45,569 nt of DNA, taken from Candidatus Kaelpia aquatica. GTDB taxonomy: Bacteria > Omnitrophota > Gorgyraeia > Kaelpiales > Kaelpiaceae. Under the pieces are notes generated by a model, which saw only the letters and a list, made by a program, of their open reading frames with translations, was not told the origin of the DNA and ran no database searches. How positions within the stretch are numbered: position 1 is the stretch's first letter; each line of letters opens with the position of its first letter. Below, piece after piece: positions 1 to 45,569 of the stretch. The position numbers and the translations under genes were made by a program. Location of the stretch: contig JAVCCU010000020.1 in assembly GCA_030765335.1 (NCBI GenBank), forward strand, positions 1 to 45,569, given 5' to 3'.

Positions 1-1352
1 CCAGCCAATTCTTGCCCTACTATACTACTTGATTGCCATTCCATCGCTCCGCCCGTAGAATAAACAACTGTCGCTGTTTCAACTCCTATAGGGTCTCCTA
101 CTACAACAGTAGCCAATTCTTGCCCTACTATACTACTTGATTGCCATTCCATCGCTCCGCCCGTAGAATAAACAACTGTCGCTGTTTCAACTACAGAAGA
201 GCTCTGTTCTGGGGGGATGTAGCTGTATCTATTATTGTAAAATGTCTCTAACTCCAGGTATTGCTGCATTAACGTTCCATCATCTCCTAAAGTGTTTATT
301 GTTGTATGTATTTCTCCTAACACTTCTCTTATTTCTACCTCCATCGCTTTAATTATATAATTGGCCGAACCAATGCTATCTAACCTATCAATTGTTTCTA
401 TTAAAGAGTTTATAGATATCTCTACATGGTCCATTCTGTTTTCTGCAATATTTAAAACAACCTCTCTTGTATTTTCCACTAAATCGATAAGTTTGAAATA
501 TATCTCATCTGTTTTTTCTGATAAATTGAACATCTCTTCTGCTGTAGTTTCAAAGTATTTAATTTGATCTAAGCAGCTAGGGTCTTCTTTTGATATACCT
601 AAAAAGTTAAAAAACCAGCTTAAACGTACACCACTTAAACTATTTTTTGCTGTAATTAGACTATCAGGACACCAGTTATTTGTTAAAATGTTGAATTCTT
701 CAAACGTACTTATGGCTCTTGACTTAATATCCTCTTTTTCTATATAACTTAAATTTTTCCAGTTCTCCACCTCTTCTGCTAAGCTTTCAGCTAAAACAAT
801 AAAATAATTAAATGCTTCTGGGTCATCAAGTTCTCCTTTGATTAAAGATTCATGCATAGGGGCTGGAACAGATTGCAGCTCTTTTTGAAATTCTATTAAT
901 CTGTTTCTCTGAGCAACAAGTATATTTAGCATAAGTAACTTTGTTACCCGATTAAAGTCCTCTCTAGGTCTTAAAGCATCTATTACTATGTTATAGTCTC
1001 CAATCTTCTGTTCAATAGCAGCATCATAACAAGGGCGTATATCAAGAGGGGTCACTACATATATAGAATCTTTAAAAGATTTTGCATCATTCATAAAGTA
1101 ATCAAAGCTAGCTATAGGTATCAAGCTAATATCTAATTCTGTTTCTAGTAATGCTATTCCGCTATTAACATCAGCGATTCCATAACCATTTACCGGTGTA
1201 TTGTAAACAGATTGTATATTTAATCCTCCTCCAAGTCCTCCCTCATCAAACACTATCTGGGCATTAGAGATTTTTGCAGATGTAAAGATAAAAAGCGTTA
1301 TGCTCAAGAGCGCTTTTCCTGTTGCAATTTTTATTATCTTTTCTCTCTTCAT
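1..1352 (-). CDS. Secreted repeat protein, 3' end beyond the window
   Basis: An open frame begins with ATG at 1352 and runs without a stop to the left edge, giving about 450 residues. The N-terminus (MKREKIIKIATGKALLSI..., hydrophobic to about residue 25, then SAKISNAQ) looks like a Sec signal peptide, so the product is probably exported. The next 350 residues are mostly helical and charged, with no family I recognise. From about residue 385 the protein enters 36-residue tandem repeats rich in Val, Thr, Ser and Gly (for example TATVVYSTGGAMEWQ). These continue to the edge, so the true length is unknown. It has its own near-consensus promoter and is not part of the upstream operon. An adhesin or other surface protein is likely by architecture, but the function is unknown. 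Confidence 0.85.
   Translation of the reverse strand, partial: MKREKIIKIATGKALLSITLFIFTSAKISNAQIVFDEGGLGGGLNIQSVYNTPVNGYGIADVNSGIALLETELDISLIPIASFDYFMNDAKSFKDSIYVVTPLDIRPCYDAAIEQKIGDYNIVIDALRPREDFNRVTKLLMLNILVAQRNRLIEFQKELQSVPAPMHESLIKGELDDPEAFNYFIVLAESLAEEVENWKNLSYIEKEDIKSRAISTFEEFNILTNNWCPDSLITAKNSLSGVRLSWFFNFLGISKEDPSCLDQIKYFETTAEEMFNLSEKTDEIYFKLIDLVENTREVVLNIAENRMDHVEISINSLIETIDRLDSIGSANYIIKAMEVEIREVLGEIHTTINTLGDDGTLMQQYLELETFYNNRYSYIPPEQSSSVVETATVVYSTGGAMEWQSSSIVGQELATVVVGDPIGVETATVVYSTGGAMEWQSSSIVGQELA
3..192 (-). repeat. 108-bp in-frame tandem repeat
   Basis: Bases 3-84 and 111-192 are identical over 82 bp at an offset of 108 bp, which is 36 codons. The identical block encodes VETATVV...GQELA. 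The 26-bp joint between the copies encodes TVVVGDPIG. Further copies may lie beyond the left edge. The perfect identity implies recent duplication or gene conversion. Confidence 0.95.
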
Positions 1353-1368
1353 CTTTCTGCCTGTAATA

Positions 1369-1397
1369 TTTATACCACATAAGCAACTAAATGTCAA
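1369..1397 (-). promoter_or_regulatory. Near-consensus sigma-70 promoter of the repeat protein
   Basis: Read on the minus strand, TTGACA (1397-1392) is followed by a 17-base spacer and TATAAA (1374-1369). This is a perfect -35, ideal spacing and a 5/6 -10. The predicted transcript starts about 10 bases before the ATG at 1352. It shows that the left-edge gene is transcribed separately from the LOG/rho operon. Confidence 0.75.
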
Positions 1398-1498
1398 ACT
1401 ATGACAAAAGTTTTTTTAAAACTATTATAAAGTTGCACAATCAATGCTAAGTTATTGCAAATAAATAGTTTATATTGTTAGAATTGTTGGGACAAGAA

Positions 1499-2143
1499 TT
1501 ACTTATAAAATTTTTTAATTATCTTAAGTGCCTCTTCCCCATTTTCAACAAGATGAAAGATGGCTAGATCTTTCTTCTCTATCATATCTTCTTTGAGTAA
1601 TTTGTCTTCTATCCAGCCTATTACACCACCCCAAAACTCTTTAGATATGAGTATTACAGGAAGCTTATCTATTCTTTCAGTTTGAATTAATGCTAGGAAT
1701 TCAAAAAGTTCATCTAGAGTACCATAGCCTCCTGGAAAGATAAGAACAGCTTTAGAATATTTTGCAAACATAACTTTTCTACAGAAGAAATATCTGAACT
1801 CAACAGGTGTCTGAACATATTTATTGCATTTCTGCTGACTGGGAAGGAGAATGTTAAGCCCAATGGATGGCCCTCCTGCTTTAGATGCTCCTTTATTAGC
1901 TGCTTCCATTATTCCTGGGCCAGCTCCTGTTATAATAGAGTATCCTTTCTTTGTAAACAGATAGGCAGTCTCCTCAGCCAATTTATAATATCTATTACTT
2001 GGCTTTAGTCTTGCAGAGCCAAATATTGCAACTCCTTTCTTAATCTCAGAGAGAGTTTCAAATCCGTCAACAAACTCACTCATTATTCTGAATATTCGCC
2101 AAGGATCTTCTTTTGTAAAATGACCTCTTTCAATATCTTCCAT
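1499..2143 (-). CDS. LOG-family protein (TIGR00730), putative nucleoside-monophosphate phosphoribohydrolase
   Basis: The 214-residue protein has the Rossmann-like LOG fold. It shows a GSAR motif near residue 42, TGAGPGIMEAANKGA near 72-87, and the family signature PGGYGTLDE at 137-145, which carries the active-site Glu. LOG proteins hydrolyse the N-glycosidic bond of nucleoside 5'-monophosphates such as AMP or cytokinin ribotides; many were once mislabelled lysine decarboxylases. A good ribosome site (AAAGGAGA) lies just before the ATG. The gene is last in the run polA-glgA-coaE-rho-LOG, 12 bases after rho. Family assignment is secure; the in vivo substrate is unknown. Confidence 0.85.
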   Translation of the reverse strand: MEDIERGHFTKEDPWRIFRIMSEFVDGFETLSEIKKGVAIFGSARLKPSNRYYKLAEETAYLFTKKGYSIITGAGPGIMEAANKGASKAGGPSIGLNILLPSQQKCNKYVQTPVEFRYFFCRKVMFAKYSKAVLIFPGGYGTLDELFEFLALIQTERIDKLPVILISKEFWGGVIGWIEDKLLKEDMIEKKDLAIFHLVENGEEALKIIKKFYK

Positions 2144-2155
2144 ACTTATCTCCTT

Positions 2156-3568
2156 TTATAGAGTAGATTCAGATGATTCTACGGCATCGATATTCAACCC
2201 TAAGAGGAATTCAACATTATTCTTAGCCTTATTCATTTTAGCCATTAATGTTTTCATTGCCTCTTCATTATTTACATCATGCAGCACCCGCCTTAAGACC
2301 CAGATTCTTTTTAATTCATCAGGATCAAGAAGCAGGTCTTCACGTCTTGTGGCGGACCTTCTAATGTCTATTGCAGGATAGATTCTCTTTTGGAATAGAT
2401 TTCTGTCGAGTTGAAGCTCCATATTTCCAGTTCCTTTAAACTCTTCAAAGATAACATCATCCATCCTACTACCTGTATCAACAAGCGCAGTTGCAAGTAT
2501 TGTCAAAGAACCTCCGTCTTCAATATTTCTCGCTGCACCAAAGAACTTCTTAGGTCTATCTAGGGCTCCGGAATCAATGCCACCTGTTAGAACCTTTCCG
2601 CTGTGAGGTGCTATTGTATTGTACGCACGGGCTAAACGGGTCATACTGTCAAGTAATATCACAACGTTTTTCCCGGACTCTACAAGCCTTTTGGCTTTCT
2701 CCATTGCAATTTCTGCAACCTGAATATGGCGCTCTGCTGGCTCATCGAAAGTTGACCCTATTACCTCACCTTTTACAGAACGCTCCATATCGGTAACCTC
2801 TTCAGGTCTCTCCCCTATTAGTAATATAATGGAAATCACCTCGGGATAGTTTGCACTTATTGCATTGGCTATTTTCTGCAATATTACTGTCTTTCCGCTA
2901 TAAGGCGGTGCCACTATTAGTCCACGCTGACCTTTTCCTATAGGGGAAATTAAGTCGATAATCCGCGTTGTTATCTCGCTGGGATCGGTCTCAAGCAGGA
3001 ATCGTTCGTTTGGATACAAAGGAGTAAGATTATCAAATGGTATTCTATAAGCACTATCATCGGCATTCTGATGATTTATCCCCTCTACTTTAAGGAGGGC
3101 AAAGTATTTTTCTCCGTCTTTAGGCGGGCGAACCTGACCGGATACGGTATCACCGGTTCTAAGACCAAACCTTCTTATCTGAGAAGGAGAGATGTAAATA
3201 TCATCAGGTGAAGGAAGATAACTGTAATTAGGAGACCTTAAGAAGCCGAATCCATCCGGCAATACCTCAAGTACGCCTTCGCCGGAGACTTCACCTTCTC
3301 GCATAGCTTTTGTCTTTATGATCTTAAATATTAAATCCTGTTTTTTAAGACCCGATATCCCGTTTACCTTTAAACCTTTTGCTAGGCTGAAGAGATCCGG
3401 CATTCCCATATGCTGCAGTTGTGCTATATCTAGCTTATTGTTCTTAGGAGACGGCTTTCTCTCTATGCCTTGAGCCTCCTTGCTCTCATTCTCTTGTTTT
3501 TGGGTCTCTACCTTCTCAGGCTGCTTAACTTCTTCTGCTTTTAATTCTTCTGAAGATTTTTTCGACAT
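2156..3568 (-). CDS. rho: Transcription termination factor Rho
   Basis: This is the hexameric RNA-dependent ATPase that ends transcription. In order, the 470 residues contain a charged Lys/Glu/Gln tail (1-45), a Rho N-terminal helical domain (about 46-88), a cold-shock-like RNA-binding domain (about 94-165, with DGFGFLRS) and the RecA-type motor. The P-loop is APPYSGKT (220-227). Walker B is [16 protein letters not shown], and the secondary RNA loop is conserved ([11 protein letters not shown]). The P-loop is unusual: the family's usual P-K-A-G-K-T reads P-Y-S-G-K-T here. The start overlaps coaE by 44 bases, but a strong ribosome site supports it. Confidence 0.97.
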
Positions 3569-4124
3569 TTTCTTTCACCTTCCTTTTTTCTTTTGAGTTG
3601 TTATCTATTACAATATCTGCTAATCGTTCTTTCTCTTTTATTGGTATAAGGTAAGAAGCTCTTTTTTTAGCCTCTTCCCAGTTCATTCTGCCTTCAAGCC
3701 GTCTCTTTCTTAATCTAGTATCAGCCTTAATAAGTATTATAAAGTCAGAATCTTTATCAAGTTTAGATTCAAAGAGCAACGGTGCATCGATTACACAATA
3801 GTCGGATCTACTTTCAGCTATTATTTCTTTAGTTTTTTTCAATATATAAGGATGCGTTATATCAATGAGCCTTTGCCAGCTGACCCTGTCTTTAAATGCT
3901 CTATCTGCCAGCATCTTAGGATTGATTCCATTATCTTGAAGCAGATTTCTTCCAAATTTTTTTTCAATTAGGGATTTGACTTCATCAAACTTTAGAATCT
4001 CATGAGCTATTGCATCCGTGTAAACTGGGTGGGCACCATGCTTTTCAAATTCTTCTGCATAAGTAGTTTTGCCTGCCCCTATTTCACCAGTTATTGCTAT
4101 TATTATTTTACTTGATTTAGGCAT
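3525..4124 (-). CDS. coaE: Dephospho-CoA kinase
   Basis: CoaE phosphorylates the 3'-hydroxyl of dephospho-CoA, the last step of coenzyme A synthesis, in the cytoplasm. The 199-residue length is typical. The P-loop GEIGAGKT is at 13-20, and the substrate-binding segment has the family pattern [10 protein letters not shown] at about 116-125. Its start overlaps the end of glgA by 8 bases and its end overlaps rho by 44, so it is almost certainly translated from the polA-glgA-coaE-rho message. Confidence 0.93.
3575..3583 (-). promoter_or_regulatory. Ribosome binding site fixing the rho start
   Basis: GGAAGGTGA lies six bases before the ATG at 3568, inside the end of coaE. It justifies the 44-base overlap between the two genes. 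Confidence 0.65.
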
Positions 4125-5526
4125 CTCTTTTCAAGCTTTTTATTGTATCTCTGTAAATATTTTCATAATCTTTAGCTGAATGCTTCCAAGAGTAGTCAGC
4201 TTTTACTGCTCTTTTCTGGATGTTTCTCCATGCTCTACGGTCTTTATAGACGTCCAGCGCTCTCTCTAGAGCATCAAGAAAATCTTTACTTCTATAGTCT
4301 TCAAAGAGAAAACCTGTTCCATGGGCTTTATCTTCAGTGTAATCGGTTATAGTATCAGCTAGCCCCCCGGTCTTTCTAGCTAGAGGTAGAGTTGCATATC
4401 TATAGCTTATAAGCTGGCCTAAGCCGCAGGGCTCAAACTTAGAAGGCATGAGAAATATATCGGCTGCTGCATATATTTTTTTTGCCAAAGTAGAGTCAAA
4501 TTTTATGTTTATTGAAATTTTAAGAGGGTATTTTTTAGATATCTCCATCATTACGTCTTGATACTTTTTCTCTCCTTCACCTAATACTATTAGCTGAAGA
4601 TCTTCTTCGCATATCTCATCTATCGATTCAACTATTAAATCCCAGCCTTTCTGGTCTGTCAGCCTGCCTATTGCAGCTATTAGCGGGATATCTCGGCCTA
4701 TCTCCAGGCCCATCTCTGTTTGAAGATGTTGCTTGTTGATAGATTTCTTATTTAGGGAGTTGATGTCGAAATTTTGGGGTATTTGAGGGTCGCTACTTGG
4801 ATCCCAACACAAATAGTCGATACCGTTTATTATACCGCTGATATTTTCCTTGCGCGAGCTTAATACATCTTGAAGTCCAAATCCATATTCATCGCCCTGT
4901 ATCTCCTCTGCATATCTAGGGCTTACTGTTGTAATATGGTCCGCAAATATAAGGGCTCCCTTCATAAGGTTTATCTTTTCATAGTGCTTAAGTCCTTTAG
5001 CAGGATTAAATAACTCAGGACTCAATCCCGTCTCACTCCACTGGGAAGCTTTAAATATACCCTGATAGGCAAGATTGTGGATTGTAAATACTGTCTTTGT
5101 ATCTTTAAAAAATTCATCCTCTGCATAGATTGTCTTAAGATATACTGGTATAAGGGCTGTCTCCCAATCGTTGGCATGGATGATATCCGGTTTAAAACCC
5201 TCTCTTTTAATCCTGCCAAGCGTCTCTTTACAGAAATAAGCAAATCGCTCCATGTTGTCGGGGTAGTCACCTTCGGGCGTAGAGTAGATATACTCTCTTT
5301 TGTAGTAATTGTCATTTTCTATAAAATAGAGCGGAACAGAATTGCTCAACATGGTTTGATCTGCTTTTATGTCTATTCCTTTATATTTAGGCATGATTAC
5401 CCTAATATCTAAACCCATCTCTTTAAGGACAGGCGGAAGCGATCCTGCTATATCTGCTAATCCGCCTGTCTTGGCGTAAGGCGTGACCTCTGTTGAAACA
5501 AATAACACTTTTGATCTCTTAGGCAT
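4117..5526 (-). CDS. glgA: Glycogen (ADP-glucose) synthase, GT5
   Basis: GlgA transfers glucose from ADP-glucose to a growing alpha-1,4-glucan. The 469-residue length is usual for bacterial enzymes. The N-terminal KTGGL motif (19-23), which binds the nucleotide sugar, is present. The C-terminal GT-B half carries SKFEPCGLGQL and a second KTGGLAD. A ribosome site AAAGGAA precedes the ATG. It sits 13 bases after polA and overlaps coaE, an unusual insertion of a storage-polymer gene between a DNA polymerase and a cofactor gene. No glgB, glgC or glgP is in the window. Confidence 0.94.
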   Translation of the reverse strand: MPKRSKVLFVSTEVTPYAKTGGLADIAGSLPPVLKEMGLDIRVIMPKYKGIDIKADQTMLSNSVPLYFIENDNYYKREYIYSTPEGDYPDNMERFAYFCKETLGRIKREGFKPDIIHANDWETALIPVYLKTIYAEDEFFKDTKTVFTIHNLAYQGIFKASQWSETGLSPELFNPAKGLKHYEKINLMKGALIFADHITTVSPRYAEEIQGDEYGFGLQDVLSSRKENISGIINGIDYLCWDPSSDPQIPQNFDINSLNKKSINKQHLQTEMGLEIGRDIPLIAAIGRLTDQKGWDLIVESIDEICEEDLQLIVLGEGEKKYQDVMMEISKKYPLKISINIKFDSTLAKKIYAAADIFLMPSKFEPCGLGQLISYRYATLPLARKTGGLADTITDYTEDKAHGTGFLFEDYRSKDFLDALERALDVYKDRRAWRNIQKRAVKADYSWKHSAKDYENIYRDTIKSLKRDA

Positions 5527-5539
5527 ATATTCCTTTAAT

Positions 5540-8140
5540 TCAGCTTTTAAGATCTAGCCAGCTAGAGCCTGTTGATATATTTGCTTTTAACGGGATATCT
5601 AAAGCAAGAGCATTCTCCATATTGTCCTGTATGATGCTGCGAGCTCTCTTTAAATCCTCTTCTCTAACTTCATAGAGCAATTCATCATGTATCTGAAGAA
5701 GAAGTCTGGCATCTACCTCTTCTCTCTCTAAATTCTCTTGGGTCTTTAGCATAACTTTTTTTATAAGGTCAGCCGAGCTGCCCTGAATGGGGGTATTTAT
5801 CGCTATTCTCTCTCCAAATTCGCGTATATTTACAATATCTGAGTTTATCTCTGGTATATAACGTATTCTTTTAAAGAGCGTCTCTGTAGAGTTGGACTTG
5901 CGAGCCCTTTTTATCTCACGCTGAATATATTTCTTAACGCCGGGGTAGAGCTTAAAATAGGCATCTATGAAATCAGAGGATTCGTCGATGCCTGAGTTTA
6001 ACTGCTTTGAAAGCCCGTAGGGAGAGATTCCGTATATGATGCCGAAATTTACTGTCTTGGCCATGGAACGCATCTTGGGCGTGACGTTTTTCTCTGCTAC
6101 TTCAAACATCAATGAGGCGGTCTGTTTGTGAATGTCCTTATTCTCCTTAAAGCCTTTTATCAGATTTTCATCTCCTGAGAGATGGGCAAGTATTCTTAGC
6201 TCAATCTGAGAATAGTCTGCAGATATAAACAGATAGCCTTTAGAGGGTATGAATGCAGCTCTTATCTGCTTACCCAGATCAGAGCGTATTGGAATATTTT
6301 GCAAGTTCGGCTTAGAGCAGCTCAAGCGTCCTGTCTGTGTGATCGCTTGATTGAATGAAGTGTGAATCTTGCCGTCATCAGATATGTTTTTAAGCAGCCC
6401 TTCTATGTAGGTGCTTTTTATCTTACTTAGCTCACGAAATTTAAGGATATGATCTGCTATTGGATGGAGATGCTTAAGTTTCTGCAGCGACTCCTCATCT
6501 GTCGAAGGCCCAGTCTTACCCTTTTTGACCGGCTTTAAATTGAACTTATCATATAGAATCTCCCGAAGCTGCTTAGGAGAGTTAAGGTTGAACTTTTCTC
6601 CTGCTATCCCATAGATATCTTTGGTGATTGAAGATAGCCTTTTGTTGTAATCTTCAAGCAGGTTCTCCAGGTACTCTCTGTCTACATTTATGCCTCTCAC
6701 TTCCATCTTTGAGAGTAAGAATATCAGCGGTTCTTCTATTTCATAGTATAGCTTACTAAGGCCAAGGGTTTTTATTCTTTTCTTTAAGTGGGGATAGAGT
6801 TCTCTAAATGCATATACAGCTGCTATGTTTTTTTTAAGAACATCGTATCCTTTTTGCTCAGACTCTATTAAAAGAGCTGAGAGATTGGTGGCGTTTTTAA
6901 GGTAGTTCAATACTATTTTAAATAACTCATATTTTTGCCAAGATGGATTAAGCAGATAAGATGCTATTCTAACATCAAATCCGGGGCCTTTGAGTTCGAT
7001 ATTATAATCTTTAAGTTTTTTAGACAAGCCTTTTATCCCGTAAGATATTTTTTCAATCTTGGAATTAGAAAAGATGCTGTTTAAAGCCTCCCTGTTTTCT
7101 TCGATCAGGCCTTGAGGTATGACTGATATAGATTTTGCCGTAGATATTAAAAGAGAGGACTCTCTTTTCTCTCCTCTCTCTGCTATATGGAAGCTGAAAT
7201 AACTCTCGGATTCTATACTTTTAATCAAGGCCGATAACTCTTTAGCATCCTTAACCTCTCTATGTTTAGGTAATTGCAGAGGCTTTACTGCTAAGAGAAG
7301 TTCTTTTGTTAGATTATTAAACTCCAGCTTTTCAAGTTGAGGTACTAACTCTTCATAGTGAGGCACGGTCTTCTTCATAGCCTTAAAATCTATTTTAAAA
7401 TCGACATCACTCCTAAGAAGAGTGAGTTTTTTACTTAATAGAAGCTGGGCCTTGTTCTCCCCTATGAGCTCTCTTGTCTTATCAGGCAAACTCTCTATCT
7501 TTTTCAGCAGCTCTTCCACTGAACCGTACCGAGATATTAATTTTTGAGCTGCTATCTCACCAATTCCCGGAACACCAGGGATGTTATCTGTCTGGTCACC
7601 CTTTAGAGCCAGAAAATCTGCAAACATATTTGGTGTTATAGAATAGACTTTTTTGATAGTATCTACATCAAGGTAAATATCTTTCTTGGGTTCATATACC
7701 TCTATATTTTCATCTATTGCCTGAATAACATCTTTGTCAGAACTTACTATGTAAGACTTTAACCCTTCTCTTTTGGATTTTTTTGCCAATGTTGCCAATA
7801 CATCATCCGCTTCATATCCTTCTATCTCAAAAAGAGTTATCCCATAGGCCCTAAGAACATCTTTTAGTATTGGGAACTGTCTTATTAAGTCCTCTGGCGT
7901 AGGCTTCCTCGTTGCTTTATAATCACCGTAGATATCTTTTCTAAAACTTGGTTTTTTATGGTCAAATGCAACCGCAATATAATCAGGGTTCTTCTCTTCC
8001 ATTATCTTTCTCAGCATGATTAAAAATCCGTAAATAGCATTTGTTGGAAGCCCTCTGGAGTTCGAGAGCCTAGGCAACGCATAGTAAGCCCTGTAAACAT
8101 AATTACTACCATCGATTAAGTAGATTGTTTTAGGATTCAT
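5540..8140 (-). CDS. polA: DNA polymerase I, proofreading site apparently lost
   Basis: PolA fills gaps and removes RNA primers in repair and lagging-strand synthesis. The 866 residues hold an intact N-terminal 5'-3' nuclease (1 to about 285, with VAFD, EGYEADD, SSDKD and GDQTDNIPGVPGIG). A shrunken 3'-5' exonuclease-like region follows (about 300-480), then a complete polymerase with motif A DYSQIELRI (about 643-651), motif B RSMAKTVNFGIIYG (about 692-705) and motif C HDE (about 818-820). In the middle domain the usual D-x-E of Exo I aligns with H318-I-A320, and the Exo II Asp is also missing. Proofreading is therefore probably absent, as in Taq-type enzymes. Confidence 0.97.
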   Translation of the reverse strand: MNPKTIYLIDGSNYVYRAYYALPRLSNSRGLPTNAIYGFLIMLRKIMEEKNPDYIAVAFDHKKPSFRKDIYGDYKATRKPTPEDLIRQFPILKDVLRAYGITLFEIEGYEADDVLATLAKKSKREGLKSYIVSSDKDVIQAIDENIEVYEPKKDIYLDVDTIKKVYSITPNMFADFLALKGDQTDNIPGVPGIGEIAAQKLISRYGSVEELLKKIESLPDKTRELIGENKAQLLLSKKLTLLRSDVDFKIDFKAMKKTVPHYEELVPQLEKLEFNNLTKELLLAVKPLQLPKHREVKDAKELSALIKSIESESYFSFHIAERGEKRESSLLISTAKSISVIPQGLIEENREALNSIFSNSKIEKISYGIKGLSKKLKDYNIELKGPGFDVRIASYLLNPSWQKYELFKIVLNYLKNATNLSALLIESEQKGYDVLKKNIAAVYAFRELYPHLKKRIKTLGLSKLYYEIEEPLIFLLSKMEVRGINVDREYLENLLEDYNKRLSSITKDIYGIAGEKFNLNSPKQLREILYDKFNLKPVKKGKTGPSTDEESLQKLKHLHPIADHILKFRELSKIKSTYIEGLLKNISDDGKIHTSFNQAITQTGRLSCSKPNLQNIPIRSDLGKQIRAAFIPSKGYLFISADYSQIELRILAHLSGDENLIKGFKENKDIHKQTASLMFEVAEKNVTPKMRSMAKTVNFGIIYGISPYGLSKQLNSGIDESSDFIDAYFKLYPGVKKYIQREIKRARKSNSTETLFKRIRYIPEINSDIVNIREFGERIAINTPIQGSSADLIKKVMLKTQENLEREEVDARLLLQIHDELLYEVREEDLKRARSIIQDNMENALALDIPLKANISTGSSWLDLKS

Positions 8141-8164
8141 ATTTTAACAACGGTGAGGTCAGAA

Positions 8165-8953
8165 TTAATTTTGCCTGGGAACCAACTCGATAATTTTCTC
8201 TAACTCCTGCTTGGCCTTGACATAATCGCCTGATTCAATATAATCATTTCCATTTTTGCAGTAGATATTGATCCGGCTTATAATGTGCTTTTTCTCTGCC
8301 TCCTTATAACTCTTTTGATAACTTTTATTTTCTGGAAATAGCATTGCTGCCTGCTTCAGATCGTCATAGGCATTCTCATAGAGGCCTTTCTTGAGATAGT
8401 ATATACCTTTTTGATAATGTTTAGCAGCAAGTACTTTATTTGTCTCTTTCTGCTCCTGCATTCTGTTTGCAACTTCGCGCGCCAGCACTCTGGCTTCTGT
8501 CTCCCTTGCTTGCTCCGGGGCATATTTCCAAAGCTTCTGCCAAGCTCTTTTTGTCCAAGAACTGTTCTTACTGCCTAACTCAACTCTCTTGATAAAATGC
8601 GGCAGGGCTTTATCTATCTCGTTTATACGCTCATATAACAGAGCAAGGTTCATATGTGCTTCTGCAAAATCAGGGTTTACCTGAATTGCTTTCAGGTATG
8701 CTTCTTGGGCCTTATTTAAGAAACCTTTTATCTCATAAATTATTCCTGCATCATTATGAGGTATGGCGTAGAATGGATCTAATGCAGCGGCTTTTCTATA
8801 GTAGACCAAAGCCATCTCTATATCTCCAGACTGCTGCGCTTTATATCCTTCCGCCCTGTAGGTTCTAGACTCTTCTACAAATTCATCTCCACCAAAAACT
8901 ATATTACCTAACAGGATAAATGTTACTACAAGAAGTATGCCTGGTTTAATCAT
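8165..8953 (-). CDS. Exported TPR protein
   Basis: The 262-residue protein has an N-terminal signal segment (MIKPGILLVVTFILLGNIVFG) followed by tetratricopeptide-like helical pairs. Clear copies run from about residue 30 to 130 (YYRKAAALDPFYAIPHNDAG, then AYLKAIQVNPDFAEAHMNLA). More degenerate ones lie near 175-262. TPR arrays bind partner proteins. It is three bases downstream of a TPR lipoprotein with similar repeats, so the two look like paralogues working on the same envelope structure. No enzyme domain is visible. Confidence 0.8.
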   Translation of the reverse strand: MIKPGILLVVTFILLGNIVFGGDEFVEESRTYRAEGYKAQQSGDIEMALVYYRKAAALDPFYAIPHNDAGIIYEIKGFLNKAQEAYLKAIQVNPDFAEAHMNLALLYERINEIDKALPHFIKRVELGSKNSSWTKRAWQKLWKYAPEQARETEARVLAREVANRMQEQKETNKVLAAKHYQKGIYYLKKGLYENAYDDLKQAAMLFPENKSYQKSYKEAEKKHIISRINIYCKNGNDYIESGDYVKAKQELEKIIELVPRQN

Positions 8954-8956
8954 TCC

Positions 8957-9427
8957 CTATCTCTCCAAATCCATAGATTCATAGTACTCTATTCTCTGCC
9001 TTGCCTTCCAGGCCCAAGGATCATCTTTCTCTTTAGCCAAACTTACTCTCTGTTTATAGTAGAATATTGCATCACTTACTATTCCCATTTTCTCATACAA
9101 GCGTCCAAGATTAAAGTAAGAAGCCAGAAAATCCTTATCTACCTCTATTGCTTTTTTGTAGCTATCCTCAGCAAGAGTATATAGTTTTTGTCTCTCATAT
9201 GCAATAGCTAGATCATTGTGCATCTTTACATTGTAGGGGTCGAGATAGGCTGCTTTTTTGTAATAACTTATAGCTTTTTTCCAATCGTTCTTATCTTGAG
9301 CATCTCTTCCGTTTTTTTGATAGTTAAAAGCCTCCTCTTGGATCATTGTCTCTGTTCTATAGTTTTTACTGCATCCAAAATTAAATAGAACAGTTGATAG
9401 GATTATAAACACTGATAAGAACTTCAT
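8957..9427 (-). CDS. TPR lipoprotein
   Basis: The 156-residue protein begins with a lipoprotein signal ending in F-N-F-G-C, with lipidation expected at Cys19. At least two TPR units follow (about residues 35-110), including KAAYLDPYNVKMHNDLAIAY and KAIEVDKDFLASYFNLGRLY. It should be membrane-anchored and face the periplasm. It closely resembles the N-terminal half of the next gene's product. Its role is probably as a scaffold or adaptor; no specific function can be assigned. Confidence 0.8.
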   Translation of the reverse strand: MKFLSVFIILSTVLFNFGCSKNYRTETMIQEEAFNYQKNGRDAQDKNDWKKAISYYKKAAYLDPYNVKMHNDLAIAYERQKLYTLAEDSYKKAIEVDKDFLASYFNLGRLYEKMGIVSDAIFYYKQRVSLAKEKDDPWAWKARQRIEYYESMDLER

Positions 9428-9464
9428 AGATTCTTTAATTGTGAGTAGGTTAGCATTTTAAATT

Positions 9465-10046
9465 TTATCTGTAAAGGCAAAATTCGTCCAGAAATATTCT
9501 TCCCTCTTTCTGGGTTGCGCTTCTTTCGTCAAATACTAAAAGCATCTCATAAGCTTCTGAATAATCAGCCTCCTCATTCATCTTATTTAACGGTATTATT
9601 ACCTGTTGCCACTCAGATGTAACGCCATCAACATTAAAAGATGCTTGTTTACCCTGAATGTTTTTAATCTGGATTTCAAAGGTTGAGGTGCAACCATACT
9701 CTTCATCACCTTTAACGTAAAAAGAAAGATACTTCCAGCCCGTTAAATCTATTCTCTCAAGACGCATCCAGAGTCCGTTATATACAGGAGGGTAAGGCGA
9801 ATCAACATCGTAATAGAGGGAGAGACTACAGCCTCGCCCACCATAGACTATTTGAGGATCAGTTGTAAAGTCCTCATTGCAAAACTGTGTCCTATCCCGC
9901 TCTGTTCTATTCCAGCCACCATAGTCACCGCTTATAAGATTAGGCTTCTCTCCTCTATCAAAATCAGCAATCTTTAAATATTCACAGAATAGCTGAGGCT
10001 GCCTAAGCATCAGTATTAAGACTAACAATTGTAATATTCTCTTCAT
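9465..10046 (-). CDS. Exported beta-sandwich protein, carbohydrate-binding-like
   Basis: The 193-residue product has a hydrophobic signal segment (to about residue 20). One beta-rich domain follows that resembles the CIA30/CBM11-type jelly roll: DFDRGEKPNLISGDYGGW at the front, LTGWKYLSFYVKG in the centre, EWQQVIIPLNKM and a closing RIFLDEFCLYR. Such domains bind sugars or act as assembly chaperones. It overlaps the upstream barrel-like gene by 4 bases, suggesting co-translation and a shared envelope role. The fold is assigned by pattern only. Confidence 0.65.
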   Translation of the reverse strand: MKRILQLLVLILMLRQPQLFCEYLKIADFDRGEKPNLISGDYGGWNRTERDRTQFCNEDFTTDPQIVYGGRGCSLSLYYDVDSPYPPVYNGLWMRLERIDLTGWKYLSFYVKGDEEYGCTSTFEIQIKNIQGKQASFNVDGVTSEWQQVIIPLNKMNEEADYSEAYEMLLVFDERSATQKEGRIFLDEFCLYR

Positions 10047-11707
10047 ATAAATAATCCTAATTTAAAGTAGACTGTATCGACATTATCATTAACATTAAAG
10101 TAGTCTGTATATCTATAGCCAAAGCGTAAATCTATTAATCCAGGCTTTCTAAGCATTAATTCACCTCTACCAGTTATATTGTCGAATGCGCTAAAGCTCA
10201 GTCCATTTCCATAGTCAAGGCCAACTGTGAGCTTAAAGTCTCGCAACAGCTCGATCTCCATCTCATTCTCCCAGGTCCAGCAAGAAGCAGATACAGTTTG
10301 AGCAGAGGCAGTTTCGGGGCTCTTTATCCTAGTATAATCGATATATGTCCAATCTGTTGTATAACTCAACTTTCCATTTATATTCCTCTGCACCTTTAAG
10401 CCTGTCTTCTTTGTCCACCAGGTATCGTGACTTGGAGAGTGCTGCTCTTTGCCCCAACTAAAGTGTGGAGTAATTCTTAAGAATTTTTTCTGATTATAGA
10501 GCTCAAATTCTAGTAAATAATCTCTTCCCCAGGCTTCTCTCTCAGACCAACCTTGATTCTCTGCTTGCTTATATTCACCATTCCAGTATTCGTACTCAAA
10601 CTTTATCTTTAACCTACCAAGGCGTGAGATATGAGGTGATGTTTCAAATCCCACCAAATGGGATTCATAAGGTAGATATGCAGCCGGGTCATTTGTTCTA
10701 TAAGACAACTCATCGCCATAACGCAATTTTAACTTTAGATAACCTAATTTCTTAAGGCGAGGAATGGTGTACTCCATCTGATAGTATCTTTTATTACGGT
10801 TGTCGTAATAGGTGTCATTTAAAGACCATATCTCCTTAGCTTTATAGACTCTCTTTACAGTCTCCTCATGGTTTATAAAAGTAAACTTGGGGAGCCATTC
10901 TCTGATATGCAAGATCACCTCTTCCCGGTAATATTCTTGCTTGTTGATCGATATATAGTCCCGTACCTGGTCATTTCTTCTCTGGTTAAACTCCTGAGCC
11001 TCCAGCATTAAGCTCTCTATTCCTACTCTCTGTTCATCGTACTTATATTCACCTCTTACCCCTATCCAAGGGTGGATCTTTAATCCTTCACGATCTTTAA
11101 AGTAGGGGATCCTGAAGGCTTTATGTTTTGAGTAGTAAGGGTCAAGTATTGTGTTTATTGTCGGGCCCAATCTTTCAGCCCCATAGACTTTGCGTGCATC
11201 TACGCTTATAAATTCTGCTATTATTGCATCCTCTGGATAATCGCTGTATTCTTCGGCTTTATATTTTTTCTTTGCAGGTTTTGTTATTTTAGGTAGAGAT
11301 CTTACTTCTTCTTTCTTTGAGACCTTTATTAACGGTTTTCTCTCTACTTTAGTTATTAGCTCAGATCTATCACTCTTTTCGTCCACCCCTTTAGACGCTT
11401 CCTTAATCTCAACTTTTTCTTCTATTTTTAACTCTATAATTTTCTTTGGCTCTATGCTTTTTGCAACTTTTATCTCTTCTTTTTTTGGAGCTGCAAAAGG
11501 ATATAACTTCTTTGCGCGAGCATAATACTCTTTAGCTAACTCTGGATCCTGACTTTTAACATCGTTACCTTTTGCGCTTAAAGTATAGGCGAGTTTTATT
11601 TTCCACTCTGGATAAGCCTCTCCTGCTTCTGCAAGAAAAGTTTTTAAAAGGAGTGGGCTAGATAACAGGGTGATAAAAATAACAGCTGTTATTTTTAATC
11701 TCTTCAT
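10043..11707 (-). CDS. Putative outer-membrane beta-barrel protein with Lys/Glu-rich periplasmic region
   Basis: The 554-residue protein starts with a signal segment (about 1-27) and one TPR-like helix pair (DPELAKEYYARAKKLYP). A Lys/Glu-rich low-complexity stretch covers about 75-155. From about 175 to the end it is strongly aromatic, with alternating polar and hydrophobic strands (for example LKLRYGDELSYRT, FKLTVGLDYGNGLSFS, LIDLRFGYRYTDYF). This is typical of an outer-membrane barrel, although the last residue is Ile rather than Phe. It is probably a porin-like or exopolysaccharide-secretion barrel. It is first of four envelope genes transcribed from its own promoter. Confidence 0.6.
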   Translation of the reverse strand: MKRLKITAVIFITLLSSPLLLKTFLAEAGEAYPEWKIKLAYTLSAKGNDVKSQDPELAKEYYARAKKLYPFAAPKKEEIKVAKSIEPKKIIELKIEEKVEIKEASKGVDEKSDRSELITKVERKPLIKVSKKEEVRSLPKITKPAKKKYKAEEYSDYPEDAIIAEFISVDARKVYGAERLGPTINTILDPYYSKHKAFRIPYFKDREGLKIHPWIGVRGEYKYDEQRVGIESLMLEAQEFNQRRNDQVRDYISINKQEYYREEVILHIREWLPKFTFINHEETVKRVYKAKEIWSLNDTYYDNRNKRYYQMEYTIPRLKKLGYLKLKLRYGDELSYRTNDPAAYLPYESHLVGFETSPHISRLGRLKIKFEYEYWNGEYKQAENQGWSEREAWGRDYLLEFELYNQKKFLRITPHFSWGKEQHSPSHDTWWTKKTGLKVQRNINGKLSYTTDWTYIDYTRIKSPETASAQTVSASCWTWENEMEIELLRDFKLTVGLDYGNGLSFSAFDNITGRGELMLRKPGLIDLRFGYRYTDYFNVNDNVDTVYFKLGLFI

Positions 11708-11713
11708 TTTTTA

Positions 11714-11722
11714 ATTATAGCA
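11714..11722 (-). promoter_or_regulatory. Extended -10 promoter immediately before the barrel gene
   Basis: On the minus strand TGCTATAAT is an exact extended -10 (TGnTATAAT). It ends six bases before the ATG at 11707, with no Shine-Dalgarno sequence between. No good -35 is visible. Transcription would start at or next to the ATG, implying a leaderless or nearly leaderless message. Confidence 0.55.
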
Positions 11723-11744
11723 TAAAATTTCATTTTTAGCATAG

Positions 11745-12098
11745 TTAGAATTTTATTATGTAGTATAACAATACCATAACCACTATTAGACTTAGTATAT
11801 AAAAATCATTGAATTTAAGGAACTCTGAAATCTTTACAGCGGGAGAGAGGTCTTCTCTCTTGTATTCAATCTCTCTTGTCTTCTCTATTTCTGCTATCCC
11901 TTTCCTGTTGCTGTCTCTATCCGACTTGTTCTCTTTAACCAAATCTTTGTACTTTTCAAGCTCTTGCTGTGAGAATCGGATAAACTTACCGGCAATCTTG
12001 TAGTGCGGAATCTTATACTCATCTATTAAACCTTGAAATATATCATCCTCAATCTTAAGAAATGCGGCTGACTCGCTGAAAGTTAAAAGCTTATCCAT
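11745..12098 (-). CDS. Tail-anchored excisionase/MerR-like HTH protein
   Basis: The 117-residue protein has an N-terminal winged HTH of the HTH_17/excisionase type (about 3-52: LTFSESAAFLKI, then IPHYKIAGKFIRFSQQELEKY). A charged linker (53-95) and a single C-terminal membrane helix (about 98-116, FYILSLIVVMVLLYYIIKF) follow. The helix is at the extreme end, so the HTH should face the cytoplasm. No Shine-Dalgarno sequence is obvious. It lies 11 bases after a bactofilin that carries the same type of HTH, so the pair may work together at the membrane. DNA binding is inferred from the fold only. Confidence 0.75.
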   Translation of the reverse strand: MDKLLTFSESAAFLKIEDDIFQGLIDEYKIPHYKIAGKFIRFSQQELEKYKDLVKENKSDRDSNRKGIAEIEKTREIEYKREDLSPAVKISEFLKFNDFYILSLIVVMVLLYYIIKF

Positions 12099-12109
12099 TG
12101 TTTTTAAAA

Positions 12110-12619
12110 TTAAGAAACTTTTTCTTTGGAAAGCCAGTTTTCAACCTCTTTTCTATCAAAGAGATATTTAGACCCCTCTCTCATAACAGGTATCTTGTTA
12201 TCTTCTACCCAGTTAAGAAGAGTCTCTCTGTCAACCTTAAGATAAGCTGCCATCTCTTCAAGCGTCAGAAACTTTGCTTTTTCAGATCTCATTATGCATT
12301 CACCGTTTAATATTGCCCCCTCTTCTACAACCAAGACAGGGGTCTTAATCTCACCTTTAACATTAGCAGGTGATATTAGAGTCAATCTTTTAAGGGCAAT
12401 TATATTACCCTCTACTTTACCTGCGATTGTAATATCTTCACCGATTATCTCTGCACCTACATAAGCATCCTTTCCCACTATCAGTGTACCTTTCGTGTCA
12501 AGTTTGCCTTGAAAATTTCCGTTTATAGTAAGGTTTACAGAGTCTTTAAAGGTAAGCTCTCCCTGCATTGTAGCATTGACTTCTAAGACTTTATCATCAC
12601 CTTTCTTTTTAATAGCCAT
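12110..12619 (-). CDS. Bactofilin fused to a C-terminal HTH_17 domain
   Basis: Bactofilins polymerise without nucleotide into cytoskeletal filaments, often at the inner membrane, and guide cell shape and local wall synthesis. Residues about 10-110 show the right-handed beta-helix pattern of repeated Gly/Val/Ile turns (LTINGNFQGKL, TLIVGKDAYVGAEIIG, ITIAGKVEGNIIA). The usual short tail is replaced by a complete excisionase-type HTH at about 117-166 (FLTLEEMAAYLKVDRETLLNWVED, then FDRKEVENWL; note that only fragments are quoted). A strong site GGGAGGTG precedes the ATG. The fusion could tie filaments to DNA or use the HTH as a protein-binding module. Confidence 0.85.
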   Translation of the reverse strand: MAIKKKGDDKVLEVNATMQGELTFKDSVNLTINGNFQGKLDTKGTLIVGKDAYVGAEIIGEDITIAGKVEGNIIALKRLTLISPANVKGEIKTPVLVVEEGAILNGECIMRSEKAKFLTLEEMAAYLKVDRETLLNWVEDNKIPVMREGSKYLFDRKEVENWLSKEKVS

Positions 12620-12631
12620 ATTACACCTCCC

Positions 12632-13285
12632 TTATATCCAGTTTATTGATTTTATTCCTGCTATCCTAACTAGATCGTTTTTAATATTTTCAGTATATCT
12701 GCCTAAAATCTTTAAGTTGAATTCTATTAGGCAGCTATCTTCTTGATCAGATAGAGTTTTAATGCTGAAATCTTTTATTTCGCTCCTATATTCAGCTAGT
12801 ATCAACCTAACCTCCTGAAGTATTTTTAAGTCTTTCGAGCCTTCTATCTGCAGAGTTTTAAAGGCGGAGCTTCTTAAGATGTTTCTTTCAAAGTCGGGGA
12901 GGAAAAATAAGACCCCTAGTATTATTGCGGTTGTCACTATTGCCAAAATGTATCCGCCAGAACCTACTGCAAGTCCTATTCCAGCAACAGCCCAAAGAGA
13001 CGCTGCTGTAGTTAAACCGCGTATTGAGGCTTTAAAGCGTATTATTGTTCCTGCCCCCAGAAAACCTATTCCGCTTATAACTTGCGCTGCTATTCTGGAT
13101 GGGTCTGCAGAGGCACCATAGAGTTTGTGCATATTTATAGATATGATCATCATAAGAGCAGAGCCTACTCCAACCAGTATATGGGTTCTGAAGCCAGCAG
13201 CTCTTCCGTGCTGCTCTCTCTCAAGACCAATCAATCCTGAGAGTATCAATGCCAGTAGTATTTTAAAGATATCGGTTAAGTCCAT
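12632..13285 (-). CDS. MgtC/SapB-family membrane protein
   Basis: The 217-residue protein has four or five hydrophobic segments in its first 135 residues. It carries the MgtC family signature GLIGLEREQHGRAAGFRTH and the Gly-rich VISGIGFLGAGTIIRF. A soluble C-terminal ACT-like tail occupies about 140-217. Family members modulate ATP synthase or magnesium homeostasis, or are of unknown role; the name does not imply magnesium transport here. It overlaps tsaD by 10 bases and lies 12 bases before the bactofilin gene. Confidence 0.85.
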   Translation of the reverse strand: MDLTDIFKILLALILSGLIGLEREQHGRAAGFRTHILVGVGSALMMIISINMHKLYGASADPSRIAAQVISGIGFLGAGTIIRFKASIRGLTTAASLWAVAGIGLAVGSGGYILAIVTTAIILGVLFFLPDFERNILRSSAFKTLQIEGSKDLKILQEVRLILAEYRSEIKDFSIKTLSDQEDSCLIEFNLKILGRYTENIKNDLVRIAGIKSINWI

Positions 13286-14274
13286 CTCTCTCCAAATATC
13301 GAATAAGGTTCAAAATTTAAATCAGCTCCTATTCCTTTGTTCTTATTATACAGTTGGTAAGCAAAACCTGCAACCATTCCTGCATTATCTGATGAATATT
13401 TTTTATCAGTCAGATATACGTCTGTCTCTAGATTTTCCAGCAGCTCTCTCAATCTATTGTTAGCTGTTACTCCTCCGCCGGCAATAATCCTTTTAAGCTT
13501 AAAATCAACTAAAGCCTGCTCTGCCTTAAAAAGTAAGGATTTAAAAGCTGCCTCCTGGAATCCATAACATATTTCATCAATGTCAGAATCTTTAAGTTCA
13601 TCTTGTTTCTTTAGATGGTAGAGTACCGCGGTCTTAAGGCCGCTATAACTTAAGTCATAACCATCTTTTACCTTTGGCGGGGTAAAAGTAATATCTCTTT
13701 TTTTTGCTCTCTTTGCCCTTCTCTCTACCTCTGGACCTCCAGGGAAACCGAGCCCGAGCATTTTGGCAACCTTATCGAAGGATTCACCTAAGGCATCATC
13801 TCTAGTTTTTCCAATTAATTTAAAATCGCAAAAACCTTTGACTATAAATAGACTTGTATGACCGCCTGAAATAGCAAGTCCTAAGTAAGGAAACTCTATC
13901 TCTGCTTGACTTAAATAGGGTGAATATAGATGGGCTAGAATATGATCTACAGGTATCAGCGGCAGACCTAACCCATAGGCAATAGATTTTGCAAATGTGA
14001 TACCTACCATAAGTGAGCCTATTAATCCCGGCCCCTGCGTAACAGCCAGAGCATCTATTTTGGATAGACCTACCCCTGATTTAGAGAGTGCCTCTTTGAA
14101 GGCAGGAAGTATTACCTCTACATGGTGACGTGTTGCTATCTCAGGCACTATTCCTCCATACTTTTTATGCAGCCCTACGCTAGAAGCTATAATATTTGAT
14201 TCGACAATATTACCGTCTTTAACAACGGCTATTGATGTCTCATCACATGAAGTCTCTATGCCCAGTATTCTCAT
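13276..14274 (-). CDS. tsaD: tRNA N6-adenosine threonylcarbamoyltransferase
   Basis: TsaD, with TsaB and TsaE, attaches threonylcarbamoyl to A37 of tRNAs that read ANN codons. The 332-residue length is typical. The metal-binding pair H111 and H115 in HILAH is present, as are the N-terminal ASKHA fold motif GIETSCDET and the C-terminal SSDNAGM segment that supplies the metal Asp. It overlaps the deacetylase gene by 4 bases and the MgtC gene by 10. No tsaB or tsaE is present in the window. Confidence 0.96.
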   Translation of the reverse strand: MRILGIETSCDETSIAVVKDGNIVESNIIASSVGLHKKYGGIVPEIATRHHVEVILPAFKEALSKSGVGLSKIDALAVTQGPGLIGSLMVGITFAKSIAYGLGLPLIPVDHILAHLYSPYLSQAEIEFPYLGLAISGGHTSLFIVKGFCDFKLIGKTRDDALGESFDKVAKMLGLGFPGGPEVERRAKRAKKRDITFTPPKVKDGYDLSYSGLKTAVLYHLKKQDELKDSDIDEICYGFQEAAFKSLLFKAEQALVDFKLKRIIAGGGVTANNRLRELLENLETDVYLTDKKYSSDNAGMVAGFAYQLYNKNKGIGADLNFEPYSIFGERWT

Positions 14275-15317
14275 CTTAGCTCCGACAATTTAACCGGGTA
14301 AGTGCTCTCTTTTATTTCGGCTAACATACTCAATATGGTTTTAAGTGTTGTCTCCCTATCATGACCTATTGCTATTGCAAAACCTTTCCGTTTTGCCAAA
14401 CGTATAGCCTCTCTAATCTGCTTTTTAATATACCCACTATCTTCAATATTATCTATAAAAACATCTCTTTGAAAACATTTTAAATTTAGCTCTTTTGCTA
14501 CCTCTAGACTTTTAGAGTCTGACACTACGCGGCTATCCAAAAAATAGAGACCTCTCTCTTTAAGAATCTTTAAGATAGTAGTCATCTTTTCTTTATCTCT
14601 GCATAAAGATGAGCCCATGTGGTTGTTTGCCCCCTTGACATCTCTTAATTCATTTAGAAAGCCATTCAGCTCTTCTATTATATTTTCATCCGAGGTTGTG
14701 CTTTTAATCGTGAATTTCTCAAGGTGTTTCTCTATTTTTTTGCTTTTAACAGGCTCCATTGGTAGGTGAAGGAGTACCTCATGGCCGCTCTTCTTGGCTA
14801 TCAAGCTTATGCTCTTTGAATACTGTAGATTAGGGAGTATTGATATATTTAGAGGCAGTTCGATTTCTTTTAAGTAATGGAGAGTCTTATTACTATATCC
14901 AAAGTCATCGAGCACTATAACTAAGCAGCCCTTATCTTTTTTGATTAATTTAATATTATATAAAGGCATTTTTTTAAATAATACGCTGTATTCCGCATCA
15001 CTAGGCAGCCCACCTCTTTCTATGAGTAGAAAACCTTCTCTCTCTAGTATGCTCTTCAGTTCTTCTCGAAATGCATAGAAAGGGAAATCAGGAGGTACTT
15101 CATATATCCTCTCTATAAGCAGATATTTGGAGCCAAATTTTTTATAAATATCTTTAGACTCTTTTTTTAATGCATAATTGTCAATACCGAAACTGCCTAA
15201 GTAATTCTTTAGGTGGGATTCAATTCTCTCTGTTTTCTTAATATGATCATAAGGCAAGAGATAAAATGTAGAGATTGTAATAAATAATGCAATTAACAGC
15301 TTTAAAGAGAGTCTCAT
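14271..15317 (-). CDS. Divergent polysaccharide deacetylase family protein
   Basis: The 348-residue protein has an N-terminal membrane anchor or signal (about 5-21), a charged linker and a NodB-like barrel from about residue 128. Its landmarks are VIVLDDFGYS with D137-D138, LHLPMEPV, NNHMGS and AIAIGHDRET, which match the divergent polysaccharide deacetylase family. Members are periplasmic and presumed to act on envelope glycans; the precise substrate is unknown. It is joined to the S41 protease gene by a one-base overlap, a pairing seen in several bacteria that suggests a shared role in cell-wall remodelling. Confidence 0.85.
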   Translation of the reverse strand: MRLSLKLLIALFITISTFYLLPYDHIKKTERIESHLKNYLGSFGIDNYALKKESKDIYKKFGSKYLLIERIYEVPPDFPFYAFREELKSILEREGFLLIERGGLPSDAEYSVLFKKMPLYNIKLIKKDKGCLVIVLDDFGYSNKTLHYLKEIELPLNISILPNLQYSKSISLIAKKSGHEVLLHLPMEPVKSKKIEKHLEKFTIKSTTSDENIIEELNGFLNELRDVKGANNHMGSSLCRDKEKMTTILKILKERGLYFLDSRVVSDSKSLEVAKELNLKCFQRDVFIDNIEDSGYIKKQIREAIRLAKRKGFAIAIGHDRETTLKTILSMLAEIKESTYPVKLSELR

Positions 15318-16612
15318 TAAGATTCAGAGAGCATCTTATTGTACTTGACTAACCCTTTCATTATATTTATTGCTTGCTCAAGCTCAAAGTCCAGCTTATC
15401 TTCTTTTTCTTCGAGCGATATCTCTTCTTTTCCTTCTTCAATATCTTCAAACATAGTTTCGGTATCTAATTCGGATGAGGCATCTTCAAGCAGAGCTTTG
15501 ATTCTTTTTTTATCTATCTTAACATCAGGCTCTACTCCCTTTTCGTGTATCAAATTTCCGCTCGGAGTATAATAATGGGCTGTTGTCAGCCTTACTGCTG
15601 AATTATCCTTTAAAGGTATAATTGTCTGTACAGAGGCTTTTCCAAACGAAGTCTGACCTATAATCAAGCCTCTGTTATTATCTTTTATTGCCCCAGCAAG
15701 AATCTCAGAACCACTTGCACTGCCTTTATTTATAAGAACGATTAGAGGTGCTTTTATGAAGCTTCCTCCGCCGGAGTGAAACCTCATATCCTGTTTAGCA
15801 TTTCTACCTTGAGTATAAACCACTAGATCCCCTTTGGGTAGAAACTCACTCGTTATAGCTACTGCTATATCAAGAAGTCCGCCGGGATTATTTCTTAGAT
15901 CAACTATCAGGCCTTCGATTTTTTTATCTTTAAAGCTCTTTAGTGCTTTTTTAAAATCAGGCAATGTATTCTCTTGAAACTCAAGAATCTTAATATAGCC
16001 TATATCGTCATTTATAACCCTAACCTCTTTAACGCTCTCTATCTTTACAATATCCCTTATGATTTTAAAACCTATTAACCGTTGTTCACTCTCTCTTAAT
16101 ACCGTAATAGCAACCTCTGTTTTGGGCTTGCCTCTTAATTTTTTGACAGCCTCCATGAGAGTAATTCCTTTCGTGCTCTCATCTCCTATCTTTACTATTC
16201 TATCCCCAGCCTGTAGGCCTGCTTCATATCCTGGCGTACCTTCAAGAGGTGATATTATAGTAAGCACTCCGGTCTTTATGGCGATCACTATTCCTATTCC
16301 TCCAAATTCACCTTCGGTTTCCACTCTTAACTCTTGATAGAGATCAGGCTCTAAAAACTGACTATAAGGGTCTAGTGCTCCCAACATCCCCTGAAGCGCT
16401 CCATAGATTATATCCTTCGGCGTTTCTTCCTCTACGTACTCTTGCTGAATAAGGGCTATGACGTCAGAAAAGACCTCAAGATTTGAATAGAGATCTTGAT
16501 CGTTGCTTTTACTTGGCTTGTTGATGTCGACATCCAATGAATAGCTTGGGATATTATGCAAAGTTATTGAGATAGCTATTGCAATAACAATTAAAAATAA
16601 AACCCTCTTCAT
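15317..16612 (-). CDS. S41-family C-terminal processing protease
   Basis: The 431-residue protease has a signal or anchor segment (about 1-25). A PDZ domain spans about 95-180 (GGIGIVI, GLQAGDRIVKIG), followed by the S41 catalytic domain. The expected Ser-Lys dyad is present as S300 in NKGSASGSEI and K325 in GQTSFGKAS, with the usual 25-residue spacing. An acidic tail (about 370-415) precedes the C-terminus. CtpA-type enzymes cleave periplasmic proteins at their C-termini, often wall hydrolases or lipoproteins. The gene overlaps gatB by 4 bases. Confidence 0.94.
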   Translation of the reverse strand: MKRVLFLIVIAIAISITLHNIPSYSLDVDINKPSKSNDQDLYSNLEVFSDVIALIQQEYVEEETPKDIIYGALQGMLGALDPYSQFLEPDLYQELRVETEGEFGGIGIVIAIKTGVLTIISPLEGTPGYEAGLQAGDRIVKIGDESTKGITLMEAVKKLRGKPKTEVAITVLRESEQRLIGFKIIRDIVKIESVKEVRVINDDIGYIKILEFQENTLPDFKKALKSFKDKKIEGLIVDLRNNPGGLLDIAVAITSEFLPKGDLVVYTQGRNAKQDMRFHSGGGSFIKAPLIVLINKGSASGSEILAGAIKDNNRGLIIGQTSFGKASVQTIIPLKDNSAVRLTTAHYYTPSGNLIHEKGVEPDVKIDKKRIKALLEDASSELDTETMFEDIEEGKEEISLEEKEDKLDFELEQAINIMKGLVKYNKMLSES

Positions 16613-18033
16613 GTCAGGCCTCCCAGTTCTCGGTTTAATAGTTTATTGGCTATTCCAGGGTTTGCTTTCCCTTTCGTTGCCTTCATAATCTGTCCTATAA
16701 GAAATTTTATTGCCTCTCTCCTGCCGCTTTTAAAATCTTCAACAGCCCCGGGATTTTCTCTTATGATCCGGGCTACTATATCTTGAATATCAGATTCTTT
16801 GTTTATCTGTGTTAGGTTCTCTTTTTCAATTATAACCGAAGGGTCGAGATCTCTCTTTATAAGTTCAGGCAAGATGCTCCTTGCTATCTTTATAGATAGC
16901 TCTTTTTTTTCTATCATATTAAGTAATTTAGCACAATTTAAAGCAGAAAGCTTTATCTCTTTAAAGCCTATTTTGTGTTCATTAGCTACCCCTATTATAT
17001 CAGATGTTATGAAATTGCAGATCAGCTTAGGGTTATCGCAGACCTTTAAAACCTCTTCGAAATAATCTCCAACACTCTTATCTTTTACCAGTAATTCGGT
17101 ATCATAATCACTCAAACTGTATTTATTTTTAAACCTCTCTCTTCTCTTTTGCGGCAACTCCGGTAATTCTTTTTTAATACTATTATTTAGCTCCTTGGAT
17201 ATTTCGTATTTAACTAGATCAGGCTCAGGGAAATACCTGTAATCATGAACATCTTCTTTGCTTCTCATCGCAATTGTCATCTGTCTTCTCTCATCCCAAA
17301 GGCGAGTCTCATGAACAACCTCTTCACTGTTTTCAAGCACGATTCTCTGTCTATCTATTTCATGTTCCAGAGCTTGCCTGATACCCCGAAATGTGTTCAT
17401 GTTTTTTAACTCTATCTTCCTTCCTAACTCTTTTGCGCCTTCTGCAGCTAGAGATATATTTGAATCGCACCTTAAACTTCCTTCTTCCATGTTGCAATCA
17501 GATATACCAAGATAGAGCACAGTAGTTCTAAGCTCCTGAAGAAAGTCATATGCTTCTTGAGGTGAATGTATGTCGGGTTCAGTTACAATCTCTATCAGCG
17601 GAACTCCTGTTCTATTGTAGTCGACAAAACTTCTCTTATTATCTTCTGAGTGCATTAATTTTCCGGCATCCTCTTCCATGTGAATACGGTTGATGTGAAT
17701 ATCTCTACCGTTAATATTTAGAAATCCATCCTTGCCCACCGGAAAACTATATTGAGATATTTGGTAATTTTTGGGTAGATCTGGATAGTAGTAGTTCTTT
17801 CTGTCAAAACTGACATACTCAGAGATAGCACAGTTTAAGGCCAAGGCAGCTTTTATAGCATAATGAAAAGCTCGCTGATTTAAGACCGGCAATGCTCCAG
17901 GAAGACCAAGACAGACGGGACAGGTATGTGTGTTAGGATCTTTTGTGTATGCTGTAGAGCAAGAGCAAAATATCTTTGTTTTGCTTCCAAGATGGATGTG
18001 TATCTCAAGCCCTATTGTGGTTTTATATTTCAT
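16609..18033 (-). CDS. gatB: Asp/Glu-tRNA amidotransferase subunit B
   Basis: GatB is the kinase and tRNA-binding subunit of GatCAB, which converts Glu-tRNA(Gln) and/or Asp-tRNA(Asn) to the amides. The 474 residues show the catalytic GatB domain (GLEIHIHLGSKTKIFCSC at the N-terminus, VDYNRTGVPLIEIVTEPD in the core) and a C-terminal YqeY-like tail. Cys residues in FCSCS and CPVCLG fit the zinc site. It overlaps gatA by 4 bases, completing a gatC-gatA-gatB operon. Confidence 0.97.
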   Translation of the reverse strand: MKYKTTIGLEIHIHLGSKTKIFCSCSTAYTKDPNTHTCPVCLGLPGALPVLNQRAFHYAIKAALALNCAISEYVSFDRKNYYYPDLPKNYQISQYSFPVGKDGFLNINGRDIHINRIHMEEDAGKLMHSEDNKRSFVDYNRTGVPLIEIVTEPDIHSPQEAYDFLQELRTTVLYLGISDCNMEEGSLRCDSNISLAAEGAKELGRKIELKNMNTFRGIRQALEHEIDRQRIVLENSEEVVHETRLWDERRQMTIAMRSKEDVHDYRYFPEPDLVKYEISKELNNSIKKELPELPQKRRERFKNKYSLSDYDTELLVKDKSVGDYFEEVLKVCDNPKLICNFITSDIIGVANEHKIGFKEIKLSALNCAKLLNMIEKKELSIKIARSILPELIKRDLDPSVIIEKENLTQINKESDIQDIVARIIRENPGAVEDFKSGRREAIKFLIGQIMKATKGKANPGIANKLLNRELGGLT

Positions 18034-19481
18034 AGTCCGCTATAAGCTCTTTCTACTCCATAAGCTATGTTTAATAATTTCTGTTCTTGAAAATAATCAG
18101 CCATTATCTGAAGTCCTAAAGGAAGGCCTTCACTGTTTTTACCTACAGGCATTGATATCGCAGGTATTCCAGCCAGATTGGCCGGAATCGTAAAAATATC
18201 AGAGAGATACATTTTAAGAGGATCTTCTGTTCTCTCCCCCAACTTGAAAGCAGCCGTAGGAGAGGTTGGAGATATAATGCAGTCATATCTCTTAAAAGCT
18301 TCCTGAAAATCTCTCTTTATAAGAGTCCTTACCTTAGCTGCTCTTAGATAGTAGGCATCATAATACCCGCTTGATAATGAATATGTTCCTAGGATTATTC
18401 TTCTTTTTGCCTCTTCTCCAAAGCCTTTTGACTTTGTTGCTAAATACATCTTGATCATTGGATTTACCATCTCTTTTATCCAGCCTGCGCTCTCGACTCT
18501 TAAGCCGTACTCTACTCCATCATAGCGGGCCAGGTTTGAGCTCGCTTCAGAAGGAGCTATAATGTAATAAGTGCTTACTGCATATTCAGTATGGGGCAAG
18601 CTTATCCTGTCTACGGTAGCCCCCTCTTTTTTCAATAACTCTAACACTTCATCGATTCTATCTTGAACTTCACCATCTATCCCCTCAGGGAAATACTCAT
18701 TCGGTATTGCTATCTTTATGCCTTTGAGCACAGGTTCTAAATTTTTACTATATTCTGGCTTCTGCTCACTAGAAGAGGTTGAATCTTTTGGGTCATAACC
18801 TGATATTGCCTCCAGAAGCAGAGCAGTATCTTTAACATCTCTTGTTAAAGGGCCGACTTGATCTAGGCTAGATGCAAATGCTATCAAACCGTAACGGGAT
18901 ACCCTGCCGTAGGTAGGCTTTAACCCTACCACTCCGCATAGGGATGCAGGTTGGCGTATCGAGCCTCCGGTATCACTTCCCAGTGCCCAGAGAGCTTCTT
19001 CAGCTCCAACCGCTGCAGCAGAACCTCCAGAAGAACCGCCTGGAACTCTAGAGAGATCGTGAGGGTTCTTTGTAGCGCCATAGCAGGAAGTCTCACAAGA
19101 AGAGCCAAAGGCAAACTCATCCATGTTTGTTTTTCCTAATAATATTGCTCCATTACTTTTGAGATTTTCAATTACGGTTGCATTATAAGGAGGTTTAAAA
19201 CCCTCTAAGATCTTAGAACTACAAGTCGTGGGTTCATCTTTGACACAGAGATTATCTTTTATTGCAACAGGTAATCCTTTAAGTGCTAGATCGCTATCAT
19301 CCCCATCTAATCTCTTTGCTTCTTCAATGGCGCAATCCTTATTTATTGATACATAAGCATTTATATTCTTATCAGTCTGTTCTATCTTGTTTAAGTAGGA
19401 CTCAACAACCTCTTTGATTTTAACCTCTTTTCTATCTATGAGGTCTTTGAGTTTATACGCACTGAGTTCTGTAAGATTCAT
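18030..19481 (-). CDS. gatA: Asp/Glu-tRNA amidotransferase subunit A
   Basis: GatA is the glutaminase of GatCAB and delivers ammonia to GatB. The amidase-signature triad is complete: K75 in PVAIKDN, cis-S150 in GGSSGGS and nucleophile S174 in SDTGGSIRQP. The length of 483 is normal. It starts one base after gatC ends. The presence of GatCAB implies that at least one of the amidated tRNAs is made indirectly in this organism. Confidence 0.97.
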   Translation of the reverse strand: MNLTELSAYKLKDLIDRKEVKIKEVVESYLNKIEQTDKNINAYVSINKDCAIEEAKRLDGDDSDLALKGLPVAIKDNLCVKDEPTTCSSKILEGFKPPYNATVIENLKSNGAILLGKTNMDEFAFGSSCETSCYGATKNPHDLSRVPGGSSGGSAAAVGAEEALWALGSDTGGSIRQPASLCGVVGLKPTYGRVSRYGLIAFASSLDQVGPLTRDVKDTALLLEAISGYDPKDSTSSSEQKPEYSKNLEPVLKGIKIAIPNEYFPEGIDGEVQDRIDEVLELLKKEGATVDRISLPHTEYAVSTYYIIAPSEASSNLARYDGVEYGLRVESAGWIKEMVNPMIKMYLATKSKGFGEEAKRRIILGTYSLSSGYYDAYYLRAAKVRTLIKRDFQEAFKRYDCIISPTSPTAAFKLGERTEDPLKMYLSDIFTIPANLAGIPAISMPVGKNSEGLPLGLQIMADYFQEQKLLNIAYGVERAYSGL

Positions 19482-19482
19482 C

Positions 19483-19767
19483 TTAATAGACTTTGGGTAC
19501 TGAGAAAAAATTACCTTCTCTATCCGGGGCGTTTTGAAGTACCTCTTCTACTGAAAGCGACGGCTTCTCAATGTCTTTACGCAGCATATTTTTAAGCTCT
19601 AAGACGTGGAAGGTAGGCTCTACATCTTTAACGTCTAGTTCTTTTAATTTATCAATATAGCTCAGTATATTCTCTATCTGCTGCAAGTACTGCTCTATCT
19701 CTTCATCACTTAAATATAATCGGGCCAGATAAGCTGTATGAGCTACAATATCTTTAGAAATTTGCAT
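19483..19767 (-). CDS. gatC: Asp/Glu-tRNA amidotransferase subunit C
   Basis: The 94-residue protein matches GatC, the strap that stabilises the GatA-GatB complex: IVAHTAYLARLYLSDEEI at the N-terminus and LRKDIEKPSLSVEEVLQNAP near the end. It is first in gatCAB. No Shine-Dalgarno sequence precedes its ATG and a promoter -10 lies only six bases upstream, which suggests a leaderless transcript. Confidence 0.95.
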   Translation of the reverse strand: MQISKDIVAHTAYLARLYLSDEEIEQYLQQIENILSYIDKLKELDVKDVEPTFHVLELKNMLRKDIEKPSLSVEEVLQNAPDREGNFFSVPKVY

Positions 19768-19773
19768 AGCACT

Positions 19774-19802
19774 TGTATATCACAGGGGGGTAAAAAAATC
19801 AA
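19774..19802 (-). promoter_or_regulatory. Promoter of gatCAB, leaderless configuration
   Basis: On the minus strand TTGATT (19802-19797) and TATACA (19779-19774) are separated by 17 bases. The -10 ends six bases before the gatC ATG, so the predicted start site falls at the ATG. No ribosome site lies between. The spacer contains a run of seven T and a run of six C on the coding strand. Confidence 0.55.
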
Positions 19803-19828
19803 GAATAGTATTTTAAAACATAGAGCTG

Positions 19829-20572
19829 TCAGTCTTCAGAATGCGCATATACCAAAGAGAAGGCATTGAAAATAGCCTCTTGTAGAAGTGGAACATCCTC
19901 AGCATAAGTAAAGATAGGTGAAGGAGTAATGTGGAATATAGGTTTTACATCATTTTCTATCAGCAGTTCAGCCATTTCATTTAAATAGCTTACTACTTGG
20001 TCTAAAGGAATTCTATGGCGAGGGGCTAATCTGTTTGAAAAAGAGTCTAAATCAATACTGACAACAATAGTCTCTCCTTTATATTGATCCCAAGGCACTT
20101 CATTAAGGCTTGAAATATGAGCTGCAATATCCTTTCTATAAGGTGTGACTTCAACCCAGGGAGGAACAAGCCAATAGGCATCACTTATGCACTCTTGTTC
20201 CTTTCCCAGTCTAACCCAGTTTCCAGAGTGAAGATCAGTGGTGTCTTGGTAGGTCTCAGTAGTATCTCTATAGTCTCTGTGAGCATCTAAGTTGATGACA
20301 ACGACATTTTTTAATCCTTGTTCTTGCAGCCAAAGAACTAAGCCCTGATGTTCATCTGTAATAACAGCGGGTATAGGAATTTCACGCATGCCCGATTGCT
20401 CTGTCGCTATCAGCCCATGTGCGCCAACACTATATTTCAATAATTCATAAAGTAAATTTATTTTGGGATTAAAAACATCGAGGACTGATGATACATCTTT
20501 TACTCTACGTGCAAAAGCGTTGGAACACATAGATAACAACACTATGGTTATAAAAATATTTTTTTTCCACAT
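19829..20572 (-). CDS. Exported UPF0489-like protein with arginase-type fold
   Basis: The 247-residue product has a signal peptide (about 1-21, ending NAFA). Its core resembles UPF0489, in the arginase/deacetylase superfamily. The metal-ligand patterns are D96-A-H98-R-D100 (NLDAHRD), H115 in DLHSGNW and D174-L-D176 (SIDLDSF). These could hold two metal ions for hydrolysis of an amide or guanidino bond. An exported member is unusual. A GGGGTG sequence may serve as the ribosome site. The 85-base gap to the upstream M48 gene shows no strong terminator. The substrate is unknown. Confidence 0.7.
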   Translation of the reverse strand: MWKKNIFITIVLLSMCSNAFARRVKDVSSVLDVFNPKINLLYELLKYSVGAHGLIATEQSGMREIPIPAVITDEHQGLVLWLQEQGLKNVVVINLDAHRDYRDTTETYQDTTDLHSGNWVRLGKEQECISDAYWLVPPWVEVTPYRKDIAAHISSLNEVPWDQYKGETIVVSIDLDSFSNRLAPRHRIPLDQVVSYLNEMAELLIENDVKPIFHITPSPIFTYAEDVPLLQEAIFNAFSLVYAHSED

Positions 20573-20657
20573 TATTACACCCCGTTACAGTAAGCATACC
20601 ATAATTTAAACTAAATATTACTGCAGGTGCTATTTTTTAAAAAGCAAATATAGATAT

Positions 20658-21458
20658 TTAATGCAGGATATTATTATATATCTTAAGTTCTCTTTGAACT
20701 TGTTCGATTCTTTCATCTAAATAAGGGTGTGTTTTTAGATAGTATCTTTTAATTGGTGAATCAAATTGAAATTTTTGTATTTTTTTTAATAGCGATATCA
20801 TTCCTTGAGGGTTAAAACCGGCTTCCTGGAGATATTTTAAAGCCAATCTATCTGCCTCAAACTCTCTCTCTTTGCTATAAGCAAGGAGCAGCAGTATCAT
20901 GGCAACTTGACTGTTTTTAGCAGTACGTGCATCAGGTGAACTTGTACCCATCATTATAAATAAAGCCTGAGTGCCTATTGCTTCCTGAAGTTTAAGAATG
21001 TTGTGCCTTAAAACAATATGTGATAGCTCATGAGCAAGTACTGCAGCTACTTCATCTTCTCCTTCCAGCATATCAATAAGAACTTTGTTGATATAAATAT
21101 AGCCTCCCGGCAATGCAAAAGCATTAGGGCCTTTATCAGAAGATCCTTCATCATGATTACTTTCTTCTTCATCTATTACATTAAAATAATATACCAGTCC
21201 TTTTCGGTCACAATGTTCGACAAGTTTATAACCTATCTTATTAACAACATCTTTTAAGCGGGGGTCTTTCATTATTTCAAACTCTTCTTCAACCCGCAGA
21301 GAAATCTTTTTACCCAGCTTAATTTCTTTCTCTTCCGAGATAAAATTAAGATTTTCTTTGCCGGTAAGTATATTGTAATTTACTCTAGTGCAGCCTGATG
21401 TGAATAATAATAATAAGAATCCCAATAGAAGGAAGGTTCTCTTGAAACAGAGTGTCAT
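20658..21458 (-). CDS. M48-family metalloprotease lipoprotein
   Basis: The 266-residue protein has a lipoprotein signal with F-T-S-G-C, so Cys23 should be lipidated. The zinc motif HELSH is at 143-147, and the third ligand is probably in EREFEADRLALKYL near 197. LPGGYIYINKVLID before the active site is typical of the BepA/YfgC-like group, which degrades or matures misassembled outer-membrane proteins. Its start overlaps the stop of the 51-residue gene (ATGA), so the two are translationally coupled. Confidence 0.92.
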   Translation of the reverse strand: MTLCFKRTFLLLGFLLLLFTSGCTRVNYNILTGKENLNFISEEKEIKLGKKISLRVEEEFEIMKDPRLKDVVNKIGYKLVEHCDRKGLVYYFNVIDEEESNHDEGSSDKGPNAFALPGGYIYINKVLIDMLEGEDEVAAVLAHELSHIVLRHNILKLQEAIGTQALFIMMGTSSPDARTAKNSQVAMILLLLAYSKEREFEADRLALKYLQEAGFNPQGMISLLKKIQKFQFDSPIKRYYLKTHPYLDERIEQVQRELKIYNNILH

Positions 21459-21610
21459 TTTTTTCTTAATTCTAGGAGTATCTCTGCCAGTATCTGCTCT
21501 ATTCTACCTAATGCCTCAATCTGCTTTTTCTGCCCCTCTTCTTGCTCTCTTTGAACATTTTTGGCCTCTTGAGCAAGCTTCATCATGTCAGGAAAGTCCT
21601 TGAATCCCAT
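21455..21610 (-). CDS. 51-residue coiled-coil microprotein
   Basis: A short frame starts at ATG 21610 and ends with a TGA that overlaps the M48 start codon. The product (MGFKDFPDMMKLAQEAKNV..., ending ILLELRKK) is almost wholly helical. It has Glu/Gln-rich heptads and an Ile/Leu repeat at the C-terminus, suggesting a small coiled coil or oligomerisation peptide. The strong ribosome site and the coupling to the protease argue that it is real. I do not recognise the family. Confidence 0.7.
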   Translation of the reverse strand: MGFKDFPDMMKLAQEAKNVQREQEEGQKKQIEALGRIEQILAEILLELRKK

Positions 21611-21617
21611 AAAATTA

Positions 21618-21624
21618 TCCTCCC
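21618..21624 (-). promoter_or_regulatory. Ribosome binding site of the 51-residue gene
   Basis: GGGAGGA lies seven bases before the ATG at 21610, close to the anti-Shine-Dalgarno complement. It is the main evidence that the microprotein is translated. Confidence 0.65.
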
Positions 21625-21627
21625 TTC

Positions 21628-21987
21628 TTAGCGGTATACTTTTTCTATTTTAAGCTGCTGGTTATTGAACTCGATTATCTTGAATCTCATACCCCGGACA
21701 GTTATTAGATCTGGTTCTGGAAATTTCATCAATATAGCATTACCCCCTTCTAAACACGTAAGCAGCAATGTTTTTCTATTACCTGAATACTCATAACCAG
21801 AATAATAGAGATCCTCACCCATATTGGATAATATTTTCTCACCCGCACTGAAAGTATAGGTTTTGGTTGGCTCTGATACAGCTGAGAAGACCCCTTTTAA
21901 AACATTATCAAAGTCGGAGCCGTAAAGCACGGTGCTTATTGTTAAAAATAGAACCAACACCATTAAAATTAAAGATTTTCTCTTCAT
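21628..21987 (-). CDS. Exported small beta-rich protein, unknown function
   Basis: The 119-residue protein has a clear signal peptide (MKRKSLILMVLVLFLTIST...YGS). A short beta-rich mature part (YTFSAGEKILSNMGEDLYYSGYEY, then MKFPEPDLITVRGMRFKIIEF; fragments only) follows. I do not recognise the family. AAAGGAG eight bases before the ATG supports the start. It lies between a YihY-type membrane protein and the coiled-coil/M48 pair, so it may be an accessory to that envelope protease. Confidence 0.65.
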   Translation of the reverse strand: MKRKSLILMVLVLFLTISTVLYGSDFDNVLKGVFSAVSEPTKTYTFSAGEKILSNMGEDLYYSGYEYSGNRKTLLLTCLEGGNAILMKFPEPDLITVRGMRFKIIEFNNQQLKIEKVYR

Positions 21988-22016
21988 AGCCTGCTCCTTT
22001 TTAAATAAAGATATCC

Positions 22017-23210
22017 TTAAATAATATCCGTAAGAGTATGTTTTTGGAGCTCTTCCCTGTTTAAGATACCTTGCATTATCTGGGTAGCTTGTTTGCTATC
22101 TGAGTGAATCTCTTGAGGCAGAAATACCTCGGTCAATTTTATATTACAGGGATTTTTTATAAAATAGAGCTCATTCTCTTTCTTTTTTAATATCTTATGT
22201 TGTTCTAAATAGTTTATCAGTCTTACTATCTTGCTCTTTTGAAGATTAAATTCTGAAAGGATAATCTCATAGTCAAGAGGGAACTTACCGTCTTGAAACC
22301 TCTGAACGATAAATTTAAGGAAATTATAGAGCTCATTAAATTCAAGCAATGAATCTTCATCTTTTCCAGAAATATCTTTAAGATTCTTTCGGTTCTGAAA
22401 CACAAAACCCAACTCTGCCCCATAGAGTATTACCACCCAACTAAAATATATCCAAACAATAAATATTGGAACACTAGCAAAGGTCCCATAGATTGCATTA
22501 TATTTTGTAATTCCTATTTGAAACTGAATATAGGCCCATTGAAATATCTGCCATATTGTACCCGCTATTATTCCAGATATTACTCCTGAGGTCAGGTTTA
22601 CTTTAATATTTGGCATAAACATATAGAATATTGATAGTGCCATCCAGATACTTATAAAAGGTAAGAACCTGATGAAGTTCAAGTAAACGTTGTTCAATAA
22701 ATCGTTCTGAAGCAGGCTTTGAATAAGAGCATTAGAGCTCAAGCTTGCTGTAAATGTAAAAGTTACAAATACAAATATCGGGCAGAGCACTACGATTGTT
22801 AAGTAATCAGATATTTTTCTTGTTATCCTGCGAGCAGAATCTACGTTCCATACAGCGTTAAATACTTCCTCTATTGAACCTAAGAGCCTTACCATAGCAA
22901 GAAGCAAGACGACAATACCTACAGTTCCAAGGTTCTTAAGATTTGTATTCTCTATATATTGTAAAATTTTAAGAAAGATATCCTGTTTTCCTAGAGCAAT
23001 CTTATGGATAACGATATCCTGGAAGTAGTTCTGGATACCCAACCCTTTTGATATCGCAAATATTAAGGCTAAAAAAGGTATTAATGTGAGAATAGTGATA
23101 AAAGATAGCGCTGCTGCATGTAGTTTACATTTATCCTGATTAAAATTATAGACTACGCTCTTTAAGAAGAGAAAAAAAGTCTTTAAAGCTTCTTTTATTC
23201 TTTTAATCAT
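22017..23210 (-). CDS. YihY/BrkB-family inner-membrane protein
   Basis: The 397-residue protein has about six membrane helices in its first 275 residues. It shows the YihY core pattern (HAAALSFITILTLIPFLA near the N-terminus, IYGTFASVPIFIVWIYFSWVVILYGAE at the end of the core; fragments only). A soluble C-terminal helical domain (about 290-397) is longer than in minimal members and looks winged-helix-like. Members were wrongly called ribonuclease BN. Their true role is uncertain, with proposals of lipid or solute transport. It is 12 bases after panB. Confidence 0.85.
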   Translation of the reverse strand: MIKRIKEALKTFFLFLKSVVYNFNQDKCKLHAAALSFITILTLIPFLALIFAISKGLGIQNYFQDIVIHKIALGKQDIFLKILQYIENTNLKNLGTVGIVVLLLAMVRLLGSIEEVFNAVWNVDSARRITRKISDYLTIVVLCPIFVFVTFTFTASLSSNALIQSLLQNDLLNNVYLNFIRFLPFISIWMALSIFYMFMPNIKVNLTSGVISGIIAGTIWQIFQWAYIQFQIGITKYNAIYGTFASVPIFIVWIYFSWVVILYGAELGFVFQNRKNLKDISGKDEDSLLEFNELYNFLKFIVQRFQDGKFPLDYEIILSEFNLQKSKIVRLINYLEQHKILKKKENELYFIKNPCNIKLTEVFLPQEIHSDSKQATQIMQGILNREELQKHTLTDII

Positions 23211-23222
23211 AACCCTTTACTT

Positions 23223-24059
23223 CTATATTTTTTTAATTTTTTCCAGAATATTTTTATCAACATTGAATGAGTTCTCTTGAGATGGAAAAGAACCATTTAA
23301 AACATCTGAACTAAAACTCTTTAATGCCCCCAATATCTCCTCTTCTAAATTAAGATACTCTTTTACAAATTTCCTCTTTACATCTTCTCCTATTCCAAGC
23401 ATGTCGTGTATTACCAGAACTTGACCATCGCAATGCTTGCCTGCTCCAATGCCTATAGTAGGGACTGAAACAGCCTCTGTTATTATCTCTGCCAACTGCT
23501 GGGGAATACACTCTAGGATAATTGCAAAGCAGCCCAGCTTGTCCAGAAGCAGGCTATCTTTATATATTTTCTCTGCTGAAGATGGTTCTCTACCTTGAAC
23601 CTTATAACCTCCTAAAACAACGGCTGTCTGAGGAGTCAGACCAATGTGGCCTAAAACAGGTATCCCGGCTTTAACTAGAGCCTCTATTCTGTCTCTTACT
23701 GCCTCTGCACCTTCCAGTTTTACGGCATCAGCTCCTGATTCTTTAATAAACCTTCCTCCATTACGCAACGCTTCTTCATTTGAGGTTTGATAAGACATAA
23801 AAGGCATATCGGCTATCAAGAAAATGTTCTTTGCTCCTCTTCGAACTGCTTTTGTGTGATGCAGCATCTCATCCATTGTGACAGGAAGCGTTGAATCGTA
23901 CCCCAATACCACATTACCGAGAGAGTCCCCTACTAAAACAATGTCAATCCCTGCTTTCTCTATCAGCCTCGCAGTTGGATAATCATAGGCTGTGAGCATT
24001 GTGATCTTCTCTCTGCGCTCTTTTTTCTCTTTTATCTGAGGTATAGTTAATTTAGCCAT
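23223..24059 (-). CDS. panB: 3-methyl-2-oxobutanoate hydroxymethyltransferase
   Basis: PanB makes ketopantoate from 2-oxoisovalerate and methylene-tetrahydrofolate, the committed step to pantothenate and CoA. The 278-residue enzyme has the metal and substrate residues expected of the family: D45-S46 in LVGDSLG, D84 in IADMPF and E116 in VKLEG, plus GIGAGKHCDGQVLV. It overlaps the upstream glycosyltransferase gene by 13 bases. No panC or panD is nearby, so this is a lone pathway gene carried at the end of the glycan locus. Confidence 0.96.
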   Translation of the reverse strand: MAKLTIPQIKEKKERREKITMLTAYDYPTARLIEKAGIDIVLVGDSLGNVVLGYDSTLPVTMDEMLHHTKAVRRGAKNIFLIADMPFMSYQTSNEEALRNGGRFIKESGADAVKLEGAEAVRDRIEALVKAGIPVLGHIGLTPQTAVVLGGYKVQGREPSSAEKIYKDSLLLDKLGCFAIILECIPQQLAEIITEAVSVPTIGIGAGKHCDGQVLVIHDMLGIGEDVKRKFVKEYLNLEEEILGALKSFSSDVLNGSFPSQENSFNVDKNILEKIKKI

Positions 24060-24982
24060 CTCTCTTTTATGATCCTCCTTTTTTTAAGGGCATTCTTAAG
24101 CCAGGAGATATCTTTTATGAGGTATAGTATACATAAGGGGTTAATTGAAATCAAGAGAATCAGAAGATAGCTATCGTAGAGCAAGACGCAAGGCAGGTGC
24201 TTCATGTAATCACCCAGAGTCTCATTCTTTATCAACGTTGCATACCTATTCTTTAGATACTGCACCTTTAAGTCATCATTGAGGTTTAAAAACCCAAAGC
24301 GGGATTTTTTTCTCCAGCCTGTCACTCCCCGATAGTGAAAAGCAATAGCACTGGGCTTAAAATACGATCTCCAGCCCCTGTTCTTACCTCTCCAATTTAG
24401 ATCTAAATCTTCCAAGTAGGCCTTGTAAGTCTGGTCAAAATATTCATTCTCTATCTCTATATCCTCTAGCATCTCTCTTCTGTAACAAGCAACTGCTCCT
24501 CCCACTCCCCAAACATATCCTTCACTATAGTTGTTAGAGTCTTTTTCTTTATAACCTCTCTCATAGCCGCGTCTAGTACGTGTTAATATCTGACCTGTTG
24601 AGTCTATAAGTCTTGTGGTCGGGTTTATAAGTTTGCCAGTTGCAGAGCCTATACGCTTATCCTTTTGAAAGACTGAAGTCACTTCTTTAATATAATCTCT
24701 ACCTAAGATAACATCATTATTCATACAGAGTATAAGATCAGCATTAGCAAGCCTTATGCCCTGATTGTAAGGAGTTGCTAGAAACATGTTCTCTCGGTTT
24801 TTAACTATCTTTGCTTCTGGAAATTCTTGTTCGACCATCTCAATAGAACCGTCAGAGGAATCATTATCTATAACTATAATCTCAATATTGCTATAACTTT
24901 GATTTAAAACTGATTTAAGACAGTAGTAGAGATACTCTTTTCTGTTGTAATTTACCACTATAACTGAGATAGATTTTTTCAT
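24047..24982 (-). CDS. GT2 glycosyltransferase
   Basis: The 311-residue protein has the GT-A fold of family 2: SVIVVNYNR at the N-terminus, VIDNDSSDGS, the metal motif N88-N-D90 and the acceptor-side LEDLDLNWRGKNRGW. A hydrophobic C-terminal stretch (about 265-295) should attach it to the inner membrane. Relatives transfer rhamnose or similar sugars onto lipid-linked glycans. It lies 3 bases after a B12/radical SAM gene and closes the glycan cluster. Confidence 0.9.
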   Translation of the reverse strand: MKKSISVIVVNYNRKEYLYYCLKSVLNQSYSNIEIIVIDNDSSDGSIEMVEQEFPEAKIVKNRENMFLATPYNQGIRLANADLILCMNNDVILGRDYIKEVTSVFQKDKRIGSATGKLINPTTRLIDSTGQILTRTRRGYERGYKEKDSNNYSEGYVWGVGGAVACYRREMLEDIEIENEYFDQTYKAYLEDLDLNWRGKNRGWRSYFKPSAIAFHYRGVTGWRKKSRFGFLNLNDDLKVQYLKNRYATLIKNETLGDYMKHLPCVLLYDSYLLILLISINPLCILYLIKDISWLKNALKKRRIIKERWLN

Positions 24983-24985
24983 AGA

Positions 24986-26458
24986 TTATCTTGCTTTAAA
25001 GAGTTTAAAGTAAGAGAGTTCTGTTTTAATACGCCTTAACAGTTTCTCAATCAAGAGCTTCAAGCCATAACGTTTATAACGTTTAGCTACAAAATCAAGC
25101 GGGTGCTCTCTCATTTTATTTATAAAGAAAAGATGGTCTCTTTTTGCAATAGCCATTTTTAATGATCTTTCTATCTCTTTTTTTCCGTAATCGGGATAGT
25201 TTAAGATAGCTGGGCCTCCTCCGTCAAAAGAGTGAGGATCGTTATCTGTAATAAAACCTCTCTCTTTTGCCCAATCATAGAAGGGGGTACCCGGTTGAGG
25301 CGTAGCCAGAGATATCTGCACATTATCCACCAAATCCTGTTTTATAATATGAGATATAAAGTCTATTGTCTGGCCATCTTTTTTAATATTTGAACCAGGC
25401 AATCCAAGCATAAAAGTAGTGTAGGTCTTCAGCTCTATCTCTTTAGCGTAGCTTAAAGTAGTAAGTACCTCATTGATTGAGACAGGTTTAGCTATCGATG
25501 AGGCCAATTCTTCAGAAGCTGTCTCTATTCCGAAGCGAACCTTGTAATACCCTGCTGCTTTCATATGATCCATGCTCTCTCTATCTAAGAATCTCAAATC
25601 GCACATAGCTTCGTATTTTAAGTTATTTAATCCTGAACTTATAATCGCTGACATTAGCTTTTTAGTAAAGTTTTTGCTTGAATTATGAGACTCTTCATCA
25701 AAAAAAATGCCCTCAAGCTGGGGATAGCTATTTTTTAAATACTCTATCTCAGATATAATGTCACCTACTTCGCGAAACCTTTGTTTAGGCTGGTTGTAAT
25801 ACATATTTCTTGCGACACAGAAAGAGCAGTTTCCATAGCAGCCGCGGCTGGCATAGGCCTGAATCTCAAGATATTCCGAACTTGGCTCACCGGGGCTGCC
25901 GTATTCAATCCTCTTTACATCTTCATCTTCTGGCCAAGGCAGCTTTGCTATATCCATCAATAGTCTGCGTTGATTCGGATAGAGTCCGGCTATAGAACTA
26001 TCTTCAGCTACTAAGAACTCAAGTAATGTCTCTTCATACTCTCCAATAGCTACATAGTCTACACCTTTAGAGATGAGATCTTGGGGAAAAGCTGTAGCAT
26101 GTTGGCCAACAAATACTATCTTAGTCTGAATCATCTTCTTTAAGCTCTTTCCAACCCAAAGATTCTCAGATATTGTCCGCGTAGCACTCTCTATTATTAG
26201 CCAGTCCGGATTCTCTTCTAAGATATTACTCAAAGTCTCTTCCTTGTTCCACCTCTTAAGGCAAGGGTCTATGAGCTTGATTTTATAAGGGGTGCTCTTC
26301 TTAAGTAAGGCAGCTGCATAAGCAAGCTCCCAAGGATAATAGTTAAACCAAGACGATAGTTCTTTTACTCCTTCAGACCATCTAGAAGGAGAGTGTATTA
26401 TAAAGCGCCCTAGATCATCTTTACCCACGGAGTTCATAAGCACTATCTTTTTACTCAT
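24986..26458 (-). CDS. B12-binding radical SAM protein (single core)
   Basis: The 490-residue protein has an N-terminal cobalamin-binding-like Rossmann domain (about 1-160; VDYVAIGEYEETLLEFL) and a radical SAM barrel with C207-x3-C211-x2-C214 (CYGNCSFC). The later segments KVRFGIETASEE and TYTTFMLGLPG are typical of class B enzymes. The histidine of classical B12 domains is not evident, as is usual in this class. A C-terminal basic helix (about 455-490, RYKRYGLKLLIEKLLRRIK) resembles linkers in the larger neighbours. It overlaps a GT4 gene by 4 bases. It could be a C-methylase or other radical modifier; the substrate is unknown. Confidence 0.85.
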   Translation of the reverse strand: MSKKIVLMNSVGKDDLGRFIIHSPSRWSEGVKELSSWFNYYPWELAYAAALLKKSTPYKIKLIDPCLKRWNKEETLSNILEENPDWLIIESATRTISENLWVGKSLKKMIQTKIVFVGQHATAFPQDLISKGVDYVAIGEYEETLLEFLVAEDSSIAGLYPNQRRLLMDIAKLPWPEDEDVKRIEYGSPGEPSSEYLEIQAYASRGCYGNCSFCVARNMYYNQPKQRFREVGDIISEIEYLKNSYPQLEGIFFDEESHNSSKNFTKKLMSAIISSGLNNLKYEAMCDLRFLDRESMDHMKAAGYYKVRFGIETASEELASSIAKPVSINEVLTTLSYAKEIELKTYTTFMLGLPGSNIKKDGQTIDFISHIIKQDLVDNVQISLATPQPGTPFYDWAKERGFITDNDPHSFDGGGPAILNYPDYGKKEIERSLKMAIAKRDHLFFINKMREHPLDFVAKRYKRYGLKLLIEKLLRRIKTELSYFKLFKAR

Positions 26459-27552
26459 AGCTCTCTATCTAATATTGATATTAGCTTTTGAGTCTGCCTG
26501 CGATCAGAATAATTTAACACCACACTCTCTCTGGCTGATCTTGAGATCCGAGAATAAAGTTCACTATCTTCTAATATCATCTCTATCTTATATTTAAAAT
26601 CATTCTCATCTTTAGCAAGTAAGCCGTTCTCTCCGTCTTTGATTATGCTTTTAACCTCACCAAACGATGTTGCAATAACAGGTATACCTTTACTCATAAA
26701 CTCTATTATTTTTACCGGAAATTTAGCCTCTGTAAATCTACTCTTCACCTTAAGGGGGAACAACCCTAGGCTTATATTTTCAAGGTACTTAGGAATCATG
26801 GAACCCTCTATCCAGCCTCTGTAGATAATATTTCTAAGCTCTAATCTCTTAGATTCTGCTGTAATCCTACTCTTGTAGTGACCGTCTCCTACCACCTCAA
26901 GTGTAAGATCAGGTAAATCTTTCATTATCTTAAAGAGATACTTTAGGTTGATATAATCTTCCTCTCTGAACATTGTTCCCACCCAGGCTAAAGTCTTAGA
27001 TAAGGCAGTCTTCTCTGTTGTAGGTTTAAACAGTTCAATATCTATTCCTGGAGCAAGATAATAGCTTTTTGGTGTAATAGTAGTTATATAGTCTTGTAGA
27101 TAATGGCTTCCGCTTATACAAAGAGCCGCCTTTCTTGCTGTCTTTCTGAATAGAAATTCTGCTTTTGACCTTGGGAATATACCCTTAAAATAATCGATAT
27201 TCTCCCTAAACTCCCAGTCATCTATATCGTATATAAATTTTATCCTATTTTTAAGGCAAAATAGCAGCGGAGCTAGGGAGTGATAATTAAAACGCTGAAT
27301 TACAAAGAGAGGACATCTATATTGTTTAAACCTGAGGTAAGCCTTTAAATTATAACTTATCTTATCGATTATTGAGAGATACTGCTCTAAGATGCCTGAA
27401 TAAGCTCCAAGATCTGCAGCGTAGGATAGAACATCGGCCCTATATCCGTTCTCTTTTAATATCTTTGTGAAATTATAAGCTCTATACTTTGCTCCAGGGA
27501 GATTGGGAGATTCTCTTGTTATAAATACCAGCTCATAGTCTTTTAAGCTCAT
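26455..27552 (-). CDS. GT4 glycosyltransferase
   Basis: The 365-residue GT-B protein has a C-terminal donor domain with KTLAWVGTMFREED, VVGDGHYKS and the GT4 EX7E-like region FPVKIIEFMSKGIPVIAT. The N-terminal half begins with LVFITRESPNLPGAKYRAY, typical of GT4 enzymes of O-antigen and capsule loci. It overlaps the preceding GT4 gene by 20 bases and the B12/radical SAM gene by 4. It probably adds one sugar of the cluster's glycan on the cytoplasmic face. Confidence 0.88.
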   Translation of the reverse strand: MSLKDYELVFITRESPNLPGAKYRAYNFTKILKENGYRADVLSYAADLGAYSGILEQYLSIIDKISYNLKAYLRFKQYRCPLFVIQRFNYHSLAPLLFCLKNRIKFIYDIDDWEFRENIDYFKGIFPRSKAEFLFRKTARKAALCISGSHYLQDYITTITPKSYYLAPGIDIELFKPTTEKTALSKTLAWVGTMFREEDYINLKYLFKIMKDLPDLTLEVVGDGHYKSRITAESKRLELRNIIYRGWIEGSMIPKYLENISLGLFPLKVKSRFTEAKFPVKIIEFMSKGIPVIATSFGEVKSIIKDGENGLLAKDENDFKYKIEMILEDSELYSRISRSARESVVLNYSDRRQTQKLISILDREL

Positions 27553-28714
27553 AACCCTTAAGGACTCTTCTGTATATATTTATAATATTATCTGCACTCC
27601 AGCTCCAATTGTATCTCTCAAGAGCCCTTCTTCTTGCTAGGACACCCATCTTTGCTCTTAGATCCGGCCTAGAGAGAAGCTCACTTATTCCGCCTGCTAA
27701 GATAATATGGTTACCGGGCTCTACTAATACACCAACCCCTCCGATCATATTTCTAACCTCACCCACATTGCTGGCAACTATAGCCTTACCTGAAGAGAGA
27801 TATTCGGCAAGCTTTAAAGGGCTCTTACATATTGTGATATCATTTTTAGCAAAACAACCTACGCAGGCATCGGCTGCTGCTATATATCTTTTCATTTGGT
27901 TATGAGGAAGAGAGTCAGTAAATATGATCCTATCTGAGAGCCCAAACTCTCTTGCCATGTTTTTAAGCTCTTCTAATCTATAGCCTCCTCCAACAATAAA
28001 GAACATCGTTGTCGGATGCCACTGAATAACAAGCTTTGCAGCATGAATCAATAGTTCAGCATATTGGGCACCATGCAATTGACCAAGATATAAGACTATG
28101 GGCCCATCAATACGATACTCTCTTCTGGTCTCTTCTCCTGAATTCTCAGGCTTAAACTCTTCTGGGTCCGCTCCTACGGGAGCAGCTGTAATCCTCTTTT
28201 TGGATACAGAGTAACCATCTGTTGCAAGCTGGGCAAGTCTTTGACTAGAGAGAGAGATAGAGTCCACAAACTTTGGCAGCGCTCTTTCAAGCATCCAGAT
28301 ATACAGTCCTATAACTGGAGAGGCCGGTCTTCCGTAAAAATATATTTTTGTTTCCCAATCGTCCCAATCATAATGTAAGGGTTTATTTTTTATCCAGGCT
28401 GCTATTACAGCTGGGATAGAGCAATAGTGAAAACATTTTTGGAAATGAACAATATCTGCCCATTCAACTTCATCTATAAGCCTCTTGATATTTTTAAAAA
28501 ATATCCCCAACCCCCTCCTTCTGTCTAAAGTTATTATGCTGATGTTATTATGGCTAAACGGTGAGCTCTTAAGGTCTTTATGGCTAAGCGGGAAATAGGC
28601 TATTCTTATTTCATGGCCGCTCTTCTTGAACTCTTTAGCTATAGCCTTTATTCTTATCGTCCAGGGTTCACTTAAATGGAAAATGTCATGCGGGTGCAGC
28701 ATTAATATCTTCAT
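27533..28714 (-). CDS. GT4 glycosyltransferase (start corrected)
   Basis: The enzyme is 393 residues when started at the ATG at 28714, giving MKILMLHPHDIF.... A longer frame opens at a TTG at 28768, but that would overlap the upstream gene by 49 bases and has no ribosome site. The ATG lies 5 bases after the upstream stop, with GGAAG before it. GT4 features are GPIVLYLGQLHGAQY, FIVGGGYRLEELK and the donor-binding PLKLAEYLSSGKAIVASNVGEV. The N-terminal half carries HYDWDDWETK, a motif also echoed in the next GT4 (YDIDDWEFR). Probable role: extension of the same glycan. Confidence 0.87.
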   Translation of the reverse strand: MKILMLHPHDIFHLSEPWTIRIKAIAKEFKKSGHEIRIAYFPLSHKDLKSSPFSHNNISIITLDRRRGLGIFFKNIKRLIDEVEWADIVHFQKCFHYCSIPAVIAAWIKNKPLHYDWDDWETKIYFYGRPASPVIGLYIWMLERALPKFVDSISLSSQRLAQLATDGYSVSKKRITAAPVGADPEEFKPENSGEETRREYRIDGPIVLYLGQLHGAQYAELLIHAAKLVIQWHPTTMFFIVGGGYRLEELKNMAREFGLSDRIIFTDSLPHNQMKRYIAAADACVGCFAKNDITICKSPLKLAEYLSSGKAIVASNVGEVRNMIGGVGVLVEPGNHIILAGGISELLSRPDLRAKMGVLARRRALERYNWSWSADNIINIYRRVLKGYELKRL

Positions 28715-28719
28715 ATATA

Positions 28720-31700
28720 TCAGCTTCCGGGGAAGATTATTATTCTCCTTATCTTTTTTAAAATCCAAAGATATGTCTCTGCTGCCAAAGTTAGAACTAT
28801 TATCAAAATCAGATAAGGCAACTTTAAGATTCGTTTTCTTGGAATTAAAGCCTCTCCTGAGAAATCTTTTCTCTGCTTAGGAAGGTGTTGAATCCTGTTT
28901 ACAAGAACCTCCAGTCTAGAGATGTCGACTTTATCCTCTTTCTGCTGCTTGCCCTCATCTAGGTTTGTCTCCATAACCTTAAAACCCAGCTCTTCTGCCA
29001 GCTTCAAGAGAGACTCTCCCCTCTCTCTTCTTAAAGTATAATTATTACCATCTTCTGTTTCCCAGAGATAGTGCCAGTTATCATCGGGTAAAGAATTTAT
29101 TTTAAACTCAGAGTAATTTTTATATAAATCCGTACCGGCTATAAGGTGAAGAGTATTAATCGACTTAAGAGTATTAATATACTCTCTGTTGCGTCTGAGG
29201 AAATCTGCTGTTTTCTGAAATTCAGCCTCATCTTCAGATGGAAAACCTATCATGACAAAGAGCTCTGTCTCCATGCCTGCAAGAGATGCTTTTCTCAAGA
29301 AATCTTCAGCTGTCTTAACATCATATGACTTACGCATTCTCTTTAAGACTTTATCAGAGCCGCTCTCTAGTCCAATCTGGAGCTTTACACACCCAGCTTC
29401 TTTCATCTTTTCAAGAAGGGTAATCTCCATATCCTTTCTAGGCATAGCTTCGCCTGTCCACTCTATTTTAAGTCCATCCTCTATGATCTTATTGCAAAGC
29501 TGCTCTAAGATTTGAGGTTTTCCATTTAAGAGCGGATCACAGACCGTAAAATTACTTATACCATTGATATCTTTGTGGTATTTTAACTCTTGGAATATAT
29601 GCTCTGCAGAGCGCGAACGGTAGCCTTTTATAAGCTCATGATTGATGCAGAAAGCACAATTTCCTACGCAGCCTCTAGACCACTCCAAAATAAGAGATTT
29701 CCCCGGATAAAGATTCAGATCAAAATCTTCATAGCTAGGATAGGATATGCTATCTAAATCTTTTATTACCTCTCTCTCTTTTAATCTTCCTGGTTTACCA
29801 TCAGTCACTCTTATTGCTCCAGGGATATCATTGCAATTCTCGTCTTTCATTATCTCAAGGAGTGTCTCTTCTCCTTCTCCAACAACAAAAAAATCTATAT
29901 GCTCTGCAATGTTGTCTATAAATATATTTCTTGAATGTGCTGTCAATGTGGCAGGACCACCTAAGATGATATTTTTTGAGCTATCCTTTGCCTTTATTCT
30001 CTTTATAAATTCTATTGTCAGCCGTTCTTTGGGGTCTACTACAGAGAACCCTATGATCTTAGCTCCGCTCTCTAGTATTTTGTTTACGGTTAGATCTATA
30101 TCTCTATCAAAGATTTTTAAGATAAGATTAAACCATTCTTCATCTCTCCAGAAGTTCTTGTTCTCAACATGCCAGAGATGCTGCAGTTCTTGATCTATAG
30201 AATTGTAAAATTCAATGTTAAAATCAAATACAGCGGGGTCGTAGTTGTTTTTTTTAAGATAGTCTGACAAATATCCAAGCGCTAAGGGCGGATTGTTAAC
30301 ACCCCAAGGAGCTGTTGTAATAAGAGCTACGTCCTTCTTCTTGACCTGAATGCTTTTATCCGGCAGAGCCGTTGCTCCAGTGGTATAAGGAATATTAAGT
30401 TCTCTTAAGAGTTCATGCACTCTTTTAACCCTCTTCATCCTAAAATCAAAGTCATTCCCTCTCCCTATAAACCATTTAACATCAGGACTTTCGCTAGGCA
30501 AGCTGATATTGAACTTTTCAGGGTTTGCGAATATCTCTGAGCCAGCCATTAAGAAGAGAGGATTTACAGATTTAACGTAATCTATGTTCGCTTTATTCAA
30601 CCTTATAAAATCAAGCGTCTCTTGGAAATCATCATCGCTCTCAGTTGGAAACCCAACAATAAAATAGAGTACATTTTGAATGTTTGCTCTCTTTGTTAAA
30701 GAGAGAGCTCTTCTTGCATCTTCGGCTAAGAATGTCTTCCCCATAAGCTTAAGTATTCTACTAGAGCCGCTCTCCACTCCGTACTCTAACCTATAAAAAC
30801 CTGCTCTTTTCATCTTTTTAAGCAAGTCTAGGCTCATATCTCCTCGCGGTATTGCAAGGGCTGCAAGCTTTAGATCAAGAGCCTCTTTTATTATCAATTC
30901 AGATAATTTTTCTAACCATTTTAAGTCAGAATTTATCGATGAATCTACAATAGAGAAGTACTCTTTTTTTAACTCTTTCTTATAGTATTTAAGCTCAGCT
31001 ATTACTCTTTGAGGAGATTTTCTCTTATAAGAAGAGCTCAATATTTTAAAACTGCAGAAACTACATCTGCCTATACAGCCCCGAGAGAGCTCTAAGGAGA
31101 TACTGTTATTCTCTGTATACTCTTTAAGCAAAAACCCTTCATACTTAGGAAAAGGAATCCTATCTAAATTATCTACATTACCAGGCCCTGTCTCTATGAA
31201 GTTGCCGCCTTGAACTATGACAGTATTTTCAACATCGACTATAGGTCTATTATTGGATAATTTATGAGCAAGTTTTAAGATGGTATCTTCGCCTTCTCCA
31301 AGAACCACTGCATCTATCAAATTAAAGTTGCCTAGCATCTCAAAAAACTCGTCTCTCTGCTCTTTGACTGTAACCGAAATACCACCCAATACTATTTTCT
31401 TCTGAGGTTGGCTATATTTTATTTTCTCAATCATCCACTTAAGCATTAGGTACATCGAATTTGTGGGTACTGAGAATGCAGCTATGCCTGAATCGTCGTT
31501 CTTTAAATCATTCTCTATTTCAGAGAATAGATCAGCATACTTCTCCATTAGAGAGTCGATGAATTTTTTATCTCTAAAGTAAAGAGAACAATCCATTCCC
31601 CAATATTTTTTATCATCCTCATTTACAGAGCTATAGATCTTAAGATTTAAGTCCATAATCTTTACTCTATAACCAGATACTCTCAATACCTCAGCTATTA

Positions 31701-32655
31701 CAGCCAGTCCGACCGGAGGCCTTTCAACTCCCCAGGGTGGAGGAATAATTAAGGTTATACTATTATTCTCCCTCTTGGATTCTGTCTGGGCACATTCACA
31801 CTTAAGGCAGATCAGTTTTTTTTCTGCCGGCACCTTACCGTTTATCTGGTCTCTTAAGTTATTATATTTTTTTGAGTGCCAAATATTGTAAAGAGAGTCT
31901 TTTTCAATATTACCCAGTAGAACATCTCTATTCCAATCCATGCAGCAGAGAACCACATCCCCATTTGAAAGAACATGCATCATCTCATCAACCCAAATAG
32001 AGTTGCAGCCATATAGCCCCTCATTTCTTACCTTATCTAACAAAGGGACATTTCCAGCTCTAGATATAGGATGAGAATAGCTGCTTATTCTTTTAATACC
32101 TTTTCTCTTCCAAAAACTGACTGCATCTTCAAATTCCTCTTCTGGCAATCTCTCATTTTTTATAAGAGTAAGCATTATAAAATCAGCTATATCTTTTTTA
32201 TCTCTTTGGGCAATCTTCATGAAATTAGATATATTATTTAAGACCTTTTCTGAATCCAACCCCATGGTCTCCTTAATGGTATTTTCAGTTATTCCATGCA
32301 GGCTAAATCCTACCCAATCTATACCGCTCTCAATAAGTTTAGCACCCATATTTTCATCCAGAAGACTGCCGTTGGTTAAGATATGGACTAAACTCTGAGG
32401 CAGCCTCTTTTTGATATAGGCTATCTTCTTGTCTATCTCCCTATCAAGTAAAGGCTCGTTCATTAAATAAGGCATTACCACTTTCAGATCTTTATGGTCT
32501 TTACACTCATCGATTATCTTTTTAAAGATCTTAAAGTCCATCTGCTGAGATTTTGTTCTCTCTTCAAGATAAGAGTGGGGGCAAAAATAACAACTCCCAT
32601 TGCAGCCTGAAACTGTTTGGATCATAAGATATTTAGGAAAAGCAGCTGTCTTCAT
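28720..32655 (-). CDS. Triple radical SAM protein: SPASM core plus two tandem B12-radical SAM units
   Basis: The 1311-residue protein holds three separate radical SAM cores. Core 1 is at the N-terminus (C18-x3-C22-x2-C25) and is followed by a SPASM-like Cys cluster (C217, C237, C238, C283, C286, C288). Then come two similar units of about 470 residues. Each has a B12-binding-like domain (PPPWGVERPP at about 305 and TAPWGVNNPP at about 781; LGEGEDT and VGEGEET) and a core (C527/C531/C534 and C996/C1000/C1003, both S-R-G-C-x-G-x-C-x-F-C). One membrane helix (about 1279-1299) ends the protein. It overlaps the 1919-residue gene by 4 bases. Single-core enzymes are the norm. The reaction is unknown, but glycan or lipid modification fits the context. 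Confidence 0.9.
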   Translation of the reverse strand: MKTAAFPKYLMIQTVSGCNGSCYFCPHSYLEERTKSQQMDFKIFKKIIDECKDHKDLKVVMPYLMNEPLLDREIDKKIAYIKKRLPQSLVHILTNGSLLDENMGAKLIESGIDWVGFSLHGITENTIKETMGLDSEKVLNNISNFMKIAQRDKKDIADFIMLTLIKNERLPEEEFEDAVSFWKRKGIKRISSYSHPISRAGNVPLLDKVRNEGLYGCNSIWVDEMMHVLSNGDVVLCCMDWNRDVLLGNIEKDSLYNIWHSKKYNNLRDQINGKVPAEKKLICLKCECAQTESKRENNSITLIIPPPWGVERPPVGLAVIAEVLRVSGYRVKIMDLNLKIYSSVNEDDKKYWGMDCSLYFRDKKFIDSLMEKYADLFSEIENDLKNDDSGIAAFSVPTNSMYLMLKWMIEKIKYSQPQKKIVLGGISVTVKEQRDEFFEMLGNFNLIDAVVLGEGEDTILKLAHKLSNNRPIVDVENTVIVQGGNFIETGPGNVDNLDRIPFPKYEGFLLKEYTENNSISLELSRGCIGRCSFCSFKILSSSYKRKSPQRVIAELKYYKKELKKEYFSIVDSSINSDLKWLEKLSELIIKEALDLKLAALAIPRGDMSLDLLKKMKRAGFYRLEYGVESGSSRILKLMGKTFLAEDARRALSLTKRANIQNVLYFIVGFPTESDDDFQETLDFIRLNKANIDYVKSVNPLFLMAGSEIFANPEKFNISLPSESPDVKWFIGRGNDFDFRMKRVKRVHELLRELNIPYTTGATALPDKSIQVKKKDVALITTAPWGVNNPPLALGYLSDYLKKNNYDPAVFDFNIEFYNSIDQELQHLWHVENKNFWRDEEWFNLILKIFDRDIDLTVNKILESGAKIIGFSVVDPKERLTIEFIKRIKAKDSSKNIILGGPATLTAHSRNIFIDNIAEHIDFFVVGEGEETLLEIMKDENCNDIPGAIRVTDGKPGRLKEREVIKDLDSISYPSYEDFDLNLYPGKSLILEWSRGCVGNCAFCINHELIKGYRSRSAEHIFQELKYHKDINGISNFTVCDPLLNGKPQILEQLCNKIIEDGLKIEWTGEAMPRKDMEITLLEKMKEAGCVKLQIGLESGSDKVLKRMRKSYDVKTAEDFLRKASLAGMETELFVMIGFPSEDEAEFQKTADFLRRNREYINTLKSINTLHLIAGTDLYKNYSEFKINSLPDDNWHYLWETEDGNNYTLRRERGESLLKLAEELGFKVMETNLDEGKQQKEDKVDISRLEVLVNRIQHLPKQRKDFSGEALIPRKRILKLPYLILIIVLTLAAETYLWILKKIRRIIIFPGS

Positions 32656-35600
32656 CTATCCTTATTTACCCTTTCATGGATCTGTTCGTTATGCATGAAA
32701 TTATCACATTCTTTATAGCAGCCCATCTTCTCAAAGAAAGGGTGATCTTTTTTGAAGTTCTTTGCCCGATGCCTAAAACCATTATACTCCTTGGAATACC
32801 AGATATCAGAGAGTGATGAACTGTTGATATTACCCATAACATAATCTACTCCCCTGCAGCAGGGGACAGCAGAACCATCTGCTAAGATACGCAGAAAATA
32901 CCAACCGACATAGCATGGAATTCTATCAATCCTCTTTTTGTCGTAATCACCCACTGTATTATTTAAGCTCAGTCTTTCAATAAAACCGCTGAGATTTTCT
33001 ATCTCTATCCTGCTATCTCCAAGAGAAAAGATAATGCTCTTGAGGTCAGAATTCAATTGCACAAGTTGTTCTTCTTTTAAGAGCAGGATGTCTGTCTCCC
33101 CTTTTAATGTATCTATAAGAGTGAAATATAGAGCATCCGACACTGTCTCTAAAGCAAAATCTACCATCTCTTTCATTTTCTTAAAATTCTGATTACTAAT
33201 AACATTTGCTATTGTAACCTTGGTATCATTAGCTTTAATAGAATTAAAAAGAGTTATATTTTCTTTTATCTTAAGAAAATCTTCTTCTTTTGCCCCAGGG
33301 TGCAGTAAAGCATAACTCTTGGGGTCTGGAGCCCAGATACTCAAAGCAAGTTCATCCAAGTTTAAGCTTGCAAGTTTTTTTACCCTCTCTCTATCTAGAC
33401 CGTAAAAATTGCTTGTAATGCAAGTCTTAATGCCATCTGACTTGGCTATCTCAATTAATTCAAAGACCCCTTTATAAAGCAACGGCTCCCCTCCGCCTGT
33501 AAAACGTATTGTCTTAAGCCCCATAGCTATTGCTTCCTTTATAAAGCTTTTAGCGCTATCTAATGGGATCTCCTTATTTAACCATTCCGATGAAGGCTTA
33601 TTCTCCTTAAGGTAAGGCGAGTAGAGCCAGCAGCCGTTACACCTCAGCTGACACCTATTGGTTAGGTCCATAACGACATGCTCCGGACCCTGAAAAGCCT
33701 TCCTGGATGTTGCAATACCTGCTATTACCTTATCTTTTGACTGAGCTTGATTTATTTCCTTAAGATTCTCTCTTATTCCCTCCCTCTCCCTCTTCTTATA
33801 TCTGGCTATTAATCTTAGAATAAAAGTTTCCAGTTTTGTTAAGGACATAATCTTCTTGTGCATATGAAGATTACGTCCGATATCATCACAACTCTTATAA
33901 CAACCTGCCTCTTCTGCATTTAAATCATTACCGATAATCTTAAAAAAAGGATCTTCTTTTTTATAGCAAAGCATTTTCTCTCTGCAATATATCTGCTTAG
34001 GCGAGTTCCAGATTTCACGGAAGCTATCCTCATAGATATTACCTATAGGAAATCTATGTGATTTTAAGCAAGTATTAATGTTGCCGTCTGGGAGTATTCT
34101 GACAAATAGCCATCCAATATAACAAGGCATTGAATCAATTATATTTCTATCATACTTTGCTTCTCTAACAGCTTTGTCTTCGCTCAATCTTCTCATGAAC
34201 TGATCAAACCTAAAAAGGTGGACTCCTTTATAATCGAAGTTAGAAGCTAGCTCTTTAGCTATTTCACCACAAGTATTGTAAAGATATTCCCTCTCTTCCT
34301 TATTCAAAGAGAGCTTGTCGGTCTTACCTGGAATAGTATCTATGAGTGTAAACTCAACAGATTCACAGCAGCTAGTGCGTGCAAAGTCTATCATCTCTTT
34401 TATCTCATGATAATTAATGTTGGATATTACCTCGTAAAGCTTTACTAATGGAGCTCTGCCTTTATTACGATTAAGGTAATCCAGATCCTCTTTTATTTTA
34501 TAGAATGTCTTTTCGTTTTTATTTGGATGTGTATCAGAGTAAGTTTTTGCGCTTCCGGCCCAGATACTTACTGTCAGATGGTCAACTCCGATTGCTATTA
34601 GGCGATCGATCTTCTCTTTATCAAGCAATGTAAAATTTGTATTTATATAGCAAGTTAATCCCAATCTTTTTGTATATTCTAAGGCTTCCATTATATCAGG
34701 ATGCATAAAAGGCTCTCCGCCACCAGAATAATAGACCTCTTTTGCACCCATATTTTTTACATCGTCTAAAATGTTTTTGAGAGTATCAAGAGGTATGTAC
34801 TGTTTTTTTAATTCAGAAGGCATTTTTTCCTCTCCTAATAACGGCGAATTACACCAGCACCCTATACAATCATTATTACAATTGTTAGTCAGGTCTATCT
34901 GAACATGGAAAGGACCCTTGTAAGCATATCTTGAGTCAAATATTCCTATGATATCCATATAACTATTGATGAAATTTACGGGTTTTAAAAATTTTAAAAC
35001 CCTCTTTAGTGTGAGTTTTACTCCATGTGTTTTGAACGACTCTTTTAGTATTCTTAGAGGATCTTTTTTGCTATAGAGCGTTGACGGGTCACAGAGATAT
35101 TGTTCTCTTTTTTTGTTTTTAATCTTTAGTTCAAATCTGTCTATATGCGGAATATGGCGAGAGGAGTATATCTCTATACTATGAACCCCTGCATCAAAAT
35201 AATATTCAAGCTCTTTAAAAGACTTAAGATTCTTATTCCCCCAGCCACCTGTTGTAGCTTTTGCAATTTTACTAAGGTACTCATTGTCTATTCTAAGCTC
35301 GACAGGCCTAGGCACCTCAGAAGCATATTTAATATAGAATTCATAGAATCCGGGAGTTGAAACTTTTATATTATACTTTGCATACCCAAAACCAACCCCT
35401 CCATCTATAACTATCTCATTACCAAAAGAGTTGCTGTCTCTATTAAAATTACCGTATTTAAAACTTTTAGCCGGTATTATAATATTTTTCTTGTGGTATT
35501 TAACCTCCGAATAATTAGAGTTTCGGGGTTTAATGTTATCCAATAACTCCTTGTGGATATTTAGATTCATCCCGAGATTATCACAGATTTTATAGCAGTC

Positions 35601-38411
35601 TATAGCTGAGAAATAACCATCTTTTTTAGAGAGGTTCTTACAGTTATAACGGAACCTATTGTAGGGTGTAGATGAGAATATATCCTGGAAGCGATTCTCT
35701 TTAATATTTCCAAGCATCAGATCTTCCGCCTTACAGCAGGGCTCAACATCACCGTTAGTGGTTATCCTTGTAAAATACCATCCTACATAACAAGGTAACG
35801 AATCTACAAACTCCCCATCTAAATTTAAACATTCTCTGGATATCGAATCTACACGCCTCAGGAAAGTCTCAATCCCCAAAATCCTCAAAAGGTTTATTTC
35901 AAGCGGTGTCTTACTATCGTCTTTATAGCATTTCTGATATAACTTACACTTTTTGCATATATCCTGATTAAAATAATAAATTATACATCTTATATCTATA
36001 GGTGGACGGGTTCTTCTTTTCTCGCTGTACTTTCCGCTAGGGCATCTTGCCAGTCTTACACCGTTAGTAAGGCTAAATCCTTCTTTGAACTTATTTAAAA
36101 ACCTACCGAAATCTTTAAGCTCATTTTTATGTGAAGAGGACTCAAAAACTTCAATGGTTTCATTTGATATAAAGTCTGGCACATAATCTTTACGATCTTT
36201 AAATTGAATAAGCATCTTATTGATGATAAGAGCCTCTTTTTTTGTAATAGCCAGGTGTTCTGTTGTATCCTTTATTGGCTCCATTAACTGAAACTCAAGA
36301 GAGTCTACTCTTCTATCTAATGCAAAATCCAACATTTGCGGGATATTGCAATAGTTTGCCTTAGATATTACATTATATATTTTGACAATCGGTCTATCGT
36401 CTTTTCTTCTCTTAAGCAAGTATTCTATATTTATAGCTATTTTCTTAAACATGTCAGGATTTGACCCTGGGTGTGTCTTAAGGTAGGTCTTTGTATCTCC
36501 TGCCCAGAGACTAATAGTGATATAATCCAACTTAAGTCTAAGGAGCTCGTCTATAAGCCTTTTGCTGAAAAGAGTAAAGTTAGTCACAAGGTGTAGGCGT
36601 ATTTTTTGAGTCTTTATGTACTCAACTATTTCCAATAAATTAGGATGCATTAACGGCTCTCCACCACCTGAAATCTGTATCTCTTCTACTCCACCCTTAT
36701 GTAGCTCATCAACAATATCTCTTATAGTGTCTAAAGATAGCTGCTCTTCCAATCTCTTTCTATTTATATTTTTTAAGTAAGGTGAATACAGCCAGCAACC
36801 TATACAACTTAAATTACATTTATTAGTTATATCTATGACTACTATCTTAGGACCACTATAAATAGTATGGCCGCTCAAAATACCTTTTAATACAGCATTG
36901 TTCTTGGCCTGTTGTTGCCCATCATCTTCTTTAATTTTTTTTAACTGGCGCTTTGTATGTAAGTAAGATATCTTTTTCTGTAATGCAAATTTAGTACCGT
37001 ATAAATTTAAACAATTCCAAAATGATTTTACCTCTTCGATTTTAGTCTTCTTAAGTAGAGAGGTTACTTTATTCTGGTTCCATATTTTATAAGCATTAGC
37101 TAGAGATATTTCCAGGTTATCTGAGCTGAGATCGGTGAGATTTACAACAGACGCTTTATGTCCATCAAAATAGCTCCAATCAGATGGCTCGCTCCACCCT
37201 TTCTCTTTAAGGCTTTTAAAATAACTTGTACCGGGGAATGGAGTGGTCAAAGAGAATTGAACCGAGTAAGGATTTAACTCGCAAGCTAAAGCTATTGTTT
37301 TTTCTATTGTTTTTTTTGTCTCTCCAGGCAGACCAAAAGTAAAGGTAAGATGGGTCTTTATACCTAAAGAGTGGGTTAATTCAATCATTTTAAGCGTGTA
37401 TTTTAAATCCATATTCTTGTTAGCATTGTTAATTAACTCTTGAGAAGACGATTCAACCCCATACTTTACGCTATATAAACCTGCTTGACGTAAGCTAAAA
37501 AGTAACTCTTTATCCATAAGATCAGCTCTAGCCATAATGGCCCAAGGGAATCTCAGCTTTCTTTTTCTAATCTCAGCTGCTATTTCCATCAAAAACACCT
37601 TATTTACATTTGCAGTATCATCATCAATATATATAGACTTAAAGCCACTCTTTTTTATGAGATATTCCATCTCATCTACTACTTTGAAAGCATTCCGTGT
37701 TCTGTAAGAATTACCGTGATACATTACGTGAGGCCAAAGGCAAAATATACATTTAAAAGGACAGCCTCTCGATGTCCACATCTGGACAGATGGCAGAGGC
37801 ATACCGCCGGGAGCATCAACGTAGTGCTCCATAAAAAGACCTTCTCTCTGCGGCCAAGGAAGAGTATCTAGATCTTCTATTAAATCAGCTTGGCAGTTTT
37901 TAACTATCCTGCCATCCTCTCTATATATTATACCCTTTACTTCAGAAAGAGATTTCTTGTCTCTTAAAGCAGTTGCTAGCTCAAGAAGTATGTTCTCATA
38001 CTCTCCAATTAGGATATAATCAATAAAGTCATTTTTTTTAAAAAAATCTATACTTTGTATGTTTTGCTCCGGACCGCAGAATGCTACAGGAGCTATATTT
38101 CTTATTCTTTGAGCAAGAGATAAGTCATGCCCTAAAGAAGGAGTTGATGTCTCAGCAACTATCAAATCTGGTTTCTCTTTCTCGAGAGTTCTTATAAAAT
38201 CAGTTACCTCTATCTGTTCTGCTATTGCATCTACAAGTATTATGTTGAATCCATTCTCTTTCAATAATGCTGCTGCATAACCTAAGAAAAAAGGGTAAGG
38301 TAAATAATCTCTTTCGTTACTTGAGTGTCTTAAATGAGGCCAACGTGAACCCGCTCTTACTCCCCAGAGTCCGTGACATTTCCAAGGCATATTTAGTAGT
38401 GCTACTTTCAT
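32652..38411 (-). CDS. Quadruple radical SAM protein with internal CBM6/35-like domain
   Basis: The 1919-residue frame is open over 5.76 kb. Module 1 is a B12-binding/radical SAM unit (about 1-450; C217/C221/C224 in CPFKCIFC). Modules 2, 3 and 4 are SPASM-type cores, C532/C536/C539, C1178/C1182/C1185 and C1587/C1591/C1594. Each has D-x-T-N-x-C-x3-C-x-G-C-W, a GGGEP SAM motif and a C-terminal Cys cluster with PCY-[IV]-GW. Between modules 2 and 3, residues about 995-1097 form a jelly roll like CBM6/35 (TPGFYEFYIKYA, VELRIDNEYL, FDAGVHSIEIYSS, HIDRFELK). The product lacks a signal peptide and should be cytoplasmic. It probably performs several radical modifications on one glycan or glycolipid, or serves as a scaffold; this is inference. 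Confidence 0.9.
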   Translation of the reverse strand: MKVALLNMPWKCHGLWGVRAGSRWPHLRHSSNERDYLPYPFFLGYAAALLKENGFNIILVDAIAEQIEVTDFIRTLEKEKPDLIVAETSTPSLGHDLSLAQRIRNIAPVAFCGPEQNIQSIDFFKKNDFIDYILIGEYENILLELATALRDKKSLSEVKGIIYREDGRIVKNCQADLIEDLDTLPWPQREGLFMEHYVDAPGGMPLPSVQMWTSRGCPFKCIFCLWPHVMYHGNSYRTRNAFKVVDEMEYLIKKSGFKSIYIDDDTANVNKVFLMEIAAEIRKRKLRFPWAIMARADLMDKELLFSLRQAGLYSVKYGVESSSQELINNANKNMDLKYTLKMIELTHSLGIKTHLTFTFGLPGETKKTIEKTIALACELNPYSVQFSLTTPFPGTSYFKSLKEKGWSEPSDWSYFDGHKASVVNLTDLSSDNLEISLANAYKIWNQNKVTSLLKKTKIEEVKSFWNCLNLYGTKFALQKKISYLHTKRQLKKIKEDDGQQQAKNNAVLKGILSGHTIYSGPKIVVIDITNKCNLSCIGCWLYSPYLKNINRKRLEEQLSLDTIRDIVDELHKGGVEEIQISGGGEPLMHPNLLEIVEYIKTQKIRLHLVTNFTLFSKRLIDELLRLKLDYITISLWAGDTKTYLKTHPGSNPDMFKKIAINIEYLLKRRKDDRPIVKIYNVISKANYCNIPQMLDFALDRRVDSLEFQLMEPIKDTTEHLAITKKEALIINKMLIQFKDRKDYVPDFISNETIEVFESSSHKNELKDFGRFLNKFKEGFSLTNGVRLARCPSGKYSEKRRTRPPIDIRCIIYYFNQDICKKCKLYQKCYKDDSKTPLEINLLRILGIETFLRRVDSISRECLNLDGEFVDSLPCYVGWYFTRITTNGDVEPCCKAEDLMLGNIKENRFQDIFSSTPYNRFRYNCKNLSKKDGYFSAIDCYKICDNLGMNLNIHKELLDNIKPRNSNYSEVKYHKKNIIIPAKSFKYGNFNRDSNSFGNEIVIDGGVGFGYAKYNIKVSTPGFYEFYIKYASEVPRPVELRIDNEYLSKIAKATTGGWGNKNLKSFKELEYYFDAGVHSIEIYSSRHIPHIDRFELKIKNKKREQYLCDPSTLYSKKDPLRILKESFKTHGVKLTLKRVLKFLKPVNFINSYMDIIGIFDSRYAYKGPFHVQIDLTNNCNNDCIGCWCNSPLLGEEKMPSELKKQYIPLDTLKNILDDVKNMGAKEVYYSGGGEPFMHPDIMEALEYTKRLGLTCYINTNFTLLDKEKIDRLIAIGVDHLTVSIWAGSAKTYSDTHPNKNEKTFYKIKEDLDYLNRNKGRAPLVKLYEVISNINYHEIKEMIDFARTSCCESVEFTLIDTIPGKTDKLSLNKEEREYLYNTCGEIAKELASNFDYKGVHLFRFDQFMRRLSEDKAVREAKYDRNIIDSMPCYIGWLFVRILPDGNINTCLKSHRFPIGNIYEDSFREIWNSPKQIYCREKMLCYKKEDPFFKIIGNDLNAEEAGCYKSCDDIGRNLHMHKKIMSLTKLETFILRLIARYKKREREGIRENLKEINQAQSKDKVIAGIATSRKAFQGPEHVVMDLTNRCQLRCNGCWLYSPYLKENKPSSEWLNKEIPLDSAKSFIKEAIAMGLKTIRFTGGGEPLLYKGVFELIEIAKSDGIKTCITSNFYGLDRERVKKLASLNLDELALSIWAPDPKSYALLHPGAKEEDFLKIKENITLFNSIKANDTKVTIANVISNQNFKKMKEMVDFALETVSDALYFTLIDTLKGETDILLLKEEQLVQLNSDLKSIIFSLGDSRIEIENLSGFIERLSLNNTVGDYDKKRIDRIPCYVGWYFLRILADGSAVPCCRGVDYVMGNINSSSLSDIWYSKEYNGFRHRAKNFKKDHPFFEKMGCYKECDNFMHNEQIHERVNKDR

Positions 38412-39175
38412 TTTTTAATAATCGATATTTCTAGTTCAAAAAGTCTGTATTCACCTGGCCTGTATTCAACTTCGCCTTCCATGATTGCTTGCAACAGCCT
38501 GCCGTTGAGATGATCATCTGTATTTTGCACTATTGTTTTAGAAAGATAAAGTGAGTCAATTATTTTGAATTTTAAATCGGGGAAATTTAAAAGACTATCT
38601 TTAATACTTATAGTTAAGGGGGTTTTTCTTTTAATCTTAAACATCTCTTGCCATTGAAAGTTATCCCAAGGTAAATCTAACCTTTTCTTATCCAAAATTA
38701 AACTATCGTAGATGTTGTTAATAATTAAACCTGATTTTATCTCTTCAATCACAATGTGATTCTCAACTATAAGCGTGACTTTCCAAATAACGCTCCTCTT
38801 TTTAAGAGTAAAAACCCAATTACACTTAAGAGGTAAGTTCCACCACCTCTCTTTGACGATAAGAGAATCTCCCTCTCTTTTAAACCTAAATTCGGCTTGC
38901 GTTGAATCATGCCATTTTTCTAGATTTTTAACAGCACTATGGAATCCGCAGTTGTTTGTGATAAAATTTTTCCCTACTATCAGGTCTATACCGTTTGAGT
39001 TCGTCACTACAGTGATATCATCTTTAAAGATTAAGATTGGCACTACTTTCTTCTTTTTTTTCTCAGCTTTTTTAAAAATTAAATAATCAAAAATTTTAAT
39101 AAAAGTTATGATTATTCCTTTTTCTCTTAAAAAAGATGTTATTTTTTTTAAAATAATTTTAACTCTTTTAATCAA
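38408..39175 (-). CDS. Beta-rich protein related to the ABC ATPase C-terminal domain
   Basis: The 255-residue protein begins at TTG (39175), overlapping the upstream gene by 8 bases; no in-frame ATG is near. Residues 1-43 are basic and amphipathic (FLREKGIIITFIKIFDYLIF, then poly-Lys), suited to membrane-surface binding. Residues about 48-255 are beta-rich, with W-H-D-S (88-91), W-W-N-L-P (111-115), F-P-D-L-K-F (198-203) and GRLLQ. The same landmarks occur in the same order in the neighbouring 219-residue protein. No known family is recognised. Its place between the exporter and the radical SAM genes suggests that it binds or modifies the exported glycan. Confidence 0.75.
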   Translation of the reverse strand: MIKRVKIILKKITSFLREKGIIITFIKIFDYLIFKKAEKKKKKVVPILIFKDDITVVTNSNGIDLIVGKNFITNNCGFHSAVKNLEKWHDSTQAEFRFKREGDSLIVKERWWNLPLKCNWVFTLKKRSVIWKVTLIVENHIVIEEIKSGLIINNIYDSLILDKKRLDLPWDNFQWQEMFKIKRKTPLTISIKDSLLNFPDLKFKIIDSLYLSKTIVQNTDDHLNGRLLQAIMEGEVEYRPGEYRLFELEISIIKK

Positions 39176-39827
39176 TTTTCAACACACTCTCTAATGACAT
39201 AGCACAATTATCTTCAATCAAACCATCTTCTGTATTTACAAAAAGCAACTGAAGTATTCTAGCTGAATCTTCAAAGCCTGTATTTTCAATTACATTTAAA
39301 GTGTCTTTTTTGGTTAAAGTTGATATCCAAGTTAAGTCTGGAACAGAACTATTAGTAGATTTAAATGTTATCTGACTATCTTTTAGTTGAGGCATAGACC
39401 AGACTCTATCCCAAAGCAAGCCTTTGAAATTAGAGAAATATTCTGGAAATTTACCTTTAACATATCCTTTTACTACAAAATCAGTATAATAATCTATAAG
39501 CATAAAATTTTGTTGAACCATACTTACGATTAAATCATTCAAATTATCCCATTTTATAGACCAATGCAACTTACCGTCTTCGAACTTAAAATACCAGCTC
39601 TGTCTATGAGGAAGATTTGCCCATTCTCCATACAAAGATATACTATTTTTATCTGAATCTAGTATTTGCCATATTGCAAAACGCGAATCATACCAAGCGT
39701 TATTGTGGTAAATGCTGGAATATAATCCACGGCTTCTACTTAAAATGATGCCTTCATAGCTTAGGGTGGCGTAACCTAAAAGAAAATCCAACTCCATGCC
39801 GTCTTTTTTTATGCAGTTTCTTTTCAT
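39168..39827 (-). CDS. Beta-rich stand-alone domain related to the ABC ATPase C-terminal domain
   Basis: The 219-residue protein has no signal peptide. Its landmarks are W-Y-D-S (45-48), W-A-N-L-P (69-73), W-x-F then W-S-I-K-W, V-P-D-L-T-W (162-167) and ARILQLLF (189-196). They match the 255-residue neighbour, and more weakly each half of the ABC ATPase's C-terminal region. It overlaps that ATPase gene by 4 bases (ATGA). I see no catalytic signature. A role as a glycan-recognition or enzyme-partner module is the simplest inference. Confidence 0.75.
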   Translation of the reverse strand: MKRNCIKKDGMELDFLLGYATLSYEGIILSRSRGLYSSIYHNNAWYDSRFAIWQILDSDKNSISLYGEWANLPHRQSWYFKFEDGKLHWSIKWDNLNDLIVSMVQQNFMLIDYYTDFVVKGYVKGKFPEYFSNFKGLLWDRVWSMPQLKDSQITFKSTNSSVPDLTWISTLTKKDTLNVIENTGFEDSARILQLLFVNTEDGLIEDNCAMSLESVLKID

Positions 39828-41713
39828 GTCGCTATTTTGATTGAAAAATCACTGTTTTTTAAGTGGGGTAAAAATTTTAAATTAGTAGCACCTTTGTAGT
39901 AGCTATCCTCTACTATTTCCAAGCTTGTAGTGCTATTCAAGGTAAACTTTAATTCTGGCACATTATCTTTTAAAGAAGAAAGCACTAGAGAGTCTGTTGT
40001 TAATATGCTGGTTTTCTCCCCGATTACTCCTTCAGCAATATCGGAATTATAATATCTATATCTTGCTTCTGAATCCAATATAAATCCTACACCTGTTAGA
40101 TTCACAGTAGCGCTGGGAGTAAAAGAAGAAAAATTGAAAATCAAACCCGAAGAACTTATATTCACTACTAAAAGTAAGGAAACACCAATTTTTGAAAATT
40201 TTATTATCATCTGCAAATTTGATAAATCTGATTGATTTAATAGTTCACACTCAAAATCTTCAAAAGCTTCTTTTTGAAAATGAGAGATAAAGTTTATTTT
40301 TTTAAATAAAGTCATGTTAATAATTCCTAACTTGATCAAGCTATTGTTTATTAACTCAGTTAAATCTCGTAAAGCTACATTATTTTTTAAACTATTGCTG
40401 TTTGTTTCTTTTTCTTGAGTAGGATTTAACACCATACGAATATTCACTTGAGGTTGAGATGTTGTAATCCGCACTATCCTCATAGGGGCGTTGAAATAAT
40501 GATTGAAAAGATCTATTTTTGCTTTCTTATCAGAGTAAACTATAAAAGACATCTCAGGATACCCCTCTCTAATATCGGGTATTAGCCTCATATGGCTCGC
40601 AACGGCACTGGCTATCTTTTTCCACTCCCTTGCAACTACCCTCTCTACTGATGGAAGCTCAATCAAATTATTGCCTATCTGAGCTTCTAAGTATGCATCC
40701 TTAAGCATAAAATTAATTTCAAGTTCTGGATATTTACATTCTAAGGTATAATTTATGCCTTCAGGGTTAAACTCTAAGTCTACTTTACATATCTCTTCCT
40801 TCTCCCTGGTTAGACCATACGCAATTAATCTATCTTTATATTCTTCCACATCCCATTTAAAATCTGTTGAATAAAGAACGCCTCCATCTTTTTTAAAACT
40901 TAAGAAACCACCCAGATCAACAGTCAAAGGAGTACCTTTATATCTTAATACTATCTTTCCGTTATTAAATACGACATTAAGGTCTGTATTCTTAATATAA
41001 CCACTACCCCAGATATCCCCTTCTATCTCAAGGAATATGTTTCTCATCTCACTTATATTGCCTTCTGCAAATATTTTACCTTTCTCTAAAACTATACATC
41101 TTGAACATAGTTGTTCTGCCAAATCTAAGTTATGAGTTACTATAATCACTGTCTTCTCAGAACCTGTAATCCCTTTTATTCTTTTTATACATTTTAGCTG
41201 AAAATGATAATCCCCAACTGCTAGAATATCGTCTACTATTAAAATATCCGGATCTGTATGTATGGCTAAGGAGAATGCTAGACGCAAATACATTCCTTGG
41301 GAATAGGCTTTTATGGGGGCATATATGAAATCTCCAAGCTCGGAGAATTCAGCAATATCTCTTAAGACTGCGTCGTCTTTTATTTCATAGAGTTTAAGAA
41401 TCATCTTAAGATTCTCGTATCCTGTAAGATCAGGAATAAATCCTGCCTCAAGAGCAAAGATGCCTCTCACTTTACCAGTTACATTTATAGTTCCCGAATC
41501 CGGATTAAGTATCCCAGCAATCAACTTAAGTAGCGTAGTTTTTCCAGCTCCATTTGGACCGAGCAACGCTACGGACTCCCCTCTTTTTATTTCAAGACTT
41601 ATATCCTCAAGAGCTTTTATCTTTTTATCAACAGACTTGTCAGGATAAGAAAACCTTATTTTATAATACTCACAAAGTCCTTCTATCTTTATTGCTGTCA
41701 CAATGTCGCTCAC
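39824..41713 (-). CDS. Wzt-like polysaccharide ABC transporter ATPase with a large novel C-terminal region
   Basis: The 629-residue protein starts at GTG, supported by GAGGAA five bases upstream. The ATPase domain (about 5-235) has Walker A G52-PNGAGKTT60, signature YSQGM (about 138-141) and Walker B ILIVDD (157-162), where the usual catalytic Glu is Asp162. The switch His is H194. The remaining 390 residues are far longer than the single Ig-like glycan-binding domain of E. coli O9a Wzt. They look like two beta-rich copies (about 243-430 and 440-629), with Y-P-E-M-S-F and V-P-E-L-K-F near the end of each. With the adjacent permease it should export a lipid-linked glycan across the inner membrane. 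Confidence 0.87.
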   Translation of the reverse strand: MSDIVTAIKIEGLCEYYKIRFSYPDKSVDKKIKALEDISLEIKRGESVALLGPNGAGKTTLLKLIAGILNPDSGTINVTGKVRGIFALEAGFIPDLTGYENLKMILKLYEIKDDAVLRDIAEFSELGDFIYAPIKAYSQGMYLRLAFSLAIHTDPDILIVDDILAVGDYHFQLKCIKRIKGITGSEKTVIIVTHNLDLAEQLCSRCIVLEKGKIFAEGNISEMRNIFLEIEGDIWGSGYIKNTDLNVVFNNGKIVLRYKGTPLTVDLGGFLSFKKDGGVLYSTDFKWDVEEYKDRLIAYGLTREKEEICKVDLEFNPEGINYTLECKYPELEINFMLKDAYLEAQIGNNLIELPSVERVVAREWKKIASAVASHMRLIPDIREGYPEMSFIVYSDKKAKIDLFNHYFNAPMRIVRITTSQPQVNIRMVLNPTQEKETNSNSLKNNVALRDLTELINNSLIKLGIINMTLFKKINFISHFQKEAFEDFECELLNQSDLSNLQMIIKFSKIGVSLLLVVNISSSGLIFNFSSFTPSATVNLTGVGFILDSEARYRYYNSDIAEGVIGEKTSILTTDSLVLSSLKDNVPELKFTLNSTTSLEIVEDSYYKGATNLKFLPHLKNSDFSIKIAT

Positions 41714-41714
41714 C

Positions 41715-42488
41715 TTAATTCCTCTTCAATATATATTTCTCTGTTTTTCTATATAGTAGGTATCCAAATAATATAAAAACAATACTTATAATGCAAGTAT
41801 ATGTATAGGTATTTTTTAAAAAAGGACTGTAATTGACAATAAGTATACACCTGTATAGCTCGATAAAATATGTTAAAGGGTTCAAAAATATCAGAAACCT
41901 TATGTTTTCAGGGACCATATAAGGCGAATAGAAAACGGGGGTAAGCCAGAAGAGAGTCATTAAGAGAACTCCAAGCAGATGCCGAAAATCTCTGAAATAT
42001 AGGTTTACTACAGCTACTATCAATGACAGTGCAGCTGCAAATATTGCAGCCATTAGAATCGGCAAAATCAGTAATGGAAATTTAAAAATCAAAACCTTGT
42101 TGAAGAATATAAATACAGGTAGCAGGAAGAGAATGGCTATTATATGCTCAATTGTATTTGAAAGAACAATGGATAGCGGATAGATAATCTTTGAAAAGTT
42201 GAACTGATTCATAATGGACTTATCTTTTATAAATGCCTCTGTAGATTCGACTAAAACATTAGAAAAATAGAGCCAGGGGAGCAGAGCTGAAAGAACAAAA
42301 ACATGAAAGTTTTCCTTAGAGACCCCAAGTACTTTGACAAAAACAAAACCTATTGCGCCCATAAGAAGAAGTGGTATTAATCCAGCCCAAACTATCCCCA
42401 GCAATGTAGAGGCGTATTTAAAGCGTATATTGCGGACGGTTAAGTCTTTAAGGTTTTTTATGTTTCTTAATATCAGCTCTTTTTTCAT
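41715..42488 (-). CDS. Wzm-like ABC-2 polysaccharide permease
   Basis: The 257-residue protein has six hydrophobic segments and the ABC-2/TagG-Wzm pattern: TVRNIRFKYASTLLGIVWAGL near the N-terminus (split across an amphipathic helix and TM1), VVNLYFRDFRHLLGVLL in the middle and FWLTPVFYSPYMVPE before the last helices. Such permeases form the membrane channel of O-antigen, teichoic acid or capsule exporters. It is next to its ATPase and overlaps the upstream GT2 gene by 4 bases. Confidence 0.92.
   Translation of the reverse strand: MKKELILRNIKNLKDLTVRNIRFKYASTLLGIVWAGLIPLLLMGAIGFVFVKVLGVSKENFHVFVLSALLPWLYFSNVLVESTEAFIKDKSIMNQFNFSKIIYPLSIVLSNTIEHIIAILFLLPVFIFFNKVLIFKFPLLILPILMAAIFAAALSLIVAVVNLYFRDFRHLLGVLLMTLFWLTPVFYSPYMVPENIRFLIFLNPLTYFIELYRCILIVNYSPFLKNTYTYTCIISIVFILFGYLLYRKTEKYILKRN
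41719..41724 (-). promoter_or_regulatory. Ribosome binding site supporting the GTG start of the ABC ATPase gene
   Basis: GAGGAA precedes the GTG at 41713 by five bases and spans the end of the permease gene. It favours this GTG over later in-frame starts. Confidence 0.5.
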
Positions 42489-43363
42489 AGCATAGCATTT
42501 AGGTCAGATAAAGACCTCTTTATCATCTTATAATCCAACGCTGCCAAGTAAAACACTCGCGGTAAATCATAGAAAAATAGCGATAAAATTAAATAAGGCA
42601 GGTTTCTGAAGCTAAAATGTTTTATAATAAGGTAGTATCTATTCCTGAAAGATAAATACCGTATCTCTTCAGGAGCTATCTTACTTCCATGCCTATAGTG
42701 ATAACTAGTTGCATCTTTAATATATTTAAAACCCCAGCCTTTCTTCCGAGCCCTCATAGCAACATCGAAATCCTCAACCAGGTAATGCATTTTGGAATCA
42801 AAAAATTCGGAGCAGAAATCTATTTTTATGCTCTCCAGCATTTTACGCAAGTATAATCCGGCACACGCACAGGGGCCTAGAATACCTCTAGTCCATACCC
42901 TTTCTAAATCAGAGATATTCTCTCCAGAACCGACATCATAAAACCTGTAGAACCTGCTCAACTTAATACCTAGAGAGTCAATGGATTCTTTATCTCTCAT
43001 GCTCACAGCGGTTCCGCCCCACATACCTACATTGGAATTTGAATTTTCAGCCCCCCTAACTATAGTTGATATAAAACCTTTATCGAGAATCATATCTGAG
43101 TCTAAGGTTAGCAGATACTTAGACTCGGTACTCCTTATAACTCTGTTCCTAGCACTACAGACACCTCTATTGGTTTTATTTCTTACTAGCTTCACGCTTT
43201 TAAATTCCTGAACTATATTTGAAGTATTGTCCCTAGAGTTGTTATCAACCACATAGACATCCAGGTTTGAATAGTCTTGACTCTCCAAAGAGTTAAGACA
43301 ATCGCCTATAAACTGCCCTGCGTTAAACGCTGCTATAACCACTACCACTTTAGGGTCATTCAT
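42485..43363 (-). CDS. GT2 glycosyltransferase, rhamnosyltransferase-like
   Basis: The 292-residue protein shows the GT-A family 2 motifs VVVVIAAFNAGQFIG, VVDNNSRDNTS and the metal motif D88-S-D90 (TLDSDMIL). VEDFDVAMRARKKGWGFKYI serves as the acceptor/catalytic region (fragments only). It resembles WbbL-type rhamnosyltransferases of O-antigen loci. The C-terminal hydrophobic stretch (about 255-275, LPYLILSLFFYDLPRVFYLA) suggests membrane association. It opens the glycan cluster, one base after the nitroreductase stop, and overlaps the permease gene. Confidence 0.9.
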   Translation of the reverse strand: MNDPKVVVVIAAFNAGQFIGDCLNSLESQDYSNLDVYVVDNNSRDNTSNIVQEFKSVKLVRNKTNRGVCSARNRVIRSTESKYLLTLDSDMILDKGFISTIVRGAENSNSNVGMWGGTAVSMRDKESIDSLGIKLSRFYRFYDVGSGENISDLERVWTRGILGPCACAGLYLRKMLESIKIDFCSEFFDSKMHYLVEDFDVAMRARKKGWGFKYIKDATSYHYRHGSKIAPEEIRYLSFRNRYYLIIKHFSFRNLPYLILSLFFYDLPRVFYLAALDYKMIKRSLSDLNAML

Positions 43364-43364
43364 C

Positions 43365-43946
43365 CTATTTAAGATATCTATTAAAATGAGCTACCTTTTC
43401 AAAGCTTCTCTTGGGAACAAAGAGCTGCCCTTTCTTGTCACGCCAATACTTAATATCCTTGTCAGAGTCCAGCATTCTAGGGCTCTCGCTACCATAGCCT
43501 AATCCAATAAGAGAATCCAATTTTATGCTGCTAGGAAGTTTAAATATTTTGGAAAGCTCTTTTTTATCTATTGCCCCAAGCCAACAGGATGAAAGTGAAA
43601 AACTCTCGGCCGCAAGCATTATATTCTCTGCAGCTGCACCTACATCTCTTAAATCTGGGTTAGGACTCTTTTTGAGATTGATTAAAATAGCAATATAAAC
43701 ACTGGGGCACTCTCTAGGGTTAGGCCTATCCTCCGGCTGAATATATGTAGCCCATTTGGTATAAGGAAAAATCTTGGCTACTACCTCCTCTCCGCTTGCT
43801 ATTATATATTCAATAAATTGAAGGTTTGCAGCAGATGGTGCAGCTCTGCCTGCATCTACTATCTTTCTCAATGTTGCAATATTGATTTTATTCTGCTTAA
43901 ACTTTCTAACAGACCTGCGATTTAATATAAGATCATACATCTCCAT
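43365..43946 (-). CDS. Nitroreductase-family flavoprotein (start corrected)
   Basis: The enzyme is 193 residues from the ATG at 43946 (MEMYDLILNRRSVRKF). An ATG two codons earlier touches the Shine-Dalgarno sequence and is less likely. The family fold is shown by the N-terminal RRSVRKF phosphate-binding site for FMN, AGRAAPSAANLQ and the central DVGAAAENIMLAAESFSLSSCWLGAI (fragments only). Members reduce nitro, quinone or ene substrates with NAD(P)H. A sugar-locus role is possible because it abuts the GT2 gene by one base, but it also follows lepA by 10 bases, so it may just share that message. Confidence 0.88.
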   Translation of the reverse strand: MEMYDLILNRRSVRKFKQNKINIATLRKIVDAGRAAPSAANLQFIEYIIASGEEVVAKIFPYTKWATYIQPEDRPNPRECPSVYIAILINLKKSPNPDLRDVGAAAENIMLAAESFSLSSCWLGAIDKKELSKIFKLPSSIKLDSLIGLGYGSESPRMLDSDKDIKYWRDKKGQLFVPKRSFEKVAHFNRYLK

Positions 43947-43952
43947 AACCAT

Positions 43953-43958
43953 CTCCTT
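43953..43958 (-). promoter_or_regulatory. Ribosome binding site deciding the nitroreductase start
   Basis: AAGGAG abuts the first ATG (43952) directly, but is six bases from the third codon ATG (43946). This makes 43946 the better start. Confidence 0.6.
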
Positions 43959-45569
43959 AATCCAATTTTAACATTGCTAAGAATGCCTCTTGCGGAATAT
44001 CAACCTTACCGAATTTTTTCATACGCTTCTTGCCCTCACTCTGCCTGCTCCATAATTTTCTTTTTCTTGTTATATCGCCGCCATAGCATTTACCTGTGAC
44101 ATTCTTTTTTAAAGGAGCCACTGTCTCTCTGGCAACAATTTTTCCTCCTATTGCAGCCTGAACAGCAACTTCAAATAACTGTTTAGGAATTACCGAACGC
44201 AGCTGATGGACAAGCTGTCTTCCTTTGTATTGAGCCTTATCTTTATCGATTAAAACAGAGAGCGCCTCACATAGTTCACCATTCAGCAATATGTCTATTC
44301 TTACTAAATTAACATCTCTATATTCCAAAAACTCATAATCTAAAGAACCGTAGCCGCGAGTAGCCGATTTTATCTTATCATGAAAATCAACGAGGATCTC
44401 AGCAAGAGGAAGCTCATAAACTATACCTACCCTATCTTTGCCATAATACTCTGTAGTTTTATACATTCCGCGGCGTGACTGAGAAAGCTCCATAACTGAA
44501 CCTATAGACTCAGTTGGTATTAAGATGTAGGCTTTGACAAAAGGTTCTAATATTCTTATCTCTTTAGAGTTAATGAACTTTGCTGGGGTATCAAGCTCTA
44601 TCTTCTCTCCGTTCCTCCTGACCATAATATATTTTACATTGGGAGTAGTAATGATAATGTCTATCTTGAACTCTCTCTCTATCCTCTCTTGTATTATATC
44701 CATATGCAGCAGCCCTAAAAAACCAGATCTAAATCCTGGACCAAGAGCAGGTGAGTTCTCAGGTTCAAAAGTTAAAGCGAAATCAGTCAAAGATAGCTTC
44801 TCTAGAGCGTCTCTAAGCAGAGTAAAATCAGAATTGCTTACAGGGTAGAGCCCAGCATAGACCATAGGCTTAGCTTTTCTAAAACCAGTAAGAGGCTCCT
44901 TGGTAGGATTTAAAGCAGAGGTTACCGTATCACCTGATACAACATCCCGCGGAGATTTTATACCTGCTGCTATGAAACCAACCTCTCCCACACCTAGAGA
45001 ATCAATCTTCTCAGGATATGGAGTTAATATCCCTACTTCCTCAACAGTATATTCACTATTTTGAAAGAATAATTTTATTCTATCCCCAACCTTGATAGAG
45101 CCATTAAAAATTCTCAAATATAGAATAACACCTCTATATACATCAAAATAAGAGTCAAAAACCATCGCTTTTAAAGGGTCTTTCTCTTTTCCTATTGGAG
45201 CTGGGACATCTCGCACTATTCTATCCAGCACCTCTTTTATCCCTATACCCTCCTTAGCGCTGGTCTTTAGAATATCTCCTCTTTCTATTTGCAATATATC
45301 TTCTATTTGCTGCTCAATCTCTTCAATTCTTGCCCCGGGAAGGTCTATTTTATTTATTATCGGTATAATCTTTAAATTTTTCTCCTGCGCATGATAAAGA
45401 TTTGCTACTGTCTGAGCCTCTACGCCTTGGGCAGCATCAATAATTAAAAGTGCAGCTTCAGAACAAGAGATTGATTTAGTTACTTCAGATGTAAAATCCA
45501 CATGACCAGGAGTATCTATTAGATTCAGCTGGTAATTTTCGCCACCATATTTATACCAAAGTCTTACCG
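43957..45569 (-). CDS. lepA: Elongation factor 4 (LepA), 5' end beyond the window
   Basis: LepA is a ribosome-associated GTPase that affects translation, possibly at initiation or in back-translocation. The visible 536 residues run from the right edge: the frame stays open from VRLWYKYGGENY through the G3 motif DTPGH, so the GTG at 45501 within that motif is not the start. G4 is NKID and G5 is SAKEG. The LepA-specific C-terminal domain is complete (VTGKCYGGDITRKRKLW and KKRMKKFG). About 60-75 N-terminal residues, including the P-loop, are missing because of the window boundary, not mutation. Confidence 0.97.
   Translation of the reverse strand, partial: VRLWYKYGGENYQLNLIDTPGHVDFTSEVTKSISCSEAALLIIDAAQGVEAQTVANLYHAQEKNLKIIPIINKIDLPGARIEEIEQQIEDILQIERGDILKTSAKEGIGIKEVLDRIVRDVPAPIGKEKDPLKAMVFDSYFDVYRGVILYLRIFNGSIKVGDRIKLFFQNSEYTVEEVGILTPYPEKIDSLGVGEVGFIAAGIKSPRDVVSGDTVTSALNPTKEPLTGFRKAKPMVYAGLYPVSNSDFTLLRDALEKLSLTDFALTFEPENSPALGPGFRSGFLGLLHMDIIQERIEREFKIDIIITTPNVKYIMVRRNGEKIELDTPAKFINSKEIRILEPFVKAYILIPTESIGSVMELSQSRRGMYKTTEYYGKDRVGIVYELPLAEILVDFHDKIKSATRGYGSLDYEFLEYRDVNLVRIDILLNGELCEALSVLIDKDKAQYKGRQLVHQLRSVIPKQLFEVAVQAAIGGKIVARETVAPLKKNVTGKCYGGDITRKRKLWSRQSEGKKRMKKFGKVDIPQEAFLAMLKLD

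Follow-up and report, generated by a model that had tools for sequence, protein, structure and literature searches.

A three-core radical SAM protein in a Wzm/Wzt exporter operon of Candidatus Kaelpia aquatica and its possible role in remodelling an exported glycan

What might a bacterium do with three radical SAM cores in a single polypeptide? To our knowledge, radical SAM enzymes almost always have one core. A precedent for a two-core chain is FbiC, the fused CofG/CofH of F420 biosynthesis, a cofactor-making protein that contains neither a SPASM nor a B12 domain. Unlike FbiC, which is found outside any export cassette, the protein considered here is encoded in the midst of one. Its gene lies on the minus strand (28720..32655, read from 32655 to 28720) of contig JAVCCU010000020.1 of Candidatus Kaelpia aquatica; all coordinates refer to the 45,569-nucleotide stretch of this contig that was analyzed, hereafter the window. 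It forms a single unbroken frame of 1311 amino acids, whose start overlaps the upstream gene for a 1919-aa protein by 4 bases (ATGA). The domains are ordered as a BtrN-like core with a twitch/SPASM tail (unit A), two further radical SAM units (B and C) and a membrane helix. Pfam recovers Radical_SAM (PF04055) in three stretches of the chain (232 bits against a cut-off of 29.5; joint E-value 5e-69), and CxxxCxxC motifs occur at C18-C25, C527-C534 and C996-C1003; together with the predicted folds of B and C, these place the protein in the radical SAM superfamily and confirm the original prediction of three cores in one chain.

A sequencing or assembly artefact, i.e. a missed stop between adjacent genes, was ruled out because a frame of the same length (1310-1312 aa) recurs in genomes G001 (85% identical) and G003 (58%) and because dN/dS is low throughout; homologous pieces in G002 are shorter and stop at contig ends. 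The gene is under purifying selection, with a dN/dS of 0.12 overall and 0.09-0.15 across all units. The A-B-C protein is kept throughout its own family and is found again in another family of the same class; a whole-protein search of genome contigs returned only one locus, weak and unrelated, and a search of a phage collection gave weak matches only. Multi-core proteins often carry inactive copies, and the first B12 domain, that of unit B, is weakly recognized by Pfam, so at least one core could be a catalytically dead scaffold for substrate binding, a reading compatible with any of the glycan, peptide, lipid or small-molecule substrates considered below. The retention of all three CxxxCxxC motifs in every intact relative and the equally low dN/dS of each unit speak against such a dead core, which we regard as very improbable.

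Unit A (residues 1-298; 31762..32655, minus strand) combines a core with the motif CNGSCYFC (18-25) with a twitch/SPASM auxiliary-cluster domain. It had been described as SPASM-type, and this holds insofar as Pfam detects the SPASM domain (PF13186) at residues 221-286 with 50.4 bits (cut-off 21.5), which makes it a member of the SPASM/twitch group. However, the auxiliary cysteines (217, 237/238, 283 and 286/288) appear to fit a one-cluster twitch as in BtrN rather than a full SPASM, and BtrN is the only PDB match. This nearest solved protein, a 2-deoxy-scyllo-inosamine dehydrogenase (PDB 4m7s), aligns with unit A across the radical SAM core as well as its one-cluster twitch tail (E-value 3e-15, with residues 140-220 left unaligned). 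BtrN is a single-core protein of 250 residues, whereas unit A is fused to two B12-type units.

Of these, unit B (residues 299-772; 30340..31761, minus strand) comprises a Rossmann domain of the B12-binding type and a radical SAM core with CIGRCSFC at 527-534, and unit C (residues 773-1240; 28936..30339, minus strand) a B12-binding domain and a core with CVGNCAFC at 996-1003. In unit C the former domain is recognized by PF02310 at residues 854-935 (55.1 bits, cut-off 32.1). The B12-binding domain of unit B falls below the Pfam threshold and is assigned to the B12-type Rossmann domains by its homology to unit C (z 33, detailed below) and its fold. An AlphaFold model of residues 299-1311 (mean pLDDT 87.9) shows the two Rossmann plus TIM-barrel units expected from the original prediction, followed by a helix at 1273-1303; the mutual placement of the units in this model is unreliable because its pTM is 0.54. 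The C-terminal tail (28720..28935, minus strand) was likewise predicted to hold a membrane helix, and a hydrophobic peak at residues 1281-1299 within the modelled helix (~1273-1303) agrees with this; such a tail is common to single-unit C homologues of other families.

The top structural match of the model is MgmA (9ccb; Z 29.9 for unit B, model residues 1-468), with AprD4 at Z 28.6, and profile searches with unit C match OxsB (1e-21), MgmA (1e-18), CysS (1e-15) and AprD4 (1e-11). MgmA, AprD4 (6fd2), OxsB (5ul4), CysS, TsrM and TokK all share the Rossmann plus radical SAM fold of B and C (Z 20-30), but they are all single-unit enzymes and only 14-21% identical to either. Sequence and model together suggest that units B and C may bind cobalamin; B12 dependence of unit B is a candidate property only, because AprD4-type enzymes retain the Rossmann domain without using cobalamin, so that the fold alone is no proof, and because Pfam misses its B12 domain. 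Among the best 25 of 62 NCBIfam matches no equivalog reaches its cut-off for the 1311-aa protein, with BchE, HpnJ, PhpK, ApyD and MJ_0865 all far under their curated values; the top match there is TIGR03975, a RiPP radical SAM C-methyltransferase (249.7 bits, cut-off 281.85). That the related B12-type radical SAM enzymes include peptide and protein methylases (TIGR03975, MgmA) is an observation that runs counter to a glycan substrate.

The original prediction attributed units B and C to an internal duplication. Their kinship is clear: BLASTP aligns residues 299-772 with 773-1240 at 244 bits (145/461 identical, 31%; 20 gap positions; E-value 7e-80), and the three motif pairs that had been pointed out are present (PWGVERPP/PWGVNNPP, GEGEDT/GEGEET and SRGCIGRCSFC/SRGCVGNCAFC). 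The similarity extends well beyond the cysteine motif, for after this and its surroundings were cut out the z-scores over shuffles were 33 for the N-terminal (B12) halves and 64 for the C-terminal halves, against -1 for a control pairing the N-terminal half of one unit with the C-terminal half of the other. The timing, however, is different from that first envisaged. The nearest relatives of unit B are units in other families (in genomes G018, G279 and G126), and those of unit C come from the same genomes and from stand-alone genes in G092 and G366. An AU test rejects a recent duplication confined to the family of this protein (p 1.4e-7). In sequence trees, the B-type and C-type units all tend to group together, with support of 97, 85/76 or 66 varying with the sampling. 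Judged by their sequences, B and C are ancient paralogs whose split is older than this family; an early gene duplication, with its products today fused in some lineages and separate in others, is consistent with the data.

The gene belongs to a 20-kb operon on the minus strand, tightly packed with intergenic gaps of at most ~5 bases and colinear in G001 and G003, and in G004 over the sequenced part. It begins with a GT2-like glycosyltransferase (42485..43363; sequence read directly, conserved in G001), followed by a Wzm-like ABC-2 permease (41715..42488; PF01061, 45.5 bits), a Wzt-like ABC ATPase (39824..41713; PF00005, 75 bits) and two stand-alone mutarotase-like beta domains of one family, termed bs (39168..39827, a 219-aa protein, which was modelled with pLDDT 92 and pTM 0.89, and 38408..39175, without a Pfam match). 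Next comes the gene for the 1919-aa protein (32652..38411), which carries four cores: a B12-type radical SAM unit of AprD4/HpnJ-like kind (4a), a SPASM-type core, a CBM-like insert and two more SPASM-type cores. Downstream of the three-core gene are a GT4-type glycosyltransferase (27533..28768) that is the commonest neighbour of unit C in other families and probably starts near 28714, because its orthologues align from residue 19; a second GT4-type glycosyltransferase (26455..27552; PF00534, 72 bits); a single-unit B12-binding radical SAM gene (24986..26458) that adjoins the fused genes in G001, G003 and G004 too; and a GT2-like glycosyltransferase at the operon end (24047..24982; sequence read directly, conserved in G001 and G003).

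This gene content bears on a RiPP maturation role, whereby the cores would C-methylate and cross-link a ribosomal peptide for export by the ABC pump. SPASM enzymes frequently mature peptides, and both the leading NCBIfam match and the leading structural match, the protein methylase MgmA, point the same way. Yet the TIGR03975 score stays under its cut-off, the operon has no precursor gene, as its gaps are so short throughout, the pump, a Wzm/Wzt type, lacks a peptidase, and the partner domains found in fusions are mutarotase-like, with no peptide-recognition domain seen by Pfam; we consider a peptide substrate unlikely. Modification of a membrane lipid (a hopanoid, ether or other lipid head group) that is then exported by the pump would accord with the tail helix placing unit C at the membrane and with the adjacent 4a unit having HpnJ as one of its strongest hits below threshold (248 bits against a cut-off of 577.6); the same unit matches AprD4 over its whole length (E-value 1e-20). 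The operon, however, contains no lipid synthesis gene, and the GT4 and GT2 genes, the carbohydrate-type Wzt domains and the CBM-like insert indicate sugars, leaving a lipid substrate quite unlikely.

The pump has an ABC-2 permease and an ATPase with an extra C-terminal beta domain and lies in a glycosyltransferase operon, as expected of a Wzm/Wzt exporter. The canonical Wzt C-terminal Pfam domain finds no match up to an E-value of 0.1, and the long tail of the ATPase instead contains bs-type, mutarotase-like sequence. The modelled bs domain adopts the galactose mutarotase-like supersandwich (Z 17.5 to 9ayu; Z 17.3 to the aldose 1-epimerase 3nre), and bs is an undescribed domain family without a Pfam model. 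Within this genome, its sole occurrences are those in the operon and a fusion with a C-type paralog on contig 38.

The same parts, namely the Wzm/Wzt exporter, the bs domain, two kinds of B12-type radical SAM unit, BtrN/SPASM-type radical SAM and GT4, form a cassette that recurs in further families of the same class and, through G416, G421 and G431, in other classes. Found in two or more classes of the phylum, it consists of separate genes, as in the unfused version of G061, or comes in dozens of differing fusions. In two families, radical SAM cores are joined to the Wzt ATPase itself (G013, 1902 aa; G124, 1856 aa). At least two cores are present in 80 of the 304 motif-bearing radical SAM ORFs sampled from related loci, which, along with the adjoining four-core gene, supports the earlier claim that fusion is the habit of this locus. 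A WecA-like gene (PF00953) lies at most five genes from Wzm in 12 of 30 loci. In many other loci WecA-like and FAD genes stand upstream of Wzm; both are absent from the window operon, an observation that tells against the glycan role, and two PF00953 genes are found elsewhere in the genome, on contig 26. A literature search found no description of such a radical SAM/exporter cassette, although most subscription journals were outside its reach and absence is thus unproven.

The nearest solved proteins, BtrN and AprD4, are aminoglycoside enzymes, which could suggest that an aminoglycoside-like small molecule, rather than a surface polymer, is made and secreted. The polymer type of the exporter, the WecA-like lipid-carrier transferases adjoining many cassettes and the presence of the cassette in many families and no fewer than two classes render this very unlikely. 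We instead favor, with somewhat better than even confidence, the protein being a membrane-anchored, three-site enzyme in a cytoplasmic assembly line that rebuilds the sugars of a lipid-carried glycan before Wzm/Wzt export. This proposal rests on the operon makeup, the recurrence of its parts, the Wzt-radical SAM fusions, the carbohydrate-enzyme fold of bs, the WecA-like genes near Wzm and a cobalamin riboswitch that precedes a TonB receptor gene of this genome. It also draws on the nearest solved proteins of unit A (BtrN), 4a (AprD4) and unit C (OxsB, MgmA, CysS and AprD4), which include sugar enzymes: the substrates of BtrN, AprD4 and OxsB are aminocyclitols, aminosugars or a nucleotide sugar, and AprD4-paromamine is among the structure matches. 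A nearest structure that acts on a sugar is weak evidence, because PDB sampling is thin.

Under the glycan proposal, the glycosyltransferases of the operon would make the glycan, on which cores A, B and C would act in successive radical steps, with dehydrogenation, deoxygenation or dehydration, epimerisation, or C-methylation by methylcobalamin (in B and/or C) as candidates. Fusion and the C-terminal helix would keep the active sites together at the membrane, possibly allowing channelling; the finished glycan would be recognized by the mutarotase-like domains on Wzt and its neighbours and exported by the Wzm/Wzt-type ABC pump. Wzm/Wzt pumps elsewhere recognize a modified glycan end via a carbohydrate-binding domain on Wzt (PMC9445017). 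The E. coli O9a system, in which the cytoplasmic enzyme WbdD modifies the lipid-linked glycan and the extra Wzt domain recognizes it, is comparable (PMC9445017, PMC3482155), but it uses a kinase and an ordinary SAM methyltransferase where the window operon has radical SAM cores, and the known Wzt tail domain is replaced by mutarotase-like domains.

A more far-reaching and distinctly tentative possibility is a megaenzyme-like assembly line in which radical SAM cores act on surface glycans and five or more interchangeable modules (BtrN-like, SPASM-type, two B12 types and the mutarotase-like recognition domain) are shuffled, duplicated and fused to each other and to the exporter ATPase, in a manner reminiscent of polyketide synthases, to yield lineage-specific sugar polymers. 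The bs domain provides a marker for finding further such loci. The three- and four-core proteins are conserved, and cores of these kinds are linked by fusion to a glycan exporter, yielding the concrete prediction of radical chemistry on lipid-linked glycans in bacteria known mainly through metagenomes. If true, this would give access to sugars whose carbon skeletons are unusual, as well as a testable case for substrate channelling between radical enzymes.

Running from 32655 down to 28720 on the minus strand, the three-core radical SAM gene is an unbroken open frame of 1311 residues; its ATG start shares four bases (ATGA) with the stop of the 1919-aa gene upstream and has AAGGA 5' of it. Its product comprises unit A (residues 1-298), a radical SAM core with an auxiliary-cluster domain; units B (299-772) and C (773-1240), each a B12-binding-type Rossmann domain followed by a radical SAM core; and a C-terminal tail with one membrane helix (about 1273-1303). 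Among the genomes of relatives (G-numbers), counterparts are found in the same genus (G001; 1311 residues, 85% identity), in another genus (G003; 1310-1312 residues, 58% identity), in G004 (1273-1282 residues) and, interrupted by contig ends, in G002. All three CxxxCxxC motifs are kept in every intact relative. Compared with G001, dN/dS is 0.12 overall, 0.09-0.15 in each unit and 0.26 in the tail, as under purifying selection. The A-B-C order also occurs outside this family, in a 1319-aa protein of G279.

Every module is a member of a known superfamily, and none matches an NCBIfam equivalog at its cut-off. Units B and C align over 461 positions with 31% identity (244 bits, E 7e-80). When the Cys motif region is removed, their halves still align in order, scoring z 33 and z 64 relative to shuffled sequences, as compared to z -1 for the wrong pairing; thus, their likeness exceeds chance and extends beyond the Cys motif, as originally predicted. 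An AlphaFold model (pLDDT 87.9) shows two complete Rossmann + barrel units, with the pTM of 0.54 making their relative placement unreliable. When compared with solved structures, modelled unit B superposes on MgmA over 374 residues at 2.9 A (Z 29.9) and also matches AprD4 (Z 28.6), while modelled unit C matches CysS and TokK (Z 22-23).

The original prediction further held that these units arose by internal duplication. In a 75-unit tree, the proteins of G018, G279 and G126 place their first units with B (100) and their last units with C; the C group also includes the A-C protein of G237 and stand-alone genes of G092 and G366 (99). A duplication within the three-core family is rejected (AU p 1.4e-7), as a tree constrained to unite its B and C units is worse by 111 log units. 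This rejection, together with the grouping with units of other families, indicates that the B/C split predates the three-core family. B and C are likely sister units, a grouping recovered with support of 97, 85/76 or 66 in three tree analyses. Thus, their homology stands, but the duplication is not a recent event in this gene.

Local profiles for each module, run over about 75 loci of the phylum, bear out the proposal that fusion is the rule here: at least two cores are present in 80/304 radical SAM ORFs with the motif, three in 17 and four in 3, in loci chosen around relatives rather than as a genome-wide rate. The B12-type unit tree requires at least 13 switches between fused and stand-alone states and 24 architecture changes. 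The A module forms a single clade (100/99). Its fusion partners are B-C, C, or another B12 unit with a mutarotase-like domain (bs); in G196 it stands alone beside them. The window's 1919-aa protein is a 4a-SPASM-CBM-SPASM-SPASM fusion, 4a being an AprD4/HpnJ-like B12-type unit; other architectures are bs-4a-SPASM-C (1680 aa, G344) and bs-4a-C (1261 aa, G158). Twice, each time in a different family of the class, radical SAM cores are fused to the ATPase (Wzt) of the glycan-export pump itself: Wzt-bs-bs-4a-bs-SPASM (1902 aa; G013, L045:1067-6775) and Wzt-5 bs-SPASM (1856 aa; G124, L122:530-6100). FbiC is a precedent for two cores per chain; the literature searched held no report of three- or four-core radical SAM proteins, of a radical SAM-Wzt fusion, or of a cassette combining radical SAM, Wzm, Wzt and bs. 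Separately, about ten SPASM-type radical SAM genes stand in a row in G184 (L108:2479-19988), with two B12-type genes interspersed, and a comparable row of about eight adjoins Wzt/Wzm in G421 (L123). Five loci of the class (L041, L112, L115, L117, L121) show a reversed array type, with the B12-type unit first, followed by an A-like or SPASM core (890-1197 aa).

The window operon runs from GT2 through Wzm, Wzt, two bs genes, the four-core gene, the three-core gene, two GT4 genes and a B12-type radical SAM gene to a second GT2, its genes being separated by no more than a few bases. Cassette parts are mostly single genes in G061, G068 and G149; G416, G421 and G431, which belong to further classes of the phylum, have them as well. 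Near Wzm, a WecA-like lipid-carrier transferase (PF00953) is encoded in 12/30 loci and a flavoprotein in 18/30; the organism's own two PF00953 genes lie on a contig other than the operon's. The bs domain has no match in Pfam; its model (pLDDT 92, pTM 0.89) adopts a supersandwich like that of galactose mutarotase (Z 17). This fold occurs mainly in carbohydrate enzymes, but is also seen in the YidC periplasmic domain. In the window's own genome bs is confined to this operon and to a further C-type radical SAM protein, encoded on contig 38 (G000:C38; L047:8398-11331; 977-984 aa). The latter has two mutarotase-like domains fused to it and is kept in G001 and G003; its gene lies beside an asparagine-synthase-like one and one for a large membrane protein. 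Tallied by eye, a C-type match at 1e-60 is found in about 55/61 bs-bearing genomes of the class (in both samples) versus 124/384 overall. Elsewhere, judging by the sequence itself, the window encodes an apparently bactofilin-type protein with a C-terminal excisionase-type helix-turn-helix (12110-12619) and an adjoining, similar helix-turn-helix seemingly joined to a membrane helix (11745-12098). A secreted-looking protein is cut by the window edge (3-1397), and what is visible of it ends with VETATVVYSTGGAMEWQSSSIVGQELA as a repeated segment.

The nearest solved relatives are BtrN for unit A and, over the whole length, AprD4 for 4a; OxsB is the first match of the unit C profile. BtrN, AprD4 and OxsB are sugar or aminocyclitol enzymes, AprD4 being linked to paromamine in its structure title. 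The genome's only cobalamin riboswitch (68 bits; G000:C35:10939-11163, L051) lies upstream of a TonB-dependent receptor gene; given such control, corrinoid uptake by the cell is probable. In Wzm/Wzt pumps a chemically modified glycan end is recognized via an extra Wzt domain (PMC9445017), and the glycan-modifying enzyme of the E. coli O9a system is a protein with two activities (PMC3482155). By analogy, we propose that the window cassette follows this modified-end logic, with radical chemistry: a lipid carrier would serve as the platform for glycan assembly, the radical SAM cores would remodel the carrier-bound glycan, and the mutarotase-like domains would recognize the remodelled glycan, which would then be exported.

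Follow-up and report, generated by a model that had tools for sequence, protein, structure and literature searches.

Radical SAM enzymes usually carry a single core. FbiC (CofG/CofH) joins two different radical SAM cores in one chain that serves one pathway, SPASM and B12-type radical SAM enzymes are common maturases of ribosomal peptides (RiPPs), and AprD4 deoxygenates an aminoglycoside sugar. Export of O-antigens can depend on a chemical cap that is added in the cytoplasm and recognised by a carbohydrate-binding domain at the tail of Wzt, and recognition of the cap by this domain has been established in Aquifex (PMC9445017). In the literature that we searched, which included few subscription papers, we found no earlier description of a four-core radical SAM protein and nothing relevant on multi-core radical SAM proteins or on radical SAM enzymes in O-antigen export. 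Here we analyse a 45,569-nucleotide contig of Candidatus Kaelpia aquatica (Omnitrophota; JAVCCU010000020.1), hereafter the window, in which a single gene encodes four such cores beside a putative polysaccharide exporter.

Results

Translation of the four-core gene yields 1919 residues followed by a stop codon, with no internal stops; the plus strand of the same interval is full of stops. The original prediction of one continuous frame with four CxxxCxxC motifs (beginning at C217, C532, C1178 and C1587) was thus confirmed at the coordinates it gave, but it had omitted the strand, which is minus (Table 1). Searches with Pfam bore out the predicted four Radical_SAM stretches (5.5e-77, 258 bits, over the cut-off) and three SPASM stretches (PF13186; 2.3e-31, 108.3 bits in all), while the B12-binding assignment at the N-terminus of module A is borderline, its 33.8 bits lying just above the cut-off of 32.1. 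The cysteines of all four motifs are invariant among the relatives aligned, and GGGEP occurs, as foreseen, in each of the SPASM-type modules B, C and D.

Table 1. Features of the four-core gene and its surroundings. Positions are those of the window unless a locus is named (A, B12-type core; S, SPASM-type core; b, beta domain; ABC, exporter ATPase).
Feature	Position	Strand	Remark
Four-core radical SAM protein, 1919 aa	32652..38411	-	A - B - CBM35-like - C - D
Module A, residues 1-447	37071..38411	-	B12-binding-type N-terminus and radical SAM core, HpnJ/AprD4-like
CxxxCxxC of module A, C217-C224	37740..37763	-	
Module B, residues 503-956	35544..36905	-	Radical SAM core and SPASM-type auxiliary site
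CxxxCxxC of module B, C532-C539	36795..36818	-	
Module B insertion, residues 781-835	35907..36071	-	Cys 790, 819, 822, 828
CBM35/CBM6-like carbohydrate-binding-type module, residues about 957-1100	35112..35543	-	Between B and C
Module C, residues 1149-1522	33846..34967	-	Radical SAM and SPASM
CxxxCxxC of module C, C1178-C1185	34857..34880	-	
Module D, residues 1558-1915	32667..33740	-	Radical SAM and SPASM
CxxxCxxC of module D, C1587-C1594	33630..33653	-	
Three-core radical SAM protein, 1311 aa	28720..32655	-	SPASM-type, B12-type, B12-type (S-A-A)
Single-core B12-type radical SAM protein	24986..26458	-	
Stand-alone beta protein	38408..39175	-	Predicted supersandwich, no Pfam match
Second stand-alone beta protein	39168..39827	-	No Pfam match
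Wzt-like ABC ATPase	39824..41713	-	Beta-domain tail
Wzm-like ABC-2 membrane protein	41715..42488	-	
Family 2 glycosyltransferase	42485..43363	-	
Glycosyltransferase	26455..27552	-	Glycos_transf_1
Glycosyltransferase	27533..28768	-	Glycos_transf_1
Probable family 2 glycosyltransferase	24047..24982	-	Read from translation
ABC-b-b-A-b-S, 1915 aa	L048:5028-10772		One open frame
ABC-b5-S, 1865 aa	L133:533-6127		One open frame
ABC-b-b-S, 1230 aa	L137:2934-6623		One open frame

The auxiliary cysteines of B (874, 892, 893, 939, 943), C (1430, 1448, 1504, 1508) and D (1833, 1851, 1852, 1898, 1902) are invariant in 10/10 aligned relatives, in keeping with the auxiliary cluster predicted for each unit. 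Their pattern is a short form of four (C) or five (B, D) cysteines and not, by the cysteine alignment, the classical seven-Cys SPASM with two auxiliary clusters. A further four-Cys site, in a different order, is confined to B and was lacking from the original prediction; its cysteines, likewise invariant in 10/10 relatives, make the B insertion a possible extra cluster. Judging from ligands kept in every relative aligned, there could be four core clusters in the chain along with three auxiliary ones, and perhaps one more.

Between the second and third cores, a profile search uncovered a CBM35/CBM6-like module that had previously been missed. A 13-member profile of the segment matched solved structures at 7.2e-5 (2w1w/2w47), 4.1e-4 (8j3x) and 0.016 (2vzp); the single sequence of residues 957-1100 gave no CBM match in Pfam. 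The best profile match is a modest 7e-5, and the module may bind carbohydrate. At locus L093 the module occurs as two tandem copies, and it therefore behaves as a separate domain. A structure model of module B with the CBM (pLDDT 75, medium) serves fold-level statements only.

The question whether the fusion arises only by misassembly of genes that are otherwise always separate was answered by its relatives: the fused form was found again in genomes independent of the window's, all of one family. One full-length, unbroken relative (82% identity, 1917 aa) comes from the same genus and a second (61% identity, 1928 aa) from another genus of the family, and a fragmentary relative ended by a contig edge (L011) fits the same fusion. 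In a phylogenetic tree B, C and D fall into separate clades, with the exception that the B sequences of the window's own family lie outside the other B group, and orthologues of C and D elsewhere are free-standing or differently fused genes, which indicates a fusion of old paralogues and not a repeat error. On these grounds misassembly and tandem duplication were ruled out.

Against the 82% relative, dN/dS is 0.10 for A, 0.10 for B, 0.07 for C and 0.13 for D, and there are only two indels, each of a single residue; such values across the cores indicate that the frame is far more than chance. The linkers between modules are poorly conserved, and the one between C and D is less constrained (dN/dS 0.57). 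Decay of the extra cores was excluded by the invariant cysteines and the low dN/dS. One relative (G004, L045), from a genome of the family that is 59% complete, lacks about 63 residues in module B and is split there, which may reflect decay or poor assembly. This broken copy is what speaks for regarding the 1919-residue frame as an assembly artefact or a decaying fusion; set against two other intact full-length copies, core dN/dS of 0.07-0.13 and the different paralogues that make up B, C and D, we consider the chance of this negligible. Translation, ligand conservation and substitution rates establish, at the level of sequence, four separate, intact and selected radical SAM cores in one polypeptide. 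That all four are active, as originally proposed, is consistent with the conserved ligands and with purifying selection.

We then compared the locus with its relatives across Omnitrophota, where these modules are encoded by individual genes or joined in fusions of two, three or four cores. Strong relatives of the four-core protein, counted at a strict threshold, are present in 61 of 384 genomes of the class. The claim that the number of cores is exceptional holds up, and among the loci compared four cores per chain were seen only in the window's family; outside it the modules appear as adjoining genes or smaller fusions. Several families have three-core B-CBM-C-D chains with A as the gene directly upstream (L046, L047, L088-L092), and at L047 the two share a frame, parted by a single TAG (7455-7457). 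Other lineages carry A-C fusions, A-beta-C-beta chains or separate genes, the last at L039 (a Desulfobulbaceae assembly), L041 and L057; module C is the usual partner of A there. The gene order Wzm - Wzt with beta domain - A - S is found again in many lineages.

Other three-core chains were also encountered, namely A-A-A (L046:1791-6425, 1545 aa) and A-A-S (L141:3555-7964, 1470 aa), as were long runs of single-core SPASM-type genes in similar clusters, up to about nine per locus (L053, L054, L102, L107, L114). The window's genome (G000) has 34 Radical_SAM domains above the cut-off in its 1.34 Mb, of which this cluster accounts for eight, and on another contig (C38, L064:5401-8352) it encodes a 984-aa B12-type radical SAM protein with two beta domains.

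Two features of the surroundings were absent from the original prediction. First, the next gene after the four-core gene, overlapping it by 4 bp, encodes a 1311-aa S-A-A protein that is conserved within the family (L043, L044 and L045), so that two adjoining genes encode seven cores. Second, both lie in an operon of Wzm/Wzt-type exporter and glycosyltransferase genes that abut or overlap throughout (24047 to 43363), the exporter being recognised from an ABC-2 membrane protein beside an ABC ATPase with a C-terminal extension. Homologous loci also hold a PF00953-type phosphoglycosyltransferase, a carbamoyltransferase and a PMT_2 protein.

The ATPase tail and both proteins encoded between the ATPase and the four-core gene have one domain in common. 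This beta domain gave 185 matches in 65 of the loci retrieved. It forms one to five repeats behind Wzt and also stands before A, between cores or by itself. Pfam matches neither of the two stand-alone proteins, and a profile search of the PDB with the domain returned no match, so that its fold rests on a model. The model (pLDDT 93) resembles galactose-mutarotase-type supersandwiches, which belong mostly to carbohydrate enzymes but also to YidC; carbohydrate binding is thus not proved by the fold. The ATPase tail does not appear to be a jelly-roll carbohydrate-binding domain, its stand-alone homologue being predicted as a supersandwich. The domain tends to accompany relatives of the four-core protein: 49 of 56 class genomes that encode it also have a strong relative, versus 61/384 overall, a comparison that serves as a guide only, as it ignores shared ancestry and scores genomes that are not in both samples as negative. 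Most strikingly, a single open frame joins the ATPase, beta domains and one or two radical SAM cores in three genomes, each of a different family (Table 1).

These arrangements bear on whether the fusion matters at all. Four ordinary enzymes of one pathway could have been joined through gene adjacency and act independently, with no channelling: separate adjoining genes suffice in L039, L041 and L057, one stop codon parts A from the three-core gene in L047, and the linkers show little conservation. We regard this as possible but rather doubtful, since the full-length fusion is kept across genera at 61% identity and fusions, exporter ATPase included, have arisen repeatedly and independently. The kept fusion and the repeated independent ones suggest a benefit of proximity.

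None of the modules reaches the cut-off of a named NCBIfam family, and we therefore propose sugar-directed radical chemistry without naming the reaction. For module A the nearest family is the hopanoid enzyme HpnJ (TIGR03471), to which it was not assigned (252.7 bits versus a cut-off of 577.6), and it also matches the lipid-acting families TIGR04072 and HpnR. Its nearest solved enzyme is AprD4 (6fd2), an oxidoreductase of the apramycin pathway; a review of cobalamin radical SAM domains (PMC13331322) mentions neither AprD4 nor HpnJ. Module C gave weak matches to PqqE and to BlsE (7vob, a cytosylglucuronate decarboxylase), and the modelled fold of module B (pLDDT 75) is nearest SuiB and SkfB. 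The maturase of a tungsten-cofactor oxidoreductase (TIGR04317) was rejected at 87.1-111.3 bits per module versus a cut-off of 380. For the 1311-aa neighbour the nearest families are RiPP and phosphorus methyltransferases, far below cut-off, and the RiPP C-methyltransferase TIGR03975 was rejected at 122.8-131.2 bits per module versus 281.85.

The likeness of A to HpnJ, TIGR04072 and HpnR, together with a polyprenyl-synthetase-like gene (read from translation) in the Desulfobulbaceae cluster L039, raises the idea that the target of the cores is not a sugar but a lipid (polyprenyl, hopanoid-like or of the membrane), such as the anchor of the exported glycan. With the HpnJ score so far beneath its cut-off and with CBM and supersandwich domains that point to sugar, this appears improbable. 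Alternatively, the cores might modify a ribosomal peptide, whose mature product the ABC transporter would export. SPASM and B12-type enzymes often mature RiPPs, the three-core neighbour is nearest TIGR03975, and SuiB and SkfB are the closest folds to module B. Every family score is nonetheless below cut-off, the transporter is of the Wzm/Wzt type and accompanied by glycosyltransferases, and the chain contains a CBM-like module. The genes between 24047 and 43363 abut or overlap, with no space in the operon for a precursor gene, which disfavours a peptide substrate, and we hold a role in peptide maturation to be quite improbable.

Discussion

On the basis of the parts observed, their conservation and their association, we infer a substrate, reactions, an order and channelling as follows. 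The four-core protein probably, though with real room for doubt, remodels an export-bound, lipid-linked glycan at the exporter. A glycan is the likely substrate: the original proposal of a glycan or glycolipid is supported by the CBM35-like module, by the operon of Wzm/Wzt and glycosyltransferase genes, by the domain held in common with Wzt and by the three Wzt-radical SAM fusions, and the sugar-acting solved relatives of A and C (AprD4, BlsE) are consistent with it. The processive assembly line that accompanied this proposal is an interpretation of the same parts.

The operon's glycosyltransferases would make a lipid-linked oligo- or polysaccharide in the cytoplasm, and the CBM35-like module and supersandwich proteins would hold it. 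In each core a 5'-deoxyadenosyl radical would form and take a hydrogen atom from a sugar or from the lipid anchor. The reaction of module A (deoxygenation, methylation or ring chemistry) might be of the B12 class or resemble that of AprD4 or HpnJ; modules B, C and D might carry out SPASM-class oxidation, epimerisation or formation of C-C or C-S bonds, and additional steps would fall to the three-core neighbour. Once modified, the glycan would be exported after recognition by the beta-domain tail of the Wzt-like ATPase, in the manner known for O-antigen caps; export enters the best explanation because cap recognition by Wzt provides a precedent (PMC9445017). Fusion would set the modules at a fixed ratio, and a single chain would stay close enough to be reached by all four active sites. 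In its strongest form, which we advance tentatively and think less probable than otherwise, the four cores and the three in the next chain would constitute a covalent assembly line, docked on the polysaccharide exporter via the shared glycan-binding domain and installing sugar modifications that license export.

The radical SAM core and exporter types seen here are already known, and as far as the literature searched goes, the four-core chain, the CBM-like module within it, the shared domain and the Wzt-radical SAM fusions are apparently undescribed. The natural series of one-, two-, three- and four-core proteins, along with the exporter-ATPase fusions, makes the chaining of radical reactions on one substrate testable. 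It points to an undescribed route by which a widespread phylum of uncultured bacteria would chemically modify its surface glycans, and also to a domain family of carbohydrate type that lacks a Pfam match.

Comparison with known systems delimits what is particular to this locus. Like FbiC, the protein joins different radical SAM cores in one chain, but it has four of them, three with SPASM, as well as a carbohydrate-binding-type module, and its chemistry is not that of F420. With SPASM-type enzymes (the TIGR04317 maturase, PqqE, SuiB and the sugar-acting BlsE) modules B, C and D have in common a core and an auxiliary cysteine domain; they differ in scoring far below the family cut-offs, in having four or five auxiliary cysteines each and in standing three in tandem. 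HpnJ and AprD4 align with module A over nearly its whole length, yet both are stand-alone enzymes, whereas module A is part of a four-core chain. The likeness to CBM35/CBM6 (2w1w, 2w47, 2vzp, 8j3x) is a profile match of the segment between B and C; the known modules sit in secreted glycosidases, and here the segment is part of a radical SAM enzyme that shows no sign of being secreted. Finally, the Wzm/Wzt system of Aquifex (PMC9445017) likewise comprises an ABC-2 exporter, an ATPase with a C-terminal domain and adjoining putative glycan-modifying enzymes. Its Wzt tail is a jelly-roll, however, whereas the tail domain here, present in one to five copies, is predicted to be a supersandwich and is common to, or fused with, radical SAM enzymes.
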